Below, one piece after another: positions 1 through 40,106 of a DNA stretch of 40,106 nucleotides. Under the pieces are notes generated by a model, which saw only the letters and a list, made by a program, of their open reading frames with translations, made no database searches and had not been told where the DNA came from. A program made the translations under genes and the position numbers. The stretch is from assembly GCA_023300105.1 (NCBI GenBank), contig JALZWM010000053.1, positions 1 through 40,106 on the forward strand, read 5' to 3'. The DNA is from Hellea sp. GTDB lineage: Bacteria; Pseudomonadota; Alphaproteobacteria; Caulobacterales; Maricaulaceae. Each line of letters opens with the position of its first letter. Within the stretch, counting starts at the first letter, position 1.

Positions 1-191
1 GCACGTTCAAATGCACCTTTAATGAGGGCTCTTGAGCCGTATCCAACGGCCTTACGGGCCTGTATAAAGTTTGTGGGAGGCAAGCCTTCTTCAGCTATAA
101 CAAGGTCAAGTACCCGCACCAAATCAGGTGCTGTGTCTATTAAAGTTCCGTCGAGATCGAAGCAGACGGACATAGTTCTGAAATTTGTCAT
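1..191 (-). CDS. gph: Phosphoglycolate phosphatase, HAD family (N-terminal part; gene runs off the window)
   Basis: Only the first 63 or so codons are present, read on the minus strand. They begin MTNFRTMSVCFDLDGTLIDT and continue with a PDLVRVLD segment. FDLDGTLIDTAPDL is the HAD motif I, with the nucleophile Asp and the acid/base Asp, in the exact form typical of Gph-type phosphoglycolate phosphatases. These hydrolyse 2-phosphoglycolate formed during DNA repair or by Rubisco oxygenation. The start could be position 191 or the second Met at 173; the latter puts the motif at the very N-terminus. The gene is divergent from glmU across a roughly 90-bp spacer; gph next to glmU is a common alphaproteobacterial arrangement. 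Other HAD phosphatases share motif I, so the substrate rests on the TAPDL extension and on context. Confidence 0.8.
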   Translation of the reverse strand, partial: MTNFRTMSVCFDLDGTLIDTAPDLVRVLDLVIAEEGLPPTNFIQARKAVGYGSRALIKGAFER

Positions 192-281
192 GATTTAACC
201 AAAATAGAATCGTGCGTTGACCTCTATCATCGGTTATGAGCCTAACAAGTCAATAAGGACGAATCGACTGGAGCTCTACCG

Positions 282-1625
282 ATGACCACGCCTCGCGCCG
301 CCGTAATTCTTGCCGCTGGAAAAAGTACACGTATGAAATCGAGCCGATCAAAGGTTCTACATCACGTGGGCGGCCGGTCCATGCTAGAGTGGGTCACTGA
401 ATTGGCCCGTTCGGCGGGTGCAGAGAAAATTGTTTGTGTCGTGGGCGAAAGTAACGCCGATGTAAGGGCTGAGGCTGAAAATCTTGGATTAGATATTGCT
501 GTGCAAGAGCCGCAACTCGGAACTGCTCATGCTGTTTCTTCTGCTAAGAGCGCGCTTAAAGGATTTAAAGGCAACCTAGCAATTCTTTACGCAGATACAC
601 CATTCGTTACAAAGCAAACCTTGAACCGTGTTTATAAGAGTTTGGAAACAGACACGGATGTCACAGTCTTAGGTTTTGAACCAGAAGAACCAGGTTCATA
701 TGGCCGTCTTATAACGGATAAAGGTGACTTAACCGCTATTGTTGAGGCGCGGGAAGCGACTCCAGAGGAATTAGCTGTACGTTTGTGCAACAGCGGCGTC
801 GTTGCAGCCTCAGTCAAGAACATGTTCTCTGCTTTGGAACGCGTTGATAATAATAACCTTAAGGGGGAGTATTACCTCACTGACATTGTCAAAATACTAC
901 GGTCAGACGGCAAAAAAGCGAAAGCCATTATTGCTGATACTGAAGAAGTCATGGGCGTGAATTCTCGGGTGGACCTTGCTGTTGCAGAAATGGCATTTCA
1001 AACCAGAATGAGAGAGGCCATGCTAATCAATGGGGTAACGCTTAGGGATCCTGATACGATATACTTCTCTTATGATACCGTTATTGCGCAGGATGCAGAG
1101 ATTGGCGCAAATGTTGTGTTTGGTCTTGGTGTGAAAATCGCTAAACATGCCGTGATCCATCCTTTCTGTCATTTGGAGGGTACGAAAATAGGCGAGGCCG
1201 CTCAAATTGGTCCTTTTGCACGCTTAAGACCTGGAACAGAAATGGGTGCGGGGAGTAAAGCAGGTAACTTTGTTGAAACCAAAAAAGCTAAAATTGGTAA
1301 AGACAGTAAAATCAATCACTTATCATATATTGGTGATGCGATAGTGGGCGTAGGAGCTAATATTGGAGCAGGAACGATAACTTGTAACTATGATGGTTAC
1401 TTTAAACATCAAACTGTTGTTGGAGATGGAGCCTTTATTGGGTCTAACAGCTCTTTGGTTGCGCCTGTCAAAATTGGTAAGGGCGCATATTTGGGAAGCG
1501 GGGGAGTAGTTACAAAAGATGTACCCGCTGATGCATTAGCAGTTGCCCGCGCGGAGCAAGTCAATAAAAGTGGCTGGGCAAAACGTTACAATGCTGCACA
1601 AAGAAAACGGAAAGCTAAAAAGTAA
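282..1625 (+). CDS. glmU: Bifunctional N-acetylglucosamine-1-phosphate uridyltransferase / glucosamine-1-phosphate acetyltransferase
   Basis: GlmU makes UDP-GlcNAc for peptidoglycan and LPS: its C-terminal domain acetylates GlcN-1-P and its N-terminal domain adds UMP. The 447-aa length is close to the family norm of about 455. The N-terminus has the nucleotidyltransferase signature LAAGKSTRMKS..SKVLH, followed by QEPQLGTAHAV and YADTPF. The C-terminal half is a left-handed beta-helix of hexapeptide repeats (IGEAAQIGPFARLRPGT, KAGNFVETKKAKIG, INHLSYIGDA, NIGAGTITCNYDG) containing the acetyltransferase active-site region. A GGAG Shine-Dalgarno at 270-273 lies 8 bases before the ATG. rpiA follows 4 bp after the stop, so the two are probably cotranscribed. 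Cytoplasmic. Confidence 0.97.
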   Translation: MTTPRAAVILAAGKSTRMKSSRSKVLHHVGGRSMLEWVTELARSAGAEKIVCVVGESNADVRAEAENLGLDIAVQEPQLGTAHAVSSAKSALKGFKGNLAILYADTPFVTKQTLNRVYKSLETDTDVTVLGFEPEEPGSYGRLITDKGDLTAIVEAREATPEELAVRLCNSGVVAASVKNMFSALERVDNNNLKGEYYLTDIVKILRSDGKKAKAIIADTEEVMGVNSRVDLAVAEMAFQTRMREAMLINGVTLRDPDTIYFSYDTVIAQDAEIGANVVFGLGVKIAKHAVIHPFCHLEGTKIGEAAQIGPFARLRPGTEMGAGSKAGNFVETKKAKIGKDSKINHLSYIGDAIVGVGANIGAGTITCNYDGYFKHQTVVGDGAFIGSNSSLVAPVKIGKGAYLGSGGVVTKDVPADALAVARAEQVNKSGWAKRYNAAQRKRKAKK

Positions 1626-1629
1626 TTTC

Positions 1630-2334
1630 ATGACAGTAGCAAAAGAAAATGCCGCAATGGCGGCACTTGATTTCGTAGAAACAGGTATGACCTTGGGGTT
1701 AGGATCCGGATCTACGGCTGAAATATTCCTCGAACGCCTTGGCGAACGTATAGCGGGCGGTCTTAAGGTTCAAGGCATACCGACGTCAAAGCGCACAGCC
1801 GAAGTCGCGATTGAGAACGGTGTGCCTCTTATCGAGCCAGATAAGGTTGAAGGCATTGATTTGACAATTGACGGGGCGGATGAAGTTGACCCACAGTTTA
1901 GCCTCATTAAAGGCGGTGGCGCCTGTCTTTTGCGTGAGAAAATTATCGCGCATGCCTCTGAGCGTATGATTGTCATCGTAGATCAAGGGAAAATGGTTGA
2001 GATGCTAGGGGCGTTCCCGTTGCCCATCGAAGTCGACCCTTTTGGTATGGCTTTGACCGCAGAGCATATTCACGCAGCTTTAATAGAAAGCGGTTGTCAG
2101 GACGCGCAAACTGTTCTTCGTCAAATGAAAGATGGTAGCGGACCTCTTATAACGGATGGCGGCAACTACATTCTGGATAGTAAGTGTAAGAAAATTCCAA
2201 AACCAGCCGATACAGCACTTTTGCTGAGTAAAATTCCGGGAGTGATGGAACACGGTATATTTATTGACCTCGCAGATGTGATTATCATCGGCGAAACAGA
2301 TCATGCTAAAGTCATGGAACTGGCTAGGGATTAG
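1630..2334 (+). CDS. rpiA: Ribose-5-phosphate isomerase A
   Basis: RpiA interconverts ribose-5-phosphate and ribulose-5-phosphate in the pentose phosphate pathway. The 234-aa protein shows the family blocks in order: GLGSGSTAEIFLERL (phosphate loop), a TSKRTAEVA helix, DLTIDGADEVDP and LIKGGGACLLREKI (catalytic Asp, Glu and Lys), FPLPIEVDPF, and ITDGGNYILD near the C-terminus. An in-frame start at 1543 would extend the protein 29 residues back into the end of glmU with non-homologous sequence, so I chose the ATG at 1630, just after the glmU stop. The ribosome site is weak (GGAAAG about 14 bases upstream), which suggests coupling to glmU translation. Confidence 0.96.
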   Translation: MTVAKENAAMAALDFVETGMTLGLGSGSTAEIFLERLGERIAGGLKVQGIPTSKRTAEVAIENGVPLIEPDKVEGIDLTIDGADEVDPQFSLIKGGGACLLREKIIAHASERMIVIVDQGKMVEMLGAFPLPIEVDPFGMALTAEHIHAALIESGCQDAQTVLRQMKDGSGPLITDGGNYILDSKCKKIPKPADTALLLSKIPGVMEHGIFIDLADVIIIGETDHAKVMELARD

Positions 2335-2351
2335 TTAGAGGTACGAAGGTG

Positions 2352-2376
2352 GAGATAAGTTTATCTCTGAATTTTT
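2352..2376 (+). terminator. Weak intrinsic terminator candidate after rpiA
   Basis: GAGATA (2352-2357) pairs with TATCTC (2362-2367) around a 4-base loop, and a run of five T follows at 2372-2376. The stem is short and AT-rich, so termination may be partial. Confidence 0.35.
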
Positions 2377-2486
2377 AATTGATGTTCAAAGCCATGCAAA
2401 ACAAATAACTATAATGATGCAAGAACGATTAGTTCACCCCCTTGAAATATCTGCGGGTATGCGTTCACGACGTCGAAGGAGATAAT

Positions 2487-3848
2487 ATGTCCAAATATGA
2501 TTACGACCTCTTTGTAATAGGCGCAGGGTCGGGCGGCGTGCGTTCTGCGCGTCTTGCGGCGCAACTCGGTAAACGCGTTGCTGTTGCTGAGGAAAGTAAA
2601 CCTGGTGGTACCTGTGTTGTACGCGGATGTGTACCTAAGAAATTTATGGTCTATGGGGCTGAGTTTGGCAACGCGATTAAGTCAGCTCAAAAATATGGTT
2701 GGAGCGTAGGCGATGTCAGTTTTGATTGGGCCGCGCTACGGGACTCTATTCAAACAGAAGTCGCCCGTCTTTCTGGTATTTATTCAAATGTCCTCGAGAA
2801 AAACGGCGCTACCTTATATAGCGAGCGTGCTGAATTTGTTGATGATCACACCGTTCGTCTTACTACGAGCGGTAAAGAAGTCACTGCGGAGACTATTCTT
2901 ATTGCCGTAGGTGGCCGTCCATGGATGCCCCCAATCAAAGGCGCTGAACATGCAATCATGTCTGACGATGCATTTTTACTCGATAAGCTCCCCGAAAGCA
3001 TTTTGATTATCGGTGGAGGATATATTGCCTCTGAGTTCGCAGGTATATTTGCGGGTATGGGTGTGAAGACGGTTCAAGCTTACCGCGGAGACCAACTTTT
3101 GAAGGGGTTTGATGATGATGTTCGAAGTGTTGCGGGTACGCATCAAAAATTACTCGGAATTGACACGCGCTTCAATATATCACCAACAGAAATCAAAAAA
3201 ACGACCGGAGGTTATATTGTGACCTTTGATGATGGGTCAAAAATAGGAACAGATTTAGTCTTTATGGCAACAGGCCGAAAAGCGCATACTGCAGGGCTTG
3301 GTTTGGATAAAGCTGGCGTTGACATGAGTAAAAGCGGCGCTGTTGTCGTTGATGAGTTCTCGCGTTCTAGCGTGAAGCATATCTATGCCGTTGGCGATGT
3401 TACTGACCGCGTAAACCTGACACCTGTGGCCATTAGAGAAGGGGCAGCCTTTGTTGATACTGTTTATAATGACAGGCCAACTGCCTATGACCACAATGAG
3501 ATAGCCAGTGCTGTTTTCACCATACCGCCAATTGGCGTTGTTGGCCTAAATGAGACTGAAGCAAGAGCGGTCTATGGTGATGATATGGAAGTTTACACAA
3601 CATCATTTAAACCCATGAAGAATGCTTTGGCCGAAAAAGAACAGCGTTGTTATATGAAACTCATCACTGAGGGTAAAACAGAGCGCGTTGTTGGCATTCA
3701 TATTGTGGGTGATGATAGTCCCGAAATTATTCAAGCTTTAGGTATTTGCGTCAAGGCAGGCCTAACAAAAGCTGATTTCGACCGCACCTGCGCTGTCCAC
3801 CCAACACTCGCAGAAGAAATAGTTACCCTTAAGGCGAGAGCAAGCTAG
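2487..3848 (+). CDS. gor: Glutathione-disulfide reductase
   Basis: A class I pyridine nucleotide-disulfide oxidoreductase that reduces GSSG with NADPH in the cytoplasm. The 453-aa protein has an N-terminal FAD fold (IGAGSGGVRSAR, residues 11-22), the redox disulfide in GGTCVVRGCVPKK (Cys43 and Cys48), a second Rossmann fold (IIGGGYIASEFAG) followed by the Arg-rich NADPH patch YRGDQLLKGFDDDVR, an ATGRKAHT/AVGDVTDR FAD segment, and the C-terminal HPTLAEE active-site His-Glu pair. This combination fits glutathione reductase rather than lipoamide or mercury reductases. An in-frame start at 2442 exists, but a strong AAGGAGA at 2476-2482, five bases before the ATG at 2487, decides the start. The spacer before it holds the rpiA terminator candidate, so gor probably has its own promoter. 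Confidence 0.93.
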   Translation: MSKYDYDLFVIGAGSGGVRSARLAAQLGKRVAVAEESKPGGTCVVRGCVPKKFMVYGAEFGNAIKSAQKYGWSVGDVSFDWAALRDSIQTEVARLSGIYSNVLEKNGATLYSERAEFVDDHTVRLTTSGKEVTAETILIAVGGRPWMPPIKGAEHAIMSDDAFLLDKLPESILIIGGGYIASEFAGIFAGMGVKTVQAYRGDQLLKGFDDDVRSVAGTHQKLLGIDTRFNISPTEIKKTTGGYIVTFDDGSKIGTDLVFMATGRKAHTAGLGLDKAGVDMSKSGAVVVDEFSRSSVKHIYAVGDVTDRVNLTPVAIREGAAFVDTVYNDRPTAYDHNEIASAVFTIPPIGVVGLNETEARAVYGDDMEVYTTSFKPMKNALAEKEQRCYMKLITEGKTERVVGIHIVGDDSPEIIQALGICVKAGLTKADFDRTCAVHPTLAEEIVTLKARAS

Positions 3849-3858
3849 TCATTAAAGA

Positions 3859-3876
3859 ATTACTTTGCTAAGTAAT
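3859..3876 (+). other. Short hairpin between gor and the DAHP synthase gene
   Basis: ATTACTT (3859-3865) and AAGTAAT (3870-3876) form a perfect 7-bp stem with a TGCT loop. No T-run follows, so it is not a standard terminator. It could be an operator or an mRNA-end structure. Confidence 0.25.
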
Positions 3877-3915
3877 ACGCCTTAAAGGCAATAATTGACC
3901 TAATGGATAAGGCTA

Positions 3916-5295
3916 ATGACTAAATGGACACCCTCGAGTTGGCGCTCAAAGCCGGCCAAACATATTCCTGAAGATTATCCTGATAAGGATAAACTTGCTG
4001 AAGTTGAAAATACTTTGAAGGGATATCCACCGCTTGTATTCGCGGGCGAAGCGCGCCGTTTAAAAGCGCGTCTTGCAGACGTTTCAGCAGGTAAAGCCTT
4101 TCTTTTACAAGGTGGTGATTGCGCAGAGAGCTTTAAAGAGTTTCACCCTGACAACCTGCGGGATATGTTCCGTGTCATGATGCAGATGGCCGTTGTCTTG
4201 ACTTATGGGGCAGGGCAACCTGTTGTTAAAGTTGGTCGTATTGCAGGGCAATTTGGCAAACCTCGTAGCTCACCTGTTGAAGAGCGCGATGGTATTACGC
4301 TGCCAAGTTACCGTGGTGACAACATCAACGCGATGGAGTTTGATGAGAAGAGTAGGGTGCCTAACCCTAAAAGACTTTTAAAAGCTTATGGACAGTCTGC
4401 TTCTACTTTAAATCTTTTAAGGGCCTTCTCGACGGGGGGGTACGCCAACCTTCGTAATATTCATAAATGGACGCTCGGCTTTACAGATAAGTCAGAGCAA
4501 ACAGTTAAGTATAAAGAGCTTTGCGAAAAAATCTCTGATGCGATGGACTTTATGGAAGCTTGCGGTGTTACGCCTGAGACGGCCCCTCAAATGGCATCAA
4601 CGGATTATTACACAAGTCATGAAGGTTTGTTGCTTGGCTATGAAGAGGCGATGACACGTATCGATAGTACTTCTGGCCGCTGGTACGACACCTCGGCACA
4701 TATGCTTTGGATTGGCAACCGCACACGTCAGCTAGATCATGCCCATGTTGAATTCATGCGAGGTATTGAAAATCCTGTTGCTATGAAAATTGGTGAGGGT
4801 TTAGACTCCGGCGAACTATTAAATTTGATTGATAAATTAAACCCTGAAAACGAAGCAGGTAAAATCACGCTGATCGCGCGTTATGGTCACGATAAGGTTG
4901 CAAAGGGTTTACCTATACTCGCCCGCGCAGTTAAGGCTTCAGGCCGTCATGTTGTGTGGTCATGTGACCCTATGCACGGCAATACAATTAAAACGGCAAC
5001 GGGATATAAAACTCGTCCTGTTGACAACATCATGTCTGAGGTAAAAACCTTTATGCAAGTCCTCCATAGTGAAGGGTGCTGGCCGGGCGGCGTTCATTTC
5101 GAAATGACAGGGCAAAATGTAACGGAATGTCTCGGCGGATCTGCCCGAGCAGTTACAGAACAAGACTTATCTTCGCGTTATCATACCCATTGTGATCCAA
5201 GACTAAATGCTGACCAAGCCTTGGAACTTGCTTTCTTGATTGCAGAAGAACTTGGAAGTTACCGTAAAGAACAGGTAACTCGCCTCGCAAGTTAA
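3916..5295 (+). CDS. 3-deoxy-7-phosphoheptulonate synthase, class II (plant type)
   Basis: First enzyme of the shikimate pathway, condensing phosphoenolpyruvate and erythrose-4-phosphate to DAHP. The 459-aa protein carries the class II signatures: [11 protein letters not shown] at the N-terminus, [22 protein letters not shown] (metal-binding Cys), [69 protein letters not shown], the basic [10 protein letters not shown] block and [18 protein letters not shown] with metal ligands. Length and motif order match the aroF/aroG class II family rather than the E. coli type I enzymes. ATAAGG precedes the ATG at 3916. The gene ends just before a strong bidirectional terminator shared with the convergent HU gene. 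Feedback control cannot be judged from the sequence. Confidence 0.95.
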
Positions 5296-5304
5296 GCTTT
5301 TTAA

Positions 5305-5337
5305 AAAACCGCCATGGACATAATCCAGGGCGGTTTT
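5305..5337. terminator. Strong bidirectional terminator between DAHP synthase and HU genes
   Basis: AAAACCGCC (5305-5313) pairs perfectly with GGCGGTTTT (5329-5337), and the stem continues inside as TGGA/TCCA around a CATAA loop after one A/G mismatch. On the minus strand the stem runs into a T-rich tract. It lies in the 68-bp gap between two convergent genes, so it can serve both. Confidence 0.85.
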
Positions 5338-5363
5338 ATCTCAATATACGTGGGAGTATATTT

Positions 5364-5630
5364 TTAGAGATCTTTTAAATTTGCTGCAGGTTTGAATTGA
5401 GCCGCTGTTTTTGCTTTGCTCATCATCATTTGACCTGTTGAAGGATTGCGCATTTCACGAGATGGGCGGTGCTTAGAAATGAATTGTCCAAATCCAGGAA
5501 GAGCGACTCCGTTTCCTTGCTTTAATTCGCCTACAACTGTTGCGCAGAATGCTTCTATAAATTCACCTGCTTGCGCCTGAGTTGTACCGCAATGATTCGC
5601 CACTGCGCCTACGAGTTCTTTCTTGTTCAT
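5364..5630 (-). CDS. HU-family DNA-binding protein
   Basis: A small (88 aa) basic histone-like protein that binds and bends DNA as a dimer. It has the N-terminal helix pair MNKKELVGAVANHCGTT, the GFGQFISKHRPSREMRNPSTGQ beta-arm with the conserved RNPxTG turn, and the C-terminal AAQFKPAANLKDL. It matches generic HU better than IHF alpha or beta, though it is too short to exclude an IHF-like role. The start at 5630 is chosen because GGGAG lies 6 bases upstream and because the next upstream ATG (5666) adds 12 residues unlike HU and falls inside a DNA dyad. The gene is monocistronic and ends at the shared terminator. Confidence 0.93.
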   Translation of the reverse strand: MNKKELVGAVANHCGTTQAQAGEFIEAFCATVVGELKQGNGVALPGFGQFISKHRPSREMRNPSTGQMMMSKAKTAAQFKPAANLKDL

Positions 5631-5653
5631 CTTGGTCTCCCTAGTGATGTATG

Positions 5654-5674
5654 GTTTTATCAACATGATAAAAC
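5654..5674 (-). promoter_or_regulatory. Perfect 9-bp dyad upstream of the HU gene (operator candidate)
   Basis: GTTTTATCA (5654-5662) and TGATAAAAC (5666-5674) are perfect inverted copies separated by ACA. The element lies 24-44 bases upstream of the HU start codon, where a repressor or an RNA hairpin in the leader could act. The AT-rich 278-bp spacer (5631-5908) otherwise shows no gene. Confidence 0.4.
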
Positions 5675-5908
5675 ATTAAGTTACATCATGACCATTTAAG
5701 TTAATGAAGAGTTAATAGGTGCAGTATCATGGGGGTTTGCGACGATTGAACCTTTGAATTTTAACTATTTTTGGAGTTCTTAAAGAAATATAGGGGTCAT
5801 TTTTTTTCGTTTCGCCAAATTTGTCTAAATCTTCCTGCTACTGATTCTTAGACATAAGACCATGAGTTTAAGCTTGCTTATCAATGCTTCTATGCAGATT
5901 AAGAGCGT

Positions 5909-6838
5909 GTGAGCTATAAAATAAAAATAGGTATTGTCGGTGCAGGCGTATTTGGCGGCTATCATGCTGCTAAATGCAAAAATCATCCGAACATCATCTT
6001 TATGGGTATCTATGATCATACCGTTGCTCAGTCACAGGAGCTTGCATCAAAGTTCAACACCAAAGTCTATTCTAATTACCCAGACTTATTATCAGCCGTT
6101 GACGCCGTTATCATTTCTAGTCCTGCATCCTCTCATGGGCCCTTGTCTATTCAAGCCTTACAAGCAGGCGTGCATTGCCTTATCGAAAAACCTATCGCGG
6201 CTACAATGCAAGACGCTAGGCGTATCGTCGAGCTTGCGCGCTCAAATAACTGCATCGTCCAAGTCGGCCATCAAGAGCGTTTTGTTGTTAAAGCTATTGG
6301 CCTTGATAAGATTTCTGAAATGCCGCGTTTTATCACGGCTTTTCGTATGAGCAAATACTCGAAGCGCGGAACAGATGTATCCGTGACCTTAGACTTGATG
6401 ACCCATGATTTGGATTTGCTCTCCTTATTAACTAAAGAGCGTCCTATAACAGTGCAGGGCGTTCCTATCAGTGTTCAATCAACTTCCGCAGATGCTAGCC
6501 TTGGACATTTAACCTTCCCGTCTGGTACAAAAGCAAGAATGCATGCTAGCCGTATTGAGACTAAGTTTCGGCGTACCATGGATATAACATACCCCAGCGG
6601 AACCGTATCCATTGACTTTAATGCCAAGACCGTGACCCATGATACACCTTTTGATTTGGACACTGACTTCGCCACTAACCCACTAGCTAAGGACAGCCTT
6701 GGCGCGGCCACTAATGCCTTTGTTGAGGCGATCCTTAATGATAAGCTCATTCCTGTAAATGCAGAAGACGGACTAACGGCGCTGGAGATGGCGTTGGCAA
6801 TTGATGGGGAAATCGAATGGGAAACAAGAAACGCATAG
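5909..6838 (+). CDS. Gfo/Idh/MocA-family NAD(P)-dependent oxidoreductase
   Basis: A 309-aa protein with an N-terminal Rossmann fold (IGIVGAGVFGGYHA, residues 7-20), the DAVIISSPASSHGPLSIQAL segment, and the family EKP signature (LIEKPIAATMQDA, around residue 95) with its catalytic Lys, then a C-terminal alpha/beta domain. Members oxidise or reduce sugars, inositols or their derivatives; the substrate cannot be read from the sequence. The start is GTG at 5909, since an in-frame stop (TAA, 5900-5902) sits just upstream and no ATG is available before the Rossmann fold. The 3' end overlaps the next gene by 22 bp, so the two are very likely cotranscribed and may share a physiological substrate. 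Confidence 0.85.
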   Translation: MSYKIKIGIVGAGVFGGYHAAKCKNHPNIIFMGIYDHTVAQSQELASKFNTKVYSNYPDLLSAVDAVIISSPASSHGPLSIQALQAGVHCLIEKPIAATMQDARRIVELARSNNCIVQVGHQERFVVKAIGLDKISEMPRFITAFRMSKYSKRGTDVSVTLDLMTHDLDLLSLLTKERPITVQGVPISVQSTSADASLGHLTFPSGTKARMHASRIETKFRRTMDITYPSGTVSIDFNAKTVTHDTPFDLDTDFATNPLAKDSLGAATNAFVEAILNDKLIPVNAEDGLTALEMALAIDGEIEWETRNA

Positions 6839-8037
6839 TTCGTGCAGCCGCACTAGGGTTGCTTCTCTTTAGCGGTGTTTTTGTTGGCATGAACTGGACG
6901 AATATCCAGCGCCTACAAACGGTCAACACGCTGTTTGACGCTGATAAAATTACCCATAATTTTTCTCATATGAATGACGCCTTCCTCTACCAAGATCTTG
7001 AGGCCTCACCTAAACCTTTTATCTGGCCTAAAAACCCAACGCCGCTACCTGAGACTGTGACAGTATCAGGTAAGCTGCGCAGTCTTGAGAAACTTTTGGA
7101 AACACTCGACACGACGGCCTTTATGGTCATTCAAGACGGTAAGGTTTTGAATGAAACCTACTACAAAGGTACGAAGCGCGATGACCGTCGCATTAGTTGG
7201 TCTGTGGCTAAATCCTTTATGTCGGGCCTTTATGGTCAGGCATTACAAAGCGGGCAAATAAAAAGCCTTGATGAAAAGGTCGAGACCTATGCTCCGTCCT
7301 TAATTGGGAGCGCCTATGAAGGCGCAACCATTCGAAATGTCTTGAACATGGCCAGCGGTATTACCTATGATGAAAACTACATGGACCCAAAATCAGATAT
7401 CAATGATATGGGCAAAGTCCTTGGGCTAGGCGGCTCAATGGATGATTACGCGGCAGGCCTTAATAAGCGTGATGCCCCAGCAGGCGAGCGCTGGAAATAT
7501 GTCTCCATTGATACGCATATCGCAGGGATGGTCCTGAGGGCCGCAACGGGCAAAAGCCTGCATCAGCTATTCAATGAAACTTATAGCGCCAATCTCGGCT
7601 TCGAAAACGCGCCTTATTATTTGACCGACGGGGAGAATGTAGCCTTTGCACTTGGCGGCCTTAATCTCACAACACGTGATTACGCCAAATTCGGGCAACT
7701 CTTTTTGGATGGTGGCATAGTTAGGGGCACCCAAGTTATACCAACAGATTGGGTGAACACCTCCACGAAACATAGCGCGCCAACAATAAGTGACCGCGGT
7801 GTTGGCTACGGCTATCAATGGTGGGTGCCTATGCCGCAAACTGGTTCAAACGCAGGCGATTACTTCGCTGTCGGTATTTACGGGCAATATATCTATATTA
7901 ATCCCGCGAAAAACCTCGTCATTGCCAAGAACGCAGCCGATAGAGAGTTCGCTTTGGCGCAAGATGGTTACACCCATTCGATGAACGTAAACATTGATAT
8001 GATGAGAAGCTTAGCAGATTATTATGCCAAGCCTTAA
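6817..8037 (+). CDS. Membrane-anchored serine hydrolase of the class C beta-lactamase family
   Basis: The 406-aa protein starts with a basic stretch and a hydrophobic segment (residues about 8-27, AAALGLLLFSGVFVGMNW) that looks like an uncleaved anchor or signal peptide, placing the catalytic domain in the periplasm. The penicillin-binding-fold residues are visible: the SxxK tetrad S129-V-A-K132 within SWSVAKSF, and a YxS motif (Y228-V-S230). SLDEKVETYAPSL and the MASGI/GxxYGYQWW blocks are typical of the family. It recalls the 6-aminohexanoate-dimer hydrolase/esterase branch more than true AmpC, so antibiotic resistance should not be inferred. It overlaps the preceding oxidoreductase gene by 22 bp. 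Confidence 0.85.
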   Translation: MGNKKRIVRAAALGLLLFSGVFVGMNWTNIQRLQTVNTLFDADKITHNFSHMNDAFLYQDLEASPKPFIWPKNPTPLPETVTVSGKLRSLEKLLETLDTTAFMVIQDGKVLNETYYKGTKRDDRRISWSVAKSFMSGLYGQALQSGQIKSLDEKVETYAPSLIGSAYEGATIRNVLNMASGITYDENYMDPKSDINDMGKVLGLGGSMDDYAAGLNKRDAPAGERWKYVSIDTHIAGMVLRAATGKSLHQLFNETYSANLGFENAPYYLTDGENVAFALGGLNLTTRDYAKFGQLFLDGGIVRGTQVIPTDWVNTSTKHSAPTISDRGVGYGYQWWVPMPQTGSNAGDYFAVGIYGQYIYINPAKNLVIAKNAADREFALAQDGYTHSMNVNIDMMRSLADYYAKP

Positions 8038-8095
8038 GGCAAATAAGACTTGAGTGCAAAGTAGGGTGATAATTATTCATCACTTTATGTCCACA

Positions 8096-9226
8096 CTATA
8101 AACGTTCCGTTTGATATAACCATATTTTCAATCCGCCGTGAGGAATTGGCGGGCTTGGCTGGAGCCAAGGAAGTTTTGTCGCTTCTGCGAGTTTCTTATC
8201 TGCCGTTATCATACCTACGCGCCAGCCAGAGAATTGTTCACGCATAACGTTTCCAAAATTACTATAAAGTTTTAAGAGCATTTTCTTGTCTCCAATCCGT
8301 ATTCCGTAAGGGGGATTGACCATCACGAGCCCTACTGGGCCTTCTGGACGCTTAAGTTTTGACAAAGATTGTGCCGTAAACTGGCACGCGCGATCAACGC
8401 CCGCACGCATGGCATTGGCCTGTGCCGATTCAACGACTTGTTTGTTCTGATCAAAACCATAATAATGTGGTGTAATGTCCCGCGTGTACCAGTTGTCTTT
8501 CATAGATTGAACCGCGACTGCGTCATATCCCACGAGTTTTTCAAAAGCGAAACGACGGTCGCGACCCGCCATCAAATTTGCAGAAATTTCTGCGGCTTCA
8601 ATCGGGTAAGTCCCAGACCCGCACATAGGGTCCAACAATGGTTCCGTACGTTTATAATTACAAGCCCGCAGTGTCATGGCTGCAATTGTCTCGCGCAACG
8701 GAGCTTTCCCCATTGCTTGCTTATGACCGCGCTTATGAAGAGCTATGCCAGATGTATCGATAGAAAAACTCACAAGGTTTCGCTCAATTCGGACTTTAAT
8801 CAAGATATCCGCTTCATCCAAAGAGGTGGCAATTTTTGCGCTAAAGCTTTCATGGATTGCTTTTTCAATACGCTGGGTGGCAGCGCCTTCGTGATAAATT
8901 TTACTTTGATTATTAGTACTGACTTCAACTTTCACTGAATAACCTGGGGAGAGGTAATCTTCCCATGGAAATTTTCGTGAGCGTTTATCAAGTTGCGCTA
9001 GATGGAGGGCACGAAATTCCCCTATACGGGCGAGAACTTTTGAAGCGCCCCGCAAGACTAAATTGGCACGCCAAACATCTTTCCATCCGCCGCGGATAGT
9101 CACGCCACCGCTTATAATTTTGGGTTTCCGAAAACCTTGTTCAGTGACTTCGCTATAGAGATATGTCTCTAGGCCAGGTAAAGTCACAAGAAAAATTTCA
9201 AAATCAGTTTGAGGCGTATTTATCAT
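8096..9226 (-). CDS. THUMP-domain class I SAM-dependent RNA methyltransferase (RlmL N-terminal type)
   Basis: The 376-aa protein has an N-terminal ferredoxin-like/THUMP region (FLVTLPGLETYLYSEV... ILIKVRIERNLVSFSIDTSG, roughly residues 8-165) and a C-terminal methyltransferase domain. SAM motif I is LDPMCGSGTYPIEAAE, YYGFDQNKQVVESAQANA is the acidic loop, and MVNPPYGIRIG (NPPYG near residue 302) is the catalytic N6/N2-type motif. It corresponds to the single-domain homologues of E. coli RlmL that methylate guanine N2 in 23S rRNA; the exact nucleotide is inferred only. TTG and ATG starts up to 30 bases upstream are possible; I chose 9226 because MINTPQTDFEIFLVTLPGLE aligns with the usual N-terminus. 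It is convergent with the serine hydrolase gene. Confidence 0.88.
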   Translation of the reverse strand: MINTPQTDFEIFLVTLPGLETYLYSEVTEQGFRKPKIISGGVTIRGGWKDVWRANLVLRGASKVLARIGEFRALHLAQLDKRSRKFPWEDYLSPGYSVKVEVSTNNQSKIYHEGAATQRIEKAIHESFSAKIATSLDEADILIKVRIERNLVSFSIDTSGIALHKRGHKQAMGKAPLRETIAAMTLRACNYKRTEPLLDPMCGSGTYPIEAAEISANLMAGRDRRFAFEKLVGYDAVAVQSMKDNWYTRDITPHYYGFDQNKQVVESAQANAMRAGVDRACQFTAQSLSKLKRPEGPVGLVMVNPPYGIRIGDKKMLLKLYSNFGNVMREQFSGWRVGMITADKKLAEATKLPWLQPSPPIPHGGLKIWLYQTERL

Positions 9227-9288
9227 ATGCTGCGCCCCTATCATGCATAAAGGCAAGGCGCACGATATATTCGTATCGGTATAGGTGC

Positions 9289-10209
9289 TTAAGCGCCGCG
9301 CTTGGCTGCTTCTATCGCTGCTATTTTATCTGCATTACCAATAAATACCGGTGTCTTTTGATGCAGTTCATTCACTGGTGTTTTTAATAAAGACTGATCT
9401 CCGTCTGTGGAGGACCCACCCATAGCATGAATGAGGAATGACATTGGAATAGCTTCATATACTAAACGTAAGTGACCGTTTTCATAGCCTTTTCTGTTTG
9501 CGCTGGGGTAAGCGAAAATTCCGCCTTGTAGTAAAAGACGTTTTAAATCGGATACCATAGATGCAAACCAACGCATATTGTGCGGTTTTACTGTTCCGTT
9601 CTTTGTGTCAAGCAGTGAAAGATAATGCTCTTGCAGCCACTTATCCCAAACTAATTGGTTCGCGCCGTTAATCGCGAGTACATCCGCACCTGGCATAGCA
9701 TCGGGCAGAGCGATTATCTCCCATGTGCCAGCACTCTGATCAAAAATTCCTTTATAAACATCCGGGCCATCAGCAAAATAAGCCTCAAGGTTCATTCCAA
9801 ACACAAAAAATCCACCGCTTATAATATTGCCGCCATTAAAATCTTGGGCCACGTTAGCATTTTCAAATATACCAAAAATTGCGCCTGAGGGTATGCCAAT
9901 CAATGCTGACTTTGACCCGTCTAACGGATCAAGTGCAATGGAGTATGGTCCATCGGAAAGTTTACTTAATCCAGGGCGTTCCTCGGACACGACATAGCGT
10001 ACATGACTATCTTGGCTGAGGTATTTAAAAAAGGCTTCATCAGCAATAATATCCAGTTCAAGCTGGTCATCGCCTGATTCATTGCCTGTTGCGGCAAATT
10101 TTAGACCTGCGCCTTTTTTTAGCTCATTATAAATATCTTGCGATGCCGCAAAAAGACCCGCGTAAATACCGTCAAGGTTAGGATTGCGGCTTTGGAACTT
10201 TAGAGACAT
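9289..10209 (-). CDS. fbp: Fructose-1,6-bisphosphatase, class I
   Basis: It hydrolyses fructose-1,6-bisphosphate in gluconeogenesis. The 306-aa protein contains ESGDDQLELDIIADEAF, VVSEERP, the metal-binding ALDPLDGSKSALIGIPSGAIFGIF (DPLDGS near residue 94) and the C-terminal FBP-binding set MRWFASMVSDLKRLLLQGGIFAYP, NGHLRLVYEAIPMSFLIHAMGG and NELHQKTPVFIGN. All fit class I, although the usual SSN after DPLDG is SKS here. The start at 10209 follows GAAGG by 7 bases; an in-frame start at 10311 adds 34 hydrophobic residues with no counterpart in the family. It lies 62 bp downstream of the RNA methyltransferase start on the same strand and is divergent from ppc. Activity on sedoheptulose bisphosphate is possible. 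Confidence 0.88.
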   Translation of the reverse strand: MSLKFQSRNPNLDGIYAGLFAASQDIYNELKKGAGLKFAATGNESGDDQLELDIIADEAFFKYLSQDSHVRYVVSEERPGLSKLSDGPYSIALDPLDGSKSALIGIPSGAIFGIFENANVAQDFNGGNIISGGFFVFGMNLEAYFADGPDVYKGIFDQSAGTWEIIALPDAMPGADVLAINGANQLVWDKWLQEHYLSLLDTKNGTVKPHNMRWFASMVSDLKRLLLQGGIFAYPSANRKGYENGHLRLVYEAIPMSFLIHAMGGSSTDGDQSLLKTPVNELHQKTPVFIGNADKIAAIEAAKRGA

Positions 10210-10430
10210 GGAGATACCTTCATAATTTAAGGCATAACATACGATATGTCGGTAAAGATTCCAATAAAGAAGACTATAGAAAATAGACTTACCAGAGAAG
10301 CAGATTGACATCGTTATGCTGCAACTGTTATCTTTGACATCGCTGTCATATAGAAGTCTGAGTTTTAATTGTAGTTTAAAAACAATCCATCTAAATAGAA
10401 GACAGTTAATTCATATTAGGACTATATATC

Positions 10431-13232
10431 ATGCGCCGCAAAACAGATGCCGAATGGCTTGAAACATTTTCTAATGACTTGGCCGAGCATGAAGGACGCA
10501 TTGATAGTGACCCGCAATCTAACCCTATAAAACTTCTCGCTTATGACATCTCTAAGGAAGTTGAAGAACGCAGCCTTGCTTTCAAAGATATAGAAGCGCT
10601 TGTTAAGTCAATCTCAGATGAAAGCGCAATACGCCGGGCTCACCGCTTGCATTACCGGGCAGGGGTCAAGCCCCAAGCGGCTCTTGATATTATCATTCAA
10701 GAGATGGCTGAGACTAAAGCTGCTGATGGTTTTGACACGTTTAGAAACTGGGTAGAGTCTGCGGGGCAAGGTATTGTTCTAACGGCCCATCCAACATTTT
10801 CATTATCAACTGAAGTCCGTGATACTCTAGGCGAGATTGCAACAGCAGAATCTGGAGAATGCGGGACAGAGACAGAACATCTTAAAACACTTCCGTTCCT
10901 TCAAAAAGGGGCTCCAACTTTACAAGAAGAACATGTTGATACGCAGGCTGCGATTCATCGTATTCAAAAAGCCTTAGCGCAAATAAACGCTGTTGTCTTT
11001 GATGTGGCATTAAAACGGTTTCCCAACCGCTGGACTGAAATTACGCCGTGCTTAACGAAAGTCTATAGCTGGGTCGGTTACGATATTGATGGCCGCACTG
11101 ATATTGGTTGGGCCGACGCAATTCGTCTACGCCTGTCTGAAAAATACGAACAGCTTTGTCGTTACCGCCAGGCCGTTGATGTTATTGCAGGTGAGAAGAC
11201 GAAATCATTATTGGCGTTAAGCAAGGCTTTGACTTACGCCTGCGAGAGTACTGAACGTGACCTTACTCTTTTCAATAACGATATGCATACGCCAGAGAAC
11301 CTCATTGCGGCTGCGAATAATTTAACGCGGGATACGGAAAATCGTGTACGTTCAACAGGGAAGCTATTTCCCCTTATTGCAAGCGCCATTGAAGAGGCTT
11401 CATCCGACGTGGCAAAGCGCGATTTACTTGTCCTTCGATCGAGTTTGAGGACTTTCGGACTGGGAACCGCTCGAATTCATTTCCGTTTGAATGCGCGACA
11501 CGTTATTAACGGCGTCCGCGCCGCCTTTGGTATTAAAAATACAGGAAGCGATACGCGTACACTCCTACAACATGCCTCTGATATGACGCGCAAGGTAAAA
11601 CCTTTACAGGTTAATTTTGCGGCTCTCGAGCTAGAGAAGAATACAGCTCATCAACAAATGATGTTGATTGCCCAAATACACAAATATATTGATGAAGAGA
11701 CACCAATTCGCATGCTCATCGCGGAATGTGAAGACAGCCTTATTCCGCTAGGCATGCTTTATCTTGCGCGTCTCTACGGTCTTCAAGATCATCTTGATAT
11801 CTCCCCCCTCTTTGAAACAGCAGAGGCTCTTAATAATGGCGGCCGTATCATTGAAAAAATGCTCGCGAACCCCGTCTATAAGGAATACGTCCAAAAGCGT
11901 GGCGTGTTTGCTATTCAGACAGGCTTCTCGGATGCTGGTCGTTTTATGGGGCAACTTCCCGCAACGCTAGCCATTGAGCGCCTACAATCTCATTTGGCAT
12001 CCGCGTTAAGCGACCAAGGTTTGAATGATGTTACGGCGGTTGTTTTTAATACGCATGGTGAATCGATGGGACGAGGCGGACATCCAGGTACATTAAAAGA
12101 CCGTGTTGATTACGTCATGAGCCCATGGGCGATTAATCAATTTGATATTAACAGCGTAGCGGTTTGTCATGAAACTAGTTTTCAAGGCGGCGATGGTTTT
12201 CTTTGGTTTCAAACTGATGTTTTAGCGCATGCGAGTGTTGTCTCTATCGTGGCTGCAAGGCATGCAGAACGCGCGGATTCTGCGAAAGACCCATTCTATA
12301 CTGATAGAGATTTTTCTTGGGATGTTTTCCGTACCTTATCGACTGAACAAGAGGCGCTTTATTATAATCCAAATTATGTAAATCTTCTTAGTGGGTTTGG
12401 ACAAAATCTGCTTGTTCCAACAGGGTCTCGCGCGGCGAAGCGGGCAAATGCAGAAGCAGATACATTTGATCCACGTCAACTCCGCGCTATTCCACATAAT
12501 GCGATATTACAACAATTTGGAGCTCCTGCAAATGTCTTTCACGGCCTCGGCCGCGCTGCAGGTATCGATCGTGAAAAGTTCGCATCATTAATGGAACACT
12601 CTGACCGTGCTAAATCTCTTTTAAGTCTTGCGAGCATGGCAGCAAAACGCACAAATATTTCTTTCCTCACAGGCTACGGCCGTTTATTTGATCCCGGTTT
12701 TTGGATTAGCCGAGCTTTGTCTGGAAACGAACCTCATCTGTCTACGAAATGTTTACAGGTTGCAGAAACTTTGAAGACATCAAAGTGGAGATCACAGATT
12801 AATGACCTGGCTAACACGCTTCGTATTGATATGTTTGAGTGTGAGCAAGTTATGGGTGTTGAACGGTCCGAAGATGACCAAAGCCTAAAAATTCTTCATG
12901 CCCTGCGTCTTGCGGTAACAATGAAGATGTTGATTTTAGCGACAGAACTTCCAGCCTTTAACGAGAACGGAGTATCACAGCTTGATGTGTTACAACGTCT
13001 GCAAAGCTTTCAAATTGATTCAATTATCAATGATTTAAAGACGATTTATCCATCACAAAAAGAAGCTATTGATTGGGTTGAGCAATTGACTGAAAAGTCG
13101 GACATTCAATCCTCAAAAGTGGCAGGCTTCCCCCATATTGCGGAAACAGTGATCAAACCTATGACCCGCGGCGCAGCGCTCATTAGACAGATTTCTATTG
13201 CGATTACTCATAGCTATGATGCTTTTGGGTAA
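10431..13232 (+). CDS. ppc: Phosphoenolpyruvate carboxylase, divergent
   Basis: PEPC carboxylates PEP to oxaloacetate to refill the TCA cycle. Length (933 aa) and overall order fit: VLTAHPT with the catalytic His (His120), a DGRTDIGW segment replacing the usual GGDRDGNP, RLYGLQDHLDISPLFET, LNNGGRIIEKML, then FNTHGESMGRGGHPG (about residues 540-555) in place of the canonical FHGRGGSIGRGGAP, and ETSFQGGDGFLWF. The usual GYSDSAKDAG appears as TGFSDAGRFMG, and the protein ends in DAFG rather than the classical NTG. These departures hit known active-site loops, so the protein is a remote PEPC or a paralogue with changed regulation or activity. AGGA at 10418-10421 precedes the ATG. The gene is divergent from fbp, joining two enzymes around the PEP/oxaloacetate and gluconeogenic nodes. 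Confidence 0.8.
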   Translation: MRRKTDAEWLETFSNDLAEHEGRIDSDPQSNPIKLLAYDISKEVEERSLAFKDIEALVKSISDESAIRRAHRLHYRAGVKPQAALDIIIQEMAETKAADGFDTFRNWVESAGQGIVLTAHPTFSLSTEVRDTLGEIATAESGECGTETEHLKTLPFLQKGAPTLQEEHVDTQAAIHRIQKALAQINAVVFDVALKRFPNRWTEITPCLTKVYSWVGYDIDGRTDIGWADAIRLRLSEKYEQLCRYRQAVDVIAGEKTKSLLALSKALTYACESTERDLTLFNNDMHTPENLIAAANNLTRDTENRVRSTGKLFPLIASAIEEASSDVAKRDLLVLRSSLRTFGLGTARIHFRLNARHVINGVRAAFGIKNTGSDTRTLLQHASDMTRKVKPLQVNFAALELEKNTAHQQMMLIAQIHKYIDEETPIRMLIAECEDSLIPLGMLYLARLYGLQDHLDISPLFETAEALNNGGRIIEKMLANPVYKEYVQKRGVFAIQTGFSDAGRFMGQLPATLAIERLQSHLASALSDQGLNDVTAVVFNTHGESMGRGGHPGTLKDRVDYVMSPWAINQFDINSVAVCHETSFQGGDGFLWFQTDVLAHASVVSIVAARHAERADSAKDPFYTDRDFSWDVFRTLSTEQEALYYNPNYVNLLSGFGQNLLVPTGSRAAKRANAEADTFDPRQLRAIPHNAILQQFGAPANVFHGLGRAAGIDREKFASLMEHSDRAKSLLSLASMAAKRTNISFLTGYGRLFDPGFWISRALSGNEPHLSTKCLQVAETLKTSKWRSQINDLANTLRIDMFECEQVMGVERSEDDQSLKILHALRLAVTMKMLILATELPAFNENGVSQLDVLQRLQSFQIDSIINDLKTIYPSQKEAIDWVEQLTEKSDIQSSKVAGFPHIAETVIKPMTRGAALIRQISIAITHSYDAFG

Positions 13233-13717
13233 TGCACCGCACTTGAAGTTTTAGGCAAGTCTTAAACAGTCAGGGCAGCGTTATGTCTTTTTTATCTAAA
13301 CGAGGATAACGTCATTTAACAATTTGTTATTTAACTTTGATGGCTCTATATAAAATTATATGATAAGAAGTACTATCACTGTCCTATTATTGACAATGTG
13401 GTGTTCGCCTCAAGAGACGCTTTTTTAGTTAGAGGTAAGCAAGCTTTTTTTTAAATTGAGATTTAAAATGGTTGAATTTTCATAATATTCGGTAATGACC
13501 AATTATAAGAAAATTTTATGTCTATCGGTAAATATCACCAAAAAGTGACAAATATACCTCATTATCAATAAATAGTGCATAATTTTACCTGCTGCCGATT
13601 TTGTTGCTGGCAATATTATATAAAATCGCTAATGAGGTTAAATACAATTAACTATACGAAGTAAAAGTCGCTGCATGCACTAGTGACTTTAATAAGGGAT
13701 TTGATGAGGGAAGAATT
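13233..13717. other. 485-bp AT-rich intergenic region before the TonB receptor gene
   Basis: No coding sequence is convincing here. I see a TGATA/TATCA dyad (13361-13378), an imperfect hairpin (GGTA 13527-13530 with TACC 13555-13558, inner TCAC 13535-13538 with GTGA 13545-13548), a TATAAA box at 13619-13624, and an 8-bp hairpin in the receptor leader: AAAGTCGC (13664-13671) with GTGACTTT (13683-13690), including one G-U pair. Long leaders with structure are plausible for a regulated outer-membrane receptor, but no known riboswitch class was recognised. No ppc terminator is obvious. Confidence 0.4.
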
Positions 13718-16276
13718 ATGACTAAAAAGAACCTGTTTGCCTGTAGCGCGATGAGCGTAATTATGGCTGGCGCGTATGCGGCACCAACATATGCTCAACT
13801 CGAAGATGAAGTAGTCGTCACAGCGACTAAAAGAGCAGAAAGTGTATCAGATGTTCCGATCGCAGTCACAGCTCTAGGTGAAGATACGCTTGAAGAATTA
13901 AATGTAAATATCTTTACGGACTACCTTACTCAACTGCCAGGCGTGTCTGCGGGCGGTTCTGGACCCGGCACAAGCACTATTTACATCCGTGGCGTTGCGT
14001 CGACTACGCCGACGTTATCTGTAGCGGGTGTTGCAGGTCTTTCACCTAATGTATCTTTCTATCTTGACGAACAGCCTCTGGCGCAACCAGGTCGTAACCT
14101 TGACGTTTACGCCGCTGACTTAGAGCGCGTTGAAGTTTTGTCTGGGCCACAAGGCACATTATTTGGGGCGAGTTCTCAGGCTGGTACGGTTCGTCTTATA
14201 ACGAACAAGCCAAAAATTGGTGTTGAAGAGGCGTCTTTCAAAGCAGGCACGTCTTTCACTAAAGGTGGCGAAGCAAGTTACAATGTAGAAGCTGTTTATA
14301 ACGCACCTATAGCCGAAAATACGGCGCTTCGTGCTGTGGTTTATTATGATGACCAAGGTGGATTTATTGATAATGTGCAAGGTTCACGCACAGCAGCGGA
14401 GTCTGCAAGGTTCCGTACTGGAGATACAGTCCGTTCTAATGGCACGATTGTTGGAGTTAATTCGGTAGGTGGCAATACTGGCCGTGCAGGATTTCAAGCA
14501 GGTGCAGACTTATCAAATGTAAATTTAATTGCTTCTGATAATTCAGCGCTTGTTGAGGATGATTTTAATGACACGTCATATTTTGGTTTCCGTGTAAGCG
14601 CATTACATGAATTCAATGATGATTGGTCTGTGAGCGCGGGTTATGCGCATCAAGAACTTGATTCTGACGGAGTGTTTTTCACTGACCCAACATTAGATGG
14701 TGACCTCGATATTCAACGGTTTGCAGATGATCGACTAGATGACGACTTTGATAATTTTAATTGGTCTGTGAAGGGCCGTGTTGCAGGTCTTGAAGCTATC
14801 TATACCGGTGCTTTTACAGATCGTGACATTGACCAATTAAGTGATTATTCGGATTACTTATTCGTTGGGCAGTATTTGCCTTATTATATCTGTGATCGTG
14901 GTGTTTCTTATGCTGGAGCTCCAGGTTCCTACGCATCACCAAACCCACCAACGGGGACGTGTCAGGCGCCTGTTGCCTTTCTTAATACACAATCAAGTAT
15001 TGAAGTTGAAACACATGAATTCCGTCTAACAACTGACTCTGATAAACGCTTCCGTGCTACTGCAGGTGTCTTTTATAGTGATTTGGTGTTAGAAGAGGTC
15101 GTTGACTTTACTTATCCAGGGGCCGAATTGACAACGTCAACGGATGGTAACGGCGGTATTTTAACTGGATTTGGACCGGCGACATCACCTCCAGGTGCTA
15201 CATTGGTTTTCCCTGGCGAAATTTTTCCTGAAGGTGTAATTTTCAGAAATGATATTACGAGAACTGATGAACAGTTTGGTATTTTCGGAGAGGGTACATT
15301 CGATATTAATGATAAATTTGCTCTTACTGTTGGTGCGCGTTATTATGACGTTAGTGTAGATTTAGAGGGCGGCTTTAGTAATTTGTTTGGTTTCCGCGGC
15401 TCTGAAGTCGTTGATACAAATAGTGTTGGACGTAGCCTTAATGAAATTTTCGATGGCGTTAACAATGTTGATGAAGCGGTCACTGATGGCGTGATTGTTA
15501 AAGTCACAGGTACGTATACACCTAATGATGATCTTTTATTCTACGGTACATACTCACAAGGTTTCCGTCCGGGTATTTTGAACCGTCCTGTTGGCGCAGA
15601 AGGACCAGGAGGATTTACTGTTCCTGCCGCTGTTGATACAGACAATGTTGATAATTTTGAATTTGGTTGGAAGACGACATTGCTTGAAAATCAACTTCGT
15701 TTTAACGGTAGTGCCTTCTATATTGACATTTCTGATTTACAGACGACGATTTTTGATCCGTCAATTGTGAACCTTTTCTTCTCTGATAATGCAGCAGATG
15801 CCCGTGTTATAGGTGTTGAAGGTGATGTTACATATGCACCTCAAGCATTCGAAGGGCTTACCGTTAATGCAGCATTCTCTGTACTTGATAGTGAAATTAC
15901 AGATGTTATCACGCCAACTGGCGATGTAGTTGAAGGTGATGAACTTGCATTTGCACCAACTTTCCAAGGTAACCTTCGTGCACGTTATGAGTGGGACGTA
16001 AACAGTGATTTAACTGGCCATGTTATGCCAAGCATTGTCTATTCATCTTCTTCCAACTCTGATATTTTGCGGTTTAATACAGACCGTGTTCAGGGCTACA
16101 CTCAGGTGGGCTTGGCTTTAGGTGTAACCGCCGATAATTGGACAGGTGAAATTTTTGCTAATAATCTATTGGATAACCAGGGTGAATTATCTCGCGCTTT
16201 TGGTAATGATAGAGAACGTGTAACACCTGTGCGTCCCCGGACTATCGGCGCACGTGTGGCTTATAACTTCCGATAA
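13718..16276 (+). CDS. TonB-dependent outer-membrane receptor
   Basis: An 852-aa outer-membrane active transporter powered by TonB-ExbBD. It has a cleavable signal peptide (basic MTKKN, hydrophobic core, likely cut after TYA at residue 26), a TonB box (DEVVVTATKR, about residues 30-39) immediately after it, a plug domain (SVSDVPIAVTAL... IYIRGV... DLERVEVLSGPQGTLFGASSQAGTVRLITNKP, to about residue 165) and a 22-strand-type beta-barrel to the C-terminus (TVGARYYDVSVD, LLFYGTYSQGFRPGILNRP, VEGDVTYAPQ, and a final IGARVAYNFR). It resembles the large FecA/catecholate-like proteobacterial group. The ligand cannot be assigned. GAGGGA precedes the ATG by 8 bases. A strong terminator follows. Confidence 0.93.
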   Translation: MTKKNLFACSAMSVIMAGAYAAPTYAQLEDEVVVTATKRAESVSDVPIAVTALGEDTLEELNVNIFTDYLTQLPGVSAGGSGPGTSTIYIRGVASTTPTLSVAGVAGLSPNVSFYLDEQPLAQPGRNLDVYAADLERVEVLSGPQGTLFGASSQAGTVRLITNKPKIGVEEASFKAGTSFTKGGEASYNVEAVYNAPIAENTALRAVVYYDDQGGFIDNVQGSRTAAESARFRTGDTVRSNGTIVGVNSVGGNTGRAGFQAGADLSNVNLIASDNSALVEDDFNDTSYFGFRVSALHEFNDDWSVSAGYAHQELDSDGVFFTDPTLDGDLDIQRFADDRLDDDFDNFNWSVKGRVAGLEAIYTGAFTDRDIDQLSDYSDYLFVGQYLPYYICDRGVSYAGAPGSYASPNPPTGTCQAPVAFLNTQSSIEVETHEFRLTTDSDKRFRATAGVFYSDLVLEEVVDFTYPGAELTTSTDGNGGILTGFGPATSPPGATLVFPGEIFPEGVIFRNDITRTDEQFGIFGEGTFDINDKFALTVGARYYDVSVDLEGGFSNLFGFRGSEVVDTNSVGRSLNEIFDGVNNVDEAVTDGVIVKVTGTYTPNDDLLFYGTYSQGFRPGILNRPVGAEGPGGFTVPAAVDTDNVDNFEFGWKTTLLENQLRFNGSAFYIDISDLQTTIFDPSIVNLFFSDNAADARVIGVEGDVTYAPQAFEGLTVNAAFSVLDSEITDVITPTGDVVEGDELAFAPTFQGNLRARYEWDVNSDLTGHVMPSIVYSSSSNSDILRFNTDRVQGYTQVGLALGVTADNWTGEIFANNLLDNQGELSRAFGNDRERVTPVRPRTIGARVAYNFR

Positions 16277-16308
16277 GTCTTTGCTTATTTAAGATTAAAG
16301 TAATAGTT

Positions 16309-16339
16309 AAACACCTCTCTTTGAGAGGTGTTTTTTTTT
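16309..16339 (+). terminator. Strong intrinsic terminator after the TonB receptor gene
   Basis: AAACACCTCTC (16309-16319) pairs perfectly with GAGAGGTGTTT (16323-16333) around a TTT loop and runs into nine T (16331-16339). It ends about 47 bases before the chosen start of the next gene. Confidence 0.9.
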
Positions 16340-16385
16340 GGATTATGCTGTGATATTAAAACATGACGATACACGCCAAGATGAT

Positions 16386-18386
16386 ATGGCCCGAGAAAAG
16401 ACACGACAGAATGAACTTTTGAGCATTCAAAAAGTGATGCAATCTGGAAATTTCGTATCAGCATTGAAACAGATTGATAACATGCTTGTTGCAGACCCAA
16501 AGTTTGCAGATGCTCTCTATATGAAAGTCGCATGTTTTAGATATTTAAAGCAGCCTGAACATGCGTTTGAAACACTTAAAACACTAAAATCTATTTTACC
16601 TGAATTTGGACGCGCTTACCAAGAGCAAGGGCATCTTTACCGTTTTACCGGGGAGAAAGAAAAGGCCCTCAGTGCGTTTAAAACAGCGTGTCAATATAAC
16701 CCAGCGCTTACTAGCAGCTGGGCTGCGCAGGCGGAGTTATTCAAAGAATTGAATTACGAAGACCAAGAAATCAACAACGCCAAAGCCCAAGTGGAACGTA
16801 TAAAGCGACTACCTAGGGAAGTTGTTATAGCAACGCATTATCTTGCGGAAAAACGTCTTGTGAAAGCAGAAAACCTGTGCCGGCGTTTTTTGCAATCAAA
16901 CCCTAAAAATACAGATGCGATGAGGCTTTTAGCTGAAATTGCTGAAAACTTTGGGGCAATGGAAGAAGCTGAATTTTTATTGGAAAGTGCCGTAGAATTT
17001 GAACCTGACCTCGTTCAACTTAGACTCGATTACATGCAGATTTTACGACGTCGTCAAAAACTTCAAGGGGCTTTTGCGCAAGCAAAACACTTGTTTGATA
17101 AAGACCCTGAAAACACGACTTTTCAAGCTCAAATGGCTATTTGTTACATGCAACTCGGTGATTACGATACTTCAATAAAACTCTTTGAAGACGTAAAGCA
17201 AAGTGAACCAAATAACTTTTCAAACCTGACCTCACTTGGGCATGCGTTTAAAACCAGTGGGCAAAATAAAGCTGGGATTAAAGCTTATCAAGATGCGTAC
17301 ACATCTTGGCCTTCACATGGGGAGGCGTATTTTTCATTGGCCAACTTAAAAACCTATAAGTTTACGGACAAAGAAGTAGCAGATATGGCTACGCAAATTG
17401 CGTCTGCCGATTTAACTTATCGTGAACGCATCCATTTTTTATTCGCGCTTGGTAAAGCCTATGAAGACCGCAAAGAGTTTGAAACATCCTTTGAGCTCTA
17501 CACGCAAGGCAATGATTTAGGGCGTCAACAAATGCGTTATGATGCAGATAAGATGAGTATTGGACTTGCCGCGCAAATGGAAATTTGTACAGCTGAATTA
17601 TTTGCAAAACAAAGTGCTAAGGGATGTAGCGCGAATGATCCAATATTTATTGTTGGATTGCCTCGCGCGGGGTCGACACTGCTGGAACAAATCATTGCTT
17701 CTCATAGCCAAGTAGACGGAACTCAAGAATTAGGTAACATCTTATCTCTTGCGCATAAAATGAGAGGGCGAGGGCATAGCATTGAGGCTTCAAACTACCC
17801 TAAGATTTTGCATGATGTTTCTGAAGAGCAGCTTAAGAATTTTGGTGAGCAATTCATAAAAGAAACTAAAATTCATCGTCAAGATGCGCCGTTCTTTATT
17901 GATAAAATGCCTAATAACTTCCGTCATATTGGCTTGATACATTTGATTTTACCCAATGCTAAAATTATTGATGCCCGACGTCATCCTATGGCGTGTTGTT
18001 TTTCTGGTTTTAAACAACATTTTGCCGAAGGCCAGGAGTTTACTTACGGGTTAGAGCAAATCGGAAAATACTATCGTGACTATGTTGCCGTGATGGAACA
18101 TTGGGACAAGGTATTACCGAATAAAATTCTCCGTGTTCAATATGAAGATGTCGTTGAGGATACAGAGACGCAAGTACGCCGTATTCTGGAATATCTAGAT
18201 CTGCCGTTTGAGCAGGCTTGTGTTGATTTCCACAAAAACAAGCGTTCTGTACGTACAGCTAGTTCAGAGCAGGTGCGTCAACCCATATTTAAATCTGGTC
18301 TCGAGCAATGGCGTAATTTCGAACCTTGGCTTAATCCATTAAAAGAGGCGCTTGGGCCTGAAATTATGGCGCGTTATCCGATATAG
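16386..18386 (+). CDS. Tetratricopeptide-repeat sulfotransferase
   Basis: A 666-aa two-part protein. The N-terminal ~400 residues are TPR-like helical hairpins (ALKQIDNMLVADPKFADALY, AFKTACQYNPALTSSW, AEFLLESAVEFEPDLVQLRL, SIKLFEDVKQSEPNNFSNLT). The C-terminal part is a PAPS-dependent sulfotransferase: PIFIVGLPRAGSTLLEQIIASH (about residues 420-440) is the 5'-phosphosulfate loop, and DARRHPMACCFSGFKQHF plus ILRVQYEDVVEDTE are the 3'-phosphate and core segments. The acceptor is unknown: a protein tyrosine, a polysaccharide or a small molecule. The reading frame extends to a TTG at 16338, but that lies in the terminator T-run, so the ATG at 16386 is preferred; its ribosome site is poor. No signal peptide is seen, so it is probably cytoplasmic. 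Confidence 0.85.
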   Translation: MAREKTRQNELLSIQKVMQSGNFVSALKQIDNMLVADPKFADALYMKVACFRYLKQPEHAFETLKTLKSILPEFGRAYQEQGHLYRFTGEKEKALSAFKTACQYNPALTSSWAAQAELFKELNYEDQEINNAKAQVERIKRLPREVVIATHYLAEKRLVKAENLCRRFLQSNPKNTDAMRLLAEIAENFGAMEEAEFLLESAVEFEPDLVQLRLDYMQILRRRQKLQGAFAQAKHLFDKDPENTTFQAQMAICYMQLGDYDTSIKLFEDVKQSEPNNFSNLTSLGHAFKTSGQNKAGIKAYQDAYTSWPSHGEAYFSLANLKTYKFTDKEVADMATQIASADLTYRERIHFLFALGKAYEDRKEFETSFELYTQGNDLGRQQMRYDADKMSIGLAAQMEICTAELFAKQSAKGCSANDPIFIVGLPRAGSTLLEQIIASHSQVDGTQELGNILSLAHKMRGRGHSIEASNYPKILHDVSEEQLKNFGEQFIKETKIHRQDAPFFIDKMPNNFRHIGLIHLILPNAKIIDARRHPMACCFSGFKQHFAEGQEFTYGLEQIGKYYRDYVAVMEHWDKVLPNKILRVQYEDVVEDTETQVRRILEYLDLPFEQACVDFHKNKRSVRTASSEQVRQPIFKSGLEQWRNFEPWLNPLKEALGPEIMARYPI

Positions 18387-18433
18387 GCCATGTAACTAAA
18401 AACGTGAACTGATGATAATAAAAGGGGAGTTTT

Positions 18434-19435
18434 ATGTCTGAAACTAATATGAGCATTGAGGCTATTCATAGCCTTGCTAAAGAGACGCTAATATCCCACG
18501 GTTGCGACGCAGAAAATGCGGGCGCTGTGGCTGATACGATCACCAGAGCTGAAGCCGATGGATGTCACTCACATGGATTGATGCGTTTGCCTGGTTATGT
18601 AGCGACCCTTAAGTCGGGTAAAGTAAACGGCACCGCGCGGCCAACAGTCAAGAAACTAGCACCAGCTGTTGTTCAGGTTAACGGACATAATTGTTTTGCG
18701 CCTTATGCATTAGCGCAAGGGCGAGCACATTTGATTGAAGCTGCCAAAACTTGCGGTATCGCAGCGATGCCTTTAATAGGTATTCATCACTTTTCTGCGC
18801 TTTGGGCCGAAGTAGAACCAATCGCAGATGCTGGTCTTTTAGGGTTTGCATGTACGTCCTATAAGCCAGCGGTTATTCCTGCTGGCGGCACGAAAGCACT
18901 TTACGGGACGAACCCAATTTGTTTTGGCTGGCCACGTAAAAACGGCCCATCTATGGTCTTTGACCAAGCGTCATCTGTTATGGCCCGAGGAGAAGTCATG
19001 TTGGCTGCCAGAGAAGGTCATACCCTGCCAGAGGGGGTAGGTGTAGATGCTGAGGGCAATGCATCGACTGACCCAAATGAGGTTCTTAAAGGTGCTTTGC
19101 TTGCTTTCGGCGGTTATAAAGGTAGCTCTATTGCGATGATGGTCGAATTGCTTGCGGGCGGTCTCATTGGTGAGAGTTTTAGCTTTGAAGCGGCTGAGCG
19201 CGATAATGGAGATGGCGGACCGCCCCAAGGTGGAGAATTTATGATGGCTATCGACCCTAATTTATTGGGAGATGCTGATGGTTGGGCTGAGCATGCCGAG
19301 CGCTTCTTTAATAAAATGTTAGAGCAAGACGGAACCCGTCTTCCTGGGCAACGTCGTCATCATAACCGCTCAGAAACTAAAACGAAAGGTGTCGCGGTTT
19401 CAGACATCATTCTTGATAAAATTCGTGCTCTATAA
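18434..19435 (+). CDS. Ldh2/DpkA-family NAD(P)H oxidoreductase, probable cyclic-imine (pyrroline/piperideine-2-carboxylate) reductase
   Basis: A 333-aa member of the malate/L-lactate/ureidoglycolate dehydrogenase family, which has a non-Rossmann NADPH fold. Visible blocks are ADGCHSHGLMRLPGYVATLKSG (catalytic His in the SHG motif, residues 45-48), IGIHHFSALWAEVEP, GTKALYGTNPICFGWP, LPEGVGVDAEGNASTDP and LLAFGGYKGSSIAMMVELLAG. From memory, the RxPGYVxTLxSG, HHFxALWxxVEP and LPEGxGVDAxG blocks resemble Pseudomonas DpkA, which reduces delta-1-piperideine- or pyrroline-2-carboxylate and makes N-methyl amino acids, more than malate dehydrogenases. Proline/hydroxyproline or N-methyl amino acid metabolism is therefore the leading inference. 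AAGGGGAG precedes the ATG. It is the first gene of a five-gene operon. Confidence 0.8.
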   Translation: MSETNMSIEAIHSLAKETLISHGCDAENAGAVADTITRAEADGCHSHGLMRLPGYVATLKSGKVNGTARPTVKKLAPAVVQVNGHNCFAPYALAQGRAHLIEAAKTCGIAAMPLIGIHHFSALWAEVEPIADAGLLGFACTSYKPAVIPAGGTKALYGTNPICFGWPRKNGPSMVFDQASSVMARGEVMLAAREGHTLPEGVGVDAEGNASTDPNEVLKGALLAFGGYKGSSIAMMVELLAGGLIGESFSFEAAERDNGDGGPPQGGEFMMAIDPNLLGDADGWAEHAERFFNKMLEQDGTRLPGQRRHHNRSETKTKGVAVSDIILDKIRAL

Positions 19436-19508
19436 ATTTTACTGATAATGTCGGTCTCGGATTGAACTTAGCTTCACCGTGAGATAGGCGGCTAAAAAGG
19501 ATAAAATA

Positions 19509-20945
19509 ATGACAACAGAAATTTACGGTAATCTTATAAATGGTGAATGGGACACAAGCGGTCCTAAACTCGCTAATGTAAATCCGTCCGATACCTCTGA
19601 CATTGTTGGACATTTGGCGAACGCCACAAAAAATCAAGTGGATGACGCTATTGCTGCTGCGAGAGCTGCGCAGCCTGCATGGGAAGCCGTAAAGCTGGAA
19701 GAAAAAAAGAACATGCTTCACGCCATTGGGCAGGAGCTTATTGATCGCTGTGATGAAATCGGAACTTTGCTATCGCGCGAAGAAGGCAAGCCCTTTAGTG
19801 AAGGCCGCGGGGAGACATTCCGCGCAGGTGAGTTTTACCAATATTATGCCGCTGAATGCTTACGCCAAATTGGCGAAAGCGCAGCCTCAGTGCGTCCAGG
19901 TATTAATATTGATATATCGCGCGAAGCGATTGGTGTTGTTGGCCTTATTACGCCGTGGAATTTCCCAATCGCGATTGCGGCTTGGAAGATGGGACCCGCC
20001 CTTGCTTATGGTAATACGATTGTCTTGAAGCCATCTGAAGTTACACCCGCAACAGCGCATCTACTGGCTGAAGTTTTGAATAAGCATCTGCCCAAAGGCG
20101 TCTTTAATATGGTCCAAGGCGGCGGCGAAGTCGGTGCAGCTTTATCTGCTGGTAAAATTGACGGTGTGTCTTTCACAGGGTCTGTTGCTACGGGCCGTAA
20201 GATTGCCCAAGCCGCTATACAAAATATGACACGCATACAATGTGAAATGGGCAGTAAGAACCCTATCCTTATCATGGATAATGCAGATATGGATATTGCC
20301 GTTGCGCAATCTATTCACGGTGCTTTTGGAGCGTCAGGACAAAAATGTACGGCGTCATCGCGTTTGATTGTTCATGAAAATATACATGATGAATTTGTTG
20401 AAAAGCTCACTAAAGCTGCTGAAGCTAAAAAAGTGGGGCATGCGCTCGCTGAGGGGACTGAGCTTGGGCCAATCGTTTCTGAAAATCAGATGAATAAAAT
20501 TCTGGGTTATATGGAACTCGCCAAAGAAGAAGGCGGAGAGCTTATAACGGGTGGGGCGCGTCTTGAGCGTGAGACTGAGGGCTATTACCTACCACCGACA
20601 ATCTATACAAATACAAAAAATGATATGCGGGTGAACCGCGAAGAAATTTTTGGCCCGATGACCTGCATACAAAAGGTTAGTTCTTACGAAGAAGGTCTGA
20701 CAATTACCAATGATACGGATTTTGGTTTAGCCGCATCTATCATTACAAGTAACCTGAAACAAGCAGAGAACTTTAAACGTAAAGCGAGATACGGAAGTGT
20801 TCTGGTTAATCTCGCCACGGCAGGCCTTGATTATCATGTGCCATTTGGCGGACGTAATGCCTCGTCCTATGGTCCGCGTGAGCAGGGTATGCATGCCAAA
20901 GACTTTTATACAATCATGAAAACTGCTTACACAAACCCAGGTTAA
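19509..20945 (+). CDS. Aldehyde dehydrogenase, alpha-ketoglutaric semialdehyde dehydrogenase-like
   Basis: A 478-aa NAD(P)-dependent aldehyde dehydrogenase with all the catalytic features: the oxyanion Asn in TPWNFP (Asn151), a KPSE cofactor-binding segment, FTGSVATG, general base Glu246 in CEMGSKNP, nucleophile Cys280 in GQKCTASSRL, and EEIFGPM. The start NPSDTSDIVG, SVRPGINIDISRE and the end LATAGLDYHVPFGGRNASSYGPREQG closely resemble bacterial alpha-ketoglutaric semialdehyde dehydrogenases of hydroxyproline and sugar-acid pathways, which yield 2-oxoglutarate. Substrate assignment is by resemblance only. AAGGA lies before the ATG. The next gene starts 3 bp after the stop. With the preceding DpkA-like reductase it points to cyclic amino acid catabolism. 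Confidence 0.85.
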   Translation: MTTEIYGNLINGEWDTSGPKLANVNPSDTSDIVGHLANATKNQVDDAIAAARAAQPAWEAVKLEEKKNMLHAIGQELIDRCDEIGTLLSREEGKPFSEGRGETFRAGEFYQYYAAECLRQIGESAASVRPGINIDISREAIGVVGLITPWNFPIAIAAWKMGPALAYGNTIVLKPSEVTPATAHLLAEVLNKHLPKGVFNMVQGGGEVGAALSAGKIDGVSFTGSVATGRKIAQAAIQNMTRIQCEMGSKNPILIMDNADMDIAVAQSIHGAFGASGQKCTASSRLIVHENIHDEFVEKLTKAAEAKKVGHALAEGTELGPIVSENQMNKILGYMELAKEEGGELITGGARLERETEGYYLPPTIYTNTKNDMRVNREEIFGPMTCIQKVSSYEEGLTITNDTDFGLAASIITSNLKQAENFKRKARYGSVLVNLATAGLDYHVPFGGRNASSYGPREQGMHAKDFYTIMKTAYTNPG

Positions 20946-20948
20946 ACC

Positions 20949-21926
20949 ATGTTGATCATTGACGCCCTACAATATGTAAATTGGACGCGAGAGCTTTTCG
21001 AGGAGGCAAAAGCGGGCGGCGTCAGTGCTATTCATGTGACCATTGCCTATTGGGAGAACCGCCGAGATACGCTTGAAAATATTGGTGATTGGCGTCAGCG
21101 GTTTCGCGAGCACTCAGACCTTATAATGCCAGTCCGCAAAGGGGCCGACATCCTCACCGCGCAAGCGCAGGGTAAGATCGGCATTATCTTTGGTTTCCAA
21201 AATTGCTCGCCCATAGAAGACGATTTACGCATGGTTGAAACGCTTTATGATCAGGGCGCGCGGATCATGCAGCTGACTTATAATAATCAAAGCCTTCTGG
21301 CGACGGGATGTTATGAGGAAGGTGATAGCGGCGTCACACGATTTGGCCGGGAGGTTATAAAAGAAATGAACCGCGTTGGTATGGTGATTGATATGTCCCA
21401 CAGTGCGGAGCACTCTACGCTTCAAACTATCGAACTATCCGAACGCCCCATCGCCATTACCCATGCAAACCCAATGCGCTGGCACGAAGCTTTGCGTAAT
21501 AAATCCGACACCGTTTTAAAGGCTCTCAGTGAGAGCGGCGGCATGCTAGGGTTTTCTATGTACCCTTTCCATTTGAATAATGGTCCTGATTGTACATTGG
21601 ATGATTTCTGCGGCATGATTATTGACACCGCAGACTTAATGGGAATTGATTGCATTGGTATCGGGTCTGATCTTTGCCAGAACTGGGGCTATGAAACTTT
21701 GGAATGGATGCGCTCAGGTAAGTGGACATTTAAGCCAGATTACGGTGAGGGCAGCGCAGCGAATGCAGATTGGCCGCGTCAACCAGAGTGGTTTGCGTCT
21801 TCAAAAGATTTTGGAAATATTGCCACTGGCCTCAAAGATAAAGGCATGTCCCAAGGCGACGTAGAAAAAATTATGGGCGTTAATTGGCTTAATTTCTTCA
21901 CAGCTAGCTTTGAGCCTAAGGGCTAA
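20949..21926 (+). CDS. M19 (membrane/renal dipeptidase) family protein with a reduced metal site
   Basis: A 325-aa TIM-barrel amidohydrolase-fold protein with no signal peptide, so cytoplasmic despite the family name. Family blocks are visible: MQLTYNNQSLLATGCYE, VIDMSHSAEHST and IAITHANPMRW (the two barrel His ligands of M19), and CIGIGSDL with the conserved Asp. The usual N-terminal HxD metal ligands (DGHNDLP) are replaced by IDALQYVNW, and the bridging Glu position reads GFQNCS. It therefore looks like the non-canonical branch found next to dimethylglycine demethylase genes in Pseudomonas aeruginosa (PA5396-type), which I recall as sharing this odd N-terminus. Function there is unknown. 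It is coupled to its neighbours by 3-bp and 1-bp gaps. Confidence 0.8.
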   Translation: MLIIDALQYVNWTRELFEEAKAGGVSAIHVTIAYWENRRDTLENIGDWRQRFREHSDLIMPVRKGADILTAQAQGKIGIIFGFQNCSPIEDDLRMVETLYDQGARIMQLTYNNQSLLATGCYEEGDSGVTRFGREVIKEMNRVGMVIDMSHSAEHSTLQTIELSERPIAITHANPMRWHEALRNKSDTVLKALSESGGMLGFSMYPFHLNNGPDCTLDDFCGMIIDTADLMGIDCIGIGSDLCQNWGYETLEWMRSGKWTFKPDYGEGSAANADWPRQPEWFASSKDFGNIATGLKDKGMSQGDVEKIMGVNWLNFFTASFEPKG

Positions 21927-21927
21927 G

Positions 21928-23637
21928 ATGAGTGCGCGGCCCCTCAAAGCGTTAGAAAACCTTACCGACTTTATGCGGCCGCCCACCACCGTTATGGATG
22001 TTTCACGGCTTGGCTGTTTATATCCTTATCCCTTAAGTTTTATGCGGTCTTTGCTAAGGCGTGTAATAACACAAAATTGGAAAATTACGCCCGCGCGAGT
22101 TTCGCTTAATGATGAAGGCTATGGCCATGTGGTTTATGAAATTACCACGCCGAGATCCACTTTTAGTTATGTTATTTTTGCCAAAGAGTTAGATGCCGCC
22201 AACCGCAGTGACCGTGTCATTGCCGAGGATTGGGATATGACTGTTACTTTGTGTGAAGGTCTGGTTGATGATAAGCGCTTAATGGAGCTTCAAGCAAATG
22301 TGCCTTTACAAGAAAAAGGACGTGTCGATACAGGCTGTTTTGTGCTCTCACGTGCAAATAAAAGTGTTCGTAATTTTGAGGCGGTTGTGAGCAGTCTTGC
22401 GGCAGGTAATCAGCCTGATTTAGATTCTATGGCCAAGGTTGGTTATCTTTACCGTACTACGGCCGTATATGGGTCTGGTAAATTTGGTATGGCGGATTGG
22501 GATAAGGTCAAGACGCGTTGGCCTGATTTTGGATCGCCATTTGATGCTGAGATGTTTTCATGCTGGATGATACGCCATTTCAGTCTGTTCCAAGCTGATT
22601 ATGTTGCTGCGCTCCGCGCGCCACGTACCGCTGTTCAAATGGACGAAGGTATTAAGCGCTACGTTGGTATTGGCAATGCGACCGGGCTAGGAATGGCACC
22701 CTACCTCATCAATCACCCGCTGTTGATAAACAACTGGATTGAGGTGCGAGAGACGGCGTTGGCTCGTGTACTAAGCCGCGGCGTTCCTGACGACACATCG
22801 CGTGGTCATTTTGTTTGTTTAACGCTCAAAGCGATGCAGCATTTAGAGGAAATTACGACGGATAATGAAGACCAAAATAGACTTAATGATAATGCCCGCA
22901 TGGATGTAGGGCGCGCCTTAACGTGGTTTCAAGATTGCGAGGTGTCCAGTTGGACTGAAGTTACTGACTATGCATCATCGCAGTTAGGTGTTGAGGCGCA
23001 GGAGCTTCTCAACGTTTTATTGTTAGAACTTTATCCTGAAATGATAGCAGATTTGGAAGACCAGCTTACTGTGGATGAAGTTTATTCATTACAGACAAAT
23101 ATGCGCGTGGATGATTTAAAGACTTTAATCGAAACGCATTATGATTGGGCGCTTGATATCGACTATTCAGACCCCAAAACACAAGGTGTTTTTTGGTACC
23201 GTTCTGAAGAAAAAATGGAACCACGATTGGGTAAACGGTTTGAAGAACCAGGCGCTAGTAATGAAATGCTATTGGGAATTGGATGGTATGTACGCGAGGG
23301 TTATAATAATCTTTGCAAATTCATTGAAGAACATGGGGGCAGTTCAACAACGGCACGTTTCGTTTATGAATATCCTGCAAACCGTTACATTACGCGCCGT
23401 ATGCAAACGATGGTGAAAACGCGCTACGGTGAAATCCGTATTAATGCGATCGATTTAGATGTTCTCCCAATACAATTGCTGCGCTGTAAATTGTCGTTCT
23501 TCGGCGTCGGTAAATTTGACCCTCGCTCCCGGATGTGGGTGCGGAATACGATGTTTCAGGGTGCGCCTCTAGTGTCGGATATTGGCAGTGATATCGGCGA
23601 TACGTGGTGTTTTCCTATCCGGCCAGTTGCCTTTTAA
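21928..23637 (+). CDS. Uncharacterised 569-aa protein in the reductase/aldehyde dehydrogenase operon
   Basis: I do not recognise this protein. It is soluble-looking, with no signal peptide or membrane segment. Notable stretches are RLGCLYPYPLSFMRSLLRRV near the start, an aromatic-rich middle (FSCWMIRHFSLFQADYVAALRAPRTAVQMDEG), the NATGLGMAPYLINHP block, and a well-structured C-terminal part (ILQRARFVYEYPANRYITRR-like segment around residue 480, then DVLPIQLLRC). A possible in-frame TTG start at 21910 overlaps the dipeptidase; the ATG at 21928 begins 1 bp after that gene's stop. Its own stop overlaps the next start (TAATG). Such tight spacing suggests it works together with its neighbours, perhaps as an enzyme or a scaffold, but no fold is assigned. 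Confidence 0.75.
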   Translation: MSARPLKALENLTDFMRPPTTVMDVSRLGCLYPYPLSFMRSLLRRVITQNWKITPARVSLNDEGYGHVVYEITTPRSTFSYVIFAKELDAANRSDRVIAEDWDMTVTLCEGLVDDKRLMELQANVPLQEKGRVDTGCFVLSRANKSVRNFEAVVSSLAAGNQPDLDSMAKVGYLYRTTAVYGSGKFGMADWDKVKTRWPDFGSPFDAEMFSCWMIRHFSLFQADYVAALRAPRTAVQMDEGIKRYVGIGNATGLGMAPYLINHPLLINNWIEVRETALARVLSRGVPDDTSRGHFVCLTLKAMQHLEEITTDNEDQNRLNDNARMDVGRALTWFQDCEVSSWTEVTDYASSQLGVEAQELLNVLLLELYPEMIADLEDQLTVDEVYSLQTNMRVDDLKTLIETHYDWALDIDYSDPKTQGVFWYRSEEKMEPRLGKRFEEPGASNEMLLGIGWYVREGYNNLCKFIEEHGGSSTTARFVYEYPANRYITRRMQTMVKTRYGEIRINAIDLDVLPIQLLRCKLSFFGVGKFDPRSRMWVRNTMFQGAPLVSDIGSDIGDTWCFPIRPVAF

Positions 23638-24392
23638 TGTCGGACACTGAGACCTTAAACTTATCCTTGAATGAGCTGCGCGCGCTTTTACGGCGTACAT
23701 ATGAAGCTCTCTATCATCATGGATATGATTTTCTCGTTATGGCGCGCTCATGTTTATGGCTTGAAGTTCACGGTCTTGACGGGATTGGACTTATTTTGAG
23801 GAGTCTACCAGACTTAGAAACCCCGTGCCGCGAAATTATGCTGACAGAACCTTCGTTGGGCCAATTTATATTGGAAGGGCACGGACGATGCTTAATTCCT
23901 TTTGTGAATGTATCTGCTGACCTCGCTATTGCTGCGGCGCAGGACACCGGTTTCGGGCAAATAGATATTTTAAATGTGTTTGGTCGGCTGAATATTTTTG
24001 CGGCCTTGAAAAAGTCAGCCCGGCTGAATCTACACGCGGCGTCCATCTGGTACGATGCAGGAGAGCAGCGCACTCATGTTTTATGGCTTCAACCGTCCAA
24101 AGCCTTGCCTGATTATTATATATTAAACGAAATACATGAGGGGCCTTGGGGGGAATCAGGATTAAGGTTCGTTTGTTCTGAAGTCGAAAAGACGGTTACT
24201 AATAATGTCCGTGCCGTATTAGCTGATAATATTGTCCCCTTTAAGACTGCCAAAGACTTTACTGACGTCTATGAACACGCCTTAGAAAACGGGATTGCGG
24301 TTAACCGTAAAGCCTATGCAAAACTTAATAAAATTGCAGACCGCTTGCTAGTACCGTCTACGGATGCGTCGCGGCAAGGGGCTGGCGAGTAA
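23637..24392 (+). CDS. Uncharacterised 251-aa protein, possibly DUF3726-like
   Basis: The start overlaps the stop of the 569-aa gene as TAATG, which implies translational coupling; an in-frame start at 23604 would lengthen the overlap and is less likely. The N-terminus LSLNELRALLRRTYEALYHH followed by a Trp-Leu-Glu-x-His-Gly-Leu-Asp-Gly segment recalls my memory of DUF3726 proteins (SLNE... HGLDG), a family of unknown function. The middle, from GRCLIPFVNVSADLAIAAAQ to GRLNIFAALKKSA, is mixed hydrophobic without membrane spans. No catalytic motif is evident. It is the last gene of the operon, followed by a 174-bp spacer. The family link should be treated as a hypothesis. Confidence 0.7.
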   Translation: MSDTETLNLSLNELRALLRRTYEALYHHGYDFLVMARSCLWLEVHGLDGIGLILRSLPDLETPCREIMLTEPSLGQFILEGHGRCLIPFVNVSADLAIAAAQDTGFGQIDILNVFGRLNIFAALKKSARLNLHAASIWYDAGEQRTHVLWLQPSKALPDYYILNEIHEGPWGESGLRFVCSEVEKTVTNNVRAVLADNIVPFKTAKDFTDVYEHALENGIAVNRKAYAKLNKIADRLLVPSTDASRQGAGE

Positions 24393-24438
24393 CGTGTATG
24401 CAGCTTAATTCGATATATACTGAGCCCAGATTGATTGA

Positions 24439-24457
24439 ACAACTTTGATGAAGTTGT
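24439..24457. promoter_or_regulatory. Perfect dyad upstream of the demethylation operon (operator candidate)
   Basis: ACAACTT (24439-24445) and AAGTTGT (24451-24457) are perfect inverted copies around TGATG. The right arm borders a possible weak promoter (TTGATG 24445-24450, 18-base spacer, TATATA 24469-24474), so a bound regulator could cover the -35 box. No T-run follows, which argues against a terminator. Confidence 0.35.
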
Positions 24458-24506
24458 ATGTGTCCTGCTATATAACATTAATAGAACTTATACCATGGAA
24501 GTTGGT

Positions 24507-24535
24507 TTGACGGGTTTCTTATGCATGGATAATGG
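24507..24535 (+). promoter_or_regulatory. Candidate sigma-70 promoter for the demethylation operon
   Basis: TTGACG (24507-24512), a 17-base spacer and TAATGG (24530-24535) would place transcription start about 25 bases before the ATG at 24567. The boxes fit alphaproteobacterial housekeeping promoters moderately well. No measurement supports it. Confidence 0.35.
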
Positions 24536-24566
24536 CTACAATTAGTTATAAAATAGGACTGTGGGC

Positions 24567-27014
24567 ATGAGCGAAATACAATCAACAGCGAAAGTCGTTA
24601 TCATTGGCGGAGGTGTTGTCGGAGTTTCAACACTCTACCATCTCGTTAAAAAAGGATGGTCGGATTGCGTCCTATTTGAACGCAAAGAATTGACCTCAGG
24701 ATCAACATGGCATGCCGCAGGATTGCTGCCCTTGTTTAACATGAGTTATTCTGTTGGTCAGCTCCATAAATACTCGGTTGAGCTTTACAAATCCCTTAAA
24801 GCTGAGACAGGTCAAGATGTAGGTATTAGACCCGTATCAAATATTCGTCTTGCAACTAATCAGGACCGAATGGATGAGTATCATCAATATGCCGGTGTGG
24901 CGCAGACTATCGGTGTGAAAGTTGATTTTTTAACGCCAGAAGAGGTCGTTGAAATATGGCCTTTTGCAAAGAAGGACGGGCTGGTCGGCGCCATGCGCCA
25001 CCCCGAGGATGGTTATGTTCAGCCAGCTGACCTTACACAAGCCTTCGCTATTGGCGCGCGAGCAGGCGGCGGTAAAATTCACCGCCAAACGAGCGTTACG
25101 TCAATAGAGCAACTTAATGATGGTCGTTGGAAAGTGACAACAGATAAAGGCGAAGTTATCGCTGAGCACGTTGTATCTTGTACGGGTAACTTTGCGCGTA
25201 AAACAGGAAAAATGATAGGTCTAGATATCCCTGTTATTCCTGTCGAACATCAATATATTGTCACCGAGTCTCATCCTGAAATAGTTAAACGCAAAGCAGA
25301 CGGTCTGCCTGAGCTTGGCGTCCTACGCGAGTCGGACGGGTCTTGGTATATGCGTGAAGAGGCGGGCGGTTTAATTCTTGGTCCCTATGAGCACGGCGCG
25401 CCTGCCTGTTATATAGACGGCCCTGATGATCAGTCTGAGTATGAACTGTTCCAAGAAGACTTGGAACGCCTTATGCCGCATATTGAAAGCGCGATTAACC
25501 GCGTCCCGATATTCGAAGATTTGGGTATCAAGAAAGTTTATAACGGCGCTATCGCCTATACGCCCGACGGCAACCCCATTGTTGGTCCTGCTTGGGATAA
25601 GAAGAACTTCTGGCTTAATGAAGGCCATAGCTTTGGTATAACAGCCGCTGGCGGCGCTGGTTGGCAGCTCGCTGAGTGGATTGTCGAAGGCGAACCTAGC
25701 GTCGACATGATGGGAGTGGACCCACGTCGCTTTGGTGCTTATGCCACCAAGTCGTTCCTCATCGAGAAGAACGAAGAAGCTTATGCCGATGTTTTCGCTG
25801 TTCACTACCCAGACGAAGAGCGTAGCGCGGCACGTCCGCTACGCACAGCTCCATGTTATGATCGGATGAAAGCTAAAGGCGCAGTCTTTGGACAACTATT
25901 TGGCTGGGAACGTCCAAATTGGTTTGCACCAGAGGGCGTAGAACAGAAGGACGATTGGTCTTTCCGAAGGTCTTCCTATTTCGAACATGTGGGTAATGAG
26001 TGTAAAAACGTCGCCAAAAATGTTGGTGTGTTGGATATGACAGCTTTTGCAAAATGCCGCATTCAAGGGCCCGGTGCCCGCGCTTGGCTTAATTATATGT
26101 TAGCACAGAAAATGCCCGTAAAAGCGGGTAAACTAGCGTTATGCCACGGACTAACATCGAAAGGCGGTGTTCATAGTGAATTTACAGTACAGCGTGAGAG
26201 CAAAGAGAGTTTCTATCTTGTCTCTGCAGGCGCTTATCACCGCCTCGACCATGATTGGTTGCGTAAGCACATGCCAACGGATGGGTCTGTGCAGATGACT
26301 GACCTGACTAATGCTATGGGCGTGTTAGTTGTCGCAGGGCCTAAATCGCGCGAAATGCTTCAACCTATTTGTGGGTCTGATCTGTCTAATGAAGCTTTCC
26401 CGTGGTTAACTGGCGAAGAGACCTACGTTGGCCATGCGCCATGTAAACTCTTGCGGGTGAACTTTGTCGGTGAACTTGGATGGGAAATTCATCACCCAAT
26501 TGAATATCAAAACCATATTTTTGATGCGTTATTTAAAGCAGGTAAAAAGCATGGCGTTAAGCCCTTTGGTATTCGAGCTATGAATTCTATGCGCCTTGAA
26601 AAATCATACCGTCTTGTTGGTACAGAAATGTCGATTGAATATTCCGCCTATGAAAGCGCGCTTCATCGCTTTGTTAGCCTCAAGAAAAAAGGCGGATTTC
26701 TTGGGAAAGACGCTTTGTTAGAATGGGAAAAACGCGGCTTTGATAATGCCTTTGTTACATTAGAAGTTATGAATGTTGATGATGCGGATGTGCTCGGAAA
26801 TAATCCAATTTACAAAGACGGCAAAGTAATTGGCCGTGCTACTGGCGGTGGTTTTGGATGGCGCATGAATAAATCATTGGCACTGGCTATGGTACATCCC
26901 GATTACTCTAAGATCGGAACTGATTTGGAGATTGAAATTTTAGGTAAACGTTATAGTTGCCGTGTCTTAGAGGATAGTCCTCATGATCCTACAAATGAAA
27001 AACTTAGAAGCTAA
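24567..27014 (+). CDS. Dimethylglycine/sarcosine dehydrogenase-like flavoprotein with folate (GcvT) domain
   Basis: An 815-aa fusion of an N-terminal FAD oxidoreductase (DAO type; VVIIGGGVVGVSTLYHL, residues 10-26) and a C-terminal GcvT-like tetrahydrofolate domain (from about residue 440; LDMTAFAKCRIQGPGA, GVLVVAGPKSREML, LLRVNFVGELGWEIHHP, AMNSMRLEKSYRLVG). The GSTWHAAG motif contains the His (His49) that carries covalent FAD in mitochondrial dimethylglycine and sarcosine dehydrogenases. Length and architecture fit that family: it would oxidise an N-methyl group and pass the C1 unit to THF, with electrons leaving via an electron-transfer flavoprotein not seen here. Dimethylglycine is the likely substrate because sarcosine is handled by the sox genes downstream. 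An in-frame GTG lies at 24561, but AGGA at 24555-24558 fits the ATG at 24567. Confidence 0.9.
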   Translation: MSEIQSTAKVVIIGGGVVGVSTLYHLVKKGWSDCVLFERKELTSGSTWHAAGLLPLFNMSYSVGQLHKYSVELYKSLKAETGQDVGIRPVSNIRLATNQDRMDEYHQYAGVAQTIGVKVDFLTPEEVVEIWPFAKKDGLVGAMRHPEDGYVQPADLTQAFAIGARAGGGKIHRQTSVTSIEQLNDGRWKVTTDKGEVIAEHVVSCTGNFARKTGKMIGLDIPVIPVEHQYIVTESHPEIVKRKADGLPELGVLRESDGSWYMREEAGGLILGPYEHGAPACYIDGPDDQSEYELFQEDLERLMPHIESAINRVPIFEDLGIKKVYNGAIAYTPDGNPIVGPAWDKKNFWLNEGHSFGITAAGGAGWQLAEWIVEGEPSVDMMGVDPRRFGAYATKSFLIEKNEEAYADVFAVHYPDEERSAARPLRTAPCYDRMKAKGAVFGQLFGWERPNWFAPEGVEQKDDWSFRRSSYFEHVGNECKNVAKNVGVLDMTAFAKCRIQGPGARAWLNYMLAQKMPVKAGKLALCHGLTSKGGVHSEFTVQRESKESFYLVSAGAYHRLDHDWLRKHMPTDGSVQMTDLTNAMGVLVVAGPKSREMLQPICGSDLSNEAFPWLTGEETYVGHAPCKLLRVNFVGELGWEIHHPIEYQNHIFDALFKAGKKHGVKPFGIRAMNSMRLEKSYRLVGTEMSIEYSAYESALHRFVSLKKKGGFLGKDALLEWEKRGFDNAFVTLEVMNVDDADVLGNNPIYKDGKVIGRATGGGFGWRMNKSLALAMVHPDYSKIGTDLEIEILGKRYSCRVLEDSPHDPTNEKLRS

Positions 27015-27017
27015 TAC

Positions 27018-28268
27018 ATGAAATATTCTGCTGCTAGCTTATTTGCGAATGCACTCTCAGGTCATAAAAAATGGCCTGTGCAATTTCCAGATAAGGAACC
27101 AAAAAAGTCTTATGACGCCATTATTGTTGGCGGCGGCGGTCATGGTCTTGGCGCGGCTTATTATCTCGCCAAACGATACGGCATTACCAATGTCGCTGTC
27201 TTAGAAAAGGGCTGGATTGGCGGCGGGAATACAGGCCGAAATACGACAATTATCCGCTCGAACTATCTCTTTGATGAGAGTGCAGCCATGTATGATCATG
27301 CTGTTGATTTATGGGACGGCCTTGGACAAGAGCTTAATTATAATCTGATGTTCTCAAAGCGCGGCGTGCTTATGCTCGCGCATAATGTTCACGATGTTCA
27401 AAGCTTTCAACGCCATGTTCATGCGAACCGACTTAACGGTGTTGATAATAAATGGATGACACCAGAAGAATGTAAAGCTTTTTGTCCGCCTCTCGATATC
27501 TCGCAAAACCGCCGTTACCCCGTTATGGGCGCGGCTCTACAAATGCGCGCAGGCACAGCCCGCCATGATAGTGTTGCGTGGGGATATGCGCGCGCGGCGA
27601 GTAAACTTGGCGTGGACATTATTCAGAACTGTATGGTCACAGGTATTCGGCGCGGCGCGGACGGCGCAGTCGAAGGTGTTGAAACGCAAAAGGGATACAT
27701 TGCTTCAAACAAAATTGGGGTCTCTGCTGCGGGTAACAGCTCAGTTGTAATGGAAATGGCAGGATTGCGGTTTCCTCTGGAAAGCTATCCTCTGCAAGCG
27801 TTAGTTTCAGAACCCATAAAGCCTATTATGCCCTGTGTAGTTATGTCCAATGCAGTACATGCCTATATTAGTCAGTCTGATAAAGGTGAGCTCGTTATCG
27901 GAGCAGGCACGGACCAATATACAAGTTATAGTCAACGCGGGCCTTTGCATCTTCAAGAACATAATGTTGCAGCAATTTGCGAAATTTTCCCAATTTTTAA
28001 ACGCCAACGCATGTTGCGCTCTTGGGGTGGAATTGTTGACGTAACGCCGGATCGTTCACCGATCGTGGGTAAGACCCCTGTTAAAGGGCTTTATGTAAAC
28101 TGCGGTTGGGGCACAGGTGGTTTTAAAGCAACGCCAGGGGCAGCGGATATGCTGGCATATACAATAGCCCATGACGCGCCGCATAAAATCAACGCACCGT
28201 TTAACTTAGACCGTTTTGTTGGCGGTCGCTTAATCGACGAAGCTGCTGCTGCTGCTGTCGCACATTAG
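27018..28268 (+). CDS. soxB: Sarcosine oxidase subunit beta
   Basis: Catalytic flavin subunit of the heterotetrameric enzyme that oxidises sarcosine to glycine, transferring the methyl carbon to THF and producing hydrogen peroxide. The 416-aa protein has the dinucleotide-binding loop [18 protein letters not shown] (residues 34-51), the [12 protein letters not shown] block, and [14 protein letters not shown] with His183, the equivalent of the His that binds FMN covalently at the alpha-beta interface. The C-terminal [15 protein letters not shown] and [11 protein letters not shown] complete the DAO fold. It begins 3 bp after the dimethylglycine dehydrogenase stop and is followed by soxD, A and G in the canonical order. 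Confidence 0.96.
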
Positions 28269-28277
28269 GGATAAAAA

Positions 28278-28613
28278 ATGTTTGAGATTCATTGTCCTTA
28301 TTGTAACGAAAAGCGTGCTGAAATTGAGTTTTCTTATGCTGGGGAAGCTCATATTGTGCGGCCTAATGCAAAGCAACAACCCGTAATGTCGGATGAAGAC
28401 TGGTCACGTTACATGTTTATTCGAGACAATATCCGAGGCGAACATGCAGAGCGGTGGTGGCATAATGCAGGTTGTAATATGTTCTTCAATGCTATCCGTA
28501 ATACCGTAACCGATAAATTCGTGATGACTTATAAAATGGGTTCGCCTCGGCGTACAGCAAAACAGATTGATGTCGCCCGCGAAACAAATACTGCGGATAA
28601 GGCAAAGACATGA
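28278..28613 (+). CDS. soxD: Sarcosine oxidase subunit delta
   Basis: The small zinc-binding subunit of heterotetrameric sarcosine oxidase, 111 aa. The zinc ligands fit the family: Cys6 and Cys9 in CPYC, His62 and Cys66 in WWHNAGCNMFF. EDWSRYMFIRDN is also typical. GGGATAAA precedes the ATG, and the stop overlaps the soxA start as ATGA, so the two are translationally coupled. Confidence 0.95.
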   Translation: MFEIHCPYCNEKRAEIEFSYAGEAHIVRPNAKQQPVMSDEDWSRYMFIRDNIRGEHAERWWHNAGCNMFFNAIRNTVTDKFVMTYKMGSPRRTAKQIDVARETNTADKAKT

Positions 28614-31582
28614 GCGCGTTTCGTAAAGCCGGGCGGGGCATCGTTGATAGCGCCAAAGCCATTAACTTCACCTTTGATGGCAAGACCTATCAAGGTTTTG
28701 AGGGCGATACTGTTGCTTCGGCTTTACTAGCTAGCGGCAATCACCTAATGGGCCGAAGCTTTAAATATCATCGACCGCGCGGTGTTCTTGGGGCGGGGTC
28801 AGAAGAACCAAATGCTTTGATAGCTATAGACCGCGGTACTGGCCGTGTGACCCCGAATGTGAGGGCCACGACGCAAGAAATATATGAAGGTTTAAATGCT
28901 GAAAGCCAGAACCGTTCACCTAACTTAAAGTTTGACATGGGCGCGTTTAACAATGCCTTCTCTATATTTTTCCCTGCCGGTTTTTATAATAAAACATTCC
29001 TTTGGCCAAAGAGCTTTTGGGACAAGGTCTATGAACCTTTTATCCGTAATATGGCTGGGCTCGGGCCTGCGCCCACAGCCGATGACCCTGACGTCTATGC
29101 GAGCTCTTACGGTCATTGCGAAACACTCATTATTGGCGGCGGTCCTGCGGGGCTTGCGGCGGCCCTCGCTGCAGCAAAAAGCGGTGAACCTGTTATCCTT
29201 GTCGATGAGAATCCGCAATTGGGCGGTAGTTTACTAACAACACCAACTATTGAAATTAACGGCAAACCTGCGCGTGATTGGATTGCGAAATCACTAAAGA
29301 TTCTAAGCAAAGCTGAGAATGTCACGCTCATGACGCGTACAACGGCGACAGGATATTATCATGATAATTTCGTTGCACTGGTTGAGCGCATTACGCATCA
29401 TGTTCCAAATGCTAAAATTGGCAAGGTCCGTGAAGAGCTTCACCGTATCCGCGCAAAAAGAGTGATTTTGGCACAGGGTGCTATTGAGCGGCCTCTAGTT
29501 TTTAACGGTAATGACCGACCAGGCGTTATGCTCGCGTCAGCTGCGCAGGCATATCTCGGACAGTACGGCGTTGCGGTTGGTAATGAAGCTGTGGTTTTTA
29601 CGAGTCACGATACTGCCTATCAGGCAGCTTTTGATTTGGCAGATGCCAATATTCGTATTGCAGCGATTATTGATGTACGCGACGAAGTTCAAAATGATCT
29701 TACCGAGGGCGCAACGCAACGCGGGATTAAGATTATACGCTCTGCTGTTATATCTAAAACATTTGGTACACTGCGCATTAAAGCATGCGAAATTTATGAG
29801 CCTGAAACGGGAATAAAAACTAAAATTAGGTGCGACGCGTTGTTAATGTCTGGAGGTTGGACACCAAGCTTACATCTTTGGTCACATTCAAAAGGCGGCA
29901 TTAAATGGGATGCTGATATTGCGGCTTACTTGCCAGATGTTGCAAATGAGAATGCCGTATGTGTCGGGGCGTGTAATGGAGACTTTGGCATAGCTGCAGC
30001 TCTGAGTGCAGGCCATAAGGCAGGCCAAAAAACAGGTGGCGGGCGTAAGGTTTACAAAACAAATGAAGCCGATTTTGGAACGGGTGTTGTCAATAATGGT
30101 CTACCCAATTACATTGATACGGCTAAGCAAAAAGCCTTTGTCGATTTTCAAAATGATGTGACGGAAAAGGATATCAAGCTTGCTGTGCTTGAAGGTTTTA
30201 AATCCATCGAGCACGTTAAGCGCTATACCACTAATGGTATGGCGACTGACCAAGGCAAGACATCTAATCTGAACGCCTTGGAAATTGCATCGAAAGCCGT
30301 TGGGAAACCTATTGAAAAAGTTGGTCTGACGACCTTCCGTCCGCCTTATACGCCGACAACATTTGGGGCATTGACAGGGTATCGCGACGCCGAATTATTT
30401 GATCCTACACGTAAAACATCTATCGACCCGTGGGCAGAAGCGAACGGGGCTGTTTTTGAACCCGTCGCGCATTGGCGCCGTGCTTGGTATTTCCCTAAGG
30501 CGGGAGAAGATATGCATGCGGCTGTTTCAAGGGAATGCAAAGCGACCCGCGATAGCCTCGGTATTTTTGATGCGTCGACATTAGGCAAGATAGAGGTTGT
30601 TGGCCCTGATGCCGCGAAGTTTATGAACCTGATGTACACAAACCCGTGGAGCGCGCTCCCTGTAGGTGGATGCCGTTACGGTCTTATGTGCCGCGAAGAT
30701 GGTTATATTTATGATGATGGTGTTGTTGGACGTATGGCGGAAGATCGTTTTCATGTCACAACCACAACAGGTGGCGCGCCGCGTGTTTATCGCCATATGG
30801 AAGATTACCTGCAAACAGAGTTTCCACATTTGGATGTCTGGTTAACGTCAACCACAGAACAATGGGCGACTATTGCTATTAATGGTCCGAATGCGCGTAA
30901 GCTAATTGAACCTTTTGTAGAAGGTATTGATTTATCGCCAGAGGCTTTCCCTCATATGAAATTGCGTGAAGGCAAAATATGTGGCGTCCCAACACGCCTT
31001 TTTCGGGTAAGTTTCACGGGTGAGCTCGGTTTTGAAATCAATGTACCAAGTCACTATGGTCGTGCCCTCTGGGAAACGCTTATGGAGGCAGGAAAGCAAT
31101 ATGAAATTTGTCCATACGGGACTGAAACCATGCATGTTCTAAGGGCTGAAAAAGGCTTTATTATTGTCGGTCAAGACACTGACGGCACGGTCACGGCCCA
31201 TGATGCGGGTATGTCTTGGGCAGTATCTAAAAAGAAAAAAGACTTTGTCGGCAAGCGCTCTCTTGCGCGGACTGACTTGACGGCGAATGGGCGAAAGCAC
31301 CTTGTTGGCTTGCTCACCGAAGACCCGAACATTGTTCTAGAAGAGGGCGCTCAGATTGTGACGGACCCAAACCAACCTATCCCAATGGATATGCTAGGCC
31401 ATGTGACGTCGAGCTATTGGAGTGAGCCTCTAGGACGTTCTATTGCTATGGCGATGGTTAGGGACGGGTTTAACCGTATGGACGAGACTTTGCATGTGCC
31501 AATGCCAAATATGGCGCATAAGGTGAAAGTTGTGAAACCCGTTTTCTATGATCCAAAAGGGGAGAAGCTTAATGTTGTTTGA
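28610..31582 (+). CDS. soxA: Sarcosine oxidase subunit alpha
   Basis: The large subunit (990 aa) of heterotetrameric sarcosine oxidase, binding NAD+ and folate. In order: an N-terminal ferredoxin-like domain (INFTFDGKTYQGFEGDTVASALLASG, with SFKYHRPRG), a dinucleotide-binding domain (LIIGGGPAGLAAALAAAKSG, about residues 172-191), an RVILAQGAIERPLVF segment and a second fold with MSGGWTPSLHLWSHS, and a C-terminal GcvT-like folate domain from about residue 600 (TLGKIEVVGPDAAKFMNLMY, VSFTGELGFEINVPSHYG, ETMHVLRAEKGFIIVGQDTDG). Length matches the usual 960-1000. It overlaps soxD by 4 bp and soxG by 11 bp. Confidence 0.96.
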   Translation: MSAFRKAGRGIVDSAKAINFTFDGKTYQGFEGDTVASALLASGNHLMGRSFKYHRPRGVLGAGSEEPNALIAIDRGTGRVTPNVRATTQEIYEGLNAESQNRSPNLKFDMGAFNNAFSIFFPAGFYNKTFLWPKSFWDKVYEPFIRNMAGLGPAPTADDPDVYASSYGHCETLIIGGGPAGLAAALAAAKSGEPVILVDENPQLGGSLLTTPTIEINGKPARDWIAKSLKILSKAENVTLMTRTTATGYYHDNFVALVERITHHVPNAKIGKVREELHRIRAKRVILAQGAIERPLVFNGNDRPGVMLASAAQAYLGQYGVAVGNEAVVFTSHDTAYQAAFDLADANIRIAAIIDVRDEVQNDLTEGATQRGIKIIRSAVISKTFGTLRIKACEIYEPETGIKTKIRCDALLMSGGWTPSLHLWSHSKGGIKWDADIAAYLPDVANENAVCVGACNGDFGIAAALSAGHKAGQKTGGGRKVYKTNEADFGTGVVNNGLPNYIDTAKQKAFVDFQNDVTEKDIKLAVLEGFKSIEHVKRYTTNGMATDQGKTSNLNALEIASKAVGKPIEKVGLTTFRPPYTPTTFGALTGYRDAELFDPTRKTSIDPWAEANGAVFEPVAHWRRAWYFPKAGEDMHAAVSRECKATRDSLGIFDASTLGKIEVVGPDAAKFMNLMYTNPWSALPVGGCRYGLMCREDGYIYDDGVVGRMAEDRFHVTTTTGGAPRVYRHMEDYLQTEFPHLDVWLTSTTEQWATIAINGPNARKLIEPFVEGIDLSPEAFPHMKLREGKICGVPTRLFRVSFTGELGFEINVPSHYGRALWETLMEAGKQYEICPYGTETMHVLRAEKGFIIVGQDTDGTVTAHDAGMSWAVSKKKKDFVGKRSLARTDLTANGRKHLVGLLTEDPNIVLEEGAQIVTDPNQPIPMDMLGHVTSSYWSEPLGRSIAMAMVRDGFNRMDETLHVPMPNMAHKVKVVKPVFYDPKGEKLNVV

Positions 31583-32120
31583 TCAAGCGGTTGATATTCC
31601 CGAAATTTTTAAGTCTGAGCGTGTTAGTGTTACTTTGATAGAGGGTAAGGCACGTTATAATCTGCGTGTTAAGGCAGCTGATGTAACAGCCTTTAAAAAA
31701 TCCACAGGATTAAAACTCCCCTCTAAAATAGGCAGCTCCTCTTTGAGTAAAGTTGTATCATGCTTGAAGCTTGGGCCTGATGAATGGCTTGTGATAGCGA
31801 ATTCCACGCAACAAAAGAAACTCGATAAAGTTTTTGAAAAAGCGTCTAAGGATTTTATTTGTAGCATCACGGATATCTCTCACCGTAATATAGGGTTTGA
31901 GGTTTCGGGGGAACTGGCCGCTAAATTAATCAATGTTGGATGTCCTTTAGATTTATCATTGACGGCTTTTCCTGTCGGCAAGGTGACGCGGACAATTTTC
32001 GAGAGCGCGCAGATAATGTTACTCCGTACGGGCGAAGATAGCTTTCATGTTGAATGTTGGAGATCCTTTGCACCTTACTTACGCGATTATTTTAAACGCG
32101 TTATGACAACACGGTATTAG
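31572..32120 (+). CDS. soxG: Sarcosine oxidase subunit gamma
   Basis: The fourth subunit, 182 aa, shaped like the end of a GcvT-fold domain. GPDEWLVIAN, ITDISHRNIGFEVSGELAAKLINVGCPLDLS and GKVTRTIFESAQIMLLRTGEDSFHVECWRSFAPYLRDYF are the conserved SoxG segments. An in-frame start at 31548 exists, but AGGGGAG just upstream of 31572 and the 11-bp overlap with soxA favour the later start. A short gap of about 130 bp precedes the carrier gene. Confidence 0.93.
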   Translation: MLFDQAVDIPEIFKSERVSVTLIEGKARYNLRVKAADVTAFKKSTGLKLPSKIGSSSLSKVVSCLKLGPDEWLVIANSTQQKKLDKVFEKASKDFICSITDISHRNIGFEVSGELAAKLINVGCPLDLSLTAFPVGKVTRTIFESAQIMLLRTGEDSFHVECWRSFAPYLRDYFKRVMTTRY

Positions 32121-32172
32121 TAAGCTTTATAGTTTTATTCTAAAGACTCTCAAATCACCTCACTTGGGCCCC

Positions 32173-32192
32173 TTTTCGGCTATGGCCGAGGA
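32173..32192 (+). other. Leader hairpin before the BCCT carrier gene
   Basis: TTTTCGGC (32173-32180) and GCCGAGGA (32185-32192) form an 8-bp stem, including two G-U pairs, with a TATG loop. It lies about 55 bases before the BCCT start. There is no T-run, so it is not a terminator; a mRNA leader element is possible. Confidence 0.25.
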
Positions 32193-32249
32193 AATCATTT
32201 GATGCTCATTGCTCTATCCTTCATAGAGACTGAAAATTAAAGGGAAACT

Positions 32250-33857
32250 ATGTCAGGCAAGACAACTGTCATCGCTGAGAATAAGTTAGATATTAAAACG
32301 GCAAGCTCCGGGTTTTATGAAGGATTTATTCCTGTCGTTGCTATCGGCGCGAAAATCCTTATCGGGGCCTTGATTTTATGGGCTGCTTTCTTTCCCTCGC
32401 AAGCCGGAGCTGTTTTGTCGAAGTTACAAAACTGGTCAACATCCGCTTTTGGGGCTTGGTATATGTGGGTGACAACTTTTTATGGGATTTTTTGTTTAGC
32501 TATTGCAGCTTGGCCAAAGACTGGCCGAATTAGACTGGGTGGACTTGACGAAAAGCCGGAGTTCTCTCGGTTTTCATGGTTCTCTATGATGTTTGGCGCT
32601 GGTATTGGCGTCGGAATGCTTACCTATTCAACAGCAGAACCTATTTTCCATTTTGCGAATAACCCTGATGTCATAAAAGGTTTATCAAATGGTGCCAATC
32701 CTGACAATGTTCGCAATGCCTATAAGTGGGCCATGCTGCATTACGGAATTACGCCATGGGCGTGCTACGGAATTGTTGGGATGGCACTGGCGTACTTTGC
32801 ATATAACCGAAAACAGCATCTTTCATTTCGCTCTTCTTTAAGGCCTCTATTTGGAAAATATCTTGAAGGCACTTTAGGGCACATCGTTGATATCGTCGCT
32901 ATTTTGGCAACCATCATTGGCGTGAGTGTAACAATAGGTTTTGGTGTGTCTCAATTTGCTTCAGGCGTTTTCAATATTACAGGGTTTGAATGGATTAGCG
33001 CTGGCAATGGTAAGCCTACATTACTCGCGCAATTATTAGCGCTCGTAATCATTATAAGTGCGTCTGTTATGTCTGCACTTTCAGGTGTGAACAAAGGCAT
33101 TAAATGGCTGTCTAATATCAATATGGGTTTGTCGTTTTTCCTTCTCTTCTTCTTTGTAATATTTGGCGCGACTGGGTTTGCATTTAAACAGTTCTTCGTG
33201 ACGATTTGGGATTACGTACTAGCGCTTCCTGCAATGTCCATCACTGTTTGGCCCGAAGGTAAGCTTGCGGATTGGCAAGGCGCTTGGACCATTTTTTATT
33301 GGGCGTGGTGGATCGCTTTTGCGCCTTTCGTAGGATTGTTCCTCGCACGTGTTTCAAGGGGCCGTACAATTAGAGAATATGTTCTCGGCGCAATGTTTAT
33401 TCCTGCAGCCATGGGACTAGCTTGGTTTGTACTGGTCGGCGGTACTGCCATAGACTTAGAGCTTTCAGGTGTTGCGCAGGGGAGCATTATTAATGCTGAT
33501 ATTTCAGCACAGCTCTTTCAGACTATCAATTTAATCCTCACGCCGCTAATGGCCAAAGTGATGTCATTCGTTATAGTTGTGCTGCTTTTGACCTATCTCG
33601 TGACATCGGCAGACTCAGCGATACTCGTGATTAATACTATAACTTCAGCTGGCAACCGCGCGCGTGCACACAAGCATCACATTATTATTTGGGGAGGTAT
33701 TTATATCGCTGTTGTAGCCGCGCTACTTATGGCTGGCGGCATGAATGCTTTAAAGTCAGCCATGATTGTGGGCGCACTACCGTTCTCGATGGTCATGGCC
33801 TTGATGGCTATTTCATTGGCCAAGGCGTTAATTTTTGATCGCAAAAATGAAAACTGA
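32250..33857 (+). CDS. BCCT-family betaine/carnitine/choline-type transporter
   Basis: A 535-aa inner-membrane secondary carrier with about twelve hydrophobic spans. The BCCT signatures are clear: MFGAGIGVGMLTYSTAEP (about residues 114-131) and IFYWAWWIAFAPFVGLFLARVSRGRTIREYVLG (about 350-380), the aromatic-box region that binds trimethylammonium substrates. VTSADSAILVINT near the end is also typical. The GAGIGVGM form is nearer the sodium-coupled BetP side than the CaiT antiporter side, but coupling is not certain. AGGGAAA precedes the ATG. Glycine betaine, dimethylglycine or DMSP are likely substrates given the demethylation genes on both sides. Confidence 0.93.
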   Translation: MSGKTTVIAENKLDIKTASSGFYEGFIPVVAIGAKILIGALILWAAFFPSQAGAVLSKLQNWSTSAFGAWYMWVTTFYGIFCLAIAAWPKTGRIRLGGLDEKPEFSRFSWFSMMFGAGIGVGMLTYSTAEPIFHFANNPDVIKGLSNGANPDNVRNAYKWAMLHYGITPWACYGIVGMALAYFAYNRKQHLSFRSSLRPLFGKYLEGTLGHIVDIVAILATIIGVSVTIGFGVSQFASGVFNITGFEWISAGNGKPTLLAQLLALVIIISASVMSALSGVNKGIKWLSNINMGLSFFLLFFFVIFGATGFAFKQFFVTIWDYVLALPAMSITVWPEGKLADWQGAWTIFYWAWWIAFAPFVGLFLARVSRGRTIREYVLGAMFIPAAMGLAWFVLVGGTAIDLELSGVAQGSIINADISAQLFQTINLILTPLMAKVMSFVIVVLLLTYLVTSADSAILVINTITSAGNRARAHKHHIIIWGGIYIAVVAALLMAGGMNALKSAMIVGALPFSMVMALMAISLAKALIFDRKNEN

Positions 33858-33896
33858 TTTTTCAAAATTCCAAAAAAAGAGTTTTAAACGATAGCT

Positions 33897-33922
33897 GATT
33901 TAATACTTATGCAGATTAAATC
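33897..33922. repeat. Inverted repeat in the gap between convergent carrier and demethylase genes
   Basis: GATTTAAT (33897-33904) and ATTAAATC (33915-33922) are perfect inverted copies with a 10-base loop. A second, wider pair, TGCCGT (33946-33951) and ACGGCA (33992-33997), spans the stop of the minus-strand gene. The gap therefore has structure at the end of both genes, but no classical T-run terminator is clean. Confidence 0.35.
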
Positions 33923-33983
33923 GATTAATATTACTCTCATGACCTTGCCGTAAAAGTTTTTTTGTACCTGTTGCAAGCTTCAA

Positions 33984-35090
33984 TTAAATAAACGGCATTT
34001 TTTTGATTTCCGCGTCACGGTTTCCATCAGGTGTTTGAATTGTAAGTTTCGTGCCTATATCCCAATGATCTTTGGCAATCATGCCAATCGAAACATTTGT
34101 ATTAAGGTCTGGCGACCAAGCCGCTGAGGTTACTTCGCCGACTTGCGCGCCTTTTGCCATAACTGGCCAAGGGTTACGGCAAGGGGACACTGCAATACCT
34201 GAAATAGTCAGACCGCGAATTTGTTGCTTAGGGCCATTTTCTTGCTCTTTGCGTAAGACATCACCGCCAATACAACTCGTAGCAGCGGGGCCTTTGCAAA
34301 ACTTACCAAGTCCAGCTTCGTAAGGGGTATTCTTGATTGTCATGTCATTACCGTATGAGAGTAATCCGCCTTCGATACGTTCAATGAGATTAGGGCATCC
34401 AGCACGAACATTTAAGTCTTTACCAGCCTCGAAAAGCGCGTCCCATATAGGTTCGCCATTCTCCGTCCCATCGACATAAATTTCAAAACCACCTTGCACG
34501 GAGTAACCTGAACGCGCGACGGTGAAGGGCTTCCCATTGAAGTTTATTTTCATGTGCCGAAAGAATTTCAAATTCCGAATACTATCCCCAAAAACACGGG
34601 CCATAAGTTCATCTGATTGAGGGCCTTGAATAGCAAGCGGGGAGACATCAGGTTCGAAAATATCAGCATTTAAGCTTCGCCCATTGGCTAGGCCTTTAAC
34701 CCAATATAGCAAATCTGAATCTGCGATAGAAATCCACCATCTATCATTGTTATGTTTAACAGCGACAGGGTCATTTAGCATGCCGCCATTTTCATCAACG
34801 ACAGGGATGTAATAACACTGATCATCTTTCATCTTGGAGAGATTACGCGGCGTCAGCATTTGAACAAGTTTGGCTGCATCAGGCCCTTTAACTTCGACTT
34901 GCCGCTCGACCGCAACATCCCAAACTTGAACGTGCTTTTTTAAATGATGATAATCGGCTTCAACACTTTCAAAGACAGTTGGCAGTAGCATACGGTTATA
35001 GACTGTATAGGCTTTGACGCCATGTTCAGCATTACGCCGAGTCCAAGGTGTTCTACGCGTGCGGCGCGAGATTGATAAAATAGGGTCCAT
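33984..35090 (-). CDS. dmdA: DmdA-like dimethylsulfoniopropionate demethylase (GcvT/aminomethyltransferase family)
   Basis: A 368-aa folate-fold protein. DmdA moves a methyl group from DMSP to THF, giving methylmercaptopropionate. The N-terminus SRRTRRTPWTRR, TVYNRMLLPTVFESVEADYHHL, KHVQVWDVAVERQVEVKGPDA, QMLTPRNLSKMKDDQCYYIP, WWISIADSDLLYWVKGLANG, EPDVSPLAIQGPQSD, VARSGYSVQGGFEIYVDG and GCPNLIERIEGGLLSYGND follow closely the sequence I remember for SAR11 DmdA, and differ from standard GcvT. Some DmdA homologues do not act on DMSP, so the substrate needs proof. No dmdB, dmdC or dmdD is in view. GAGGAGGG precedes the ATG. It lies 52 bp downstream of a SoxB-like flavoprotein gene on the same strand. 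Confidence 0.78.
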   Translation of the reverse strand: MDPILSISRRTRRTPWTRRNAEHGVKAYTVYNRMLLPTVFESVEADYHHLKKHVQVWDVAVERQVEVKGPDAAKLVQMLTPRNLSKMKDDQCYYIPVVDENGGMLNDPVAVKHNNDRWWISIADSDLLYWVKGLANGRSLNADIFEPDVSPLAIQGPQSDELMARVFGDSIRNLKFFRHMKINFNGKPFTVARSGYSVQGGFEIYVDGTENGEPIWDALFEAGKDLNVRAGCPNLIERIEGGLLSYGNDMTIKNTPYEAGLGKFCKGPAATSCIGGDVLRKEQENGPKQQIRGLTISGIAVSPCRNPWPVMAKGAQVGEVTSAAWSPDLNTNVSIGMIAKDHWDIGTKLTIQTPDGNRDAEIKKMPFI

Positions 35091-35142
35091 TTAACCCTCC
35101 TCAGTTAAGGTGATTTTGTTTTGAGCTCTAGGATATTTGGAC

Positions 35143-36495
35143 TTAGCTCCAAGGGAAAGGGCTGTTCGATGTTGGGTGTAACTTACCTTCTGCATATCGC
35201 GAAAATCTGAAGGGTTTGAGTAATTCAGATGTGCTGCCCATAATATGCTCAGCAACAAGTTTGCCGACGCCGAGCATTTTATAGCCATGGTTAGAGTCGG
35301 CAATAACATAAGCGTTTTCACAAAATTCATCGAAAACAGGGAAGCTATCGGGTGTAAAACAGCCGACGCCGCCGGATGGTTCTTTGTCGAATTTATTCAT
35401 GGTTCCTTCAAAGCGCTTATGGCAATGGGCAAGGGCAGATACCCACATATGTGCGAATTCAGGCGAGGATATCCATTCCGGTGAAGCTGGGCCATAAGGG
35501 TCAAGCTGCAACTCATCTACGGGTGTTGTGACGGGGTATGGCATAGCGCCGCCTTGAACACCGCCAAAGTGAAAGTCGGGCTTGTAATAGAGGCCCCAAA
35601 TATTTCCTTCTTCTTCTATGACTGTGCCGTCGACCACCGATTTCAAAGCGGCATCTGTATCGACGTGCATAACGGGCGGTTGTTTGCCGTCATTTGTTTT
35701 AAACATTTCAGGGTCAACATTTAAGACACCTTCTTCGAGTTGCCAAAATGTCCACATGTCGACATTGTCATGCAGGCTGCCGTCAGCCCCTTTTATTGAA
35801 ATAACCTTTGGGAGGTCTAGCATTGTCCAAAAGTCTCTGACCCATGGTCCTGCGCCTATGACAACATAATCGCATTCGATATTGCCTTTTGAGGTTTCTA
35901 CGGCGCGAATGGACGAAGAGACCCCATTTGCGCGCTTAAAACCAGTGACTTCTAACCCCGTGATGATACGTACGCCTTCGGCTTCGGCCTTAACGGCAAG
36001 TCCGTGCATAGCTTTGGTGTTATTGGCATAACCGCCTTTTTTCTCATGCAAAACAGAGGTGATGTTCTGGGCTTGCCAGTCGTCATAAATACCGCGCATA
36101 TATTGGCGGCAATCATCATGGCCTTCAATTAATGTACTCTCATAGCCTATGGCTTGTTGTTGTTCATAAATCTCGCCAATATCTGAGTGCATTGACTCGC
36201 ATGAAATCTGCATATAGCCGACAGGGTGATAGGAATAATTTTGCGGGTCAGATTCCCAGACATTGACTGAATGCGCCATGAGTTCCCGCATAGCGGGCTG
36301 ATAATAATTATTACGGACTACTCCGCAGGCAATACCCGATGCGCCAGAGGCTATACCGCCCTTATCCAGAATAACGATATCTTCCCCGTCTCCTTTGCCA
36401 GAGGCTTTGAGTTCAAGGGCGAGGTGATAGGCTGTCGATAAGCCATGTATACCCGCACCTATAATGACATAAGGCGATGATTTAGGGAAAGCCAC
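35143..36495 (-). CDS. SoxB-like FAD-dependent oxidoreductase (DAO family)
   Basis: A 450-aa flavoprotein with the ADP-binding loop YVIIGAGIHGLSTAYHLALEL (residues 9-29), the DAO segment GGIASGASGIACGVVRNNYYQPAM, VVIGAGPWVRDFW and the C-terminal GGVGCFTPDSFPVFD...YVIADSNHGYKMLGVG. CGVVRNNYYQPAMRELMAHSVNVWE parallels the [13 protein letters not shown]...DHAVDLWD stretch of the SoxB protein in this same window, so it is a sarcosine oxidase-beta-like relative. It lacks the GTARHD FMN His motif. The start is GTG at 36495, preceded by AAGGAG at a 5-base spacing; an ATG two bases upstream is out of frame. It is followed by the DmdA-like gene, suggesting joint oxidation and folate transfer. Substrate unknown. 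Confidence 0.8.
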   Translation of the reverse strand: MAFPKSSPYVIIGAGIHGLSTAYHLALELKASGKGDGEDIVILDKGGIASGASGIACGVVRNNYYQPAMRELMAHSVNVWESDPQNYSYHPVGYMQISCESMHSDIGEIYEQQQAIGYESTLIEGHDDCRQYMRGIYDDWQAQNITSVLHEKKGGYANNTKAMHGLAVKAEAEGVRIITGLEVTGFKRANGVSSSIRAVETSKGNIECDYVVIGAGPWVRDFWTMLDLPKVISIKGADGSLHDNVDMWTFWQLEEGVLNVDPEMFKTNDGKQPPVMHVDTDAALKSVVDGTVIEEEGNIWGLYYKPDFHFGGVQGGAMPYPVTTPVDELQLDPYGPASPEWISSPEFAHMWVSALAHCHKRFEGTMNKFDKEPSGGVGCFTPDSFPVFDEFCENAYVIADSNHGYKMLGVGKLVAEHIMGSTSELLKPFRFSRYAEGKLHPTSNSPFPWS

Positions 36496-36650
36496 ATATT
36501 CTCCTTGCTCTTATAAGCCTAGAGTTAAGCGCTTCGTGGTTTTTAAACAATAAATGATAATGGAAAGTATTGAAATTTATTAACTAGCATTATGAATATT
36601 GATTATTGGCCTAAATTTAAATTTAATTTGATGTTTAAGGGGATTTAACT

Positions 36651-36669
36651 TTATCATTTCTAATGATAA
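36651..36669. promoter_or_regulatory. LysR-type operator candidate in the divergent spacer
   Basis: TTATCATT (36651-36658) and AATGATAA (36662-36669) are perfect inverted copies around TCT, and the core TCATT-N3-AATGA fits the T-N11-A LysR consensus. A further AATGATAA lies at 36553-36560, and an AT-only 14-bp palindrome at 36612-36625. The element is 38 bases before the lysR start, as expected for autoregulation and control of the divergent flavoprotein-dmdA pair. Confidence 0.5.
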
Positions 36670-36707
36670 GTCACCTTAATAGTGCAGCAGGCATTGGGGA
36701 TTATAAT

Positions 36708-37670
36708 ATGAAGATACCTAATAACTTTGACCTCCGTTCATTGCAGGTTTTTGTCATAACAGCCGATCATGGCGGTATGACACAAAGCGCTAAAGTCTTG
36801 CGTATGACACAGTCGGCCGTGTCTCAAATCATAGCAGGTTTAGAGCTTTCTGTTGGTGTAAAGCTCTTTGACCGTTCTGTTAGGCCTATAGTCTTAACAT
36901 CTGCGGGGCGCATTCTGTTGGACCGCGGGCGGCAAATTTTAAAAGATACGAAAGAAGCTTTTCGTGAAACGCAGACACTGGAACATCGTAAATTAGCTTC
37001 ACTCACAATTGCTATGACCGATAGTATGTCAGCCGTCTTGGGGTCTCATTTATATGAGACAATGAACGAAATCTCTAACTATTGGAGGTTTTGGAGTGGG
37101 TTATCTCCGTATCACAGAGAAGAGTTTTTATCCCATAATATCGATATAATCATCACAAGTAGTAATGTTATGGAAGATGTTGGCGGGCTTAATCGTTATA
37201 GAGTTTTTCAAGAGCCTTATGTTTTGATTTTTCCAAAAGGATATAAAGGGGCCGTTGATTTATCTGATGAAGCTCGAGATCTGCCCTTTCTAAGATTTTC
37301 TATGCGCTCCGCAATGGGGCTACGTATTGAACGCCAACTCAACCGTTTACGCTTAAAATTTCCTGATGTTGCTGAGTTTGATAGGGCTCCTGCCCATACT
37401 CTCGCTGTTGCAAAAGGTATGGGATGGGGCGTGACAACGCCTTTATGTTTACTTGAAAACCCTCAACTCATAGAACATGTTGAGGTTCATCCCATATCTC
37501 GCGGGGCGTTTAGCCGTCATTTTGATCTGCTATCGCGTGAAGATAACCTTGGAGATATTCCAGAAAAAATAGCACATGAATCACGAAACATATTGAAAGA
37601 CAGATGTTTGCCAACACTTTATTCAGAAGTACCGTGGCTCGAAGAAATGATTTTATTAAATGAGGATTAA
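36708..37670 (+). CDS. LysR-family transcriptional regulator
   Basis: A 320-aa regulator. The N-terminal winged helix-turn-helix spans about residues 5-66: LRSLQVFVITADHGGMTQSAKVLRMTQSAVSQIIAGLELSVGVKLFDR...LTSAGRILLDRG is typical LysR. The C-terminal part is a periplasmic-binding-protein-like effector domain, somewhat divergent (LASLTIAMTDSM, YVLIFPKGYKG, LAVAKGMGWGVTTP). An in-frame start at 36663 falls within the dyad; GGGGA at 36696-36700, 7 bases before 36708, supports the later start. It is divergent from the SoxB-like/DmdA-like pair and upstream of the Rieske gene, so it may sense a methylated osmolyte or a breakdown product and control one or both. Regulation of betaine use in Pseudomonas uses an AraC-type regulator instead. 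Confidence 0.93.
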   Translation: MKIPNNFDLRSLQVFVITADHGGMTQSAKVLRMTQSAVSQIIAGLELSVGVKLFDRSVRPIVLTSAGRILLDRGRQILKDTKEAFRETQTLEHRKLASLTIAMTDSMSAVLGSHLYETMNEISNYWRFWSGLSPYHREEFLSHNIDIIITSSNVMEDVGGLNRYRVFQEPYVLIFPKGYKGAVDLSDEARDLPFLRFSMRSAMGLRIERQLNRLRLKFPDVAEFDRAPAHTLAVAKGMGWGVTTPLCLLENPQLIEHVEVHPISRGAFSRHFDLLSREDNLGDIPEKIAHESRNILKDRCLPTLYSEVPWLEEMILLNED

Positions 37671-37762
37671 GCGACGTTAAGTTTGCTAATACCGTATATG
37701 GTTTTCACTTATTGCTCTTGTCCGGGCTTGCTAGAATGGGGAACCACGCTTTAGATAAAATC

Positions 37763-38899
37763 ATGAATTTAAAAGATGTCATGAAGCCTGTGGAAACAGC
37801 GCGCGGCCTACCAAATAAGCACTACATTTGCGAGAAGATGTATAAGCGTGAACGCGAGGTCGTTTTCTTTAAAAACTGGTCAGCTATAGCCTTTGAGAGT
37901 GACGCGGCTAAGTCTGGTGATGCATTCCCTATAGATTTTATGGGTATGCCGCTCTTGCTCGTGCGAGATAAAGAGGGGGTGTTGAGCGTATTTCAAAACA
38001 CTTGCCGTCACCGTGGTATGATTTTGGTGGATAAACCTACCCAGTTAAAGAGGCTGATTCGATGTCCTTACCACAGTTGGTGCTATGACCACGCAGGCAT
38101 GCTTATTCGAACACCTCATGTAGGCGGCGTTGGTATAGATAGGCATGAGGCGATTAAGCCAGAAGACCTCAGCTTGTTTAAAATCCGTAGTCATGTTTGG
38201 CACGGTGTTGTCTTTGTAAATATTTCGAATGATGCCTTGCCTTTTGAAGAGGTACACGCTGATTTATTGTTACGTTGGAGTGAATTTAATCAACCCTATC
38301 ATTTAGGCGGTCAAGCCAGCCGTTTTGATATGACCCTTGCTGCGAATTGGAAATTGGCTATCGAGAATTTTTGTGAGTCCTATCATTTACCATGGGTGCA
38401 TCCTGAGCTGAATAAAATTTCGCCAATAAACGTGCATTACAACATAGAAAACCATGACAATTATTCGGGGCAAGGCAGCCGCAATTACAACCAATTAATT
38501 GGTAAAGGCGGGCAGCGCTTTCCTGACTTTAAAAATGTATCTGATATTTGGGATCATCAATCTGAATATGTCTCATTCTTCCCTAATGTCTTACTGGGTG
38601 TTCACCGCGACCATAGTTTTGCGATGATATTAATGCCGCAAGGTCCAGAGCAAACATTGGAACGTGTGGCCTTGTTTTATGCGAATGAAGATATCGATAC
38701 TGACGATTGGCAAAAGATGCTTAAGGAGAACACACGCATTTGGCAGACAGTCTTTTCCGAAGACGTCAATGTTGTTGAAGGCATGCAAAAAGGGCGGCAT
38801 GGCGTTATGTTTGATGGAGGTAAGTTCTCCCCGGTTATGGACGGGCCGACCCATATTTTTCATAAATGGGTTGCACGACAAATGCAGGCTTCTGAATAA
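37763..38899 (+). CDS. Rieske non-heme iron oxygenase, probable N-demethylase
   Basis: A 378-aa oxygenase alpha subunit. The Rieske [2Fe-2S] ligands are Cys81, His83, Cys101 and His104 (CRHRG...CPYHSW). The mononuclear iron site is His208 and His213 in ENFCESYHLPWVH, with Asp334 in SEDVNVVEGMQKG. It belongs to the group with glycine-betaine (GbcA), stachydrine and carnitine oxygenases and choline monooxygenase; these hydroxylate an N-methyl group or adjacent carbon. Conversion of glycine betaine to dimethylglycine plus formaldehyde would feed the dimethylglycine dehydrogenase here, but the substrate is inferred from context. No reductase partner gene is in the window. Starts at 37712 and 37736 are also possible; none has a strong ribosome site. 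Confidence 0.85.
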   Translation: MNLKDVMKPVETARGLPNKHYICEKMYKREREVVFFKNWSAIAFESDAAKSGDAFPIDFMGMPLLLVRDKEGVLSVFQNTCRHRGMILVDKPTQLKRLIRCPYHSWCYDHAGMLIRTPHVGGVGIDRHEAIKPEDLSLFKIRSHVWHGVVFVNISNDALPFEEVHADLLLRWSEFNQPYHLGGQASRFDMTLAANWKLAIENFCESYHLPWVHPELNKISPINVHYNIENHDNYSGQGSRNYNQLIGKGGQRFPDFKNVSDIWDHQSEYVSFFPNVLLGVHRDHSFAMILMPQGPEQTLERVALFYANEDIDTDDWQKMLKENTRIWQTVFSEDVNVVEGMQKGRHGVMFDGGKFSPVMDGPTHIFHKWVARQMQASE

Positions 38900-38989
38900 G
38901 TACCATTTCAAACACTAATGATGTAATCAACGGCTTGTATTGCTTTAAAAATCAGTAATATGGGAAGAAGAAGCCCCTAAGGACATGTC

Positions 38990-39472
38990 ATGGTCACATT
39001 GCTAAATACAGTCGAAGATAAATTCGCGCGTAGTATTTGTGCTGAGCACGGTGACAAAGCAGATGAGCTTCTAGAAATTTTGCATGAAGTGCAGAACCAA
39101 AAAGGGTATCTGAGCGACGGTGCCATGCGAACAATTGCTCATGCACTGAATATTTCGCGTGCAGAAATTCACGGCGTTGTTAGCTTTTACCACGATTATA
39201 AGCGTGAAGCTGCGGCGAAGCAGACAATTAAAATATGCCGGGCTGAAGCGTGTCAGGCCATTGGCGCTGATGCTTTGATTGCGCAGGCCGAAGCTGCGTT
39301 TGGCACGACGCTTGATGCCCAATCAAAAGAGATTGGTCTTGAGGCGACATATTGCTTAGGGAATTGCGCTCTCGGGCCTGCTGTCATGATAGAGAATAAA
39401 CTCTATGGGCGTGTTGATATTGCTAAGCTTAAAAACTTATCGATGAAGCACCGTGAAGGTTCAAAATCATGA
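38990..39472 (+). CDS. fdsG: NAD-dependent formate dehydrogenase subunit gamma
   Basis: A 160-aa NuoE-like subunit. The [2Fe-2S] ligands are Cys83, Cys88, Cys122 and Cys126 (KICRAEACQAIG and ATYCLGNCALGP). The N-terminal half is the helical region with LLEILHEVQNQKGYLSDGAMRTIAHALNIS and HGVVSFYHDY. Together with the downstream gene it matches FdsG of soluble molybdenum formate dehydrogenases rather than the respiratory complex, because the next gene is FdsB, not NuoF. AAGGAC precedes the ATG, and the stop overlaps the next start (ATGA). It oxidises formate, the end-product of the C1 chain, to CO2. Confidence 0.92.
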   Translation: MVTLLNTVEDKFARSICAEHGDKADELLEILHEVQNQKGYLSDGAMRTIAHALNISRAEIHGVVSFYHDYKREAAAKQTIKICRAEACQAIGADALIAQAEAAFGTTLDAQSKEIGLEATYCLGNCALGPAVMIENKLYGRVDIAKLKNLSMKHREGSKS

Positions 39473-40106
39473 GTTCTAATGTTTATATCCCGCGCGATGC
39501 CGCCGCTCTGTCCGTTGGGGCACATGAGGTCTCACTTGCCATAGCTCAACAAGGCAGTGATGCTGTTACCATTATCGGAAACGGCTCTAGGGGCATGTTA
39601 TGGCTTGAGCCGCTTGTCGAAGTGGAAACTGAGGCTGGCCGCATGGCTTATGGGCCTGTGACCCCAGATGATGTTGAAAGCCTATTCGCCGCAGATTTTT
39701 TAAATGGGGGCGAGCATCCGCTTTCATTGGGACTTACTGAAAACATCCCCTATCTCGCTAATCAAGAGCGGCTTACATTCGCGCGGGTTGGCGTTATCGA
39801 TCGTTTAAATCTGACAAATTATCAAACACACGGCGGCTTGGAAGGGCTGTCCAAAGCCTTAAAAATGACGCCCGAAGCCATTGTCGAAATGGTTACTGAG
39901 TCTGGTCTTCGCGGGCGCGGCGGGGCGGGTTTTCCGACTGGAATTAAATGGAAAACAGCTTTAGCCCAACGCATTTCTGATACTGAGGGGGGGCAAAAAT
40001 ATATCTGCGCCAATGCAGATGAGGGCGATAGCGGAACTTTTGCGGATAGGCTTCTCATGGAAGGCGACCCGTTCTCTCTGATTGAGGGCATGATTATTGG
40101 CGCGCG
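39469..40106 (+). CDS. fdsB: NAD-dependent formate dehydrogenase subunit beta (N-terminal part; gene runs off the window)
   Basis: About 212 codons are present before the window ends. The protein starts MSSNVYIPRDAAALSVG, with a NGSRGMLWLEPLVEVETEAG stretch and GGEHPLSLGLTENIPYLANQ, and enters the NuoF-like fold with ESGLRGRGGAGFPTGIKWKT (about residues 143-162, FMN/NADH loop) and CANADEGDSGTF. The combination of a Cys-free thioredoxin-like N-terminus and the LTFARVGVIDRLNLTNY linker is what I remember for FdsB. The catalytic molybdenum subunit (fdsA) is expected next and is outside the window. It overlaps fdsG by 4 bp. Confidence 0.92.
   Translation, partial: MSSNVYIPRDAAALSVGAHEVSLAIAQQGSDAVTIIGNGSRGMLWLEPLVEVETEAGRMAYGPVTPDDVESLFAADFLNGGEHPLSLGLTENIPYLANQERLTFARVGVIDRLNLTNYQTHGGLEGLSKALKMTPEAIVEMVTESGLRGRGGAGFPTGIKWKTALAQRISDTEGGQKYICANADEGDSGTFADRLLMEGDPFSLIEGMIIGA

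Follow-up and report, generated by a model that had tools for sequence, protein, structure and literature searches.

The DmdA-type protein of Hellea sp. and its flavoprotein neighbour look like two enzymes of methyl-compound feeding, not halves of one

Gene content of the locus

The window analysed here is the whole stretch of 40,106 nucleotides taken from a Hellea sp. contig (JALZWM010000053.1). Two intact open reading frames lie next to each other on its minus strand. The upstream one (36495 to 35143) encodes a DAO-family flavoprotein, FL (35143–36495, 450 amino acids; Pfam DAO, PF01266, 6.5e-36), and the downstream one (35090 to 33984) is dmdA (33984–35090, 368 amino acids; Pfam GCV_T, 6e-41, and GCV_T_C, 5.2e-15). 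They are separated by 52 bases on the same strand (35091–35142), in which GAGGAGGG is a ribosome-site-like stretch ahead of dmdA, confirming the spacing and shared strand described in an earlier sequence-only reading of this DNA. When FL is aligned with three homologues, its GTG start falls at their Met start. A scan of 33700–36800 returned nine promoter-like sites, compared with 6.5 (sd 2.6) in shuffles, and seven terminator-like sites, compared with 2.9 (sd 1.4), the majority of them within FL; one terminator-like site, on the minus strand at 35098–35082, spans the dmdA start. FL and dmdA probably belong to one transcription unit.

The surrounding genes are on the plus strand. Divergent from the pair is a LysR-type regulator (36663–37670; Pfam HTH_1 and LysR_substrate), whose position is conserved by synteny in five related loci (L016–L019 and L022). 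It is followed by a Rieske oxygenase (37712–38899; Pfam Rieske and Ring_hydroxyl_A), whose nearest solved relative is the carnitine monooxygenase CntA (6y8j_A, 107 bits) and which scores well below the cut-off of the GbcA model (112.6 vs 670 bits). The start of a formate-dehydrogenase-like cluster comes next (fdsG and fdsB, 38990–40104, fdsB extending past the window end); the best NCBIfam models are formate dehydrogenase gamma (163.9, cut-off 198) and, for the truncated protein, NuoF (101.5, cut-off 558.65). The same formate-dehydrogenase-like neighbours occur at one related locus (L013). On the other side of the pair lie a BCCT transporter of the betaine/carnitine/choline type (32250–33857; Pfam BCCT, 5.8e-149) and a sarcosine oxidase operon comprising soxB (27018–28268, 680.9 bits against the SoxB model, cut-off 529), soxD (28278–28613) and soxG (31548–32120), both named by translation and operon position only, and soxA (28610–31582), in which the GcvT half was detected. 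Adjacent to soxB, a gene at 24561–27014 encodes a single chain of 817 amino acids with both a DAO and a GcvT domain. Its NCBIfam matches, ThiO/SoxB type for the first half and SoxA/GcvT type for the second, are all below cut-off, and the putative name DMGDH is based on architecture and position.

The adjacency of a DAO and a GcvT-like fold resembles the fused dimethylglycine dehydrogenase/oxidase, and FL and DmdA resemble in fold the two DMGDH domains. The sequence-only reading had proposed a possible split demethylase doing the job of the fused enzyme. In such a system, FL would oxidise an N-methyl compound and DmdA would capture the one-carbon unit on folate, like the fused DMGDH halves. The window pair consists of separate chains, two reading frames each ended by a stop. 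The fused DMGDH-type gene is present in the same window, which argues against this proposal.

The DmdA protein

The window DmdA scores 594.9 bits against the NCBIfam DMSP-demethylase model NF009133 (cut-off 410), matches PDB entry 3tfh with an E value of 2.3e-108 (46% identity across 349 amino acids) and is 64.2% identical to the DmdA of Phaeobacter inhibens. In a tree of 63 rows, which omits a copy of the window protein (L106) and a fragment (L151) and from which the R. pomeroyi DmdA of the literature is absent, the window and P. inhibens proteins share a 19-row set (support only 90/75) within a 31-row set (100/99), and the crystallised DmdA of P. ubique (Pelagibacter) enters at a 45-row set (89/87). 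The GcvT, SoxA and DMGDH outgroups separate at 99/99 on long branches, and the tree warns that long branches meet. The protein thus falls with the P. inhibens and P. ubique DmdA and apart from GcvT, a placement that counts against the split demethylase. The DMSP demethylases with which it groups are backed by a crystal structure and by a knock-out (PMC5395565, PMC12366255).

Site residues, given in P. ubique numbering, point in the same direction. Like the P. ubique and P. inhibens enzymes, the window DmdA has Asn (N107) at the position of the GcvT/SoxA Asp, as do 61 of the 62 DmdA and DmdA-like rows (the sole exception is a distant row), and it has the folate-site Tyr, Y206, also present in 61 of the 62. 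The missing Asp is a further point against the split demethylase. E204 is present too and occurs in GcvT, SoxA and DMGDH, and is therefore non-discriminating. The roles of N107, Y206 and E204 are taken in part from PMC7487153, which also names W171 as a key DMSP residue; with an offset of 26, we take this to be P. ubique position 197. Here the window DmdA differs from the crystal protein, with Tyr instead of Trp. Tyr likewise occupies this position in P. inhibens and in 14 of the 29 DmdAs collected at class level, all over the family cut-off; 3 of the 17 rows from the family have Phe. Since over-cut-off DmdAs carry Tyr-197, Trp-197 is not family-defining in the rows tested.

The same genome encodes one dmdB-like gene (54%) and two dmdC-like genes (47% and 41%), the DmdB candidate scoring far below the MMPA-CoA ligase cut-off (330 vs 822 bits). 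In P. inhibens, dmdA adjoins dmdB/dmdD, whereas in the window it adjoins FL. From family score, clade and site residues we infer that the window protein is a true DMSP demethylase. Tetrahydrofolate would receive one methyl group of DMSP in a redox-free transfer that yields methylmercaptopropionate and 5-methyl-THF and requires no flavoprotein. A redox-neutral transfer giving 5-methyl-THF, by a mechanism distinct from that of GcvT, is described for DmdA in PMC5395565.

The FL protein

No NCBIfam model matches FL over its cut-off; all listed oxidase models are far below, including the SoxB model TIGR01373 (74.7 bits, cut-off 529.45). The AlphaFold model of FL, for which only 24 similar sequences were used, has a pLDDT of 82.6, with weak stretches at 50–53 and 331–343. 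Its best solved folds are the L-proline dehydrogenase beta subunit (1y56_B, Z 37.3) and the sarcosine oxidase beta subunit (Z about 35), overall Z 34–37, although identity to these proteins is 20–22% and the second half of FL is longer. The monomeric oxidases MSOX and MTOX, also products of a single gene, match at Z about 32, but with 14–17% identity and with NCBIfam scores far below cut-off. Judged by this model, FL is a separate family with the SoxB/MSOX fold. Unlike the fused dimethylglycine dehydrogenase, the window combines a flavoprotein nearer to SoxB and L-proline dehydrogenase beta with a folate protein of the DMSP-demethylase family.

Two observations of the sequence-only reading hold for FL: the R-x-N-Y block is common to FL (RNNY) and the window SoxB (RSNY), and FL lacks the SoxB His motif, with Asn159 in place of the His of 'RHD', which we take to be the FMN carrier. 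SoxA, SoxD and SoxG partners are likewise lacking in FL's own minus-strand unit. At the position of the window DMGDH His near the FAD site, presumably the covalent FAD link, FL has Ile55. Arg61 and Lys406 are invariant in 24 FL proteins and align with the Arg and Lys of SoxB, not with the DMGDH half (MSOX lies outside the alignment); we assume that they correspond to the carboxylate-binding Arg52 and Lys348 of MSOX. The absence of the DMGDH His, with the SoxB-type Arg and Lys instead, is another argument against the split demethylase; no family was ruled out from the alignment on grounds of absence.

With its DAO Pfam domain and MSOX-type fold, FL fits the broad group of DAO-fold N-methyl amino acid oxidoreductases. 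It is probably a stand-alone oxidoreductase that acts alone on an N-methyl amino acid, the substrate being suggested by the fold, the two presumed binding residues and the company of genes in which FL is found.

Distribution and genomic context of FL

A single scan covering 84,980 species genomes detected 318 FL stretches, and neighbours were counted for the best 80, i.e., the relatives nearest to the window (66–86% identical). Within these 80 loci, FL lies near GbdR-like regulators in at least 33, SoxA/SoxB in at least 27, Rieske oxygenases in at least 24 and glutamine-synthetase (GS)-like operons in at least 15; none of the named neighbours was found in 15. The counts are lower bounds because greedy ORF choice lost the FL frame in 7 of the 80 loci and, where genomes are GC-rich, probably some neighbours as well, and because many flanks are short; neighbour clusters were named from a single representative each or from sequence alone. 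FL is an uncharacterised but widespread single-gene flavoenzyme family, whose members frequently have betaine-type Rieske oxygenases or N-methylglutamate-type genes in their vicinity. Carriers of FL include the cultured Hellea balneolensis DSM 19091 (L016), Marinobacterium jannaschii (L069) and Celeribacter strains (L027, L028). The Rieske group of the FL tree shows no more clustering than do shuffled labels, 67 of 500 shuffles being as low; we interpret this as repeated association, although it could also be noise.

Some FL neighbourhoods contain a GbcA-like Rieske oxygenase and a reductase, and others GS-like and glutamate-synthase-like (mgs-type) genes, then folD. In such loci, FL could stand in for the usual enzyme as a single-protein dehydrogenase of dimethylglycine or N-methylglutamate. 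Yet SoxA-family proteins are encoded in 16 of the 16 genomes searched (15 with a GS-like gene near FL, and L048 with an mgsB-like gene only), over cut-off in 15, and the window has DMGDH and soxBDAG, so there is no gap for FL to fill. The same SoxA-family proteins weaken the idea that, within the GS/mgs-type operons, FL takes the place of N-methylglutamate dehydrogenase or of sarcosine oxidase. Nor can the GS-like protein clearly be called a gamma-glutamylmethylamide synthetase: among solved structures, it matches a general glutamine synthetase (193 bits) ahead of the type III ligase 7cql (176) and the glutamate-methylamine ligase 9qur (167). Replacement of a usual dehydrogenase is a possible but doubtful role for FL. 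A place for FL in the published homarine pathway was considered as well; a citing paper (PMC13390433) states only that Mgd participates in homarine catabolism.

A role of FL in DMSP breakdown, for example the oxidation of a by-product or a downstream product of DMSP, is favoured by its position beside dmdA in Hellea-type genomes, and in one further locus (L014) a DddP-like gene (512 bits, cut-off 600) is found roughly 1.4 kb away from FL and a Rieske gene. However, the named neighbours are mostly of the N-methyl type, and among the 80 closest FL loci only 6, all of the Hellea type, have true dmdA, the DMSP gene counted, in their fetched flanks (a DmdA-like FL neighbour at L077, with only 34% identity, was left out of this count). 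We consider such a role unlikely.

Conservation of the FL–dmdA pair

FL and dmdA are adjacent, on the same strand and in the same order, in 8 of the 17 other genomes of the family that have a close dmdA, with gaps of 16–141 bases (FL stop codon excluded), and because of this repeated pairing the gene order is beyond chance. Retention of the order in nine genomes of one family, window included, asks for some shared use; it is a point against independent enzymes and in favour of a split demethylase. Against the latter, FL is undetected in 5 of the 17 related genomes with a close DmdA and lies apart from dmdA in 4 more, and no GcvT-domain gene is nearby in 20 of the 42 FL loci with full flanks.

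Beyond this one family, FL was found beside DmdA at none of 29 class-level DmdA loci (about 1.5 kb flanks) and in none of 6 plasmid regions with DmdA or a DmdA-like gene (3–5 kb flanks). In the plasmid region L157, a gene annotated as a FAD-binding oxidoreductase lies near a 40% DmdA-like gene, with no FL match even at E 10; plasmid records yielded no FL at E 1e-60. Together with the grouping of DmdA among DMSP demethylases, this is the outcome that the sequence-only reading had named as refuting its main idea. A split DMGDH was rejected on the phylogeny, the Asn/Asp position, the fused DMGDH in the window and the poor conservation of the pair, and we regard a split demethylase as very improbable.

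Two enzymes in a methyl-osmolyte gene cluster

We favour, with good confidence, two independent enzymes encoded in probably one transcription unit within a methyl-osmolyte gene cluster. FL and DmdA look like neighbouring enzymes of methyl-compound feeding rather than halves of one. A Rieske oxygenase or similar step would trim a betaine to an N-methyl alpha-amino acid, secondary or tertiary, that remains for FL. A stand-alone FAD oxidoreductase with the fold of sarcosine oxidase, FL would probably oxidise this compound, and the methyl group would be released as formaldehyde or the electrons passed to a carrier. The BCCT, CntA-like Rieske, DMGDH, soxBDAG and formate-dehydrogenase-like genes of the window fit the alternative offered by the sequence-only reading, that the flavoprotein acts on a second methylated compound, as well as its suggestion that sulfur- and nitrogen-methyl catabolism are joined at this locus. 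A closer union, in which a recruited DmdA takes up the one-carbon unit that FL of Hellea-type bacteria derives from an N-methyl amino acid, so that one DmdA handles S- and N-bound methyls alike, seems to us highly improbable.

The genus Hellea is reported to be abundant on kelp (PMC9238374). The window DmdA adds one more DMSP demethylase, and its pairing with FL is a local arrangement. Once named, the substrate of FL could fill a step in marine nitrogen osmolyte breakdown.

The gene pair and the identity of DmdA

The DAO-family flavoprotein gene (FL, 35143-36495, minus strand, Pfam DAO) lies upstream of dmdA (33984-35090, minus strand, Pfam GCV_T and GCV_T_C), and 52 bases separate the two open reading frames. 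The window sequence confirms this two-gene arrangement on one strand, from which the sequence-only reading had proposed a split demethylase mimicking the fused dimethylglycine dehydrogenase (DMGDH). A small hairpin (35082-35098), which may have arisen by chance, covers part of the dmdA ribosome site and the start codon.

The DmdA of the window belongs to a known family, the DMSP demethylases. It reaches 594.9 bits with the NCBIfam equivalog model for this enzyme (cut-off 410) and falls far below the cut-offs of the NCBIfam GcvT, SoxA and TMAO-demethylase models. Among proteins of solved structure it is closest to the DmdA of P. ubique (3tfh; 366 bits, 46% identity over 349 aa), and it shares 64.2% identity, over 93% of the length, with the plasmid-borne DmdA of Phaeobacter inhibens DSM 17395. 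That plasmid gene is located behind genes annotated as acyl-CoA dehydrogenase, dmdD and AMP-binding protein, an order of the dmdC-dmdD-dmdB-dmdA type. PMC12366255 describes DmdA as the primary enzyme of DMSP demethylation in P. inhibens; its deletion abolished the DMSP-induced shortening of the lag phase under standard conditions but not under salt or oxidative stress. From the strain, we infer that the gene tested is the DSM 17395 plasmid copy.

Phylogeny agrees with this assignment. In a tree of 63 rows, R. pomeroyi DmdA not among them, the protein falls within 18 family rows (support 100/95), half of them with FL alongside (9) and half without (9). The P. inhibens DmdA adjoins these (19 rows, 90/75), a 31-row set (100/99) encloses both together with the Marinovum and Antarctobacter DmdAs, and P. 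ubique DmdA enters at 45 rows (89/87). GcvT, SoxA and fused DMGDH are set apart on long branches (99/99), placing the protein with the P. inhibens and P. ubique enzymes rather than with GcvT. Asn at P. ubique position 107 is found in 61 of 62 DmdA and DmdA-like rows (Ser in the distant row L146), with Asp in GcvT and SoxA and Ser in DMGDH. Y206 is likewise present in 61 of 62 rows; the relatives have Ser (GcvT), His (DMGDH) or Asn (SoxA). E204 is invariant (65 of 65 rows) and thus does not discriminate between DmdA and its relatives. Position 197, Trp in P. ubique, is Tyr in the window DmdA and three named roseobacter plasmid DmdAs; 29 class-level DmdA rows are divided between Tyr (14) and Trp (15).

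A second DmdA-like clade (L155, L156, L157 and L146-L150; 98/100), with 36-41% identity to the window DmdA, occurs on plasmids and within the window's own family. An OsmC protein, an enoyl-CoA hydratase and an acyl-CoA synthetase are encoded behind the DmdA-like gene in L155 and L156; in L157 it is surrounded by folD, purU and genes for methylenetetrahydrofolate reductase and an FAD-binding oxidoreductase. This clade is a candidate for acting on a methyl substrate other than DMSP.

Conservation of the pair

A search of the family (E 1e-60) detected a DmdA-like match in 20 of 119 genomes. In 17 of these besides the window's, the match has 62-82% identity; FL is beside dmdA in eight, on another contig in four and not detected in five, two of which are more than 90% complete (G641, 92%; G682, 91%, with 8% contamination). 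At class level, a DmdA match was found in 50 of 385 genomes and loci were obtained for 30 places including the window; FL was within about 1.5 kb in none of the 29 others, nor was it within 3-5 kb in any of six plasmid regions (three DmdA, three 40% relatives).

FL relatives were found in 318 stretches of species genomes, of which the best 80 were kept. In six of these 80, the retrieved flanking sequence (10 kb at most and frequently shorter) encodes a true DmdA; all six are Hellea-type or 'uncultured Caulobacterales' records, which the FL tree places close to Hellea. The closest FL on a named contig among the 80 is from Hellea balneolensis DSM 19091 (86% identity).

FL is an uncharacterised flavoprotein

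No NCBIfam model scores above its cut-off for the window FL, which belongs to an uncharacterised DAO-fold family. Among solved structures, a profile search relates FL to L-proline dehydrogenase beta (1y56_B, which the sequence listing calls sarcosine oxidase), to sarcosine oxidase beta and to L-amino acid deaminase, with dimethylglycine oxidase and dehydrogenase ranked lower. The AlphaFold model (pLDDT 82.6, pTM 0.86) gives Z 37.3 with 1y56_B, 34-35 with sarcosine oxidase beta and about 32 with monomeric sarcosine oxidase (MSOX) and DMGDH. Alignment bears out the R-x-N-Y block noticed earlier as common to FL and the window SoxB, and the Asn in FL where SoxB has His. Arg61 and Lys406, invariant across 24 FL sequences, align with Arg and Lys of SoxB and with Pro and Thr of the DMGDH half; in MSOX, the equivalent residues bind the substrate carboxylate. 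These features suggest that the substrate is an amino acid that carries an N-methyl group or contains a cyclic secondary amine.

Among the best 80 of 318 FL loci, neighbours include GbdR-like regulators (33 loci), SoxA/SoxB (27), Rieske oxygenases (24; 14 from the same sequence cluster as the window's Rieske protein and 10 GbcA-like), FolD (15) and a glutamine-synthetase-like gene (15, mostly alongside glutamate-synthase-like genes); 15 loci lack any named group, FolD and transporters not counted as such. The SoxA and SoxB representatives score above their cut-offs, the GbdR-like and GbcA-like ones below (266.7 of 480 and 530.3 of 670 bits). The nearest solved structure to the window Rieske protein is carnitine monooxygenase. 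Outside the dmdA loci, the window-type Rieske gene occurs at scattered positions in the FL tree (7 changes, of which starred branches force at least 4); dmdA is limited to one part (2 changes).

Of the 42 FL loci flanked by 9 kb or more on each side, 22 have a GcvT-domain ORF, mostly of SoxA or DMGDH size, and 20 have none; a folate partner is therefore not a constant companion of FL. This argues against FL being half of a split enzyme. According to a review (PMC5395565), the methyl transfer by DmdA is redox-neutral and yields 5-methyl-THF, where GcvT yields 5,10-methylene-THF. Such chemistry can do without a flavoprotein.

In six loci (L040, L049, L057, L065, L074 and L075), FL stands first in what looks like an operon. 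With it are genes for a divergent protein of glutamine-synthetase type (about 495 aa), for glutamate-synthase-like parts and for a protein of 136 aa, the representative of which matches nothing in Pfam; folD is within or near these operons, which possibly encode an uncharacterised amine pathway.

Neighbouring modules and the proposed role of the cluster

A DmdB-like ligase (54% identity) is encoded on contig 25 of the window's genome, which also has DmdC-like dehydrogenases (47% and 41% identity). The ligase scores far below the cut-off of the methylthiopropionyl-CoA ligase model (330 vs 822 bits) but passes that of a model for acyl-CoA synthetases in general (787 vs 677), and is therefore a candidate DmdB only. 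On the same contig (L096, 279-12897), it is found with an MttB-like methyltransferase, a second soxB/soxA-like pair and a PLP enzyme resembling, by eye, O-acetylhomoserine sulfhydrylase, a further mixture of N- and S-methyl genes. Hellea and Litorimonas are related. One Litorimonas genome is reported to have dmdABC and acuH (PMC12662954).

In L014, an FL locus of genome G078, a DddP-like M24 protein (7516-8805; 512 bits, DddP cut-off 600) adjoins a Rieske gene (8808-9968) and FL (10133-11542), downstream of a second soxB/soxA-like pair; here the other DMSP route lies beside the same two genes. A window block of ALDH, M19 dipeptidase and two unnamed proteins (18434-24392) also adjoins FL in L014. 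Relatives of its first three members (58%, 55% and 41% identity) are directly beside dmdA on the P. inhibens plasmid (L152, 6590-11023), in the same order and with a DUF3726 protein replacing the fourth. The block may be part of the same catabolic module.

A literature search, with subscription papers and preprints outside its coverage, returned nothing on a DmdA-FL pair, and titles and abstract openings on flavoprotein, Rieske and betaine demethylation mention no such pair. The divergent LysR gene adjoining FL is retained in related loci, and its product could control FL-dmdA.

Gene content and order are direct observations, and the assignment of genes to routes rests on homology. As a whole, the cluster would most likely pass methyl groups of osmolytes imported by the BCCT transporter to one-carbon metabolism by parallel routes: DMSP would enter by way of DmdA, and a betaine by way of a Rieske oxygenase and then FL; DMGDH and SoxBDAG would take dimethylglycine and sarcosine, and the putative formate dehydrogenase would handle formate.
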